This document shows positions 1 to 64,000 of a stretch of DNA of 64,000 nucleotides, piece by piece. The translations under genes were made by a program, and so were the position numbers. Each line of letters begins with the position of its first letter. Position 1 is the stretch's first letter. The stretch is from Chrysaora quinquecirrha. Its lineage: Eukaryota > Cnidaria > Scyphozoa > Semaeostomeae > Pelagiidae. Location of the stretch: NCBI GenBank assembly GCA_014526335.1, contig JACTAT010000049.1, positions 2,044,258-2,108,257 of the forward strand, written 5' to 3'. The notes beneath the pieces are model-generated. The model was not told the origin of the DNA. It saw only the letters and a list, made by a program, of their open reading frames with translations, and ran no database searches.

Positions 1-2
1 TA

Positions 3-35
<33 letters not shown>

Positions 36-2319
36 ATGTTTTTTGCTAAAGTGAGACTGTCAATGTCACAAAATGGAGGTTTGATTTTATTGTCGCCAAT
101 TTGACATCCATCAGCTGCATGCATGTGAAACTGTGTTTTACGGTGCATTCTTATTGGTGAATTTTCACGTGATTTGTTTGCTTTGATGTCAAGAACGCTC
201 CATTTCAGCCAATCAATGTATAGCATTAGACAGATGCATTGACAGTTAGAAAAGCAGCTTTTTGTTAAAATTCATTGTCTTGATCATGGTTTGACCACTA
301 TGCAATGTGAAGAGGATGAAAGAGGACTTGTTTGTTTCGTCACGATGGGAGATGAACAACAAGAAGACATTGATGCCACAGACGAAGAAAGAAATCAGGC
401 AAGTTTACTCTCTGTTCCTCTTTGGTGTTCTATCGCATTCTCTTTGTTGAATTCAGCTACGCAAATTGAAAATGCACCAGCTGCTAATGTTGTTGCTCAT
501 CTGTATCTACAGTTATGGTAATGTGCAGGTCAATAAAAAACCATAGGTTCCTTCTGGAAATTGAAGTTCTTAAATTTTTTTCAAACAGCATGGAAAACAC
601 TTCCAAGTTTTTCGTAGAACAATATGAATCAAGAAAGTCCCTTATTTTTACTCATAAAATTGGGTCTGTTTCTGCAAAGGTCTACATTATAAGTGGTTCC
701 GTTTGAAAATCTGCGCAGCTTGTTCCTGTATGTTTAAAGTTCAAGTACCTCCCGGGGCAGGACAGTAACAATTAATTTCCCAGACTTTAAAGGCTGCTCT
801 CTTTTCAGAAAGAGGAAGAAGAATTCTGCTTCAAGGGAAATTTCAGTTGCAGAAACAACGCAACGTTTTTCAGAAGAAAGCCAGGAGGCTGACAAATCCT
901 TTTTTGTGACTTGCAGTTGAAATTTTGGGGGAACTATTGTTGGCTTTCAAGAAGATAAAGAGGGCTATTGATTCACCCATTGCTTACAGACGCGGCACAA
1001 AGTAAAAAACTAGAATAATTGCAAAAAGTAAACGTATTTCTCTTAAATGAAACTTAAAAATTTGCTCACTTTTACTACAAATTATCAAAATTTTCAGATT
1101 TTGATCTCGAGTTTGTTTTTAACATATGGTTGGATGCTGCTAACAACTTGTCCAGTATGCCAAACAATATATATTAGATCAGGCCGGGCATTTCCCAACG
1201 CACTCCCAGTTTCTTAGTAGTTCAGCTACTCCATTTCTGAGCGTCTTCTAGGGAGTTTGTGATAAAAAAATTAATGAAAGCGGTTAAAAATGCGTATAAA
1301 AAACCTATGTACTACATACTGTTTTTACAACATATTTCCACCGAACCTGTTAAGAAATCCCTTTTATATTATACGTATATAAGAAAACGAAGGGAGTGTG
1401 TTGTAAATTGACTATCCAAACACAGTTCACAGCAAGAAACAGTATAGGGAACTTTCAGCCTAATTTTGTGATAAAATTAACCCTATTCCATACGGGGGGG
1501 TGTTTTCCACCCCCTTGAGGTTTATTGGTTATCACGTTTTCAGTTTGATAGCTGAAAGGCTTGATAAACCAAACTGACTTTTTATCTTTGTGTATTACCC
1601 AACATTTGACGAAAAATTTTTGATAATATATTGGTACATAATCACGTGACATGACCATATTTGGACTGCAGTCAGCAAAGCAGGCCTTGGTTGGCATGGT
1701 TATTGCAATTAAGATACTTAAAATTATCTTTCTGAAACACCTTGAATCGTAAATTTACAAAATTTACCTTTCACGTTAGAGATTTTCAAGCCTATTTCAA
1801 CAAGTCAGACTCTTAGAGAAAACACCCTCCTCCTCATAAATGGTAGGTCCAAAATTATGATTTCAAAATATATATTAGGATTGTTTATCTATTTGCAGAT
1901 AACATATTTGCGGATTTTGATTTCAGGATTACGAATTCAAAATTTATATTACGATTGTTTAATATATTTCAGGATTCTGAAGCACTGTTTGCGATTTTGA
2001 AATTTTTTTGCAATTTTGAAATAGATTTTGGGTTGGCCCTTGTCAGCCACCATAAAAATTGGTTTCTCTTCTCTCTCTAGCAACATATAAAATGGAAAAT
2101 TATTAACAGAATCTGAAAGGGATTATTACATTTCAGACAAAAATGTTGCGAGAATGTCCATTAGCATGGACCGAGATCTGATTCAGAACTTTGATTCTTC
2201 TTGGAGGTAATACCCAGGTATGGACACATTTCTTAGAAACAAGGTTTACTTCGCAGTTAAGGACTTGAAGTACTTCAGGCCTGAATAATTACTGACGTAA
2301 ATCATCATCTTCACCATGA

Positions 2320-2373
<54 letters not shown>

Positions 2374-2464
2374 GAGCTATGCATATGCTAAACAGAATAA
2401 ACATATTTCATTCATAACAAGTTGTGATTGTTTCATTCTACTTTATAGTCACTTTAAAGGATAG
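1..2464. other. Non-coding stretch with simple repeats
   Basis: I see no supportable gene here. A GAT/ATG microsatellite occupies about 3-33 and an ATC microsatellite about 2321-2373. A short C/G hairpin lies near 1490-1515. Between about 1860 and 2030 an AT-rich motif (aggatt... followed by a run of t and a) recurs irregularly. Small open frames in this stretch lack splice context and recognisable domains. Confidence 0.6.
2321..2373. repeat. (ATC)n microsatellite
   Basis: About 17 uninterrupted trinucleotide copies, about 90 bases before the left LTR. Confidence 0.95.
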
Positions 2465-2785
2465 TGTAGCAGAATTTGCTGTGACGCAGTAGAAAATAAC
2501 TCAAGACAGAGACAGAGTTTTAACGTTGCAATTATAAGATGACCAATGTGAGATGACCGAAATTCTAACTTTACAGAGCTAGTATTTATAGAGTTTTACA
2601 TATCATGTGATTTGTGGCGTAGTTACAATTTATACGTGCATAAGTAAGCTAACAGAAAGTTCTTAAGTTTGTCACGAGTATTTATTGACGTACATAGGTA
2701 GAATATACAGAAAGTTCATAACGTGCAAGATAACATACATAGTGTTTACATGAAGTACTTTATTGTTGAAGCTGTTCCTACTACA
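2465..2785 (-). repeat. 3' LTR (left copy)
   Basis: This 321-bp copy matches 7963-8281 almost base for base and has the TG...CA ends typical of LTRs. It differs from the other copy by a few substitutions and a 2-base insertion near 2550. The small divergence implies a fairly recent insertion. Confidence 0.92.
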
Positions 2786-2921
2786 GACTTCCCTTTCTTG
2801 AATAAAAAAAGGGCGAAGCACTTTTTTTAGGAAGGAAGCTAAATATGCTAACGTTAATTTTGAAATTTTATACTTTTTTGATACATTTTTGTATATATAT
2901 AAGTAACAAAAACAAAAGTAA

Positions 2922-3103
2922 TTATGTAAGCATTTGAAAAAGCTCATAATTAAGCGATAGAATACGAGTTCCACCTCTTGCAGAACCATCCATTTGCAAA
3001 TATGGGCAGGCATTCAGCAAACCTCTTAAACGACTCTGGCGAGCTAAGATAGTACAAGCAGCCGGATACAACTTATAAATTAACTTACATGCATTAGAAG
3101 CGA
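2922..3103 (-). pseudogene. C-terminal remnant of the gag-protease frame, downstream of the insertion
   Basis: Joining 5605 to 3103 across the duplicated cggaagacc keeps the gag frame open for roughly 60 codons to a TAA at 2922-2924. The tail shows no domain I recognise. Its main value is that it dates the RecQ-bearing element as a later arrival. Confidence 0.7.
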
Positions 3104-3112
3104 CGGAAGACC

Positions 3113-3186
3113 TAGCCTGCGCGCAGCCTGAAACGCTTCTTCAAGGAAGTGTACAGTCTGCGCATTAAAGTCAAAAAGCTTGTTCC
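3113..3186 (+). repeat. Left terminal inverted repeat of the RecQ element
   Basis: Reverse complement of 5531-5604 with one mismatch at position 68 of 74. Sequence identity stops abruptly after base 74. Confidence 0.92.
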
Positions 3187-3932
3187 CTGAGTCAGCAAAA
3201 ATTGCAGCCTCTTTCCCAACTTGAAACCGCGAGCGGGCGAATCTCTCACAACGCCCAGTCGCTCAAACATGTTGACAATGGCGGATTGTTACTTGCTGTG
3301 CTCCGGCCGCTCAGTCTTCCATCTAAAAAGATTTGACTTGCACATTGAGTTTGCAATTTTGGAGAAAAAATATGCTGTGTTTTATTTGAAAATTATCACT
3401 TACGGAAAAATCATATTTTGATCTCATTGATGGAAATATTTCAGGGAAGCTGTGCATCTACCTCGAAGTCTGACGTTCTTTCTTAGGCCGTCTGCCGTGT
3501 CCTTCATTGATGCTCCTCTTTGTTCAACTCAACATCGTCGAGCAGCCAGGACCGAGGGGTTCTTTAGTATGTACTTGTCTTCATTCCTAAAGATGTTGGT
3601 GTCATTACTGTCTGCCTTTTTGCCTGGTGCTCAATAGTATTCAAAATTTCCCTTATGTGAATCATGATTAGCTTTTGATTTTTGCTTTTGATTTGTTTTG
3701 ATTTTTCATTCAATATACAGTAGAATTGTCTTGATGTGAGACTGATATGATGAAACTTTCATCCCATTTTATACTTTTTACTGCCTATCATTAGCGAATT
3801 TGCCAAGTAAGATTAATTCAGTAAAACAATCACAAAATTCAAATGGAAATAATATTGAATAATGAATTATAGTCATAAAGAAAATAGACATTTTTAGCAT
3901 ACATAGATTGACAATGAGGAATACTTTCAATT

Positions 3933-5340
3933 CTACAGATTAATTGTGATAAGGCTCTGACTTATTAAAACAGAGAAATTATACAATTTGGGTTCTAGAT
4001 CAGATCTGAGGACCTCTGTAAGGCTTGTAAGAAACCCATTGTACAAGAGGTAGCAGCAACTAGTTTTACCATCACGACCTGCTGGGCCACATTCTTGAAG
4101 GTATGATTCAACATTTTTGAAGGACCAAAATTTATGATCCTGTACGCTTGCTTGCAATCCACTCCTATTCCAAATGCAACTGTGGCAAGCAACACACGTA
4201 GGGAACTATCACTACTACCTATTTCCTTGAGAACATGTTCTTTAACAAAGGATGGCGTACCAGCATGAAACATTTCCACCAGGTGACAAAGGGGATCTTC
4301 ACAGCCACCTGCAAACAATTTTTTATCTAGCTTCAGCCGAAATGTCTTCCAGATAAGGGCACACTGATTGCATGTTTGACAGAAAATTATTGTTCGTTCT
4401 GTCTCCTTTCCCTTAGTTGCTAATTCAGAAAACATTGCTTCAAACTTTGTGTCATTCCCAACATACTTGGAATGAAACAACAGACTGTTCTTGAATGGGC
4501 TCTTCTTGATGACATGTGTTGATACATGGGCCAAATTGAGCACTGAAAATATAGTTGCCTTTGTTGCGCTTGAAGCCATTGCAGTGAATACAGCAATCTT
4601 CACTGATGAATCCAGAAATGATTGATTTCATCCATCTGACCATACCATTTTCTGAAGGCAGGCTTCTGTGATAAGCCAAGACCCCTGAAAAATAAAAAGA
4701 CTTACTGTTAACACAGCTGTTTCAGAAGTAGGATTGTTAAAAAACAAAACTGAAATCTTTGTCAATTTACTGAGAAGTAAAATAGTCCTTACCATTGTTC
4801 AATACAATGAGCCTTGCAAATGCAACACAAACACAGTTGTTGACCAATTTCTCTGAGGAAAGAAATTTCCCCCATCTGCTAGTGGCCAACATTGATTCTA
4901 GGGAAGTGAAGATGATGTTGTATGCTCCATCTCCATCTTCGATGTCTCCAAGAGCAAGACCTCTTCCGACTGATCTGCATAGATAGCTGCTGCATTGATT
5001 CCAATCTCCTTCAGTTTGGACACTTAGGATTGCAATTAAGGATTGCAACGGTGACACAACAAGTATACAACTCTGTAATGAAAGCTGCTCCATAAGGTAA
5101 TCAGCGACAAAAGGGAAGGGATGGTCTGGAAAATTTTAGAGACTTTCCATACCCAGTCGGTGCACAGAAATACAGGTTCTTCCCTTGGAAAAACTACTTC
5201 AGATCCTTCAGTTGATCTTTGTATATTTTCAACTCCATCTAACATTTTAACGAAGTCTAAGCTAAGCCTTCTATAAACTTCTCTTCGTTCCAAACAAGAT
5301 CGCTCGTAGCTGTAGTGGGCACATTCGCCATCTTGGGAAT
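3933..5340 (-). pseudogene. RecQ-family DNA helicase, decayed
   Basis: Superfamily 2 helicase motifs occur in order on the minus strand but in different frames. A Walker A segment, APTGYGKSL, lies near 5140. Motif Ia, VVSPLQSLI, is near 5040. The remains of the DEAH box, AHCIEQW, are near 4800, with the acidic DE lost. A GTAAGG donor follows at about 4796 and an acceptor ...ttttcag lies at about 4685. A motif III relative (FTAMASSATKATIF) is near 4590. Next come TIIFCQTCNQC and [13 protein letters not shown], and motif [14 protein letters not shown], near 4090, where the usual GRAGRDG has P for R. At least four frame changes and the damaged Walker B argue for a dead copy. In RecQ proteins this core unwinds DNA 3' to 5'. 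Here it is cargo of the TIR element. Confidence 0.8.
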
Positions 5341-5530
5341 CTTTAACATTTGCTAAATAAAGTCCGGGCGGTGAATTCGCTGAGAACGTGCAAAACAAAA
5401 ACAAAGCCTTTGTATTTGAAGCCAATCAATGATCGAGCTACCTCACGAAAAGTTGTGAGGTGAATTTTATTGGTTGTTAAACAATTGTCTAACAATGGCA
5501 AATTTGAAAATTCTACCTGAAATGGAGGCT

Positions 5531-5604
5531 GGAACATGCTTTTTGACTTTAATGCGCAGACTGTACACTTCCTTGAAGAAGCGTTTCAGGCTGCGCGCAG
5601 GCTA
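5531..5604 (-). repeat. Right terminal inverted repeat of the RecQ element
   Basis: Pairs with 3113-3186. Read on the minus strand it supplies the spurious C-terminal codons of the gag frame. Confidence 0.92.
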
Positions 5605-7831
5605 CGGAAGACCTGGATGGCTTTGCAAGAAGAAAGTTAGCAAAGAAAACACCAACCCGAGCAAGATCTCCAGGGACAGGACCAACTACACTTACTGGGT
5701 CATCCGGGGAATTATCTAAGGTCTGCTTATTGGAGGTCTGGGAATGGTGCTCAGATAGGTTGCGAACAACGTTACGCTTCTTAGGAGGAGGAGAGACAGT
5801 CGGATTATTATTACGAGTACAGCTAAAAGCTGGAACAGGAGGAAGTGGCTCAGACTTGGCAATGGTGGAGATAATTGGAGAAGTTAACAAACAGTGAACA
5901 TTAGCATCAACATGACTTGGAAGTGTTACATTAGCTGCAGGCAAAGCATTACTTGCAGATGAAGTAGAAGGCAATCGCTTAGAGAGGTGAGGATAGATAG
6001 CAAATGGATTCTTATCCTGACAAGAGACTGAAAAATTCAAAGAAGGATGATTAAACGTAATGGAAGGATTAGCATGATCAGTTACAGCTTGAATTTGCCT
6101 TAAATGGTTTTGACCAAACAAGATGGGCCAGGTTGCCTTGGGAACAACAAGCATTGAAAACACAGAAGATTTACCATTCTCCCATACAATAGGAACCTGT
6201 TGGATACCAATAGCTTGTAGTTGAGCAGCAGATGACGATGAGATGGGAAGTGGGGAATTGAACTTCTCAAAAGTCAAACTAGGGAATTTCTGCTGCAATA
6301 AATCTGCATGCTGCTTACTAACTAGGGATAATGCACAACAGCAGTCCACAGGGAGGGGCAAGGCCACACCTACACTTGTCACAGTGGTCCACAAAATATT
6401 CCTGTGTGAAAAATCCAAATTATCAACCTGGGGGGAGGTTGAGGCAGTTGGGACAGCAGGACAGCTGAACAAAGGATCCAAGGTGGGGGTGGGTTGGGTG
6501 GGCTGGGGAGACTGAGAAGCCACCACATTTTGTTCCAATTGGGCAATACGAGAAGTAATATCTGCAATAATTTGGGGGTCAACAGCCACATTAGCAGAAA
6601 TACTGGGCTGGGGGTCAGAAGTGACAACGTTAACCTGAGGCCTTTCAATATTATTGTCACTGTTATGATAATGAGCAAATTTTTTGCAGCCAGGTTTAAA
6701 ACACAACAGGCACTTGTGCTGGCGTCCCAACGAGCACTTTCCCCCTGGCAACTCACAGGGTGCCTTATACTGCCGATTAAAGGCAAAACAAGTTTCCTTA
6801 GAAACATCCCAATTTTGGGAAAAATTAGGGCGGCGACCACAGAAAGGGGGCCGGGAAGGACTACTCGGCGAGGCCTCAGCAGCCTGATTAAAAACTGGCT
6901 CATTATTAGTGTCCTGGCTACACGAACAGGAAACACATTGGGGAGAATGCGAATGACTAGGCCTATGAGAAACAACATTTACTGCTAAGCTACTGCTACT
7001 TGCAAATTGATTAAAACCTGATTTATTGATAGTTGATTCATAACGCACAGCAGCAGAGATTACTGATTGTAAAGACGTAAAATTAACTTCTCTGCTGACC
7101 AGTTCCTTAGAAATATTATCATGGACTTTGTTTATGAAAGAATAAATAAGTTCCAACTCACTGCTCTCATTATCATCAGAACCACCAGAATGATGGATAC
7201 CTGGAATTAATTTCGCCAACTCATGCTGCGTTTCTGTAGAACGATGAGCGAAGCTCGCAACAGAGTCCCGAGGCTGCTGTTTCATTGTTTGGAAAACAGC
7301 CAACAGCTCACGAATTCGCTGATCCTGTGGTTTTCCGCATTTGGTCTGTAGAAGTTCGACACATTTGTCATACCTTCGGAGATGCAACTCTTCCGGTGCT
7401 GCTGTGGGATTATTGCCCAACAAAGATCTTGTCTTGACTTCGGCATCCAGAATCGCATCGTACGCTCTGGCATCTTTTTGACATTGTTGCTTTAAATAAG
7501 TCAGCCAGAACTGTGATGGAATTACTGCAGAGTGCAACAAATTTCGCAGCTGTTCAAGGAATCTATCCAAATCTTGTCCAGAGCCTTTGTATTCCGGGAG
7601 AACAAGATTTGGCAGACGCAGGGGAGAAAAACTTGAAGGAGCTGTTGATGGGCTGGCGTTAGCGGCAGAAACATCGGAAGCAAGTCGTTGTAAACTTTGA
7701 GCAAGCTCTTGAAAATGTTCATTGGTTGTTACAGAACTGTCTATTTGTGCTTGCTCTTTTTGAAGGTGTTGCTGATCTTTGACGACTTGCACAAGGCCTT
7801 GAACAACGCCAGTCAGTTCAGCAAGTTCCAT
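5605..7831 (-). pseudogene. Retroelement gag-protease, interrupted by a DNA transposon
   Basis: The frame starts at the ATG at 7831 and is open for about 740 codons until the insertion at 5604. The N-terminal part is coiled-coil-like. It is followed by a gag core (LPNLVLPEYKG, then FLEQL and YLKQQCQKDARAYD). A Cys/His-rich zinc-knuckle-like segment (CELPGGKCSLGRQHKC, then C and H) comes next, followed by a proline-rich linker. A retropepsin-like domain sits near residues 470-590, where the usual D-T/S-G appears as VDCCCALSLVS. Related cnidarian elements as I recall them have a Cys-rich variant here, so this may be genuine rather than decay. Past the insertion the same frame continues from 3103 to a TAA at 2922-2924, about 60 more codons. 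This shows the ORF was intact when the DNA element landed. No RT follows. Codons after 5604 in the present sequence derive from the inserted TIR. Confidence 0.85.
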
Positions 7832-7962
7832 GTTGAAAATTCAGGAAAATGTAGTAAAATCAGGATTTTAAAACATACTTAAGGATCGTGAATATTACTG
7901 AGACATCATACAAGCTCAGAAGAAGATTGTGGTATCTTCTAAACCGGATCTTCCACCAATTT

Positions 7963-8281
7963 TGTAGCAGAATTTGCTGTGACGCAGTAGAAAATAACTC
8001 ACGACAGAGACAGAGTTTTAACGTTGCAATTATAAGATGACCCATGTGATGACCGAAATTCTAACTTTACAGAGCTAGTATTTATAGAGTTTTACATTTC
8101 ATGTGATTTGTGGCGTAGTTACAATTTATTCGTGCATAAGTAAGCTAACAGAAAGTTCTTAAGTTTGTCACGAGTATTTATTGACGTACATAGATAGAAT
8201 ATACAGAAAGTTCATAACGTGCAAGATAACATACATAGTGTTTACATGAAGTACTTTATTGTTGAAGCTGTTCCTACTACA
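7963..8281 (-). repeat. 5' LTR (right copy)
   Basis: This 319-bp copy pairs with 2465-2785. In element sense it is followed by the primer-binding-site candidate and then by the gag start codon at 7831. Confidence 0.92.
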
Positions 8282-8285
8282 ATAG

Positions 8286-10188
8286 CTTCAGGGGGGGGTG
8301 GATTCTTCAGTAGCAAAAGTACCTGGGAATGTGCGCGCTAGGGGTATACTTTTTCAGTCTTCTAGTCAAGGGTATACTTATTATAATTTCAGTCTAGCCT
8401 TGTGTATCATAGTTCACAATGCTGGTCCAGGGAGTGGTCATGCCTTCAACTGTAGGGAACTGTAGTAGCCCTAAAAAGTAGAATTTTCATACATCCACCT
8501 GAAAGAAGAAGTTTGCAAGTTGAACTTTGAAATTTCCAACGACATTTCAAGAGTACTCTAAGGCACCAAATTGCTTGGGGTGCTACCTAGCTGTTGACAG
8601 CTTAGCGGTTTGGCTTGTTGTTTTTGCTATGAATAGTAGCTTTTTATAAATAAAGTAGCTCAAAAAAGTTAGCTAGTTTACAAATTGAATTGCAATTTAA
8701 GAAAAGTTGCTTATTAATCAGCTCCACAACTATGCTAAAGTACACAGGTAGTATATTTCTTGGGGCCTTGAGCGCCTTCTACTTATTTATTTTATTTCAA
8801 TTGCATTGCAGAATTATCAATGGTACTTCATGTCTTTGCTGCAACCAAAAGCAGTTAAATATGGCAAATATGTCTTTCACTGAATAAGATTACAGGAAAT
8901 GAACCTACAGGCAAGACAATCATTTAGCTTATGGCTACAATGCGAAAAAGCAAAATGCAACTAAATGCTTTGTATAGGGTAGTACTCTAAAGTACCTGAT
9001 TGCCATCCCCACTGATTAATGTGTCATAAATTTTCCAAATCCTCTGATCTTATAAGGCATCCCGTGTATCAGAAATTCTAAAAGACTTGTACTATTTTTT
9101 GCTTGTTAAACCTAAAACAGGAATTTTAGTTAGAAAAAATTTCCATTTGGTCCTTTTTAAGCAAGCATGTAATAATGTTGTTCCTGCTAGTACCTTGCCC
9201 TACTATTTAGCCCCTGCTTATCGACCTCCCAGCAACTAATTAATCATTTGTTAATCATTTTACTTATTCAAGCATGTTCCTATCCAACACAAGAGCGCTT
9301 CGCTACACTAATCATTTCGATGTTTATTGTCTAAGAAAAAAGATTTAAGCGTGCTGTATAATGTTTCCACTTTTTTCGTAATATTGTAGTTTAATTTCAT
9401 TATGCAAGGTCATTCTCTTTGCAGACATAACTACTTATGGAATGATTACTTGCCATTTTATGAACGTATGAAAAACTAAAGGCCTGGAGATAATTGCAAG
9501 TGGTCTTGGGGCCCCTGATCACTTAAAACATCCAATGTTCTTGTCTGGCGGGGACTGTATACAGAGTGAAACATCAACGTAAGTTTATTAGCAGTCGCAT
9601 TTTCGTCTATTCTGTCTACATTTTTGTCTACCGACACATACAAAATATGATTAATCTCAAACAAGAAAGTGCATGGAGAATCAAGCGGCTACAAACAGCC
9701 CTTACGTTGTCGTCTTCCCAACCACTTCTTAAAAACAATAGGATACCATAAACAATTTATCAACTTAATTCTTGCTTGTTAATTTATTTTTTTAATTAAC
9801 AGTTTAAAACTCAGTTTTTAATATTCTACAAATCTACAGGACACTTTGGAACCTAATTTTTAACTCAATACTTTACCCTGTTTAAATAATATAAAATGAA
9901 ATGAAAACATCATCAGAAATCATGCTAGCCAGTGACACAAATGGTTAGGGTATTTGCTGTTTGTTACACCGTATAATTTTGCTAATAGAATATTATATTT
10001 TCAAAAAAAAGATCAAGCACAAGTAACGAAAAACCACGACTGATTTACTGTGTGCCCGCATTCTATTCCTGTTACTGAGACTTATGGTTTGCTCCATGCA
10101 AATAAACGCTGGGTCTGACATGATGTAATTGGTGCAAAATTACAAAACTAAAAACATAACAAAATTATTGCATCTTTTGCCTCACATT
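8286..10188. other. Non-coding stretch
   Basis: No gene can be supported. The sequence is AT-rich with short homopolymers (a G run near 8290) and no open frame with splice context or a recognisable domain. Confidence 0.55.
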
Positions 10189-10196
10189 ATTAAAGT

Positions 10197-10563
10197 CAGG
10201 GCCGGCCCTTCATTGGGGGTGTTGTGGGTGCGACACCCCCCCATGGAAAAAGGACCAGTTAGCAAATCGGTAGTTTCAGTCGGCGAAATCACTCTTTTAT
10301 GCATTCCTGAATCATTGATACAGAGTTAAGGCTAAGTAAAAAACTATGGCAAATAAAACAGAACTACTACAAAAGCGCGGACCCTAGTGGCGTGCACCTC
10401 TGGCTGATGTTCTAGCACCATGCCAATTTTACTTGCGTTCATCACAACTTAAGCACCCTCGTAAGCCAATTTGATGATGCTTAGAAATATTTTTTCAGTT
10501 TCACTCTAGACGGCAAATCGAGATGGTCACACACTCCTTAAAACCTTTTTCGGGATGGCCCTG
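10197..10563. mobile_element. hAT-type miniature element (MITE), 367 bp
   Basis: The ends are cagggccggccc on the left and gggatggccctg on the right, imperfect inverted repeats of the hAT style. The same octamer, attaaagt, flanks both (10189-10196 and 10564-10571), the 8-bp target duplication characteristic of hAT transposons. There is no transposase inside. The full hAT element at 42.1-46.2 kb has different termini (cagtggcgga), so it is probably not the direct parent. Confidence 0.85.
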
Positions 10564-10571
10564 ATTAAAGT

Positions 10572-13500
10572 AAAGTCAACCTACCCAGTAAATGAAAATG
10601 TATAGTCAATTACATACCTACGTTGCGTTCAACATTTATTTCTGATTTTCCTATCAGCCATCCATTTTTTGAAACATTGTTTTCACATATTTAGAAAAAT
10701 GATCCAAGAAGTTCTTGCTGCAAGCAACATGATGTGCTTGGTCAATGAAACCTGATCATCCAACGCCCTCGTTGAGTACCTCTTACGTCTTCATGCAAGG
10801 GTCAGTGAGGTCAGGGCTGTCAAAAGCAAGAACAAAACTGATGAGCTCGACTAATCTGGATGTACCTGAAAGGTAACAGAACATGTATCATGTTTGATAT
10901 TAATGCACTTCAACTAGGTACCTTAGAGCGGCTCAACAACTAAGAATATTGCAGCCAACATCTGGAAAGCTTTAGAATATGACATCGCTCTTTGATGTTT
11001 CGAGTTATACCCTACAATTATTATATTAAACTACATATGATTTTGTACAACTTGTAGGCTAGAGGGGCGTGTTTTGCAGTCTTTGGTCCTGAAGAAAATA
11101 GGACACTGAAAACAAGATTGCAGCCTCTTGCGAGAGAGAACAAGGTTAATATATTATATTTGTTATTCCCAGATTAACTAGCATTCATATTTATTCTTCC
11201 CCTTATTTAACTCATTTTGGTTATAACCTAGCACTAACCTATAACCTAGCTATAAACCCTTAGCCTCTAAATATTTCAATAAAGTGCCCATCAAAAAACA
11301 GTCGGAAGCTTTGGGTTCTGGCCTCCGTACCATTAAAAAGAGATTGGAGCCCTTGCCTTGAAAATTGATTAAAGATCCATCTAAAGGCCCAGCTAAACTA
11401 GGGTACATGTAATGCACGACATTGATGTCCCCTCTGTGTCTCTCAGTTTAACCACCTCAGAAACTTTGTAGCGTACGACAGAATTTATAGCAAGAGACAC
11501 ACAAATGTTTCTGGGAGGCAACAGAAACATTTCTTGTCTCGAGGACATTTAAATAACTTGGGAAATGTTGCTCACTTGTCACTCGCATGTTTAGTCCCCC
11601 TAGGAGACAGGCCGCATAAAGTGTCGTGTGCAATATGTCCCCTACTTTAGCAAGCCCTTGACTCCAAATTCATACTGCAAGTTTAATCGTTCAGAAAAGA
11701 ATTCAAGATAACTCGAATACATTGGATCGGTCGAAATTCAACACGATTTAACATTGAGTAAAATGGTGAAGCTAGGCTTCTGGTTGACAATTCATTTCAT
11801 AGAACTGCATTTCTATGTAGATGAAGGAACCATGGTTCTTTTGTATAGGAAGAAGAACATCGGAAAAACATTGACACAGCAAGTAATCCATTATGGCCAA
11901 GGTGCACAAACACTAATCACATGGTCTGATCATTTCAGGAGGAAATAGCATTACACCAGGTTCATCCACGTGAGTGTCTAGTATATCGTTTTTTGAGAGA
12001 TTTGCAGGACTTTGCTTTGCAATCCAGAAACGTCATAAAGCATTGCATCCGCAGAGCTCATACTTTAGCACAAATTTACGAAAAAATGAAATGGGAAAGC
12101 TCAACATCTGAAGGTTATCACACATGATACTTTGAATAAAGATGATGTGTTCTTCTTGTCAGCAAGTCAACGCAGGAAATATGCAAGAGAATGTTTATTT
12201 AAATTTACAGCATCTTGTTTTAAAATAATCATTTGGTCTTATCTACAAATTACTAAAACATATGAAATTGTTTTAAATTAATCTAATTCTGAAAATAAGT
12301 TGGAACTATAACATTCACCATAAGAAAATGTTCTCACAATTTTCTGATAGCAGATCCATTAGACCATTATTCTGAACAGATGCAGAATTTGGTTGAATTT
12401 TTTTTGTCCTTTTCTTTTTGCTTCAACAATCGTGGCTGCTCATTCTTACTTTTAGACTCCATTGTCTTTGGTATACTTCCTGACTGCCATTGCTTGGTGT
12501 AGGAAAATTATGACTTCAAAGAAAAAGAGGACATCAGCAGTGAAAAAACGTGAATAGGCAAAGGATTGAGCAAAATTAACAAAGCAAAAGGCTGGACAAT
12601 GATATGTGGAAAGACCCAGAAAGAGAAAGAAAAGGTTGAATTAAGTAATCAATAGCAAAGTCGAGGTTGTGAAGAGGTGGAAGGGGAATAATGTAACAAA
12701 GAAAAGTTACAAGGAAAGTTTAAAAAGGATCCTTCCATATTCCCCACCAGCATCAGCCATGTATCAATATGCATTGGTCAAGTGAACTGTGAATTTAGTT
12801 TTCGTAATCATACTTGGGTAGCTGTAGAGATGATGTACAGATGACGTGGTGATTTTTTTATAATTTTAAATCTGATATTTTTATGTACTCCAGGGATTGC
12901 TTTGTAAAGAGACAAAATTTACTCTAGTAACTGGCAGTTTAGTTATTACGCAAAGATGAACATCACTGTTAGTTCATTATACCTGAACGATGAATTGCTT
13001 CCAGACACACAAGAACTATTGAAATCTAAAGGCATATAAATTTGAATTACAATTCTTGTAGTCACCTTTATTATAAAAAGGCGACCATGTGCCAAATAAA
13101 AAGTGACAAAATTCGGGAAAGGATACATCCTACTCTGAAAGGCTCTTGTGGAAGACTACGAGAGATGCTGCCCCTTAAGTTACCACATGTTTTCTGTCTG
13201 TTACAGTAGTCTAAGTAATAAATATTAAACATACTAGTTGTCAGTCATTTCTTTTCTCTGGACTTAATGCATTTGACAAAGACATAGGCAGTGTTGTAGT
13301 ACTATGCCTTTTTCACTGCAGATGGGATTCTCCTCCCTCTTCATATATCTGTTGATGTTCTTCTGTTGATATGACTTTTCATAATCTCTGATGAATTGTG
13401 TTTACTTTGGTTGGTATTGGAGGTTTCTTAAAGAAACAATAGTCTTGCTAGCTTTTTAGAATTATCTTTTAGCAGGAAATTCAAAATTTAGATTTAGATT

Positions 13501-13584
13501 TCACATCCTCGTTAATCCGTTTTAACTCTGCTCTTATTGTTTCTCAGATAGCATCTTTTTGTTGGAAAGTGAATATTTGAAGTC
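10572..13584. other. Mostly non-coding stretch with one possible MITE
   Basis: No credible gene. Apart from the candidate element at 11392-11651, I see only AT-rich sequence and isolated short open frames. Confidence 0.5.
11392..11651. mobile_element. Candidate miniature inverted-repeat element, 260 bp
   Basis: The left end gctaaactagggtacatgta mirrors the right end, which reads gctaaagtaggggacatatt on the other strand. Both continue to a shared acgaca. The repeats are about 30 bp and imperfect. I do not see a clean target duplication, so the boundaries and class are uncertain. Confidence 0.4.
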
Positions 13585-14935
13585 ATGCCGAATGATAAGG
13601 TTTTTGAGCTTGACCCAAGAGTTTCTAAAAAAGGTTATATTATAACTTATAGCCAAGCTAATGCAGAAAAATTTCCGACTCGGCAATCTTTCACCAATGC
13701 TGTTTAAGAAGCCTTTTCTAAAGGAAAATCAAAGGTCGCTGTTAAGCAATGGGTTTGTTGCATTGAGAAACATCAGGTCTCTGGTTTTCACTACCATATA
13801 GCAATATTGTTCTCTAGAAATTAGTGATGGCTCTCTGCAAAGAAATATTTGATGGAGCGATATGGAAATTCGGTGCACTTTTCTCACTATAACTATTTTA
13901 GTGCTTTTCGTTATGTGACAAAGGAAGATGGTGATGCGTTACTTAGTCCTAGCCATCAAGACATTTCCTTGGGGCATTCACCGCAAACATCCAAATCCAG
14001 CAGGGCACGTATGAGGGGATCTTCTTTGAGAAGGAAATCAGATTCTGGTGTTGCAGAGCCCTCTGAATCACCTGCAGGTCCATGAAGGCATGGCAAACAT
14101 CAAAGGCTATCCAACTTAGACATTGCCGAATTCGATATAAAGGAGGGTATCAAAGATGACATTTACCTTTTGGCCATAGCAAAGGAGCAGAAAGATGTCA
14201 GTAAAGTGGACCTAGGAAATTTTGTTTTCAGCCACAACTAAAAAAGCAGGCAGGAGCTTATAGAGTGTGCATGGAATATGCAAAATGCACCTGAAACTAT
14301 TGCCCAAAGCAAGTTGTTAAGAATGGACATTGTCAATGAGGCGGCTTCAGGGGCCTGCTCTGGAGGCTGCAATGGTTTGTGGCTTATCTGTGCTAGGGAA
14401 TTATTAAAAAACAATGGTGTCAATAGCTATATTTTCGTAGATGCGATCAGAGAGTTGCTTTTGAAAGGCTGTGAAAAGCATCGAAACATAATGATTGTAG
14501 GACCTGCCAACTGTGCCAAAACTTTTCTCCTGCACCCATTGAAAGGGCTATTTTCTACGTTCACGAATTCTGCCAGCACAAGCCATGCATTGCTTGGTGC
14601 TGAAAGCGCAGACATCATTTTCTTGGATGATTTTCGATATTCTGCTGATATCTTGTCTCTGAAGGACATGCTTTTACCTTTGGAGAGGCAAACAATTCAT
14701 TTTGCGGCTCAACAGTCCAGCTATGCAAAGGATATTCTCTTCAATAGGAATACTCCTATATTTGCGACCAGCAAAGAACCAATCAGATACCCAGACCGGT
14801 ATCACACAACAGATGAAAGGGAGAATGAAATGATGGACAAAGGGTGGAAATACTTCAGATTCTATAGCCAGATTTGACCAAGTGGTACCAAGGTGCCAAC
14901 ACTGCTTTTCAGAGCTTGTATTGCTTGGAATGGAC
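13585..14935 (+). pseudogene. Rep-like protein: HUH nickase plus SF3 helicase, stop-riddled
   Basis: From the ATG at 13585 one frame runs to 14877 with no frameshift. It is interrupted by stop codons at 13705, 13822, 13825, 14083 and 14239 and ends at a TGA at 14875. The first third has the three marks of a single-tyrosine HUH nickase: a motif I-like YIITYSQ (codons 18-24), an HYH pair (codons 69-71) and YVTK (codons 110-113). The last third is a superfamily 3 helicase, with Walker A GPANCAKT at 14500-14523 and Walker B IIFLDD at 14614-14631. A polar-residue position of the motif C type (ATSKEP) follows. A +1 shift at 14873 exposes a CxxC pair that may have been a C-terminal zinc ribbon. This order is that of Rep proteins of CRESS-DNA viruses and related plasmids or transposons. 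In such replicons Rep nicks the origin and drives rolling-circle replication. No origin hairpin or capsid gene is visible nearby. Confidence 0.75.
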
Positions 14936-15482
14936 ATGTGGTCTATATACTCTTTAGTAGTAGTGACATTTGTTTAGTTGTCCTTGGTGGCCTAAATGTT
15001 AAAAACCTTGGTGGCCTAAATGCAAAAACTGGCCAGCATCATTTCTTGCCTTACACACAGAGTTATAAGGGAACAAAACAATACAGTAACATCATAGCAA
15101 GTTGTCTGTTCTGCCTCAGTTGATATGCTAGTTTGGGATGCTTGTTGGTCTTCCAGTTTTTCCTTTCGCCTGGAATATGCAGCTCTCTCAGCAGCCGAAG
15201 GAGGTGAAGAGAGGTTCCAAACCTGATGACCATGCAGTTTAATTTTCCTTCTACTATCTATCATATACTGCGCAGACACTCTTTAATTTTTAGTTTTAAA
15301 ACTGGTTAACTAGCCTCATGCGAGTCGCACTCTAAAAAGATCAATTCTGAAATTAATAACATTTTACCATATTGTGCACAGAGTAAGACCTATGAAACAG
15401 GCTTGATATAATATCCATATATTTTTATTCTTTGCATATATTCACATTATTTCCAAGAAAAACATTGAAAGTAGACTATGCC
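14936..15482. other. Non-coding stretch
   Basis: Between the Rep-like gene and the KDZ exon there is a short duplicated phrase (ccttggtggcctaaatg near 14980 and 15010) and no supportable gene. Confidence 0.5.
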
Positions 15483-15809
15483 TCATATTACCTGACACAT
15501 GCAGTCATGAACTGAGCCATGCATGAGGTTCAACGCAAATGTGACTTTTGCTGCATTCTGAGGATCTACTTTCTCTACCCACGTTTTGTATTTACAAGCA
15601 ATGTCCTGAAATATAAACCTTGCTTCCCTCTCGACTATATCTTTGCTGTGCAAAAAATGGTGATATGCAAACAGTTCACCCTGGAATATGTTGATGCCTT
15701 TCTGACCTACCTGATGAGAACATGAGACCTGTTTCATCAAGATCACCCTTCCTTTCAACTGCATTATAGCAGCAGCTTCCCAAACAGAGTTTCCACATTG
15801 ATTACCCAC
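15483..15809 (-). pseudogene. KDZ (Kyakuja-Dileera-Zisupton) transposase exon
   Basis: The 108-codon frame reads GNSVWEAA at its start, then CSHQVGQKGINIFQGELF, then FIFQDIACKYKTWV, then ALNLMHGSVHDCMCQ. This is the succession found in the catalytic half of KDZ transposases: an R/QG-N-M/I-F-x-GE block, a catalytic D in the D-I-x-CK-Y motif, and an MH..xH...CQ block. It ends at a consensus splice donor (CAG followed by gtaata at about 15485). The piece is therefore an exon rather than a complete gene. I could not find the next KDZ block (GEEVEQ) downstream, so the gene is fragmentary in this window. KDZ enzymes are DDE-type transposases often associated with 8-bp target duplications. Confidence 0.7.
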
Positions 15810-17600
15810 TTTCTATGAGACAACAATCTTAATCATTGACAAAAACACACCAACAATTTTAGATAAGCAAAACTAATAAGCCCGAGTCTTCCTATCAACA
15901 TACGTAGTGCATATGCTAACATAAACATTCTTCCTAAGGATTAATCCCCATTCTTTTGTTCACAGGAACAAACCCTGAGAAGAAACACTAAGCAAGAAAA
16001 TAGGCTTAATAATTGGAATTAAACTTTTGCTTATTCATTCTCCTTCGATTTTAAAGTTCTCCAGCTGTAGCTAGAGCATAGAAATGACCTTACTAGAATG
16101 GATTATAAATGTTGGAAGAACAGAGAAATATATCAATATACTTTATGTTCAAGAGTGAAGAAGTTTAGAAGAATACCTTACAACTGGTCTTCTGATACAG
16201 GTCACTTATATGATTGTCGACAACTGTATTGTTTGAGATGAACGTGACACTGAATAAGAATCCCTTGTGCACCTAGCATTGAGATAAATTTATAAATCTG
16301 ATATCATACAGGTGCAAGGATGGTATAAAGAATCCTCAAAATAAGGAGTTTTCCTGTTACATACAAACTCAAAAAAATGTTATCATCATTTTAGCAAGAA
16401 TAACAAGGATTTGTTCCCTCAAGGTTTCCTTATATTGAGATTCAAATCATTCAACATACTTAATCATAAGAGAATGGGTAATGACAAATTGGAAGGACTT
16501 GTAAGGTATGTCAAGGAACTCTTTCTGGATTCCGAAAAGCTTTTTACGTATAAATTTGCAGCCTTAGAAACATGAACAACACAAGAAATGAGGCAATTGT
16601 GAAGTCTCTCTTCCTTCCAGATATAGCTACATATTTTGAAAAAATATGCTTTGATTAACAAATTGTACTCTATTAGTTCATACCAAAGGAGAATCAAACC
16701 ATAATGGATTATCACCAATCAAAAAGGGTACAATCACAGCAACAAATTACAAGCTTCTTGGACCAGGAGCAGGTACGCCACATTCTTATTTTCTATAGAG
16801 TATATAATAAAAATAAATCAGTTCGTTTAAATTAGGTTTACTAAATGAGACAGTACAATAGAAAATTCATATAAATTTAAATTTTCATATTGAAAATATG
16901 AAAATTTATATGATCTGAGTCAGGTATCAAAGTCTAAACTTGTGTTTTTTTAATTGTTTATTTTAGTAAGGCTTGGTATTTTTTAAGCATTTAATCCTTG
17001 AGAAAGGTAATTTGATATTTAAAAACTTCTTTTAAAATAAATTCAACTTGATACCTGAGACATTTTGAAAATCTGCAAAGCATAATACAACAATAGCTAG
17101 TCTAATAACAAACACGATCACATACTTCAGAGCCTCTTTTGCCTGAGGTCTAACAGTGTGCATACTGTTGATTTTTCTTGCAAAATTTTTACTTGAAGGA
17201 TCCATTGCTGGAAAATTGCTTTGGAATAACCAGTTCTGGTCTGGCGAGTAGGTCATTTGTTTTTTTAAACAAAAATTGCAGAATTGGCATTGGAATGGTG
17301 GGAATCCGGCTTTCTTTTGCTGATATGGAAAGTTGTTTATTTTGAACTTAAGTGGACTGGACACAAGACTGCTGTATTTTACACCTCATCATGAATGTTC
17401 TTTACCAAATTTTTTTGTTATCTAATCTTGTTGTCTTTGAAAATGTCTCAGGTTAAGTTGACATCTGTGCTGTCATTAATTACTGTTTCTTTTAATTTTA
17501 TAAGGGACTTCATCCATTATTGATGGGTCATTGTAGCTCCATCTTCGCAACTTGTGCCTTACTTGTATGGCCCGTTTCCCAAGACTGCTTTGTCTTCATT
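15810..17600. other. Non-coding stretch
   Basis: No recognisable gene. A minus-strand open frame at 17032-17364 has a C-x2-C-x2-C cluster (CQFCNFC) but I cannot assign it. A small palindrome of about 20-bp arms lies at about 16865-16912. Confidence 0.45.
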
Positions 17601-17804
17601 TCAGAACTGGGTTTTAATGATAAATTCATTCCGCTTTTTTGGCTTAAAGTGTAAACCATGTTTCATAATAAGGTTGCCCGCCTCACTTTTGTTGTTGGTA
17701 TTTCCACTTGGTGGGTCTCCAAGGTGGTAAATCGTAGCACCGATCATAGCAATGATTCCCATATGCAATTGGTCTGCAAATCTAAATATGAATAATCTTA
17801 ACAT
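17601..17804 (-). pseudogene. Fragment of a MULE/SWIM-type gene
   Basis: The frame contains LGDPPSGNTNNKSEAGNLIM followed by KHGLHFKPKKRNEF. This lines up with LGNPPEEYTNKDVESANFMI and KHNLQFDIKKPHEF in the third exon of the gene at 53.9-58.6 kb. Spacing is the same, with about half of the residues identical. Neither the DDE core nor the SWIM finger was found around it. I take it as a relic of a diverged paralogue. Confidence 0.55.
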
Positions 17805-18477
17805 CCTTACATTTTTGGTGAAACTCTATTGACTTCAAACTCATTACTGGTAATGATAGTTCCATCATCATCAGACATGTCTTCAAAAGCTTCATGTTTG
17901 CTGTCACTTTCCTCTGTGGAACCATCTTGGAAACTGTGAGATTCAATTTCAAACATACTACATATTTGAGCATTCACTCTGTAAGCAATGATAATGCTAA
18001 AAGAATATGCAAGACAAACAATAAAAATTGGGTAGCTTCTTACAAGTTCATTCTTTCTGAAACAGCCACTGTCACTGCAACCAATGATTGTGTACCATCG
18101 AATGCAATGAAACCTCACAGACAGAGGGATGCCTTGATTTCCAGTCCATATCGAGAGTCCATCAGCAATAGAATCTTGTTGGATTTTACAGTTATGTTAT
18201 TGCAACCTCTACCCATTTCTTTGCCAATGGGATGTGTTTTTAAAATAATTAAATATTTATTTTAAACAGCTGTCCTTTCAAAAACATATCTTCCTGCCTG
18301 AAACACTGCAAATTCAGGCTTTGATTCAGTTGTGCTATTCAGTCTTGTAGAGCATTCTTTTATTCTCCCCTGGAAACTATAACTGTTACATTGTTGTATA
18401 CATATCTGTTTATATGTTTTTTCTGAAACTATAATGCATGTAATGTCACAGTGTAATGTCAGTAGTTCGTGCTCTGA
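17805..18477 (-). other. Unassigned open frames
   Basis: Minus-strand open frames at 17807-18118 (acidic, with a FEDMSDDDGTI patch) and 18262-18480 may belong to one decayed gene with the fragment at 17601-17804. I do not recognise either. The LINE 3' tail abuts at 18478. Confidence 0.3.
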
Positions 18478-20272
18478 CATCTACATCTACATCTATAAGA
18501 TTACTACATTACGACATTAACGCAAAGGGGTCTATGACCAAAAATGACATTATTAAGCATTACAAAGTCAAAAGTTAAATTACATAATAACAAGCTAATA
18601 AAAAAAAAACAGATTGAATATTTACAGTTTTAAAATTTCATTGCCAGAGTAAGTATTCCAGTCCTTTATTGTTTTTGAAAAAAAAGCTGTTTTTGTATGA
18701 TTCAGTCTTGCACAGTAGTGGTAGAAATGATTGACTGTTATAGCTGCATTGTCTTGTGCTTGCTGTATTTCGTGAAACGTAATTCGGAACTTTTACAGCA
18801 GAAGTATTGTTTATGACTTTTTTGAATAACTTTAGACGAGCTTCCTTTCTTCTGTCCTGTAGTGTCGGTATGTCTAGCCTTTTCATCTGGGCACTCATAC
18901 AACCAGGTTCACGTTTTTGAAATTAGATGCGAAACGGACTGCTCTTCTTTGTACCTTTTCTATAGCCTGGATCTGGTTGTTGACATAAGGATCCCAGACT
19001 GACGAAGAATATTCCAAGATAGGACGAACGAGTGACTTATCAGCTTGAACCTTCACTTCCTGCGGGCAATGTTTGAGGTTTCTCTTTACAAACCCCAATG
19101 TTCTACTAGCTTTCCCGACAATGTTTTCAACATGATACTTCCAATTCAGATTGTTAGATATTGTCACTCCAAGGTATTGATGTCTTTGAACATGTTCCAG
19201 TACTTGACCTTTAATCATATAATCATGAATTACTGGTGACTTTTTACGATGGATGCTGAGAACGTAGCATTTACTAGGATTGAACACCATTTCCCATCTG
19301 TCTGCCCACTCATTCAGCTTATCAAGATTATTTTGTAATTGAAGTGCATCAGTTGTGCTTTTTACAATGCCAAAAAGAAGGCTGTCGTCTGCAAAAAGAC
19401 GCATTCTTGATGTTAATTCTTCTCCAATCTCGTTGATGTATAAAAGAAAGAGCAGCGGGCCGAGGACAGTTCCTTGTGGAACACTAGATCGGACTTGAGC
19501 TTCCTTTGACTTTTCCCCGTCGATTACAACAGTCTGTCTCCTATTATTGAACCATGTACTTATCCATCTTTTTACTTCACCTCTGATACCATTATGTTCT
19601 AATTTTGATAAAAGCCTCTGGTGTGGAACTGTGTCGAACACTTTCGAGAAGTGTAATATTATTGCATCCGTTTGCTGGCCTTTGTCTAAATTCCTATGAA
19701 TCTCTTCAATCGTAGTTATTAACTGGGTTTCACATGAATGGCCTTTTCTGAATCCATGCTAATCAGCTGTTAAAATGCTATGCTCCTCCAAATGGCTCAT
19801 TACATGATGAAAAATTATGTGTTCTAGTATCTTGTATGTCACTGATGTAAGTGAGACAGGACGGTAGTTTGAAGCATCTGCTTTATTTCCTTTTCTGTAA
19901 ATTGCAACAACATTGGCTCGCTTCCAATCTCTTGGCACTTCAGCACTTTTGATTGACTGCATGAATATAAATTGGAGAAAAGGTGCAATTTCTGATGCTG
20001 CTTCTTTGAGGATCCAAGATGAAATTTCATCTGGGACACTTGCTTTTTTACGTTGATGTTCTTTAATAGTTTCTCTATACCACAAACATCAATATCAAAG
20101 AAAGGCATATCAGGAATATTACTGATAGGCAGTTCTGGAATGTTTGAGACATTTTCATCAGTAAACACAGATTGAAATTGCTCACTGAGAATTTCAGCTT
20201 TTCTTTTGCCATTAGATATCAGTCTTCCATTGCTATTTTTTAGTGAGAGAATTCCTGTGTTGTCACGTTAAT
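18478..20272 (-). mobile_element. Non-LTR retrotransposon (LINE), 5'-truncated and dead
   Basis: On the minus strand an RT domain starts near 20270. YRPVSLTSVTYKILE lies near 19850, a damaged catalytic block LHFSKVFDTVPH at about 19650, and SSVPQGTVLGPLLFLLYIN near 19460. FADDSLLF is at about 19390 and YLGVTISNNLNWKYHV at about 19170. A C-terminal tail in a shifted frame follows (18638-18898; LDIPTLQDRRKEARL). There is no endonuclease domain. The 3' end carries a (gatgta)n tail at 18478-18500, as in CR1/L2/jockey-like LINEs. The first catalytic Asp is replaced by His, and an in-frame TAG lies at 19759-19761 just before HGFRKGHSCETQL. The copy cannot be active. Confidence 0.85.
18895..20168 (-). 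pseudogene. LINE reverse transcriptase
   Basis: The RT fingers and palm occupy two pieces, 19759-20085 (N-terminal) and 18895-19641 (catalytic). They are in the same frame and joined through an in-frame TAG. FADD, the metal-binding box of RT motif C, survives. Motif A has LHF where LDF is expected. The thumb region (VGKASRTLGFVKRNL, VRPILEYSSSVWDPY) is typical of jockey/CR1-like enzymes. Confidence 0.85.
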
Positions 20273-22440
20273 TAACCTCGTTTTGGTCTGCTGTGGTCCG
20301 AAAAACGCTTTCACACAAATTTTTGTGCGTAAGTCATGCAAATGAAACTTTTCTAGACTAGATTTTCGCGCTGATTATGAATATTGATGTTATTCATACA
20401 GAACAGGCTTTTTTAAGCATCACATAATGTAACCTCGTTCTGATGTGAAAGGATTTTTTCCGACATATCCACCAACATTCGTGTTTTTGTTACCTTTGAA
20501 GAAACAGTGGGACTCTGATTTTTTTAATGGCAGTGAGCACTACTTCCTTTACTCAAACAATTATCTTCTACCAGGCTTGCATCACTAAGTCAGAACTTGC
20601 TGTCGACTGCTGACTGTCAACAAAAGCACTTTCGGAACAAGCTGGCAAATAGTTTCTAGGTGACAGCAGCTAGTTAGCTCATAGTTCCAAAAAGTTGGGC
20701 ATGCCCTACTTCTGGGATAGGACGCCAACTAATTCCCCTAAGTCATAGTCCTGTAAATACGATCATCCATATCTTATCAGTTCTGTCTTGTTGTTCACAT
20801 GTATGGAAATAAGTCTGGCTTTAAAGGAGCGGTCTTTTCTAACTAATACACAAATACATGAATAAAGCCAAAAACCATCATCTGAGTCAGAACTTTGCTT
20901 ATGATCTTGTCAGATACGTTCTAATTTCATCCATTCCTCTCACTCTAAAAGTTCTGCAATATCATCTGTAAATATTAAATACAACCATTGATCACTAGAT
21001 GGGACTTCTAAAATTATCATCAGATCTCCAGCCTCCCTCAAAATTCATAGTTTGCTTTTCAAACATGTTTCTGGAGGCCTCGTTTGCATGGTGATAAAAC
21101 AGAAAGACATTAACTTAAAAGCCTTATTAACTTTTCTCCAGGCAATCACAGATCATAATTCATCAACGCTTTGGCATTAAGACCGTGAAGGAGGCAAACA
21201 ATATTTTGACTTTTTGAAAACATCCAATGGCTCATCATTTTGGCAACCTAGTTTTGCAAACATATTTAGTAAAGCGCTGCTGCTCTTGATGTGATTCTGA
21301 TGTGATTCAAACAAAACATGCTTTCCTTTTCGAAAGAACCAAGCGACATAGTCGTGGTGAAGGAAGGAAAAAATTTTTTGAGGGGCTGATACACTAAGAG
21401 AAATAGAAGCTCATCTAAACAATACCCGATCTCGTCTGCTTTTACCCATCGGGCTATCCATGTAGGTTTTTATATTTTTGAACAAGCATACACCATAATC
21501 GTTATCATACTGTAGAGCATATTGTGTATTTTGATTATGAAGATGAACTCAGTATATGAAGATAACGACAGAGAAGGAAAGGACAACAATGCTTCCAGAG
21601 TCGAGAGCAGACAATGAGGAAGCAAACTCGAAAATCTTTTACCTGCTGAATACCCATTATTTTGCTTGGGTGTACCACATTTCAAGCTATGAAATTATTC
21701 ATTGATATCGGGGCTGGCAAAAGTAGACGGTGACAAAAGTAGCTAATCATAGCTGGTTGCCAGTTTCCAAAACGAATTGGATTGATGTACGATTTCCAGA
21801 TGATGTTGCAGAACTTCAAGCAAATGAGGTGATGGTATTTGAAGTTCAGACTTTAATCATAACCAAAGTTCTTACTCAGACGGTGGATTTTGAACTTTTC
21901 TTATTAGTGCATTAGTGTATTAGTATTTCTTAGAAAGGACGGTTTCTTAAAACCAGACTTATGCCAATCTACATTAGGAACTAACGCTGACAAGTTGCAA
22001 CTGCTAACTTATGTTGACATCTGGACAACAAGTCAGAACTGAGAGGGTACAGCTGATCACGTTTGTAGGACTATTATTTATGGGAATGAGTTGCTTTTGT
22101 TGACCAGTCAGTTAAAATACATTCGTTCCAAAAAAGCACTGGTCAGCAGTCGGTGACAAGCTCTGACTGAACGCAATGTTGACGTAAGCCTGGTTAAAGA
22201 TATTTGTTTCAGTAAAGAAAGTAGTCCTCAAAAAAATACGATTTGTTGGTTGATAGATGGGAGAAAATCCTTTCACATCAGAGCGAGGTTACATTCTGTG
22301 ATGCTTAAAAAAGCCTGTTCTGTATGAATAACATCAATATTCATAATCAGCGTGAAAATCTAGTCTAGAAAAACACACAAAAATTTGCATGAAAACGTTT
22401 TTCGGACCACAGCAAACCAAAACAAGGATAATTAACGTGA
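20268..22440. mobile_element. Long-TIR DNA element without visible ORF
   Basis: The sequence from 20268 (cacgttaattaacctcgttt) reappears inverted up to 22440 with about 85-90 percent identity over the outer 190 bases. Matching blocks continue inward: 20580-20640 pairs with 22110-22180. Each arm is therefore about 370 bp or more, and the element is 2.17 kb. No transposase frame is present. A partial extra copy of part of the arm lies just outside at 22441-22520. The left end coincides with the LINE truncation point, so one of the two probably landed in the other. I see no clean target duplication. Confidence 0.65.
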
Positions 22441-25329
22441 TATCTTGAAAAAGCAGTCTGGTTCGCATAAATAACATCCATTTTCGTAATCAGCGTGAAA
22501 AACTGATCTAGAAAAATGGTGTCCCCTAAATTCCTCGCCAGGTGATACCTGGCTCACTCTCCGACTGGACTGTTAGCTTTTTACTAGATTGGTGTTAACC
22601 ATTCTGAAACTTTGTGAAATTGAAATTTCCGTGGGTGTGCTCTTTGACCATAAAATAGATTAGGCAAGTGCCTTGGCTATTCTTAGAAATGACTGTATTC
22701 TTAAAAGCAAACACTCCAATTCATTCTAAAAAGTTTATTTCACATAACAATTGTAATTCAAAGTATTCGACTTGTTGCCTAGACAAACAACACTTTTAGG
22801 GCAATAACCATGTCTCGCTAAAACTTTGCTCACCCGTTTTACTGTGCTCTGTGACTTTGATAGCTAATTCTTGGTTGATTTCGGCTCATTCAAAATGACT
22901 GTAGGTCGATCTGGTAAGCTCTGGGTCATTTTGGGTAATTCTTGCTCTTTTGGTTCATTTTGGCTGCTTCCATGTTTTAGTAATAGCTGCATCTTCAGTC
23001 GACTTTGGAATTGCATTACGAAATAAAGCATCAACTATGACTAGGCACAGGAAAGAGTAAGCATTTGGCCATCGTTTTCAGGAACAACTGTTAGACAAAG
23101 TTACTGGGTATTCTCTTTGACTGCTTTTATGGCGGTGATATCACTAATTCCCAGGGCAGTCACTTGTGACACATCAAGTGGATGGCAATGAACTTTATTC
23201 ACACCTGTCCTCTGCCCCATATTTCAAATTATCGCAAATCAAGTCCCTCAGATGTTGAAATTGACACAACCCTCATTGAGAAATTTTGTGGAACAAACTG
23301 GTGTATGTTCTAATCACAGAAAATCTGTGAAAATGTTTTCTAAACTCAACTGCTGGTCATCCTTTTTTTCTTGTTCCATTTCATGCTGAAATGGACAACA
23401 ATGATCTGGGTTTATAATAACAAAGATTGTCATCAAAAGTGCTAAAACATCTACAGTTTTCAGCTGATCTACATTGGCAAAACTTAAATCTGACTGACAT
23501 ATTTTAAATCTTGCCTCCAAAAAATCAGATAATTTGCACATTATAATTTTTTCTGCAAAAATTTCCGCACACTCAGCTTTCAGATTTGAACAGTGCAAAT
23601 TCATCACAAAAATGTCAGCTTTGACAATTCTTCTATGAACAAACAAAGCAATTATTAAAACTGTCTAGCATAATAGGGATATGCCCCAAGCAAAACAATC
23701 TCTGAAAAACATTGGCCACAAACATTGGGATAGATTTCTGGTCTTTGTTTAGGATTTGGCGATGAAAATATATTTTCCATCCAACAATCATCATCTCCGT
23801 TTCTCTATCATCCTCTTTTCTATTTCTTCCAGAAAACACTATGGGGGCCTTGTAACAAAGATTGGTGTCTCTTTGTTAAATATAGATCTTTAAAGAGATG
23901 TGATGTCCAAGCAGGTAGATGCCCCTTTGCCCCTCTGACAACAGCAACATATCTTTCCATGCCAAAACCTCAGATGTCCACACAAAATCGTTAAGAAATA
24001 TTCTCAGCACCGACCCAAGCATAGCTTGTCCTCGCAGGGTTGATTAATGTGTAGACTTGCCCCAAGTCTATTTCTTGATTTCCTTTTCCTAGGATCCTAG
24101 ATTCCATGTCAGAACAAAGGAGAGTGCCAGAGAAATAGACTTGTACCTTTCCCACAGTCATGAATAATTAATGAGATTATCCTTTTTGATTTTGAAGATG
24201 TTGTTTGTTGGCAGTGCTCTTAGAAGTCTAGAATTAGCCATTCAGCGCTGGAAAATGACAAAAGATTTTCGTTTTCGTTTTTGGCTTCTCCTTCCTGTTG
24301 TTACCTTAATTACCATTGACTCTGGCCTACAAATAAATTTGAAATATTAACTGAATCATTTTATTTTACGCAGATAAAAGAAAACACCATTATGAGAATG
24401 ATTGTGTAAAGAAGAAACTATGAATACGAGTTACCAGCTATCCTTGCTAATTCTTTTCCCCTCTTTGTCTGTGAAATTGAAAATCAAATCCCTGTCAATG
24501 TTAAACATCTTTGCAACTTTAGCTTAAAATATTCCAAATCTTTCTCCTTTTTCTCTTTGAAATTCCTACAAAAAATAGTCAATAAAACAGTTATTAAAAT
24601 ATAATATTAAGGCAGAATGGATGTTTTTAACATTGACAGCTCTATGTAGTTTATACAGCAAATCTAGTCAGACAGTAAGGTATTTGTTCTTAATTGCATG
24701 TTCATTGGTGTAAAAAAACATTTTCAGTTTGATGTTGGTTGTTTAAAGTGTAGCTCAAAAATGGAACAAACCAACCTGTTGTTCTTCATAAGGTGCAACA
24801 GTAATTGTTTTTACCATACCTGAGAAAAGAGCAATGCATGAACAAAAAAGAATAATTTTGGAATTCAATATGGCTGGTTTAAAATAGGAAGCAAAATGGG
24901 ACAATTGGAAAGAATAAGTTAGGATTATTAAAAAAAAATTATGTTAAACTATTAATGAACGAATGTTACTATTTTCCAAGCATTCATTGTATAGAAATGT
25001 CATGAAACATATTCAAACTAGCACAGTACTATCACAAATCTAAAAAAGAAATAGACAAATACTAGCCCTTGCATCAAGAACCTCTGCCTCAAGAACCTCA
25101 GCCTCAAAGACCTCTATCTGAAGGACGTCCCCCTCAATGACCTCTGCCTCTCCACGTAGCTCCTAGTTGGTTATCTTTAGTACTTGTTCTTTGTCCTAAT
25201 CCAGAGTCTCTTTTTCTACTGCCAATCCCAGTTCTGTTCCGCCGATTCTGTGTAAAGTCCCTAGTCCACAATTATGTTACTAAGTTTCAAATTAGTCAAT
25301 GTACGGCAGTTGTCTTTCTTTATTGTCTG
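22441..25329. other. Non-coding stretch with unassigned ORFs
   Basis: No recognisable gene. Minus-strand open frames at 23633-23839 and 23314-23646 lie head to tail and could be parts of one decayed gene. They contain FLEARFKICQSDLSF and HCCPFQHEMEQE, which I cannot place. A T/G-rich phrase (ggctcattttgg-like) recurs at 22870-22990. Confidence 0.45.
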
Positions 25330-25970
25330 TTCTTCAGTCCTGACATAATTGATGGTCTTCAGTCCCATTCCTTGGTCCTGTTCCTCAGTCTTGTTATCGT
25401 TCAGATGTTTGATCTCGTTTCTTGGTTCTGTTCCTTAGTCTTGTTATTGTTCATATTTCTTAGTCCTGAAATTACTTATGGTCTTCAGTCCCCTTCCTTT
25501 ATCCTGTTCTTTAGACTTGAAATTATTCATTGTCTTCAGTCCGTTTCCTTCATCCAGTTCCTTAGTGTTAAAATTATTCATTGCCTTCAATCCCGTTCTT
25601 TTATCCTGTTCCTTAGTCTTGAAATTATTCATAGCCTTCAGTCCCGTTCCTTTATCCTGTTCCCCAATCATGTTATTTTTGTCCTGTTCCCCAGTCCGGA
25701 AATTATTCATGGTTTTCAGTCCCGTTCATTGGTCCTGTTCGTCAGTCTTATTATTGTTCATATTCCTTAGTCCTGAAATTATTCAAAGTCTTCAGTCCGT
25801 TTCCTTAATTCTGCTCCTTAGTCATGAAATTACTCTTGGTCTTCAGTCCCGTTCCTTTATCCTGTTCCTTAGTCCTGAAATTATTCATGATCTTCAGTCC
25901 CGTTCCTCAGTCCTGAAATTATTCACGGTATTCAGCCCCCTTCCTTTGTCCTGTTCCTTGACGTGATTCT
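25330..25970 (+). repeat. 51-bp minisatellite, about 12 copies
   Basis: The unit is built on cttagtcctgaaattattca followed by a variable phrase ending cagtcccgttcctttatcct. Period is 51 bases with substitutions and some shorter units at the left edge. Because 51 is a multiple of three, long open frames appear on both strands with a 17-residue repeat. I do not regard these as genes. Confidence 0.9.
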
Positions 25971-27985
25971 AAGCCCTTTTGGTTGGTCCAGTCTTTTTCA
26001 TTCCACAGAAAGTTTAAGCTTTCTTGGCGTCTGTTTTTCCTTCTCTCTGAAAAGATCCTTCATGGAAATGTATCAATAAAGAAGATTGAACGCAGCATTT
26101 GGATGAAAGACATTTCTTAATAAGCTTTTGAAATCAGGCAATGGCATTTTGTTTCAATTGAAAGGGGTAAGAAGCATTTCCACAAAGCAATTCAAGCCGA
26201 TTGACTCAAAGATCACATAAACATCGACTTTGAGTATTTTCCACTTAGGAAAATTGTTATTTCCAAGTCAACAATCGAAGTATACATAACAGTTAGCAAA
26301 TATATTCAGTCAACTTCGTTACTGGTAGTGACTGTGATATACACAAAAACAATTAACATAAGCGCCAGTGATCTACGTCTGAGATGAAGAGAAAAATTTT
26401 AGTAGGAGCAATTTGTGCTTTGTTGTTGAACATCATTGAATATATTATTCAATTCAAACAAATTTCTTCGAACATTGTTTGAATCCACCTTTCAAATGCA
26501 AAAGAATACATCATTGGAAGAAACACAAAGAAATTTACTCGCTCGGTTTCATAGTGAAGCAAGCCAACAGGGAGGAAAACAGCGCTTTTAGAGCAAAAAT
26601 TCGCTGGTGAATTCTAGTTTTTTAGATAATTATTAAAGCAAGTGGTGCTGGGGCACTCAACCTTGTGAAAGGCAAATGAAATTTGGTGCGCCTTTACTTG
26701 ACCGGGCTCTTCGGTATTCAAAGTCAAACACTAATTCAACTCCGTGAAACCAATGTGGTGAAGACAATGGGGCCTTTTCTCAAACCGGCGGTTTACGATC
26801 GTTGAAGATTTGAAGCCCCAATTACCCTAGAAGAGACAGAAGAAAAGGAAAAGAAGGGGGCAATGCATGCCTACCCCTCGACCTGCTTCCAAGGAAAGCA
26901 GTACCACTTCAGGGGCTTGCACAGCAATGGAGAAATAACGATCAGCCAAAATTGTAAGAAGTTCGATGACTACATTAGTATATAGGGATGTGTCAGACTT
27001 TCTTTGTGGGAAGGAAGCATTTTTCTAAATTGAATTTACAATTGAATTTGTTGAACATAAATTATGGCAAGTGCAGAAGCTATTTTCCACAGCAGAGGCG
27101 AGAAATGTAAATTGAAAGTTGTACTTAAAGTTTAACTTTCAGCCTAAAAAGAGGGGGAATTAAAAAGCAGGAGTTCTTAACATTACTTTAGGCCTACACA
27201 AAGGATGAAACAACAATTCAGAAATAAATTGAAATTTTATTCAAAACATAAAAAGCTACCAACCTTTCACTGCTTTGAAAATAAATATAAATTAATTTCA
27301 CTACCGCTCGCATATGTTGAAGTTGTTTTCTTCAGTGCATATATTATGCATATATTAAAACAGATCTTTGATACAGAAGATGAAAATGTAGAAATTTCTC
27401 TTCATCGCGATGCCTGAACTATTAATGATCTAAACAACAACAATTCATTATGAAACAGCGATATCTTCAAAATACAGAAAATATTTGGACTGGAATCGGA
27501 GACCTGGTTCTTATCATTAATATTTAGTTTTTAAGAAAATCTGGTTAAGATAACGTGTCGCACTTAGTCATTATCCGCACAACAATATGAAAAAGCATGA
27601 TGGTGATGAGGTTATCATGACGTCACAAATACATACCCAAGTTGTTGTATCAGTGGCATATTGCAATGTCGAGTTCTATCCTGAGTATTGACGCTATGTG
27701 ATTTGCAGGTGTAATAGAGGGAAAAACGTATTGATAGGCCATGCCCCTGTGTCCTTGTGGTAACAGCTATGAGCATGACACTTCACAAGCACACTGATAT
27801 TGACATACCCAATATACCTGCTAAGTTACGTCATTTACCCCGTACCATAACTAAGTTATGGCAGTTTCAATTTTTGCATCTTAGGCCTGTATTGAAAATA
27901 AGCCAATGACGTCATCCAGGTCCAAAAGTGCCAAAAGTGGTTGTTTCTAGATAGCCGCCATAGTTCCAAATTTGACGTATAATGT
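25971..27985. other. Non-coding stretch
   Basis: No supportable gene. A 70-codon open frame at 27205-27417 has no recognised domain. The left boundary of the Ty3 relic near 27990 shows no LTR. Confidence 0.5.
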
Positions 27986-28003
27986 TGCCTTGGTAGAGAC
28001 TTT

Positions 28004-28915
28004 TTGCATAAAGCAAGCGCCGTTATTGATGTTCTTAAGAAGACAGTAACATTTTTGGATAAAAATACTGTTTTCTTTGCAAACGGTGAAACACCTCCGC
28101 TAGTCGCAGATGTTAGAGCCGAAAATACACAGGTCATAGATGCGCATAGTGAAGCAGTCATTCCAGCTTACCTCACAAGCTTCCCTGCAACACCTGTTAT
28201 AGGTCTAATTGAAGCTACGCCTAAGCTTTCTGATCAATATCATCTGCTTGCCGCAGCTTCTGTTTCTTCACCTGATACTGATGGCAACGTATCATTTCGC
28301 CTGCTTAACCCGACAGATAGCCCTGTAATTTTACATAAAGGAACATCTATAGGACAGTTCCTTTGAAATGGATAACGATGACGTAATCATGCCACTCGAG
28401 TCAGGTTCTTCTGCATCTATTGACAAGACTTCAGCGTCCAGTTCTACTGGCCTAGACAATCTACTCTCTGCATTCAAATCACTGCCAAGCCCAGCTCTGT
28501 CTGCTGCTCAGAATCATCAACTGAATGACCTCCTTAAGAGCTACGAGGATATTTTCGCCTCTTCCAATCTTGACTTGGGTCACATGACGGTTATTCAAAA
28601 CGAAATAGACACGGGTGACGCTAGGCCCATTAAGCAGCCACCGTACAGAGTATGTCAAGCGCAACATGCTGAAATAGAGAAGCATATCGCAAACATGTTA
28701 GAGCAGAACTTAATTCATGTCTCCAGTAGCCCTTGGAGTTCCCCTGTTGTTTTGGTCAAAAAGACGGACGGGACAACTCAATTCTGCGTAGATTACAGGA
28801 AATTAAATGTGGTCACGCGTAAGGATAGTTTTTAGCTGGCAAGAATTGATGACGCCCTAGACTCTCTTGCTGGCTCTAAGTATTTTACAACACTTTATTT
28901 GCAATCTGGTATTTA
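28004..28915 (+). pseudogene. Ty3/gypsy protease-RT linker and RT N-terminus
   Basis: 28004-28366 is the segment between protease and RT (AENTQVIDAHSEAVIPAYL, NPTDSPVILHKGTSIGQF). A one-base shift at about 28350 leads into 28368-28835, which has the RT entry blocks IDTGDARPIKQPPYR, SSPWSSPVVLVKKTDG and FCVDYRKLNVVT. A TAG lies at 28833-28835. Past it the frame reads RIDDALDSLAG up to YLQSG near 28910. The sequence then jumps to IVFSSTFDEHLSRL. The RT centre with the YxDD box is therefore deleted. Confidence 0.88.
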
Positions 28916-29256
28916 TTTGCAATTGTATTTTCTTCAACGTTTGATGAACATCTGTCACGTCTTAGCCTTGTTTTCTACCGCTTAAGAGACCCAAACTTGA
29001 AATTCTGTAAACTTTCTTGGTTTTGTTGTTTCGTTTGATGGCGTTCTGCCTGACATAGATAAACTAGAAGCAGTTAAATCTTTTCCAGTTCCAAAGTCTG
29101 TAAATTCGTAGCTTTCTAGGACTTTGTAATTATTACCGCCGTTTTGTTGATGCTTTTGCAAGGATAGCATCACCGCTAAATCAACTCACGCGAAAAGACA
29201 CTAGTTTTATTTGGAGTCCAGACTGCCAGTCTGCTTTTGCTGAACTAAAACGTAGT

Positions 29257-29739
29257 TTGTGTTCGCCACCCCTTTTGGCATACCAAGATTTAGGCCAACC
29301 GTTTCACCTGCATGCTGACGCAAGTCAGTTTTCTCTAGGCTACATCTTAGGCCAAAATATCAACGGTAAAGAAACTGTTATTGCTTATGGTGGTCGCGAA
29401 TTAAACAAGGCAGAAACACATTATAGCACGACAGAACGCCAAGCTCTAGCTGTAGTAGATGGTATCAAGTGCTATCAGCGATATTTATCAGGTGCTAAAT
29501 TTTATGTTCACACCAATCACAGTAGTCTCTCTTGGCTCGTGCGTATTAAGGACCCTACTGGTCGACTTGCATGTTGGGCTTTGCAACTGCAACAATATGA
29601 CTTCGAAATAATTAATCACTCTGGCTCAGCTAACGCAAACGCCGACGTGCTGTCCCGTCGTACTTATCCTGTTGATGCTCTTTCGTCTGCTGACATCACT
29701 GAGATTTCGCTACCTGTGACAGTTTTAGATCAGCTGTGA
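29257..29739 (+). pseudogene. Ty3/gypsy RNase H domain
   Basis: The frame has PFHLHADASQFSLGYIL (first RNase H Asp), then GGRELNKAETHYSTTERQAL (Glu), then FYVHTNHSSLSWL, where the usual second Asp in TDH is N. It ends with a tether (SGSANANADVLSRR). This is the standard RNase H of Ty3-like pol. It follows the RT remnant and precedes the integrase zinc finger. Confidence 0.88.
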
Positions 29740-29959
29740 CAGTAATTTGTTCGATATTATTTGCTATCTAGAAACCAGGCGGTTGCCTTCAGACAACTCA
29801 CTAACTCGTGCTCTGCTACTGTCTATTGATTCGTATTATCTTGATGACCATGGAATTCTTTGTCATCTGTGAACCCATGGTGGTCGATGTGTTAAATCAT
29901 TGTTTACTCAGGTTGTTATTCCAGCTTCTCTTCGCTACGAAATCCTTGTCGCATGGCAT

Positions 29960-30636
29960 GATGATGTCACTGCAGATCATCTCAGTGTTTCTAAGACATG
30001 AATAAATTCGCTCTCGCTATTGTTGGCACAGTATGTATAAGGACATTAAGCATTGGTGCAAGTCATGCATTGATTGCTCCACTTTTGCCTATTCCGTTGG
30101 ATGGTGCGTTCGATCGCGTTGCAATGGACATTCTCAGTCCGTTTTCAGTTACTCATGATGGTAATCACTACATCATCGTCTTCTCCAATTACTATACTCG
30201 TTGGCCTGAAGCTTTTGCTATTCCTTCGACCAAAGCTACTCGCATCCCTAAGTTGATTGTCGACGAAATTGTCTCTTGCCATGGTGCACCTCGCACACTT
30301 TTGTCAGATCGAGGATCCAACTTTCTCTCTGCAATCGTCAAGGAAGTCTGCTCCATCATCAACACTCGTCGACTTCACACGACCTCTTATCATCTGCAAA
30401 CCGACGGTCTTGTCGAGCATTTTAATGCAACGTTAGCAGAAGGTCTCTCGATGTATGTGAGCACTAATCAAAAGGATTGGGACAGACAACTTGCTTTAAT
30501 TTTATTCGCCTACCGTATGTCACCAAATGCAATGACAGGAGAGTCTCCGATTTATCTTCTTTACGGCCGAGAGCCACGTCTACCGATCGATGCAACTTTA
30601 TTACTCCCAGATTCGAATTTGTCCTCGTTCTTATGA
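29960..30636 (+). pseudogene. Ty3/gypsy integrase
   Basis: The zinc-binding H2C2 module is recognisable at about 29965-30080, in a frame different from the core (SRYCWHSMYKDIKHWCKSC). The catalytic core at 30098-30560 has MDILSPF (Asp), LSDRGSNFLS (Asp) and LVEHFNATL (Glu), so the DDE triad is kept. The post-core segment FAYRMSPNAMTGESPIYLLY is typical of Ty3/gypsy. It ends at a stop at 30634-30636 without a chromodomain. Confidence 0.88.
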
Positions 30637-31090
30637 ATTCAGGGCTATTATAAGACAACTAAAGAAAACTGTGCTTCGCCAACAAAACAAAGATGGAAAA
30701 GACGTATTTAAAAACCACTTATACTCTTTGGCTCTCACTTTGCAGCCAGAGGAAAATGATTCCTTCAAATTGAGGCAATTGTGTGTTGATGCAATAGAAC
30801 ACAATAAAAATTATAAGCAATTCATAGCTAATTCAGAACACGCACTGGGCTCAGTTGCAAAATCAGGTGTCTAGGCAAAATATTGGTTATTTGGTAACAA
30901 AATTTTGTGCAGATATACTTGGAGTTGCAATCTTTGTTCTGACATCACATTTTGAGATGAATATGGAACCATTTGTTCAGGAAAATATCCTGACAGAATG
31001 TGTTCTGTTTGTGGCATCTATATACCTGGCCATTATGATGCAATTTCAGAGGCCACTGAAGCATCAGAGGCAACAGCAACTAAAATAGAA
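30637..31090 (+). pseudogene. OTU-like cysteine protease scrap
   Basis: Open frames at 30590-30874 and 30855-31088 together resemble the later part of an OTU domain. FKLRQLCVDAIEHNKNYKQF matches the LR..C...I..N...Y..F helix, and PGHYDAI near 31035 matches the final catalytic-His strand. The Cys-box region (usually DGNCLF) survives only as an uncertain DGKDVF. The call rests on pattern only. OTU domains of this sort accompany retroelements and DNA transposons in cnidarian genomes. Confidence 0.4.
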
Positions 31091-31243
31091 AAAACAATCT
31101 CATCAGGTAATGAGCTTTTATTTCTTAGTTTTCAAGAACAGTTTATTTTTGTATGATATTTCAAAAAGTTTATGTTTTTTACAATGGAAAATTTATGCAA
31201 GCGTAAATGGTCATTCACGCTCAGATCACGAGTTTATTCATGT

Positions 31244-31532
31244 GGTCTCTGTGGCGCAGTGGTTAGCATGCTGGACTCACAACCCAAATGTTGTGGGTTC
31301 CAGCCACGGTCTTTCCACTTGGGTTGCAGAGATAAAAACCTTGGGCATGCTGTTAACACAAATGTGGCTCTCTCCACCTAGGTGTATAAATGGGTACCTG
31401 GTCGGTAGTTATGAGCGCCGTGTGTGGCTGCACCCTGCTATATGCTAATGCATCCAGACCAGGGGTAAAGTGTAAAGTCGACTGAGTAGCCCCAGGCTAG
31501 TAGTAGACTCAAAAACGGCAACTTTACTTTAT
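31244..31532 (+). mobile_element. tRNA-derived SINE
   Basis: The 5' part resembles a tRNA. A polymerase III A box (tggcgcagtggttagcatgc) starts near 31252, and a B-box relic (gggttccagcc) follows at 31295-31305. The tRNA-like head is followed by about 200 bases of unrelated body (tataaatgggtacctggtcg) and a T/A-rich end (ctttactttatt). This is the architecture of SINEs. As a tRNA gene it is defective: the T-arm consensus is broken and there is no matching acceptor stem. Confidence 0.75.
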
Positions 31533-31617
31533 TGTCCACCTACTCCTCTCAGCTCATTCATTGCATGCTCTGGTTTGATTCGCATCAGTACTACTTGTTT
31601 TTTCTCATTTCTGAAAA

Positions 31618-32625
31618 ATGTCGAGTCAAAGTCCTTGGTCAACTAGACCATCAAGAGATTCATCTCTTACAAATGATATATTATTACGATTGACTAAGGA
31701 TCAACTTAAACGCCGCTGTAACAGGTATGGTTTGCGTGCTACTGGTACAAAGGAACATTGGTCTCACTAATAATGTCCTATATGCATTCAAGAAACAATC
31801 ACCAGGATGAGAACTCGTCAGACAATGAATCGATAGCTGAGTCTTCAACAGGACAGACAGCCAACCCTTTCCCGATTGAAGAATTAAGAGCCCTGATCAG
31901 AGAAGAAATTGGAAACAGCAGTAAAAATCAGCACCTAATTCCACACAGCCCCAACCGCAGATCAACATTCTTTCTCCAGCCTCTGATGCTAGAAGTCCAC
32001 AGCCTGCCGCTGCTCCTATTTCAACCGTACAATCACGCCAAATTACCAGCTTGAGCCAACAACAACAAAAAGGTAACTCTTCCACTATTATGTTGCCCAC
32101 ACCAAAGGGCTGTTTACTGCCTTAATCTGTTAAAATATTTAAATCAATTCAAAAAAAATTCTCCCAGTATCCTTATATGATCCAAGCCTGAATCCAAACC
32201 AATTTACCCTAACGCTTAATCCTGGTGATGGTAGTAACCCAAATATCACAGTTGCTTCCCAAGGGTGTGTGAAACAAAAGATGAATAGTATCTCCACATG
32301 GTTTGAGGCATGGAATATTTTCGTACAGACAATGGTGCAATTCCACCCTGAGCTAGCACTGGAATTACTGTCGTACCAAGAGTCCATTTGCAGTTTCCAA
32401 AGGTTGTACCCCCTCAGTGCTTGGTTGAAGTACGACACAACCTTCCACATGAACATTGGCCTGAACAAAGAGCTATCTTGGTTTCGGACAGACAAATATG
32501 CGTTTAACTGTTTCTTTCGTTGTGCCTATAGCATTTCTGCTTCGCCTCAAACCCCCCAAACCCAAACAAGTTCTTGTTTTCGTTGCTTCTCACCCAACCA
32601 TATCTCCAGCCGATGTCGGCAAACA
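31618..32625 (+). pseudogene. SAP-domain / gag-like protein, frameshifted
   Basis: An ATG at 31618 opens a frame with a SAP-like helix pair (ILLRLTKDQLKRRCNRYGL, then TGTKEH). A one-base loss near 31758 shifts it into 31758-32054, which is Ser/Gln-rich and acidic (NPFPIEELRALIREEIGN). Another shift leads to a gag-like helical block at 32269-32540 (STWFEAWNIFVQTMVQFHPE, LKYDTTFHMNIG). A CCHC zinc knuckle, CFRCFSPNHISSRC, ends it at about 32578-32620. This domain order suggests the nucleocapsid protein of a retroelement, probably of the DIRS or related tyrosine-recombinase type. That class is inference. The 54-bp minisatellite begins directly after the knuckle. Confidence 0.6.
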
Positions 32626-32649
32626 TACCCCCAAGCCCATCCAATTTTA

Positions 32650-33728
32650 TTGAGGTTACCTGTAGTTACATTACATATAGGGACGTCACATATAGGGACG
32701 GTAAAGAGGTTACCTATAGTTACGTTACATGTAGGGACGTAACATATATGGAAGTTACATATAGGGACGGTAGAGAGGTAACCTATAGTTACCTTACATA
32801 TAGGGACGTCACATATAGGGACGGTAGAGAGGTAACCTATAGTTACCTTACATATAGGGACGTCACATATAGGGACGGTAAAGAGGTTACCTATAGTTAC
32901 GTTACATGTAGGGACGTAACATATATGGAAGTTACATATAGGGACGGTAGAGAGGTAACCTATAGTTACCTTACATATAGGGACGTCACATATAGGGACG
33001 GTAGAGAGGTAACCTATAGTTACCTTACATATAGGGACGTCACATATGGGGACGGTAGAGAAGTAACCAATAGTTACCTTACATATAGGGAAGTTACATA
33101 TAGGGACGGTAGAGAGGTAACCTATAGTTACGTTACATATAGGGACGTTACATATAGGGACGGTAGAGAGGTTACCTGTAGTTACGTTACATATAGGGAC
33201 GTCACATATAGGGACGGTAGAGAGGTTACCTATAGTTACGTTACATATAGGGACGTAACATATAGGGACGTTACATATAGGGACGGTAGAGAGGTAACCT
33301 ATAGTTACCTTACAAAAAGGGATGTTACATATAGGGACGGTAGAGAAGTAACCTATGGTTACGTTACATATAGGGACGTCACATATAGGGACAGTAGAGT
33401 GGTTACCTATAGTTACGTTACATATAGGGACGTAACATATAGGGACGTTACATATAGGGACGGTAGAGAGGTAACCTATAGTTACCTTACATATAGAGAC
33501 GTCACATATAGGGACGGTAGAGAGGTAACCTATAGTTACGTTACATATAGGGACGTTACATAAAGGGACGGTAGTGAGGTTACGTATTATGTAACATATA
33601 GGGACGTTACATATAGGGACGGTAGGGAGGAAACCTATAGTTATGTTACATATAGGGACGTTAGATATAGGGACGGTAGAGAGGTAACCTATAGTTACGT
33701 AACATATAGGGACGTTACATACAGGTTT
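32650..33728 (+). repeat. 54-bp minisatellite array, forward arm
   Basis: About 19 units built on gttacatatagggacggtag followed by agaggtaacctatagttac. Many carry an additional 18-base sub-unit. Because the period is a multiple of three, very long frames (over 300 codons) stay open on both strands, with motifs such as TYRDVTYRDGREV. These are repeat artefacts. The same unit recurs inverted at 34259-34850 and in a short run at 35479-35545. Confidence 0.95.
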
Positions 33729-34006
33729 CACTTTATTTGCAAGAGGGTGGCAGTATGACAAGTTGCAGCATATAGTATTATACCAATATAATATTGGTTT
33801 GAATGTTCTCCAATGCATCGACATTCGACATTAAAATAACAAAAAACATTTATCATATAGAAGATCAAACACTTAAATGGAACAGTAACTAAAACAGTAT
33901 ATAGATAACAGCTTGTTATAGCTTACAGGCAAATACTGAACCTGAGATAACAATGTGCAAATGTAGCTAATGTCAGCAAAGAAGTGTTAGTCAAAAACGT
34001 ATCAAG

Positions 34007-34258
34007 TCATAAATTTGAGGCGGTTGCAGTTTGCACAAATTTCTTATCTAAAGGGTCTTTATCAAATGGTTTAGGCAACAAATGTTGTTGTTGAAGTACA
34101 CAATCCATCAAAAATTTGGCATGCCTTTTAAATTCCCTTCCGTGGTCTTGCTCGTTTGTAGCAAACGATGTAGAGAGCAAATGAAAACCATGCGCCATCT
34201 CGTGAATAAAGGTGTTCAAGGTGGTTTTTGAATCTTTGACCCCTTCTTCAAAGAGCAA
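34007..34258 (-). pseudogene. SprT/Wss1-like zinc metalloprotease fragment
   Basis: The frame reads TLNTFIHEMAHGFH and then DHGREFKRHAKFLMDCV. The HExxH zinc-binding and catalytic motif followed by a helix with HGxxF/WK is the signature of SprT-like metalloproteases (SprT, Spartan, Wss1), which cleave proteins, including DNA-crosslinked ones. Only about 80 residues remain, with no start codon. The frame opens at the edge of the flanking minisatellite. It sits exactly between two arrays of the same satellite in opposite orientation, so it looks like the internal gene of a larger inverted structure. The C-terminal zinc finger of Spartan/SprT is not seen. Confidence 0.6.
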
Positions 34259-34850
34259 TATGTAACGTAACTATAGGTAACCTCACTACCGTCCCTATAT
34301 CTAACGTCCCTATATGAAACGTAACTCTAGGTAACCTCTCTATCGTCCCTATATGTAACATCCCTATATGTAACGTAACTATAGGTTACCTCTCTACAGT
34401 CCCTATATGTGATGTCCCTATATGTAACGTAACTATAGGTTACCTCTCTACAGTCCCTATATGTAACGCCCCTATATGTAACGTAACTATAGGTAACCTC
34501 ACAACCGTCCCTATATGTAACTTCCCTATATGTAACGTAACTATATGTAACGTAACTATAGGTTACCTCTCTACCGCCCCTATATGTAACGTCCCTATAT
34601 GTAACGTCCCTATATGTAACCTAACTATAGGTTACCTCTCTACGGTCCCTATATGTGACATCCCTATATGTAACGTAACTATAGGTTACCTCTCTACAGT
34701 CCCTATATGTAACGTAACTATAGCTAACCTCAGTACCGTCCCTATATGTAACGTCCCTATAGGTAACGTAACTATAGGTAACCTCTCTACCGTCCCTATA
34801 TGTAACGTCCCTATATGTAACGTAACTATAGAAAACTTCCCTACTGTCTC
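34259..34850 (-). repeat. 54-bp minisatellite array, inverted arm
   Basis: About 10 units of the same repeat as 32650-33728, in reverse orientation (gtccctatatgtaacgtaac). It starts next to the metalloprotease frame. The two arrays and the unique 530-bp core together form an inverted repeat of about 2.2 kb. Confidence 0.95.
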
Positions 34851-34883
34851 TAATGCAGCTATTTAGATTTATTATCATCAGTG

Positions 34884-35415
34884 CTACCACCTTAATACAG
34901 GGTGCCTGAACCCCTGTTAAGCAGTCATTTCACATTAATACTTGTGCTATTTGATATAATACTTGTATCTATTATACGTGTGTATTTTATTTGATTAAAA
35001 TTACTGCAAATAAATTTTAAACACTGCCGCCACCTTAACACAGGTTGATGGAACCCCCTGGAACAGAAAATCAACAATGGAAGTGATTGCCTCTCGTTTT
35101 GCATTTCTCAGCGCTGCCACCTTAAGACATGTTGATGGAACCCCCTGGAACAGAAAATCAGCAATGGAAGTGATTGCCTCTCGTTTTGCATTGAAAAAAA
35201 ATAATTACTAAAAAAAAGTTGTTTCTCAGCTCTGCCACCTTAAGCCTTGTTGATGGAACCCCCTGGAACAGAAAAATCAACAATAGAAGTGATTGCCTCT
35301 CGTTTTGCATTGAAAAAAATAATTACTAAAAAAATTTGTTTCTCAGCCCTGCCACCTTAAGCCTTGTTGATGCAACCCCCTGGAACTTGGAACAGACATT
35401 TAACAATGGATACAA
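34884..35415 (+). repeat. 117-bp tandem repeat, 4 to 5 copies
   Basis: Units start ctgccaccttaa... and contain ttgatggaaccccctggaac and gattgcctctcgttttgcat. Starts lie near 34884 (partial), 35026, 35113, 35230 and 35347. The 35026 unit lacks about 30 bases of AT-rich spacer. Confidence 0.85.
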
Positions 35416-35478
35416 TGGACATTGTTACATGCATTTATTTCCATTTTAAAAAAATGACCGTTGCAGTGATTTTGATAG

Positions 35479-35545
35479 CGTCCCTATATGTAACGTCCCT
35501 GTATGTAACGTCCCCATATGTAACGTAAAGTTGCCAACCTTTACG
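35479..35545 (-). repeat. Short outlying run of the 54-bp satellite
   Basis: Three partial units (gtccctatatgtaacgtccc) lie after the 117-bp repeats in the same orientation as the 34259-34850 arm. They suggest the satellite-bearing structure once extended to here. Confidence 0.8.
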
Positions 35546-35727
35546 TTACATTTCTTCTTGTCGCAAGTTTATCGAAATTCAATTGTAAAACCCAAACAGG
35601 ATTTATTTACTGGTTCTTGATTTAACTTAAATATAGCTCTGTAGCCATGCCGAAAATGAAATATATTTATTATGTCTTGTTAAACTTCCAAAGGATTTTT
35701 TTTACTGTTTCCTTTTTTGATGACAGG

Positions 35728-36945
35728 TTGTCCAAAAATTTAGTGTTACAGCAAAAAAGCAAAGTAGAAGTGAAGAATGTCTGTGAGAGAATCCAGAAAG
35801 CATTAGGAGAAGCTGTACCAGCAAATGTGATTGGTAAGTTTTTTCGTGTTGTTTTTGGCTCGAGAGTGAAAAATTTTCAAGACAGCAAACGAGTAAGATG
35901 CTACTATGGTGTAAAGTTTTTGTATGAAGATGTTGATAGCAGGGATGAGGCAGGTGTAGAAATGGTGGTATCAAATTGTGAAGCACAAAATGAGATTGCA
36001 GTTGGCCAGAAAAAGGAGCAGTTGGATCAAACAAAGTTAGTGCCTGAAAGTGTCCGTTTTAGGAAAGCTGTAAATTTATATAGAAATGAACCGATGGAGA
36101 AAGAGAAGCTGCAGGTTACTCTAGAGAAAGAAAAACAGCTTTCAAAATACAGCAAAAGTCTGCAGTTGCCATCATCTATGTTCCTGGATAGTGATGAGTT
36201 ATTTGAGGTGCCTGATAGTAAAAATCATGCAGGTACCTTTGGGTCTTGCTGTCTATTTACATATAGGGGCATGGATGTTGCTGTCAAAGCATATCATGAG
36301 CTGGAGAGTTTTTCTGATGATGCAGTGCTCAGGGAGGCAAATGTGCTGCTTAATTTGCATGCTCACAGTGGGATCCCAAAGCTTCTCGATGTAATCATTG
36401 AAAGCAAGCCATACCGTCTTGTTACAAGTTTTCATGGCATTCACAGAAAATCCACAACAATCAGGGAAATTCTTAAGATTGAAACCAATGAAACTGTCGA
36501 TGCTGTGCCAAAGCACAAGGAAGACTGGTGGAAAGTCTTTGCAAGCCTTGCTGATGTTTTGCTGCATGTCCACACAACTGGATATGTGCATGGAGACATA
36601 AAGTCAGACAATGTTTTGGTAGAAGCTGGAATGTCTGCTGTCATTGTTGATTTTGGAAAAAGTGTTCTTTTCACAAAATCAAAATTAAACATAATCCCAT
36701 CTGCTGAAAGAGATGAATACAAATTAAAGTATCCATGGGTAGCTCCAGAAATTGTTAATGGTATCAAGCCACTGTCAAGGGAAAGTGATGTTTTTGCTTA
36801 TGGATGTCTTGTCAGCAAGGTTGTTAAAGCCTGTAAATTGAAAAGCAAGAGACTTCATGACAATATATCAAATACAGTTGTTCCTGATGCAGACAAAAGA
36901 ATTTGCCTCACTAGAATACAAAATATATTGTCTGGATATTTTTAA
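35728..36945 (+). CDS. Protein kinase-like protein (single long exon)
   Basis: A pyrimidine-rich acceptor (ttttttgatgacag) ends at 35727 and the following frame is open to a TAA at 36943-36945. The first roughly 150 residues hold a conserved-looking domain I cannot name (VKNVCERIQKALGEAVPANV, RVRCYYGVKFLYEDVD). They are followed by a kinase domain: loop GTFGSCC, VAVK with the ATP-binding Lys, a helix C Glu (AVLREANVLL), and catalytic HGDIKSDNVLV (HGD in place of HRD). DFG (VIVDFGK), APE (PWVAPEIVNG) and DVFAYG follow. All catalytic residues are present, so activity is plausible. The ORF of about 405 codons has no stops or shifts, unlike everything around it. Substrate is unknown. The first exon was not identified; the ATG at 35647 lies upstream of the acceptor. 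Confidence 0.75.
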   Translation: MSKNLVLQQKSKVEVKNVCERIQKALGEAVPANVIGKFFRVVFGSRVKNFQDSKRVRCYYGVKFLYEDVDSRDEAGVEMVVSNCEAQNEIAVGQKKEQLDQTKLVPESVRFRKAVNLYRNEPMEKEKLQVTLEKEKQLSKYSKSLQLPSSMFLDSDELFEVPDSKNHAGTFGSCCLFTYRGMDVAVKAYHELESFSDDAVLREANVLLNLHAHSGIPKLLDVIIESKPYRLVTSFHGIHRKSTTIREILKIETNETVDAVPKHKEDWWKVFASLADVLLHVHTTGYVHGDIKSDNVLVEAGMSAVIVDFGKSVLFTKSKLNIIPSAERDEYKLKYPWVAPEIVNGIKPLSRESDVFAYGCLVSKVVKACKLKSKRLHDNISNTVVPDADKRICLTRIQNILSGYF

Positions 36946-37855
36946 AAAGTATAGACTGCTTTTAAAGATTTTTAAATCCCAAAAAACCCCACACATGCTT
37001 TCTTATGATTATTTTTTCATAATCAGAAGAAAGCATTCTTGATTACATCTATGATACTGTAAATGATGAATCCAACATGCCCTTGCCTAAATTAAGGTGC
37101 CTATTCTGTATGCACAAACAGTATATTCTAAAAATTTACAAACTTTTGGCATCAGTTTCATTGGATACACCTGGTATGTCAAATATGGTGGAGCTATTCT
37201 AAAAGCATCATTATTGATGTTTTCATATGAACTCCCAAATATATTTCTAAAATAATCACAAAGGGTATTTGAATTGTTCATTTATGGTAGACAAAATCTG
37301 ACAAAAAGGGCAAGTTTACTGGTTGCAATAATCGATTTTTTGCTATCACTTAACAAAGTATATAATTGCCTTTGCTATCCAGAGCAATAAGATCCTTTTT
37401 GTTTAGGTTATACAGTATGGTTTAGACTGATAACGAAAATTACAGTTAATCCCATTAAGCTTAATCACAATAGTGCCCTAAATAGGTACTTTAGTTGCAG
37501 GGTTTGATATATATTCGTAATCTAACTTCCTTTACCAGAGGAGACATGCCCTAGTTCCAGAAATGTTTTACTTTGCTCAATTTAACATTAGAATTCGATT
37601 CTTATTCACTGAAAAATTGAAATATTCCCCTTTATGCCCTGAAGATGTTGCCAGGCAAATTTGTCACCAGCAAGAAACCTCACTGAGTTAAGATCAAGCC
37701 CCACGTCAAGGGTTTGCCCATTGCTTGAGTTTCCCTTTTTAAGCAGAAGGAACCCCACCAGTTCTTTGGCAACATTAAAACTGGGGGAAATCAAACTGCA
37801 ACCATTTTTTTTTTTAATGTTAAATGCTATTGACAACTGTAAAGTTGGTAGAATT
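36946..37855. other. Non-coding stretch
   Basis: Sequence between the kinase and the 68-bp minisatellite. I see no gene or repeat of note. Confidence 0.5.
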
Positions 37856-37861
37856 TAATTG

Positions 37862-38345
37862 CAAACTAATATCCAAAGATAAAGATATAATGCAATGACA
37901 GCAGCATTCAGTGATAACATTGTCGATCGAAGAGTAATATCCAAAGATAAAGATATAATGCAATGAAGCAGCATCCAGTGATAACATTGTCGATCGAAGA
38001 GCAATATCCAAAGATAAAGATATAATGCAATGACAGCAGCATCCAGTGATAACATTGTCGATCGAAGAGCAATATCCAAAGATAAAGATATAATGCAATG
38101 ACAGCAGCATCCAGTGATAACATTGTCGATCGAAGAGTAATATCCAAAGATAAAGATATAATGCAATGATAGCAGCATCCAGTGATAACGTTGTCGATTG
38201 AAGAGTAGTATCCAAAGATAAAGATATAATACAATGACAGCAGCATCCAGTGATAACATTGTCGATCGAAGAGTAATATCCAAAGATAAAGATATAATTC
38301 AATGACAGCAGCATCCAGTGATAACATTGTCAATTGAAGAGTAAT
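37862..38345. repeat. 68-bp minisatellite, about 7 copies
   Basis: The unit contains atatccaaagataaagatat, gcaatgacagcagcatccag and cattgtcgatcgaagag. Copies are over 95 percent alike, with one unit 1-2 bases shorter. The three minus-strand frames that stay open through it are repeat artefacts. Confidence 0.95.
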
Positions 38346-39255
38346 GTTCTTCTTCAGCAGCAACGATAAAGACAAGGGATGATGGTAGAATTCAGCAACA
38401 GTTCTTCTTCAGCAGCAACGATAAAGACAAGGGAATGATGGGAGAATTCAGCAACAGTTCTTCTTCAGCAGCAACGATAAAGACAAGGGATGATGGTAGA
38501 ATTCAGCAACAGTTCTTCTTCAGCAGCAACGATAAAGACAAGGGAATCAGGAGAAAATTCAGCAACAGTTCTTCTTCAGCAGCAACGATAAAGACAGGGG
38601 ATGATGGTAGAATTCAGCAACAGTTCATCTTCAGCAGCAACGATAAAGACAAGGGATGATGGTAAAATTCAGCAACAGTTTTTCTTCAGCAGCAACAATA
38701 AAGACAAGGGATGATGGTAGAATTCAGCAACAGTTCTTCTTCAGCAGCAACTATAAAGACAAGGGACTGAGGAGAAAATTCAGCAACAGTTCTTCTTCAG
38801 CAGCAACGATAAAGACAAGGGAATGAGGAGAAAATTCAGCAACAGTTCTTCTTCAGCAGCAACGATAAAGACAAGGGATGATGGTAGAATTCAGCAACAG
38901 TTCTTCTTCAGCAGCAATTATAAAGACAAGGGATGATGGTCGAATTCAGCAACAGTTCTTCTTCAGCAGCAACAATAAAGACAAGGGATGATGGTAGAAT
39001 TCAGCAACAGTTCTTCTTCAGCAGCAACGATAAAGACAAGGGATGATGGTAAAATTCAGCAACAGTTCTTCTTCAGCAGCAACGATAAAGACAAGGGATG
39101 ATGGTAAAATTCAGCAACAGTTCTTCTTCAGCAGCAACGATAAAGACAAGGGAATGAGGAGAAAATTCAGCAACAGTTCTTCTTCAGCAGCAACGATAAA
39201 GACAAGGGGAGGATGGTAAAATTCAGCAACAGTTCTTCTTCAGCAGCAATGATAA
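38346..39255. repeat. 55-bp minisatellite, about 16 copies
   Basis: The unit contains ttcagcaacagttcttcttc, agcagcaacgataaagacaa and gggatgatggtagaa. It follows the 68-bp array directly. Some units carry gaggagaa in place of gatggtagaa. Confidence 0.95.
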
Positions 39256-39601
39256 GATCTTCTATTGTAAGAAATGCACTTACTTTTGAATTATTTGAGG
39301 CTCTCCAAGCAAGAAAATTGTTGAGTTGATCTTTTGAAACTATTGCAAAGTGGTGGCCAATGATAAATTTATTACTCTTGTTCTTTAATTCTTCAAATAG
39401 ATACCTTCTTACATCTGAGTTCAAACCAAGGAGGATTATGTCTTGACCATAAAGCATTCTAAGAGTTTCTTCCTAAAAGGATAAAGTTGAATAGACTTGA
39501 ATGGGAAATAGTTTTACCCGATTGTCTTGTTTGAAAAGTAGTCTTTTCATGTCAAGGAAATATAGAGTTTCTTATTAGACAAAGGAGAAAGGAACCTATT
39601 A

Positions 39602-42056
39602 GACAGGTCTCTTCCGGCAAAATCGGAAAACTTTTCCAGTCAAACTTTTGAAAACGGAATCTAGGTTTTCAAACATGCTGAATTCGAATTTCACCTGGGG
39701 ACTTTTGAAATTTTGACCGGAAGTTGCATTTTTTGATGACGTCATAAACACGCGATTTCGGTAGTTTTTCGAGAATATAATCTCAAGCATTCCATTAAGT
39801 CGAATAATACATGCATATTCGCAGAGAGGGCAAACAGACCTTTCGATTGATATATAATTCTTTCATTTTAATGAACGTTGAATTTTCACTGATGACGTCA
39901 TCAGCTGCTACAGGCAACATGGTTACACTTTCCAAGTGCAGTGTAACTTTATCTAAGGATTGAAACAAGCAACGTAGACAAACTTTTGGGTGAAATATCC
40001 ATATATGACTGCAAAAGGGCAACACGACCTTGCCATTTCGAATTTTTCATATTTTTAAATACAGTATAATTTTTCCTATGTGACGTCATCAGATCTAAAG
40101 GCATTATAAGTAGTATGCGGTTCTATGTAGACAAGGAAACACAGATGGTTACCCGGGCCCTCCTTGAGAACTTTGATGCGAAAATAAGGTAAGAATGAAG
40201 GAATGTGAAATCTTGGAGTGCTGGAATTTTGGAATTGTGGAATGTGAATTGTGGAATGTGGAACGTTAAATAGGAAAATGTTGGTTGCCAAAAACATTCT
40301 TGTATTGTCTGTAATAATTCTATATAATAATAATAATAATATTTTATGTAATAATTTTATAAGATTTGTATCACCAAAAGGCTTTTTATAACTAAACTAA
40401 CCTTGGAACGTCCGTTGGAAGTTTGAAATTGTTTTTAATTATAAAGGCATTTTTTGGACAATGATTAGGAAAAATAGAAAAATATAATTTCGAAGACAGT
40501 AGATTCCGTAGAAACCCATTCCTCATTTAAACCCTTTAAAAGAATAACAAACAAACTTAGCAACTTTACACGTGTATGTATAGACTAGCCTAGGTATCCG
40601 TCAATGCCGAATTTTTTTCGGAAAATCATTGCTGACAGAATTTTGATACTAAAAAAATCAGAAAAGGAAGGGGTTTTAGGTAAAGTGATAATGTCACTAT
40701 AACCGTCACTTTCGCACTAAGGCAGACACTTTGGTTTGTTGATGAAATTATTCTCCAGCAACAAGAGCTTTTCTGTATGTGCTCCGTTCTCATTCAAATA
40801 ATGATTATTACAGGCGTTGATTAATTGACCTTGTCTTCAATTAGTTGTTTATATGTCCCATGTAGCAACAACTAGATCTAAATTTTGGACAAAGGTGAGT
40901 ACTGTAGTGTTTCTTTGGCAAAATATATAACAAACCCGCTTTTCTAAAAGTAGTCAGATGCCTTTTCTATGAAAATAAATAATTTAATTCAGACCAAACT
41001 TTAAACCTGATACAAATTGCTTCCCGTGCAGACTGTTAATTGCAGTTGCAGACTAGAAGAAATATGTTGTAGCAGCTACAAGATAGGAACGAAGGGATCA
41101 AAATATATTTGATAATGACTTTAAACAGTCTTTACTTGATATGGCTATATACTTTAGATCGGTATTCGACTAATTTCATTGCAGTTTGAAGCAAGAATCA
41201 CCCTTATACTGTATATGAATGTAAAACGTTCCCATCGCAATGTTCCATAATTTCAAGATTCCATAATTCAAAGGTTAGTTTAGTTATAAAAAGCCTTTAG
41301 GTGATACAAAACTTGCCATGTGAATCGCCATATAAAATTATTACAGACAATACAAGAATGTTTTTGGCAACCAACATTTTCCTATTCAACGTTCCACATT
41401 CCACAATTCACATTCCACAATTCCGAAATTCCAGCACTCCAAGATTCCACATTCCTTCATTCTTACCTTATTTTCGCATCAAAGTTCTCAAGGAGGGCCC
41501 GGGTAACCATCTGTGTTTCCTTGTCTACATAGAACCGCATACTACTTATAATGCCTTTAGATCTGATGACGTCACATAGGAAAAATTATACTGTATTTAA
41601 AAAATATGAAAAAATTCGAAATGGCAAGGTCGTGTTGCCCCTTTTGCAGTCATATATGGATATTTCACCCAAAAGTTTGTCTACGTTGCTTGTTTCAATC
41701 CTTAGATAAAGTTACACTGCACTTGGAAAGTGTTACCATGTTGCCTGTAGCAGCTGATGACGTCATCAGTGAAAATTCAACGTTCATTAAAATGAAAGAA
41801 TTATATATCAATCGAAAGGTCTGTTTGCCCTCTCTGCGAATATACATGTATTATTTGACTTAATGGAATGCTTGAGATTATATTCTCGAAAACTACCGAA
41901 ATCGCGTGTTTATGACGTCATCAAAAAAGGCAACTTCCGGTCAAAATTTCAAAAGTCCCCAGGTGAAATTCGAATTCAGCATGTTTGAAAACCTAGATTC
42001 CGTTTTCAAAAGTTTGACTGGAAAAGTTTTCCGATTTTGCCGGGAAGAGACCTGTC
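39602..42056. mobile_element. Foldback element with arms of about 800 bp
   Basis: 39602-40404 and 41272-42056 are inverted copies of each other with well over 90 percent identity. Outer ends read gacaggtctcttcc. A TA dinucleotide lies outside each end, and TAT can also be aligned, so a Tc1/mariner-like TA target is possible but not proven. The 870-bp centre has no open frame of interest. Within the arms a short phrase (ttccacattccacaattcac) is itself repetitive. The right end abuts the C-terminal end of the Ulp1-like frame at 42056. Confidence 0.85.
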
Positions 42057-42135
42057 TATATATTACCTCTCCACAGACTTGGACTTGATAGGTCTGCGTG
42101 AGTTCCACTGACAATGTGCCTGGCCAACATCTCTC
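42056..42135 (-). pseudogene. Ulp1-like protease, C-terminal piece left of the hAT insertion
   Basis: Continuing the Ulp1 frame across the duplicated catctctc gives MLARHIVSGTHADLSS and a stop at 42056-42058. The R-x-H...  helix is the usual last element of C48 proteases. This is the expected remainder after excluding the hAT element. Confidence 0.7.
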
Positions 42136-45100
42136 CAGTGGCGGAAATTGTGGGGGTTTGGGGGGGACAACTGCCCCCCAAACACAAATCTGTCGGAAAA
42201 TATGTGTTTTTGTCGGAAATTTTGAAGTTTTGTAAGTGAGAAGATTTTCTTGTTCACTACCAGTGATCTAAGGAAATTCGGAGGACGGGTCTTTCGGGTC
42301 TTTCTCAAAATAATTAGTCACAAAGGACAAAGCAATAAAAGCAATTAACAACCCAAGAATTTAGATTTTGATGGACTGCTTAGACAGACCAGACCCGATT
42401 TCATCAGTCTACTATTGTGGTTTAGTTTTCTTTTGTTTTGTTAAGGATTATTTTTGTTATCTTTATGGGTAATTAGTGTCGACGCCTACGTCAGAATGTC
42501 AATGGGTGTTGACATTTTAACTTCCTCGCCTAAGGTTCTTACATGGAAATAATGTCATATTCATCAGATTGTTCTGACTCAGCCTTTCATTCTACATGTG
42601 TCTGTCCGTGCTCAGTTGTTGGTCTGTTCTGTTCTTCGTTCTCAAAAGTAAAAAAGTTATATAATATACTAGGATATAATATAATGTAGAATGCCTCCTA
42701 AGCCAAAACGACAAAAAGTTCAATGCTTGGAGTGCTCAAGGACCTTCGACAGTGACTTTACATCACGACATAATGAGCGTTACCATAAAATAATGCTCAA
42801 TGAGAGAAAGCACATCAGGTACAAGATTGCTGGAGCCCCGGCGAACCCATTCTAGGTTGGTTTACGATTTTTATTTGTTTGTGTTTGAGTTTTCTAACTA
42901 TTTTTTTATTGCATTTTACATACGTTAGTAATATAAGAAACTCATTTGTATAAGAAATCTGTACCCGAAAAAAACAACTTTGTAAGAAACTAGCCCCTAG
43001 AATAGAAAACCGTAGTATACCTATCATCAGCTGCAAAGTAAAGAAACTGATAGAGATGGAAAACTGATAGAGACTGGTAGAGACGGTATGAGAAGGTAAT
43101 TTGACACTAGCTTGTGTGATACTTGTAAAGGCAAGTTAATCGTAAACAAAGTCCTTTCTTCTTCAGGTAAAAATTCAACCAGCCCTCTTAGTACCACCAG
43201 AGAAACTTTTGGCACCAGTATGTAGCTCTGAAAACAGAAAGCCTGAGCACGAGTTGTCTGAAAAACAGGATGTGCCTTTGAACAGTGAATCGGGGAATGT
43301 CAAAGAGAAAGAGGATAATACGCAAGAAGAGTTGAAACCATCTTCTCAAGAAAACAGCATGGTAGTATCGGTAAGAGGTACTTTGGTGTTTCAGTAATGA
43401 CTCAAGCCCATTACAACTTGTGAGAATTGCCTATAAATAGTGGCATAACTGTGACGAAAATTTTCGGGGTCTCTAGAACCTTGAAGACCTTGAAGCCTTA
43501 TACATAATTCTCGTAAGAAGTAGAGCGTAAAAAACAAATTTGTGCCGTGTGCCCTTTTTGGTCGGTTGGAAGTGCGCATGTACCAACCAGTGCATTACAC
43601 TTCTGAGATAATGAAATATATTTGTTGCATATACAAATGTAGTACAAATGTCGTTTCAGGAAAATATTTCTGCAGGGAAACATCAAGAGAAAAATTTCAA
43701 GCCACTAGTAAATACCAATGAGAAGTTCCCAACCGACCCTGCCTTGTACGAATATCGAGAAATTCAAAAAAATGAGAAGTTGCGAGAAGAACTGTGCCGT
43801 TTAGGACCTTGTCAGCCACATGAGTACGATCGTCAAGCCTTTGAAAGTAAGCTGGATAAATCAACTCGATCATTTCAAGACACGTGGTACCATGATGCCA
43901 AAAAGGGTGAAAGGAAAACTTCCAAAAACAAAAGAGACTGGCTTGTCTATTCTCCAAGGAAGGGGCGTATGTTTTGCTTTTGGTGTATGCTGTTTATTCC
44001 AGAAACGACACCATACTATGAAGATAACTGGACACAAGTTGGAGTTTCGAACTGGAAGAAGGGAATTCAGAAGATTAAAGAGCACGAGACTGCAGATATT
44101 CATTTAGAAGCAGCATTCAAATACTCCTACTTTATATCAGGACAAAACATCAAAACTTGCTTTTCCAAGAGTGCAAAATTGTTTATCAGAGAAATTATTG
44201 ATCTTGTTGCAAAGTATGACCTGGCACTCGCAAGACAATTAAAGGATAATCCAAAGTATGGTAATTACCTTACTCCAGCTTCCCAGAATGAAATGATTTA
44301 CAGTCTTGCAGAGGTTTTTGAGAAGGGAAATCAAAGAAGAAATCAAGGAAGCGAAGTTTCTTGCAATTTTAATAGATGAGTCTTCGGACGTGTCAAAGAC
44401 GGAGCAAGTCAGCTTTGTCTTTCGTTATGCTTTGCACGGTGAAATCTTGGAAACATTTCTCACTTATAAAGATGTGGTTTCAACCACAGGCAAATCTTTA
44501 TTTGACACCTTGCAGAACCTGCTTGATGAAAGTGATCTCAACATCAAAGATATAAGAGGTTTTGATACAGATGGAGCTGCGAATATGCTTGGTGAATACC
44601 GAGGGTTAAAATCCAGAGTTGGCGAGGTCAACCCTCTTGCAAAGAACGTACACTGTGCATGCCATGTTATCAACTTGATACTAGTACAGGCTTGTACAGG
44701 AAACGTTAAAATTAAAGTATTTTTTGCCAACTTGAAGGAATTATATGCATTTTCTGAGGCAAGTCCGAAGCGTCACGACCACCTCAAAAGAATTCAAAAA
44801 GAAATGTCCATCACACCTGTAAGGTCTTTGAAACGACATGCGAGCACGAGATGGGAATCACATAGCAAAGTTTTAGCAGATGTGAAAGCAACATACCCTG
44901 CAATTATAACAATGCTTGAAGAAGTCATTCAAGAAGAAAATTCTGCTGATGTTTAAACGAAAGCAAATGGACTTCTTAATTTTGCCAAAGAATTCCGAAT
45001 TCACGTTGATGACGGTGGTTTTTAGCGAAATACTGGAAATCACCAATATACTAAGTAAATCACTTCAAGCAAATGAAATTGATCTGAGTGAAGCATTTCT

Positions 45101-46237
45101 GCAAATAGACTCATGCATAAAAGAATTACAAGCATTAAGAAGTGATGCAAAGCTTGAAGGTTTTATTCAAAAAGCCACAGCACTCGCAAAGGAAGCAGAT
45201 ACGAAAACATGGTTTGCCGAAAAGAGAAACCGTAAAAGAAAGCGACATTTTGACGAATTGGCATCTGATGAAAACCCAACCGACCCAAAAGTGGCCTTCA
45301 AGAAAGATGTGTACTTTTTCGCATTGGATATCATAAAACAGCAGATGTCGGACCGGTTTGACAAACATAGAGACCTGCTTGCATCATTCCAATGCTTGAC
45401 GCCTGACAGTCTTCTTAATAAGACAGCAGCTGAAAACAAGGGCAGATTGGAAATAATATTGAGGGAGTATGGAACAAGAAATGGTTCCGGGGATATTTGT
45501 GATGAAGATGATGAAATTTACCGCGAATATTCCATTTTTCAAACGAGATTTAAGGAAAGTAATGGTGTTCAAATTCCAAAGAAAGTTCGTTATGCTGTTC
45601 AAAAGAAGAAGCGGAAGATATTTAAATGGAAAGAGCAGCAATGTCTTTGCAAGTTGCCAAAGGATGTTTTCGAATTTCTATTCACATCAAAGCTCTACAA
45701 AACACTACCAAACCTTTACAAATTGTATCAGCTCTTTTTGACCATACCTGTAACAACAGCTGAAACAGAGCGGTCATTTTCCAAGCTCAAGCTCATCAAA
45801 ACTCACCAGAGATCAACAATGAAACATCAGCGAACAAATGACCTGGCTGTTATATCCATCGAACGACAAAGATCTATTCAGATTGGCCAGGCCCTTGATA
45901 TATTTGCATCGATGAAAGATAGAAGGAAAGATTTCATTTTATAGAGGCAAATGAAAAGAACAGCATACATAATACTAGCGTTTTTTCTTTTGTTCATATG
46001 AAATATTTTCGATATTGCGCAGTCACTTAAATGTATCTTTGCTTGTCACACATGCAACAATCAAATTGAACAATGGTTCAATTATTATTTCTGACTGGGT
46101 GCATTGTTCTTTTATTGCGTGTTAGGATAGGTCGAAAGCAAATAGCAGTTTTGCCACGTTACCTTTTTTACCAGAAAATTTTGTCGGAAAAATTCAGCTA
46201 TTTGCCCCCCCAAGAAATTTTTGAATTTCCGCCACTG
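42136..46237 (+). mobile_element. hAT transposon, full length, 8-bp target duplication
   Basis: The ends are cagtggcggaaatt on the left (42136) and its complement aatttccgccactg on the right (46237). G-rich sub-terminal stretches and gtcggaaa motifs lie at both ends. The octamer catctctc occurs immediately outside each end (42128-42135 and 46238-46245), a perfect hAT target duplication. The 4.1-kb element carries one multi-exon transposase gene on the plus strand. It inserted into the reading frame of a Ulp1-type protease. Confidence 0.95.
42690..45944 (+). pseudogene. hAT transposase (ZMYM/DUF4371 type)
   Basis: A candidate first exon at about 42690-42831 (ATG) has a zinc-finger pattern, CLECSRTF...H. 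An Asp/Glu-rich exon spans 43167-43370, with an AG acceptor before it and GTAAGA after it. The main exon starts at 43660 after tcgtttcag. It has a TTF-type zinc finger near the start (GRMFCFWCMLF, H near ETADIH). The DDE/RNase H-like core follows (AILIDESSDVSK, GFDTDGAANM, NVHCACHVINL). The hAT C-terminal dimerisation domain ends it (YQLFLTIPVTTAETERSFS). The frame shifts near 44325 (a T run) and near 44990, and a TAA lies at 44954-44956, so this copy is inactive. Phases of the first two exons do not join cleanly, so exon 1 is tentative. Confidence 0.88.
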
Positions 46238-46245
46238 CATCTCTC

Positions 46246-46600
46246 TAACATCATCCATGTCGAAAATGGTGAAGTCTGCTGCTGTATAATTTGCAAAAGA
46301 AATCAACCAGCAAATGGCAAAAAGACCACATTGAGTTGATTCATCTTGTCCATTGAAAGGAAGAACTTTTTCAGTCAAGGTAAGAGCAACAGTGTAGTTG
46401 TTGTTAAACAAAGCCTGCTTGAGATTCTTAACTTCAGACTCATGGTTAAGGCCGAAAGAATCACAAATGGAGAATGTTGATGAACTGAAATCAACTAAGA
46501 AAACCCACCAATGCTGATCAACATTTGCGGGAAACAAAATTCTTTTCAGGGAAGGAGGCAGAAATTTTTTGAAACCTTTCTTTGATAATGAGTAGAACAA
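46246..46600 (-). pseudogene. Ulp1/SENP-type cysteine protease (C48), split by hAT
   Basis: The frame contains NVDQHWWVFLVDF (catalytic His), SICDSFG (Asp) and ESTQCGLFAICWL (oxyanion Gln and nucleophile Cys). This is the full His-Asp-Gln-Cys set of the Ulp1/adenain clan, which cuts SUMO-like tags or viral polyproteins. N-terminal residues before the His are few, so an upstream exon or truncation is likely. The last codons, DMDDVREM, lie in the hAT target duplication. Ulp1 domains of this size are common as passengers in cnidarian and other animal transposons, so it may itself belong to an element I could not delimit. Confidence 0.8.
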
Positions 46601-49067
46601 AAAAAAATTGTTCTGAAAAGCTTATGAATTCTTCCGACATATTTCTTATCAAAACATATGGGAAAGAGACCGTTTTATCTTAGAAGCAGGTTAGCAACTT
46701 TGCATCTCGTTTACAAGGATTCATCAGACCAGGTAGAAAACATAAACAGAAACTTAATTTCAGCATCTAAGTGTGTGGTGATATAGAACCAACTCTTTAT
46801 AGTATTTTCTAGTTAATAATCATAAGCTATGACATTTCTACCTCTTTCGTGTCTTTGTTGGGCCTGTTATTTTTAAGTCAGGTTAATTAAAAGGAAATAT
46901 TTCTGAATTTTTTCAGAATCACAATTGCAACTGTTTGCTAAGAATGTTCATCCATATATCAAGAATAGTATCTCATTTCAGCAGACATACTATTTCTATA
47001 AAAATTGGATTGGCACCCTGGTCGTAGACCAGGGGGTAGGCAACCTTTAAAGAGAGTGCCTATAATGTTTCATCTAGGTGGGCCAGCAAACAGAGGCAAA
47101 TCCAAAGAGTGATGGGGTTTGTCCTAATTTTCAATCAATCTGTCCTTCACAATTTTATTGACAATGAAAAAATGAGCTGCAAAGTTGCTAACCCACCTCA
47201 AAGAGTAAAACCGTCTCTGCCTCATACATCTTGTACTGGGAAACCTGTCCAATGCACTTCTTCAAACTTGTAGTACTCCTTTATTTTAGATATTGAAACT
47301 GGAATGTTCAATGTTTAAGGCATAGGTTATTGTTTTGAAATACTTCTTATTGTATATATGTATAACTCAATAGCATGTAATTGTTGGAATTATTTTTCTA
47401 CGTTTTGTTTAATTTTTAATGAGAAACACTTGACAATTGTAAGGTGTAGTAATGCTGCAGAACTTTTATCAAAATATGATTTAAAACAGTCTGTTCTTTC
47501 CTCGCTATTATCTCTATTACTAATATGCTTATTATGCTAATGAGGTTTCCATTGTTATGCTCCCCGTACTGAGCCTTATAAACGGTCGGACATGAAAGGC
47601 TTTTTCCCTAGGCCACCTAGAGATGCGATTTTTTCTTTAATCGATCCCGTTTCTGGCCGGACACTGTTTTAAGATTTTGCTAAGCGTTTTGAAACCTATA
47701 AGTTGGTTAAAATTTTGATTTTCTCTCCGCTCAGAAATGTTTTGATTTTGATGGCGGCCATCTATTATGTTCTTTTCACCACACGTACATTGAATATTTT
47801 GAGTGCAACTCTCAAGGGTTTATTCAATGACTTGCGGCTTTAAAAGCCTGATAAAATCTTAACGACTATCGCACAATCGTGAGAGGTGAGAATTTCTTTT
47901 CGTACGATTATCGCACGGCCATAAATACAAATGGTGACATTTTGGTCGAAGCAGAGCCTTCACGATTACATTACTACGATTTAGTTGTGATGTAGTTTTT
48001 CTTGCAAGATATTTTGAGATATCAAAATGAAACACGCTTTCCAGACAATGGATACCTTTCCCAACGGTATATTTATTGCAGCGTGCGATTGTGTCTTATC
48101 TTTCAACTTCAAGCTCAAATTCAATACTACAGTACTATAGTGAACAAAAAAGGATTTTCTGACTTTAGCGATGTAAAAGCTTTTTATGTCAACAAAAGTC
48201 CCTAGACGAAAGTAGAATTTTAAGAGTTAAGAATGAAATTTCAAAGGACATGAGAGTTTCTGATAATTTTTCAAGGATTTTCTGCCACTTAATAAATGAT
48301 TCCAGGTGAAATGGACATTGCTGGGTGCCTTTGGGTGCTTTTCATCAAGTTATGGTTCGTTTTGAGTGCTTTTGGCTGGTTGTGGGCAATTTTGGGTTGT
48401 TTCGCGTTTTTGGTAAGTACGTTTTCACGTTTTCAGGGGTCAAAGGACGTTAAAAGACACTAGGAGACAGTAATTCATTTTGGAATCTTACTCATATTCT
48501 TTCCATTTTCAAGAAGAGTTGTTGCTTTGATTATTTCCATAAATCGCCACATTAAACTTTGTGTTTTACTGTTTCAATGCATATGAAACACTACTAAGAA
48601 GCCATAGATTTTACGGGTTTCAAGTTGAATGTCCTTTAAAAAATTCAGAGCACAAACACACAAAATGAAAATCGTTTTGATACAGTGAGATATTTATTGT
48701 TCATGACGGACATTTAAAATTAAAGTCTGCGATGAGATACGGATAGGATTGTCGAATTTACGCTGCAGTAATACTACTTATTTTGACTCTTAAGTTGACA
48801 CAAAAGCGTTTGGAATATTCTAAGTAGATCTGGCAACTTGGTGGCAAAAAATTTCATTAAGCATTTACCATCGAACTGTTTGACTTATATTTAGGCTGTT
48901 AATAATAGGATTTTCGAGTGCAGACAGGGCATAGAAACGTTGCATTATAACTCAAGTAGATGAAACACAGTCAGAGATACCCTTAACCTCCGTGATTCAC
49001 TGGCTCACTACCCCAACCAAAGCTTTGTTTTATAAAACTTGGCTTATATTTGACCTTCAGCTTTCAT
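46601..49067. other. Non-coding stretch
   Basis: About 2.5 kb with no supportable gene. It is AT-rich. A T/G-rich phrase (gggtgctttt) recurs near 48300-48410. Confidence 0.5.
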
Positions 49068-49375
49068 ATTTTAATGATGATGATGATGATGATTTTGATG
49101 ACATGAAGATAATGATGATTGTGATGATGATGATGATGATGATTATTATTATTATTATGATTTTCATGGCATGATGATGATGATGATGATGAGGTCTAAA
49201 TATGATTATGATTATGATGATGATGATAATTATGAAGATGGTAACAATGATGATGAGGATGATTCTAATGGTGATTATAATGTTATAGTTAATGATGACG
49301 ATAATGATAATTTTGACGGTGATGATAACTGTGGTGATGATTATGATGATAATGTTCTTTTTTTGTCCACAGTTT
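49068..49375. repeat. Degenerate (GAT)n tract
   Basis: About 300 bases of interrupted gat/atg triplets. The Asp-rich or Met-rich frames across it are artefacts. Confidence 0.9.
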
Positions 49376-49521
49376 AATACCCTTTTATCAATTCTCTTAT
49401 ATATTTACCATTACAAGTAGACTAGCTCTTTAACTTGACGCCCTTGATGCGAGCGTGCTTTTCTATGACACCCGCGATGCGAGTGTGTTTCTATGACACC
49501 GCGATGCGGTGAATAATAATA

Positions 49522-49740
49522 CCAGTTTAGCCTTGGAAAGACAAGATACCACTCAGCTACCTTTTAACTTGCTGCCTTTTAACTTGTAGCCTTCTGAACT
49601 TTCGCTAGAGTCCGGGAGGTTAGCTCCCATGGCATCCCACAACCTCCCGGACTCTAGCGAAAGTTCAGAAGGCTGCAAGTTAAAAGGCAGCAAGTTAAAA
49701 GGTAGCTGAGTGGTATCTTGTCTTTCCAAGGCTAAACTGG
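49522..49740. repeat. Hairpin with 100-bp arms and one mismatch
   Basis: The left arm is 49522-49621, the loop is 19 bases (49622-49640) and the right arm is 49641-49740. The arms are perfectly complementary except for one T/C difference. The outer end reads ccagtttagccttggaaag. Inside the arm the phrase ttaacttgctgcc/ttaacttgtagcc is repeated. A phrase related to it (aacttgacgcccttgatgc near 49433, gatgatgatacaccc inverted near 49750) lies further out, so the element may be about 335 bp. Confidence 0.92.
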
Positions 49741-52043
49741 GCATCGGGTGTATCATCATCAAGTTAAAAGTTTCTATCTATTTTATCACTATTATGCCTA
49801 TCATTTCTATCATTATTATTCCCATCATTTGTATTATTGTTATTATAATTATAATTATAATAATAATAATTATTATTATTATAAGTACAGTATTATTACT
49901 ATTATTAATATCTTTATTGTTGTATTAAGAAAAGTAACAAATACTTGCTTACAAGGATATATTTCTTGGTTACAAACAGGTTTCTTTAACAATGATTTAA
50001 CAAAAAATAATCATGTTACAAAGGCATAAGAATAATTGTTACCTTCTTCGGCACACATTGATGTCAATGCTTCCAGAAATTCCTTGTCAAAATCTGACAG
50101 CGCCATTTCTTCAGCGTCTGAAATGGAATCACCAAATCTTAGAATATGGTCATTACTTTAAACAATTGGACAGAAACTCAGGCTTTGTAGCCAAATGACA
50201 ATTGTTCAGAAACTATGAAATTACTAGAAAGGCTCAAATGTATTCATTGTGTTACATATTAGATGGAATGTTACATTAATTTCAACTTTATCTGAAAGTC
50301 TTGTCTACATACTATGCCACATGTCTTTATAACTACTTAATGATAGTAAAGAGACTTGAACATTTCCATTTAAAACACTAAATCAACTACAAAGAAGAGC
50401 ATCAGAGATGGATGATTATCTCAAAAACTCTCAATGACAGTGAAAGACTACAGAAAGGTAATTTACTCATTCAAACCTTGTGCATGTGTGATTACTACTG
50501 TTGGTCACTGTTTGATGTTTGATGCGTACAAAGGAGCAATTATGGAACCTCAAGACTGCAGCAAAATACGAAGAGTATGACAATCATTTTCATGCAAAAA
50601 AAGTAAAAAACTCCAAGTAGGGCACCAATATTTAAGTTCCACTTTTCATGGTTATATTTGAAAATTTCAATGAGTTAGAATTAATTAAACTTTTGAACCA
50701 GGGCAACCCCAAATGTAGCAGATTGTCAATTCAAGTGATTTTTTTAGTAACTCTTTCTTCATTAACCATATTGGCAAGTAGCAGCTGAAATGCAGTAAAT
50801 AACTGTTTTTTTGTGTTATTTTGGAGGCTTGATATTGAAGTGAAAGCAACAAATAACATGACTTTTATCCACTTATTTTATTGCAAGAAACCTTGTGTAG
50901 TACGAGAAACTACAGATACATGAAGCCCTTTTTGGAACTTCAGGAAATTTCAATTGTAAGAAACTTAATCTTTTTGGAACTTTCATGATTTATATGTTTA
51001 TGATTATCAATAGAATAAGTAGATCTCTATTCATCAGTCTTCAATGTCTTAATGGTTTTGAAATATTTTATAAACAATATACTTCCAGTTAACATTCCTG
51101 TATTTTCCTTTTTCTTCTCAAAGATATCATAGTAGGCTATCTTTGAATTGCTTTAGATAATAAGGCATTTTCTATTTTGTCTTGAGAACTTGAGAAATTA
51201 TTGCAGAAACCTAATAGTTTCAATTTTTTTTTACAATCTAACACCCCAACAAACTTAAGAATAACTTACAATTAATGGTAAACTTATATTAAAATTTTTT
51301 AAATTTGCTCTTTATATATATAACTATATTATTCTTTTTTGACTTTCACTTTCTCTACTAATATGTTTCATTTCATAATCTATCTTTGCTTTTCAGTCAG
51401 GACCAGGTTAAGCTGCCCATCCCTGTGAGTAATAGTGTTTAGGCGTTTTCAGCCTGGTCTGGTATTTCCTGATCTTTGTTTTCCTCCGGATCTCTGATGA
51501 AATTAAAAGGAAAAATACTTTTTCTTTAGATATGGAGGATCTTTTTCCGCGATAGGGTAGACTTAATCCATTTCAACTATCTAATAGATAGTATCTACTG
51601 TACCTATATAATCTAGATTACTTAGGCCTATACAAAATAGTCTCTCTCTATCGAGTTGGGGCAGCAAAAAGAATTATATTTATTTAGGCCCTGAAAGGAA
51701 TACATTAGGCCTACCTAGTATGTATTGGGATAAATAAAAATAGAGCGCACATTTCTCAACTTCAGACTAGTTACTAATTACTGGAGCTTAATAAAATATC
51801 GAAAGTTTCAACACTTACATTTTGTTCTTCTTTCGTTGATTCGATCGTGATCGTCAGCAGCGAGAGTACTGAAATTCATTGAGATATGATTACACACCAA
51901 CAACGAACGAGAGCACAATTTGACTCGCGAAAATTTTCTCAGGAACTTCTTCTTATTGCTCAATCTAACCCCCCTTCTAACATCTCTCAATCAATATCAA
52001 AACAACTACAATAAAACAACTATATATCCACTCAAATAATTAA
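49741..52043. other. Mostly non-coding stretch
   Basis: 49800-49920 is a degenerate ATT/ATA microsatellite. A possible 75-bp minus-strand exon at 50043-50117 has good splice borders but no partner. The rest is AT-rich without a recognisable gene. Confidence 0.45.
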
Positions 52044-53456
52044 TCAAACATTTTTTAAAAAAAATTGCATTATCTTAATCATTTTTTTACATTTAATATC
52101 ATTTTGCACTTCAATCTCTAATAAAGATCTCTTACACCTAGAACAAGTTAACATAACATCATCATCATCATCAAATGCGCAATAAACATGTTCAAATAAT
52201 TTCTGTAAAAAGTTTTTCATTCTTTCTAAATAGTTCTTTTTAATACTTTGTCCATCTTCTCCATTGTTTCGTATTTTGTTTATCTTAGACTGAATACTGT
52301 TCTTAAAACCCTCTTCAAACAATTCTTTATCTACATATTCTTTTAAAAACTCATTAAAAAGCCATTCTTCAATACATCCACCATCAGCAGTTTTTTCAAG
52401 TTCATTTTTTTTTTCAACATCCAGATCTGGCATTTCTTTGTCTCTTGGCTGTAAAATAGACTGCATATTCTCTGAATTAACATTTAGAATTTTTTTAACT
52501 TTTTCTTCAATAAACTCCATTAACTTTTTTCCAACCAAGTCACTAACACTCTCCATAACATTCGACACATTATTCCATTGTGGTTGCAAACTCAAAAAAG
52601 CACACTGTTCTTGCAATAACTGCAATTTTTTATATTCCATAATTGTCATTTTCTCCAATTCATCATAACCACAACATCCCAGAGCACAGCCAAATTCAGC
52701 TAATTTAAGTCGCAACAAATACTGTATTTGCTGTTTTTCACCAATATCTAATATCTCACCTGTTGTCATACAATCCTTAGACAATTCCTCTTCAACACTA
52801 CGAATAGAAGACATTGTAACATTGTCTATATCACAATTATTAAAAATCTCCTCCCATATTTCATCAGCCGGATCACTGGTTATAATGTCATCAAATAACT
52901 GCTTCCTATTCTCAACACTGTTGCCAGCTGCTAAAAATAAAAGTTCATCCAACTCCTCTTCGGCCTTTCCTTTAATTTTACGTTTCCTCTGCTGTTGAAG
53001 TTGACGGTCAGCATCTTGTTGCGCTTGCTTCATTCGAATACTTAATACAAGTTTTTTCATCTCTCGCGTCAAATTAACTTCTTCTGATCCTTGAGTCAAT
53101 GACTTTACAACTGGATACAAATATTTCTTTGCAAAAATCACACAATTATCATAACGTGTTCTTAAATTCTCGTTACTAGTGCAAAATTCTCCTTCATCTC
53201 TCTTAATATCCTTTATTATGTAATTTTCAGCTCCACCTCTTTGATACGATCGATACGATCTTTTATGTAAATCACTAACTTGTGAAGCATAATCTTCAAA
53301 AGGTTTTCTCTTTGCATGACTCAAAAAATTTCACATATTGCTTAATATAATTACCTTCTCTACAGGTAAAGTACGTTCAGGAAAGGCCTTGCCCATAACC
53401 TTTTTAAACAAAAGAAAACTTGAAGGTGCCTGCTTTACTCTATGATATACAACCAT
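52044..53456 (-). CDS. HMG-box-like protein of unknown role, one in-frame TGA
   Basis: From an ATG at 53454-53456 the frame is open to 52044 except for a TGA at 53331-53333. The start region resembles an HMG DNA-binding box: VKQAPSSFLLFKKVMGKAF, then the stop, then NFLSHAKRKPFEDYAS and HKRSYRSYQ. In HMG boxes the position of the TGA is normally a tryptophan (W..LS...K.PF...A), so the stop sits exactly where TGG is expected. The remaining 400 residues are Lys/Glu-rich and probably coiled-coil (RQLQQQRKRKIKGKAEEELD). They end with a DDDDDD run and a CSRC zinc-like pair. I do not recognise this part. There are no shifts elsewhere. It could be a recently broken gene, or the stop could be a sequencing error. 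Confidence 0.5.
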
Positions 53457-53477
53457 TGATTTATCGGGATGGTATAA

Positions 53478-53670
53478 TTTAAGATTCAAGATCCAAGATT
53501 CAAGATCCAAGATCCGAGATATTAAGATCTGAGATATTAAGATCTGAGATATTAAGATCCGAGATATTAAGATCCGAGAAATTAAGATCCAAGAAATTAA
53601 GATCCGAGATATTAAGATCCGAGAAATTAAGATCCGAGAAATTAAGATCCGAGAAATTAAGATCCGAGAT
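53478..53670. repeat. 15-bp tandem repeat (attaagatccgagat)
   Basis: About 12 units of 15 bases, alternating gagat and gagaa endings. They give an open minus-strand frame with a DLNIS/DLNFS repeat, which I treat as an artefact. The array lies just upstream of the HMG-box-like start. Confidence 0.92.
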
Positions 53671-53886
53671 ATCTTCTTTGTACAAACAACATCGAAAATC
53701 CACTTTTCCGTCAGATGCTTTATCTGAATGAATATTTGGCTTATTTAACAACTGAAGGTAATAAAAGGACAAGAAACGATGACTGTATTTTGCAATATAA
53801 GTGATAGGTGTTAGCAATGAGTAATGACAGCAACAAAAAACGTATATTTTTCTTACATTAAAATAAAAGGAAAGCAAAATGCTCAT

Positions 53887-56800
53887 CTAAACAGTTATCC
53901 CTAATTCGAGAAGCAACCTTTCTTTGTGTTCTCTACGCAAGAAGTTCAGGAAATGATTTGATATCACGAGTTGATTACCATTGAAGCCTGGGTATCTTCT
54001 TTTCACACAAGATATGTGAAAATGAAAATGAACATTTTGGGGATTTGCGGTCTGCATCCTCTGTCTAGTGGTTCTATCTCGGTACTCTCGCACGTCATTG
54101 AAAGCAGAACAAAATCATCGGCCCCAGGCAGTGGTGGGTTTATTATTCTTCCAGAACACCCATAAAATTTTGAGACAGTTGTTCCTTCTACCCATTTTAA
54201 GTGGAATTTCGACTGCTCAGAAGTGATTTCAAATGTCTAAAAGAAGAGAAGAATGCAATTTAAAAAAGGCAATGAATACAGCAACGTAGATGGTAGATTT
54301 ATTGGGCGGTCCCGATGAGTTAAATCGCGATTATTTTATTAACAAGCCGAAATTGCTGAAAACATACATTAATTATATATCTATATATGTGAATATACGT
54401 ATTTATATACATGAAATTGAAGCGCCAACTGGTATTGGAGTATTGAGGGGTCAGGGAACAACTAATACAATAATTTTGTATATGCTCACGAAGACAGCGA
54501 GTACATCTGAAGAAGTGATGTTCCATGGTTCCACAGACGCAGCGAGATCACACAATTGTCTGACATCACCATCTTAACTGCTGCCAGACGAATTCCCAAA
54601 CATTACTCGCGGTAATCTCTGGCAGATTCTACCCAAGCCACACTGATGTAAACCAGTTTTGATAAATCGGTTGAATGGCCATTATTTTTGGACTCGACTG
54701 AAACAGGATCTGTTTGTTAATAAAAATATGAAACTAAATTAGATCTAAAAAAGGCACAATATTTCAAATGTGAAGTTTTAACTTACATTAAAAGGTCTTG
54801 TCACTGCCTGGCTTTGCATCCCAATCTGCTGATATTGCGGTAGGGCATTTGAATTTCGAGCATCCATAATTTGTTCTTGGTTTTGTGCTTGCATCTGTAG
54901 TTGTGCCAACATTTGCTGGTAGTACATTTCTTGTAAATGTTGCCGTTCGAATGGCATTTGCTGAATGTCTTGCTGCTCACTTTGCTCCTGCGGCTGTCGG
55001 ATACCATGATTTTGCGGGTTTCCGTGTTGCATATTCCGATGTAGGTGATTCAGCCTTGGGTCCGGAGCATTTTCATTGTGGCCTGGTTGGTTGTCACCGA
55101 GCAAATCTCCATATTCCTGAATGGCAGTTTTTTTCTTATTGGTTCTTTTTCTCCCACTAGGTTTCTTTCCGGCATTTTTCGGACCTCCATCAAGGGCCAT
55201 GGCAGTTATGTTGGCACCTTTATTTCCTCGCTTGAAGCAGTTTAAAAATTCATCAAGCATTCCCTTTCGCTCTGCAACGGCCAAAATATGCTCGCATATT
55301 CCAGTAGACCTGTTGAAACACGACTTGTCGCAGACCAGAGATCCGCCTTTACCCGGTTTAACACAATATATTCGATTAGAGTGACCAGCCACAATGTAAG
55401 AGCCGTTTGTTGATCCTGGCTGTGGTATAACGAAATCTGGCAAAGATAATAGTTTGTTGGCTTTCTCGAACATGGTTTCAAGCACAGCAAGCGGCACAGA
55501 TTGGATGTCCGCCTCACGGGCAGAAATCTGCATACATTTTGAGCCAGGCTTTGACTTTGCTTCAGGTTGGTCATCTTTTGCAGCACCGTCGTTGGTTACA
55601 TTCATATCAGCTTGCAAAAACTTGCAGACTTTTGCAGATCTTTGAGCATGAGTCATACGTCCCCAGCAGTCATCGTCAACAATGTAGCGCTTAAATTTTT
55701 CTGCAACAACATAAGGGCCTCTACCAAAGACTGCGCGTTCTTCATTGTTATGTTGAGTTGCGATTAAGGCTTTGATGCTCTTTATAAACTCATGCGGCTT
55801 TTTTATATCAAATTGCAGATTGTGTTTGATCATAAAATTTGCAGATTCGACATCTTTATTGGTGTATTCTTCCGGCGGGTTGCCGAGACCAGCATCAATC
55901 CTCACCGGCTTCAACATGGATGAGATCATGTCCTCAAGCTAAAAAAAGGTTTACATTTACCATTACAATAAGCAAGCAACAAACAATAAATAAATGTCAG
56001 TTAATCAAGGTTTATTACTATCCCTACCCCTTACACTGTCAACTGCAGCAACATTTCCGAAATAAAAGCACAGGACAACAAGGTTGACTTTATCAATTCC
56101 GCTAGTGTTCAATACAAAATTGTTTCAGTTGTTTCAGCGTCTAAATGTACGAAGTCAAGCAATGGGTAACAAATCAAAATATTCAAATTGGTATCAAAAT
56201 ATTCTTCAACATCAAGATAAAAGATCATATTCGAGAAATAGGCTTCATCATAGATTGGTTCAAATATTACTACATATCCAACATATCGAAGACGAAGAAT
56301 TCTTACCTTTTCTTTCTTGAACCACTCGTGAAATGTTGTTGATTTTCTGCCACTGCAGCCTTTCTCTCGTTCTTCCCACTTTTTTTTTAGTCCGGTAAAC
56401 TTCTCTTCGAACTCTTTCTCTGTTTCACAGTCTACAAGTCCAGTATACTTTGTTGTCCCATACCTTTTCCCCAAAAATTCCTTCCAAAATAAGTTGCTTG
56501 TTGCCTGCTGTGATTCCTCTCTTGCTCATCTCCCTTTCCACATTATCCTTAAAATGTATAAAACACCGCAGAAACACAGCATATCTAAAGTTTCGTTTGA
56601 AACCGTCTATCAAGGCTTGCTCACCGTCTGTTCCACAGCTAAAATTGCATCGAGAATGGGGTTCTCAGTTCTTAAATTATGAGCCAATCTCGAATACGTC
56701 TGCCAGTCCTTTCGTTGATGGATAAGAAGTGGCCCTATGAAGACTGGTGGCTTTCCCGTTTGTTTCTGACGAAGCTTTAAATTGTGGTATGTAGTAACTG

Positions 56801-58623
56801 TCAGGCTTAGGTTGGTATCGAAGATGTTGAATGTTGGATCGATTGACAGCGCACAAAACTCGTGTGGATTTGTGCAGAATTGACCAATCTCTTTTAACTG
56901 CTGATCGGTGACTAGGACAACGCTTAAACTTGGATGGACTGAACAGTCACGTATGAAATTTTCCTGGCAACCTTGTTCTTCATCTCGCTTTGCTCTTTCC
57001 AGCAACGTCCACAGTCCATCATATTTTACATGCTCAGCGTGTCCTTTACCTGTTGTAAGTGACTCTCCATCTCTTTCAGCTTCATTTCTTGCTGAACGAC
57101 GAGCATTATATATGTCACCTGGTCCCCTTGGTAGCTGCCCAAGACTTCTTGCTCCACAGACGTCTCCCACTGACGTATACACCCTGTCAAGACTCGCCTT
57201 TGCTGTGATGTCTTTTTTGCTTGCTGAATCTTTCATCTTCCTTATAGTGCTCGGAAGAACTCGTCTGAAGGGAGCCTTTTGTTTTGCGTTTCCATGGGAC
57301 TTTAAACACACTATATCATGCTCTTCGTCCTGGAAAATGTACTGAACCAGGGTGTACTGGCCAAAATTGCCCGATGCTTCTGGCAAAAAAAAAATAAAAC
57401 ACCTTATTAACCAAAACGGATTTTATTTTTATGACCAAGATGAGACCAAAAAGAAGCTAGAACTTGTATGTTGTATTACTTGTATTGACCTGTATGAGGG
57501 TGTCGTGAGGGTAAAAAACCGTTAAACCGTACATTGTTTTTTAAAAACCGTATAACTGCAATAACATGGCATATAAGAAAACCGTTAAACCGTATTTTCT
57601 CAAGGTAAAAAACCGCATAATCACTCTCAAAATGTCGAAAAACCGCAAACCGGAAAGCTATCCCCTTTTCCGCGCACCACTGCTAACAACTACAACAACA
57701 TATTTTCTGTTCGAGAGCGAAAACGAGGTGCTAGCAACATGGCCTCATGTATTTACCAAACAATAAAATCAATGATTTGATGAATCAGTGAACCAAAAGT
57801 GCTGAGCTGGGGAGCAGACAACTCTAACACAAGTGTGGGTGATTTTGCCTTGTTCTGTTCTGTTGAGGTTGTGGCAGTTTGTCGAGTGCATCATCGTTCA
57901 TCAACGGATAGGCCTACAACATTTATAGGTACGGAAAAGCAGGCATGTTACACTACACGTGATTGTATGACTTGACATTGATTAGGCCTATTTAATTTAA
58001 TTTTTGTCAGACCTGTCTCCTCTAAACTTAAAGACATGAACTTAATAAAACGTAGCCTACAGGGACATCAAAAACGAATTTAGGCCTACTCAATAGGTAC
58101 CGTTATATCACCTACCTAGTAGCACTGAAATTACTTTTCGGCAGTCTGGACTTGAAGCATTTACGTAGAATGTTTTTTTGAGAATGCATGTCCTCGTCGT
58201 GGATGGCAGGTCAGATTCCATTTTTGAAGATTCCAATTTTTCAAGTTTATTATCATCTGTCATGCTGAAGTAGACCTTTGGTGATCCCTTGATGTGCCAC
58301 ACTCCCATGTCATCACATTTGATATCAGATTTATTTGCAAAAGCACTGTTCTGCACAAGGAATGCCACATTATGTTTGATTCGGATGGGTATGTCTACAC
58401 AGAGTTTTTCATCATCATACTGGCTTGAGAGAATCTTCACAACTTGTTGCCATGTGAAAGGCTTCTTTGTCCATGCAAAAGCAGGTGTTGTCACATCATC
58501 ATTATAAATATCACCAACAGGATTCACCAATTTGTCTGTTTCAGATGCTTCGGATGAACTGTTGTCTCTATAATATAATTTCAAGACTAGTCTTAGGAAC
58601 TTAACGAAACCTTTGACAAACAT
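53887..58623 (-). pseudogene. MULE transposase-derived gene with SWIM zinc finger (four exons)
   Basis: Exons with consensus borders are 58116 and above (start uncertain), 57379-56307, 55938-54787 and 54236-53887. Joins are in phase: exon 1 to 2 through a split Glu codon, 2 to 3 and 3 to 4 at phase 0. Exon 1 has CDDMGVWHIKGSPKVYF. Exon 2 has a DDE-type MULE core: first Asp in ALSIDPTFN, second in GTDGEQAL. Exon 3 has a linker with GNPPEEYTNKDVESANFMI, then a SWIM finger, CDKSCFNRSTGICEH, and a Gln-rich tail. Exon 4 has WVEGTTVSKFYGCSGRI and ends HKERLLLELGITV. Single-base frame changes lie at about 56636 (between AILAV and GTDGE), about 56470 (a T5G4 run) and about 54098 (a T run). All are at short homopolymers, so sequencing error is possible. 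Otherwise the gene has decayed only recently. Confidence 0.82.
57480..57665. repeat. Cluster of AAACCG motifs in intron 1
   Basis: At least eight copies of aaaccg(t/c) occur within about 180 bases of the first intron of the MULE/SWIM gene, irregularly spaced. The right end continues into cttttccgcgcaccactg, which looks like a hAT terminus when read on the other strand. A partner terminus and target duplication were not found. Confidence 0.5.
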
Positions 58624-59426
58624 CTACTACCAAAATTGTGTAAGAAATTATAAAGCTTTTGGTAGTAGGCCTTGGCCTAGGTTTCGTATTGAATGATGTT
58701 TGTGGAACTTAGTAATGTGGATGCTTACAGTGTTACTTTGAGAAGCTTTTTTGTTTCTTTTGACACTGTGACTGGTCTCTTGATTTCTCCACCCTACAGG
58801 TACAAACAGAATGCATCAGTAACAAGTAAAGCACATATTGGTATGCAGAACATTCGATTTCAGAGGGTAGCTTGCAATAACTCTTTCTCGCAGGTTTAAT
58901 ATTTAGCATTTTAACTATTTTCAAGTCTCAAAATGTATATACTTGCAAATCATAGCAACTCTCAAACTGTATATACTGAAGATAAAATGATTCATAACTT
59001 CATTGGGGCAAATCATATCTTTGAAGTTGATTAGCAAAAGGGTACCACAGTGAAAAATTTAATATCGCCAATGGATGTCAAAAACATCATTGCATTAAGT
59101 TTTTTGTTGGTGAGAATTAACCGATGTAGGTTGGGGCTGGAGCAACTCCTAAGGGGACCCACAAGGTTCTATAGGTACAGATCTTTTAAATTATTTTATG
59201 CGAAAAGTGATTAAAAAGCCAATATTTCCCCAATTAACCCTTTGCCAGAATGATACTTAACCTCTTTCAACCTGTGAAGGTATTCTACCTGCAAAGGTTT
59301 TACTCCTTGTTAATCCTTCGGTGTATTCTTCAAGTGCATATTTCTCTCGCTGATTTTTGGTTCTTTTTGTCTTTTTCCCAATTTCGGGAAAAAGTTTCAT
59401 TGTTTAAGCCCCCCAGCAAAATATTC
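58624..59426. other. Non-coding stretch
   Basis: Between exon 1 of the MULE/SWIM gene and the kinase. I see no further exon or repeat that I can support. Confidence 0.45.
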
Positions 59427-60404
59427 CTATTTTTCTGCAGGAGATGGCAGCTTCTGGCTTCTCATCAGGTGCTCCAGCAGTTCGCTTGGGTTTTCACCTA
59501 TGCGCTTGTGCATGGCACTTTCAATCTCCTGTGCATATGGATATTTGCAACTTGGGTTTGCAAGAACAAATGATATCATGCCTACAGCCCATACATCAAA
59601 CATCTTCAGATCTGCAAGGGTAACTGATCCTGGCCGTTTCTCATGGAGAAGTATCTCCGGTGCCATGTAGGCTGGGCTTCCTCGTTCAACTTTTGCTACC
59701 CTTAATGAGAGGAGAGTATTTGTTTGAATTAAACTGAAGCGACTCTCTCCAAAGTCAGTCAACTTGCATACAATGGGGCGTTCACCTTGCCACTCACGTG
59801 TTGCATCTTCTTTCGAAAGATGAGAATAATGCTGGTTACTCACAAGGATGTTGGCTGGCTTGAGATCTCTGTGTGCGATGTCGTTTGAGTGGAGATATGA
59901 CACTCCTTGTACTATTTGATAATTTACTAATGGTAAAATATGCTCAAAGCCATCACATTCATAGTTCTCATCGATGTGAATAAGAAAATCCGCCAGAGAA
60001 TTGACGACTTTATCATCTTCAAACATAGCAAACGAAAACTCGATGTATTCCTGCATAATAGCATAGTGTGGCTTTGTCGCAACTCCTAAAAATTCTACAA
60101 TATGTGCTTGACCTTTTACATGTTGTAGAAGACGGGCTTCCTTTGCAAATTCATTTTCATAGCCACTGACATCAACTGGACGCTTTAGAACAACCTCTAC
60201 AGATGATTTTCCTTCAACCTGCCCCCTGTTGCCCTGGCTGCCTCCAGTTGGATTATACCTCGCATACTCTACTTTGCCAAAGGATCCTTGTCCAAGCTCT
60301 CGCCTGTCTGACAAATCACGCCAGTCAAATCATTTTATATCAGCAAATATATCCGGCTTTTGCTTGCATTTTGGTATTTTCGGCAGTTTGAATTTCAGAG
60401 ACAT
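59427..60404 (-). CDS. Serine/threonine protein kinase-like protein
   Basis: The kinase domain is nearly complete: RELGQGSFGKVEYA (glycine loop), VVLKRP (ATP-binding Lys), NEFAKEARLL (helix C Glu), HRDLKPANIL (catalytic loop), LTDFGES (Mg2+ loop), GSPAYMAPEIL (APE) and DVWAVGMISF. It ends at a TAG soon after RIGENPSELLEHL, so the C-lobe is slightly short. The frame can be followed upstream to an ATG at 60402-60404 through a TGA at 60330-60332. Alternatively an acceptor (tgatttgtcag) at about 60309 starts the exon at ACAGGC, which would remove the stop. A 3' intron is also possible. HRD, DFG and APE are all intact, so it may encode an active kinase. Substrate is unknown. It is unrelated in detail to the kinase at 35.7-36.9 kb, which has HGD. 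Confidence 0.75.
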
Positions 60405-62078
60405 TGTGAAGTTCCTATGTAAAGCAAGTATGGACTGGAAAGAAAGATCATTCTGCCTCGACCACTCTTACTTCAACCAACACGTGAGCGGAAGCCTTGA
60501 CTTGATTGATGTTCTTGACAAAAAAAATTGTTCCGATTTATATACAATTGAATATAAACAATAATTATGGTAATGATGAAGGTCTTTTTGTGTACCACTT
60601 AAACTGTGAACTTCCCATTGGGCCCAGTTTCTTAGTCGAACGCAACCTCTTCTTTCTCTGCGATTTGCGATTTCATCATTTCAACCTTATGATCACATTT
60701 TGTCATTGAACTAGAAATAGTCTTTTTAATTTACAGTTCAATGGCTTCTATTCACATACAATGGTGCTTCATTTAGCTATATTTTAATGCACTGTACGTT
60801 GCTGTTTTTTTTATAGTGGTAGTAGAAGTCGCCATTAATTCAAACCTAAAAAGGCTTATAGTACTACGTTATTTGATTGGTTTTCTTACAAAACTTCCAT
60901 CTTCCTTATGTTTTGGTGCTTTCATTGCTATCATATTTATGTTCATACTGCAAAATTCAAAAATGTAGTCATCGTTTCCTTCACTGCCTGCTGTTCGCTG
61001 CAGTTGTTACGTCAGCTATTGAAACTTTCAACGTGTGGTGTGGTAAACTGGGATAAAATGTTTTCGATCTTCCGACTAAAGGGGTCAAGAGGTTCAGAAA
61101 TTTTTTCTGATTGTGGGGGGCGATCTCAATTTGGTTTTAGTCTCGCTTTGATTCTGTAACTGGGAATCATGTAATAAGTCTGTATTCCGAGTAGAAAAGG
61201 ATATTTATAATACTGAAAAAATCTTTAATATTTCAGTCCATGGTTCACAAAAGCAATTCCCTGCATCAATTTCCTTGTCACAGAAAAAATACTTTTGCAT
61301 TTCAATAGGATCGAGTTAATGTTCAACACATTGTTCTCAATTATTTTCGTGATGCAACATAAATATTCAAAGCATTTCGACCGAGTTAGCCTTTTTTATA
61401 CGACCCTGTACGAACCCCCCGTCGAAAACTCTACAAGTGCTGGCAAGACTTCTTATTTACATTAATGAGATAATTGCAACATGTCTGCCCGGCGGCTCAG
61501 CTTTCATCCAGTGTCTGCATTCTTGAAATTTGAAGGAAGATGCCAGAAGGCAGGGTTTCTTTCTTACTCGAAAAGACGTTTATTTGGAAAATATTTATAT
61601 AAAGTTTACTGTTATTTCAATTCAGAAGACCAAGAGGAAGATTTTGGTATAAATTTTGTAACATTTTTGTAACATGTCCTTTAATTTTCACATTCCAGTT
61701 GACCATTCCACTCCACTCCAGCACTCCATGTTTTACAGATTTTTCATCTGAAAACTCGCGTCTTGAAGCTGTCTGGGTTCTATTGTTTTGATCGCGATGG
61801 TAATTTCATGAAATTGGTAGTATATTTTAGCAATATTATGACTTAGATAGGTTCAGAAGACTACGAGGAGCATTTTGATGTATTTTTTATTGCAAAACAT
61901 CCTAAAATAAGCGTACTCCATATCACTCCACTCCACTCCACTCCACTCCACCATTCCACTCCATAATTCCACACTCCATGTTTTACAGATAGCCCTCTTT
62001 TATAGCATTTATAAAAATAAATGTCAAGGAATCTATCAAAAATTGACAGTTTGATCAATCAATCAATCAATCAATCAA
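60405..62078. other. Non-coding stretch with duplicated segment
   Basis: No gene seen. About 61622-61770 and 61852-62000 are diverged copies of one segment. Each starts ttcagaagac and ends catgttttacagat, with a (cactc)n tract in the second at about 61920-61960. A (caat)n tract is at 62054-62080. Confidence 0.5.
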
Positions 62079-62360
62079 TCATTCATTCATTTCCTGCTCC
62101 TTAACTGTCATTCTTATAAACATTACATCATCTTCTACAAAGCCATTGTGCCACAATTCTTTACAACAAATAAGTCTTGTAGCTCCAAATGCAATGTTAG
62201 CTTTCTTATCCTTTGACGGGCGTATAAACAAATTGCTTGATTCTGAACTAAACGATTGTAATACACTGGCTTCTGAATCTCGCTGATTTATTATTTCAAC
62301 TTAACATCTCGCTTTCATTGGCCATTTCAATATAGGATCAAAAGGTCTTCTCATTACTCT
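62079..62360 (-). pseudogene. TRAF-type MATH domain, C-terminal fragment
   Basis: A minus-strand frame gives PFDPILKWPMKARC, then a TAA at 62301-62303, then VEIINQRDSEASVLQSF and IRPSKDKKANIAFGATRLI. It continues through FVEDDVMFIRMTV to a TGA at 62079-62081. This is the closing half of a TRAF/MATH fold (FD..L.WPF, NQ, F.RP....NIA.G, I.DD..FI...V). MATH domains bind receptor tails or substrates. The frame is lost at about 62370, where the Polinton-like ORF begins, so the gene has been cut there. The stop codon makes it a pseudogene or a misassembled exon. Confidence 0.7.
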
Positions 62361-62694
62361 CAAGAATAATGAAAAAAACTTCTCCAGTCGATTTTACAAT
62401 AGTAACTCTTCTAGAAGGTGGTAATTGAGCTGGATTATACGCCAAACGCCTCGCTGTCTCAGGAAATGGCAAAAAAAATCTAGCTCTATGATCTCCAGCT
62501 AAATTATGATGATGATGATGATGATGATGATGGTGTTTTTGTCTTTTTCTTATATTTCTAAAAACCTTAATATTTCTTTTTCTGCCTCCACCTTTCAATT
62601 TATTTGCCATCATTGTCTGCTTATCCAAAGCTAATGGCTCATTACCTTCTTTCAATACCCTTCCAAATAAATTTGCTCTCTTATAAAGCTTCAT
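62338..62694 (-). CDS. Hypothetical small ORF beside the packaging ATPase
   Basis: A 118-codon frame with ATG (MKLYKRANLF) is basic, contains a run of ten His encoded by a (gat)n microsatellite at 62503-62533, and ends KSTGEVFFIILESNEKTF. It lies 50 bases after the ATPase on the same strand. Such spacing is common among Polinton or adintovirus genes, but I recognise no family. Its end overlaps the start of the MATH fragment, so part of its tail may be host sequence. Confidence 0.4.
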   Translation of the reverse strand: MKLYKRANLFGRVLKEGNEPLALDKQTMMANKLKGGGRKRNIKVFRNIRKRQKHHHHHHHHHHNLAGDHRARFFLPFPETARRLAYNPAQLPPSRRVTIVKSTGEVFFIILESNEKTF

Positions 62695-62746
62695 ACCTAA
62701 AAGCCTTTTGCAAATATTCTTTTCAAATTCCTACTAACTCGATAAC

Positions 62747-63753
62747 TTATAGCAAAGACATTGGAACTTTTTCGCTATCAAAAGGAAAATTTATCAAATA
62801 TTTTATTTTGTCCTTGTCTGTCGGCTTAAAATTCGCAAATACGCTAGGCCATTTTTTACTATTTTCTTCAAAATATTTCTTCATTGCAGAGTGAAGTTCT
62901 CTCCAACGATCTCCACCTCCTTCTAATGGCTGGCATAAAGTTTTCATTTGATTACTTTCTCTCTGATCATAAAAAATTACTTGATAATCAGCGTTAGTAG
63001 CAATATCACGTGCTAAATGTCCTTGCAGAAATGGTGATTGCCATAATACACAAGCAAAAATCGATTTATGATGAGAAGCTTTTGTAAACAACGCAGCTAC
63101 TTCTTTATTATCCTTTATCTCGCTCATTAAATCGTCCATGATAATAATACAATTCGCAGCTTTATTAAGTTTATTTATATCTATCCCTTTTATGAATTCA
63201 ATATTGGCTTCGCCATATTTAGATTTCAACTTTTGAGAAAACTCTGGTTGCGCAACTCCATAAAACCATAATATTTTTTTTAATAATTTTCCCTTTTTAT
63301 CTGAAGTAACTTTCTTCCAATTTTCACGTAATTTCTCGACCCAAAAAGTTTTACCACATCCAGACTTGCCAGTTAGCAAATGTGTAAATGGGTTTTGTAT
63401 TACAGTATCCACTACTTGCGGCTTATGATCATAAATCGATTTAACTTTTGATCTATATTGATCATATAAAATGCTGCCAATATGATTCAAAGACGTTAAG
63501 ATATCTCGTCTAGATTTTTCTTCTCCAGTCAATCCTATTGCGCTGCCTTCACCATATAAGTTTTTTAATTCATCATCATCATTGTCGTATTTCGCACGCT
63601 TATATTCTCCATCTTGATTTCGATAATCATCATCATCATCATATTTTTCACTTTCGTTTTCAGAATTATCCGATTCAGATTCAGGCAAATAAACGTCAAA
63701 TTCTAATTTTCTTTTCGTTGTTTTAACATCAAAATAATCTTAAGGTTTTCTTT
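62747..63753 (-). CDS. Polinton/adintovirus-type DNA-packaging ATPase (A32/FtsK-HerA-like)
   Basis: The frame is open from a TAA just above 63750 to 62747 but has no ATG. The first usable codon is a TTG at 63688, so the start is missing or spliced. After an acidic leader (KYDDDDDY) come HLLTGKSGCGKTFWVEKL (Walker A), NCIIIMDDLMSEI (Walker B) and FACVLWQSPFLQGHLARDI. The last corresponds to the glutamine sensor motif (xQNxFxxG) of Polinton, adintovirus and poxvirus A32-like ATPases, followed by YQVIFYDQRESNQMKTL. In those elements the enzyme pumps the genome into the capsid. No capsid, DNA polymerase or retroviral-type integrase lies in the window; they would be expected beyond 64000. No frame breaks occur inside the ATPase. 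Confidence 0.8.
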
Positions 63754-63777
63754 TACTAAATCTCTTTCTCTTATTAA

Positions 63778-63966
63778 CTACTTTTTTCTTAAACTTTTTC
63801 TATTTTTATAAATTCCTTTCCTGCTAAAACCACTTATATTTCGAAATAGACTTGCTTTCTTTCCTTTTATACGCATAGCATTTAATAAACATCTATTTTC
63901 TTTTTCAGCTCCATGGTCTATGCCAAACATGGAATAAGCAGCTAATGTACTTGAACCAGCACCCAT
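63778..63966 (-). CDS. Hypothetical 62-codon ORF upstream of the ATPase
   Basis: Starts MGAGSSTLAAYSMFGIDHGA and ends in a Lys/Arg-rich tail (KGKKASLFRNIS, RKSLRKK). It is on the same strand as the ATPase and about 90 bases before it. MG at the N-terminus could allow myristoylation, but that is speculation. I recognise no family. Confidence 0.4.
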   Translation of the reverse strand: MGAGSSTLAAYSMFGIDHGAEKENRCLLNAMRIKGKKASLFRNISGFSRKGIYKNRKSLRKK

Positions 63967-64000
63967 TTCATTCTATTAACTTAACAGTTCATTTCTTCAT

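What the first reader, a model, noticed from the sequence alone, without database searches (positions are those of the whole stretch)
13585..14935. Rep-like HUH/SF3 gene broken only by stop codons, with no indel over 1.29 kb
One reading frame runs from 13585 to 14877 with a motif I-like segment, HYH, YxxK, Walker A and Walker B in the order of CRESS-type Rep proteins, yet contains five stop codons and no frameshift. Random decay of a 1.3-kb gene would normally also bring indels. Each of the five stops could arise from a sense codon by a single C-to-T change. This suggests either cytosine deamination of a methylated mobile element, or a very recent family in which only point changes have accumulated. 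Whether it is an endogenous virus, a rolling-circle transposon of the Replitron kind, or a domesticated gene cannot be told from this copy.
Basis: partly seen in the sequence, partly recalled or inferred. Interest (0 to 1): 0.85.

Follow-up and report, generated by a model that had tools for sequence, protein, structure and literature searches.

The report
Dead genomic copy of virus-like Rep
This stretch of an animal-type genome holds a decayed copy of a virus-like DNA-replication gene, of a kind already reported from sea anemones; it seems to have decayed by ordinary mutation, small deletions included, not by a special chemical process.

Summary
The Rep-like relic is real. Five open pieces between 13573 and 14874 match, in one order, a large family of intact proteins (mostly 440-530 aa) with an N-terminal HUH nuclease and a C-terminal SF3 helicase. 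The family's predicted fold matches geminivirus-type Rep nuclease plus AAV Rep/papillomavirus E1 helicase. (1) Indels exist: against the closest intact relative (81% identical) there is a 9-nt in-frame deletion near 13885 and a net 11-nt frame-shifting deletion at 14875; the conserved C-terminus follows in the next frame. (2) 'Every stop could come from C-to-T' holds for any stop codon; against that relative 1 of 5 stops fits. The copy changes 16 of 76 near-invariant residues, and its changes ignore conservation, unlike 61 of 61 intact pairs: unconstrained decay. A second fragment lies at 24050-23678, minus strand. Closest described thing: 'RepE1' cressviruses, with apparent high-copy integrations in sea anemones (preprint PMC11071296). 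Most likely a dead endogenous virus-type Rep; a vertically inherited rolling-circle transposon is not excluded. The host genome could not be searched: 12 of 12 requests unanswered.

The parts
13585..13704 (+). Rep relic, open piece 1: start of HUH domain with motif I-like YIITYSQA at 13636-13659
   Evidence: profile of 44 relatives, E 5.3e-10 (piece 13573-13704); motif position
13705..13707 (+). internal stop TAA
13708..13821 (+). open piece 2: HUH domain with HYH at 13789-13797
   Evidence: profile E 1.6e-11; Pfam REP_ORF2-G2P E 0.011, below cut-off; motif
13822..13827 (+). two adjacent internal stops TAG, TGA
13828..14082 (+). open piece 3: end of HUH domain with YxxK motif III (YVTK 13912-13923) and linker
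   Evidence: profile E 2.8e-16; motif
13882..13887 (+). site of a 9-nt in-frame deletion (three residues absent relative to the closest intact relative)
   Evidence: tblastn alignment with P0148, three gap columns before 13885
14083..14085 (+). internal stop TGA in the linker
14086..14238 (+). open piece 4: linker / start of the helicase part
   Evidence: profile E 2.7e-12
14239..14241 (+). internal stop TAA
14242..14874 (+). open piece 5 (211 aa): SF3 helicase domain, Walker A 14500-14523, Walker B 14614-14631
   Evidence: profile E 1.2e-85; Pfam PPV_E1_C E 3.6e-4, below cut-off; 32 relatives; motifs
14875..14878 (+). site of a net 11-nt frame-shifting deletion; TGA 14875-14877 is not the natural end of the gene
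   Evidence: frames around the site and coordinates of the two P0148 matches
14879..14938 (+). displaced C-terminus (CxxCF...LLGM) in the +1 frame
   Evidence: profile E 0.037 to columns 437-454; P0148 residues 439-458 at 70% identity, E 1.7e-4
23678..24050 (-). second, more divergent relic of the same family (C-terminal half of the helicase), with a frameshift near 24003 and an in-frame stop at 23878-23876
   Evidence: profile E 1.3e-9 and 2.7e-8; tblastn P0022 47% over 110 columns, E 1e-21

Best explanation
A dead chromosomal copy of a Rep gene from a family of small rolling-circle replicons of the 'RepE1 cressvirus' kind. Intact relatives carry a one-tyrosine HUH nuclease joined to an SF3 helicase. 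By analogy with cressvirus and parvovirus Reps, they would nick a replication origin, stay covalently bound to the DNA 5' end and unwind it for rolling-circle replication. A copy entered the host genome, next to other mobile-element relics, and then decayed by ordinary unconstrained mutation: roughly 110-160 substitutions, five stops, one in-frame and one frame-shifting deletion. Shown: homology, architecture, conserved active site in relatives, pseudogene state, absence of constraint. Inferred: the number of substitutions, the biochemical steps, the circular replicon, and the route of integration (stray ligation of a nicked or linear replicon at a chromosomal break).
Against: No capsid family matched in the 10 flanking open pieces scanned, of 47 with 45 aa or more, so nothing viral other than Rep is shown here. 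Contig length is a weak stand-in for a free replicon: high-copy chromosomal elements also assemble as unit-length contigs, and 26 of the 120 lie on 1.5-2.5-kb contigs that a 4-5-kb unit does not explain. P0148's branch is very short (0.03-0.04 against 0.20-0.23 for the window piece), which suits a slowly evolving genomic source better than a fast ssDNA virus. No relative was found in 2.9 million IMG/VR viral contigs at the pattern search's sensitivity, and the 50 best matches in the viral structure library are only 11-17% identical. Cress4479 itself could not be compared.
Confidence: 0.7

Rival explanations
1. A relic of a true eukaryotic rolling-circle transposon that uses this HUH/SF3 Rep as its transposase, is inherited vertically and needs no capsid.
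For: Relatives are abundant on long contigs: 46 of 161 lie on contigs of 20 kb or more, with up to 259 member sequences per 90% cluster, and they change the 76 near-invariant columns hardly more than the unit-length ones (mean 1.67 against 1.08). Two relics lie in one 64-kb window. P0148 has a much shorter branch than the window piece, as expected if the source lineage evolves at host speed under selection.
Against: No shared flanks between the two window relics. No exact direct or inverted repeat of 11 bp or more between 12201-13585 and 14936-16000; 9- and 10-bp matches at shuffle level. Inexact matches of 16-21 nt between the flanks exist but carry no chance control. Member counts may reflect many assemblies of the same genus. 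A preprint describes capsid genes beside such Reps (PMC11071296).
Confidence: 0.22
2. Cytosine deamination of a methylated element produced the stops.
For: The window is CpG-depleted (observed/expected 0.59) with TpG/CpA excess 1.21. One of five stop columns fits C-to-T against the closest relative, and in one column 86% of relatives fit.
Against: The other stops do not fit; G-to-A share 0.01 or less in all five columns. Three of five stops (TAA, TAA, TAG) would not come from CpG. Two deletions are present.
Confidence: 0.03
3. A domesticated or recoded gene in which the stops are read through or spliced around.
For: Long open helicase piece (211 aa) and all nine inspected active-site residues kept.
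Against: Changes fall on conserved and variable columns alike (ratio 1.05; intact pairs at most 0.28). 16 of 76 near-invariant residues changed, against at most 11 in any of 161 relatives. The C-terminus is frame-shifted. The stops stand in place of single residues inside homologous coding sequence, with no insert between pieces.
Confidence: 0.02

Closest known systems
RepE1-bearing cressviruses (Cress4479, Cress4414 and others; preprint PMC11071296, sections 12 and 25 read)
   Same: Rep with papillomavirus-E1-like SF3 helicase and, by the paper's definition of Rep, a nicking-nuclease-like domain; genomes that their names suggest are 3.5-4.5 kb; apparent integrations in sea anemone genomes, some beside retrotransposon-like sequence.
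   Different: No capsid gene seen beside the window relic; host of the window not identified; sequences of the preprint could not be compared, so identity of the two families is inferred from the description.
Parvoviridae NS1 / AAV Rep
   Different: The single-domain nuclease chains listed are geminivirus and vientovirus Reps; no parvovirus capsid or hairpin ends shown.
Papillomavirus E1
   Different: Papillomavirus and polyomavirus replication proteins have lost the HUH signature motifs (PMC6668415, passages read); this family keeps them.
Replitrons (HUH transposons, Craig 2023; paper not held, seen only as described in the plant review PMC10741241, passages read)
   Same: HUH endonuclease in a eukaryotic genome.
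   Different: That review, which covers plants, describes short terminal direct repeats and green algae to ferns as hosts; the three relatives with an organism name here are from corals (Paramuricea clavata, Acropora millepora). Kinship not testable.

Membership tests
RepE1 cressvirus-type Rep | HUH nuclease with HUH, Y and K motifs joined to an SF3 helicase | tested here: met
   pieces in order; family fold; active-site columns
RepE1 cressvirus-type Rep | helicase similar in sequence to papillomavirus E1 | tested here: met
   met by the family: PPV_E1_C in 14 of 44 relatives at E<=0.01, above its cut-off in P0026; the window piece E 3.6e-4, below cut-off. Parvo_NS1 fits as often (15 of 44). 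BLASTp against E1, the paper's criterion, was not run
RepE1 cressvirus-type Rep | small circular genome of about 3.5-4.5 kb | tested here: inconclusive
   41 of 120 listed relatives on 3.5-5.0-kb contigs, 26 on 1.5-2.5 kb; circularity not testable
RepE1 cressvirus-type Rep | capsid gene next to Rep | tested here: inconclusive
   10 of 47 flanking open pieces scanned, no capsid family; no full-length relative's DNA could be read
RepE1 cressvirus-type Rep | sequence kinship with Cress4479 and its kin | not testable with these tools
Replitron | short direct terminal repeats (5-11 bp) and 2-8-bp target duplications | tested here: inconclusive
   element ends unknown; no exact flank repeat above shuffle level
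Replitron | sequence kinship with Replitron HUH proteins | not testable with these tools
   no Replitron protein at hand; paper not held
Helitron | SF1-type helicase behind a two-tyrosine HUH domain (recalled) | tested here: not met
   helicase is SF3-type by Pfam and fold; motif III is one Y with K
Parvoviridae | linear genome with hairpin ends and parvovirus capsid | not testable with these tools
   only the Rep gene is seen here
Domesticated gene | purifying selection on the copy | tested here: not met
   conserved/other difference ratio 1.05 against at most 0.28 in 61 intact pairs

The most novel reading that the evidence does not exclude
Animals (the hosts named so far are corals) carry a large vertically inherited lineage of rolling-circle transposons whose transposase is a catalytically intact HUH/SF3 Rep shared with RepE1 cressviruses. 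Elements and viruses would interconvert repeatedly, and the window copy would be a dead member of that lineage rather than a one-off viral integration.
Probability: 0.22. Interest if true: 0.7.

Novelty: new member of a known kind. Interest (0 to 1): 0.33.

Why it matters
The copy itself is ordinary fossil DNA. The family is more interesting. It keeps the HUH active-site residues while its helicase resembles those of parvoviruses and papillomaviruses, which is the combination expected of a link between CRESS viruses and the small DNA tumour viruses. It is abundant, with open full-length frames, on long contigs. Settling whether these are repeated viral integrations or a rolling-circle transposon would test how often ssDNA replicons become genomic parasites of animals.

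Tried and rejected
Deamination: rejected as main cause. 'No indel': rejected. An earlier count gave the frame-shifting deletion as 17 nt; recounting from the coordinates gives a net 11 nt, corrected. Scarcity of indels: five stops need about 110-162 random substitutions (transition weight 1-6). With 0.03 indels per substitution the chance of two or fewer indels is 0.14-0.36, with 0.05 it is 0.01-0.09, with 0.1 it is 0.001 or less. The host's ratio is unknown; I recall about 0.035 for human pseudogenes, and a paper search for such a figure returned no paper. So a shortage of indels is possible but not shown. Terminal repeats: no exact repeat above shuffle level between the flanks; one search lists inexact pairs of 16-21 nt across the relic, without a chance control. 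The geminivirus-type nonanucleotide NANTATTAC did not occur between 11001 and 17500 on either strand. PHROGs gave nothing below E 0.19. Phage records, 2.9 million IMG/VR contigs and prokaryotic species genomes gave no relative at the sensitivity used. Sequence comparison with solved structures was weak; the fold comparison was not. Ten paper searches were made (28 and 72 on other questions); the only description of this kind of Rep that I recognised is PMC11071296. Other work in subscription journals may exist.

Full report
Observation. The frame starting at 13585 runs to a TGA at 14875-14877 and holds five internal stops, at 13705, 13822, 13825, 14083 and 14239. Motif I-like, HYH, YxxK, Walker A and Walker B segments occur in the stated order. 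The pieces between the stops were searched separately. Against a profile of 44 intact relatives they score E 5.3e-10, 1.6e-11, 2.8e-16, 2.7e-12 and 1.2e-85, colinear and on one strand. The match is therefore real and not chance.

Indels. The closest intact relative, P0148, is 81% identical over 440 columns. The window lacks three residues near 13885. After 14874 the frame breaks: residues 439-458 of P0148 match 14879-14938 in the next frame, a net loss of 11 nt (coordinates). The conserved C-terminus is visible there.

Stops. With random mutation on this codon make-up, C-to-T accounts for 10-34% of new stops. Measured against P0148, one of five internal stop columns fits C-to-T. Among all intact relatives (160-161 per column) the compatible share is 0, 0.02, 0.06, 0.15 and 0.86, and the G-to-A share is 0.01 or less in all five columns. 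The window as a whole is CpG-depleted (0.59), but that does not explain these stops.

Selection. Of 76 columns at least 95% uniform in 160 relatives, the window changes 16, while P0148 keeps 73; the most that any of 161 relatives changes is 11. Differences from P0148 fall on conserved columns (13 of 76) as often as on others (57 of 349), ratio 1.05. In 61 pairs of intact relatives of 75-90% identity, drawn from 67 rows, the ratio has median 0.06 and maximum 0.28. So most of the divergence probably happened in the window copy without constraint. The trees agree: window branch 0.20-0.23, P0148 0.03-0.04.

Virus or transposon. For virus: 41 of 120 listed relatives lie on 3.5-5.0-kb contigs against 2 on 5.0-6.0 kb; a second heap of 26 at 1.5-2.5 kb is unexplained (transcripts, perhaps). 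Contigs of 3.5-5.5 kb (50 rows) and of 20 kb or more (46 rows) are interleaved on the tree, the long ones slightly clustered (34 of 500 shuffles as low); two rows without a contig length were counted as short. A preprint describes RepE1 cressviruses of about this size, with capsid genes, and the appearance of high-copy integrations in sea anemone data (PMC11071296, sections 12 and 25 read). For transposon: long contigs hold full-length copies in large clusters with near-invariant columns kept; two relics lie within 64 kb; and the source lineage appears to evolve slowly. Neither capsid remnants (10 of 47 flanking pieces scanned) nor terminal repeats were found around the relic. DNA of the relatives and of the host genome could not be read, so this remains open.

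Neighbourhood. The relic's 3' end lies about 550 bp from a KDZ transposase relic on the other strand (15812-15486, Pfam E 1.9e-7). The second Rep-type fragment, minus strand 24050-23678, is more divergent (best tblastn match 47% identity) and shares no flank with the first.

Verdict. The interest lies in the family, not in this copy.

Noticed in passing
window 15486-15812 (-): KDZ (Kyakuja-Dileera-Zisupton) transposase relic downstream of the Rep relic, Pfam PF18758 E 1.9e-7.
   Followed up: partly
window 43648-45944 (+): hAT-type transposase in three overlapping reading frames: DUF4371 E 1e-11 and Dimer_Tnp_hAT E 6.5e-13; the first frame has no Pfam match.
   Followed up: partly
window 28368-30636 (+): LTR-retrotransposon-like pieces by eye; integrase core (rve) E 2.8e-7, just below the cut-off, at 29998-30636; no Pfam match for 28368-28835.
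   Followed up: partly
window 62747-63688 (-): ORF with an acidic N-terminus and a GKSGCGKT P-loop; by eye like a packaging ATPase of large virus-like elements, but no Pfam match at E<=0.001.
   Followed up: partly
window 46112-46600 (-): Ulp1-type protease piece, Peptidase_C48 E 8e-5.
   Followed up: no
window 3995-4603 (-): Helicase C-terminal domain piece (Helicase_C E 1e-8), by eye RecQ-like.
   Followed up: no
window 32269-33824 and 37820-38375: Long ORFs made of repeated peptide units; probably minisatellites, not tested.
   Followed up: no
window 14982-15028 (+): Two copies, 24 bp apart, of a 23-bp unit (CCTTGGTGGCCTAAATG...) just after the Rep relic, 91% identical.
   Followed up: no
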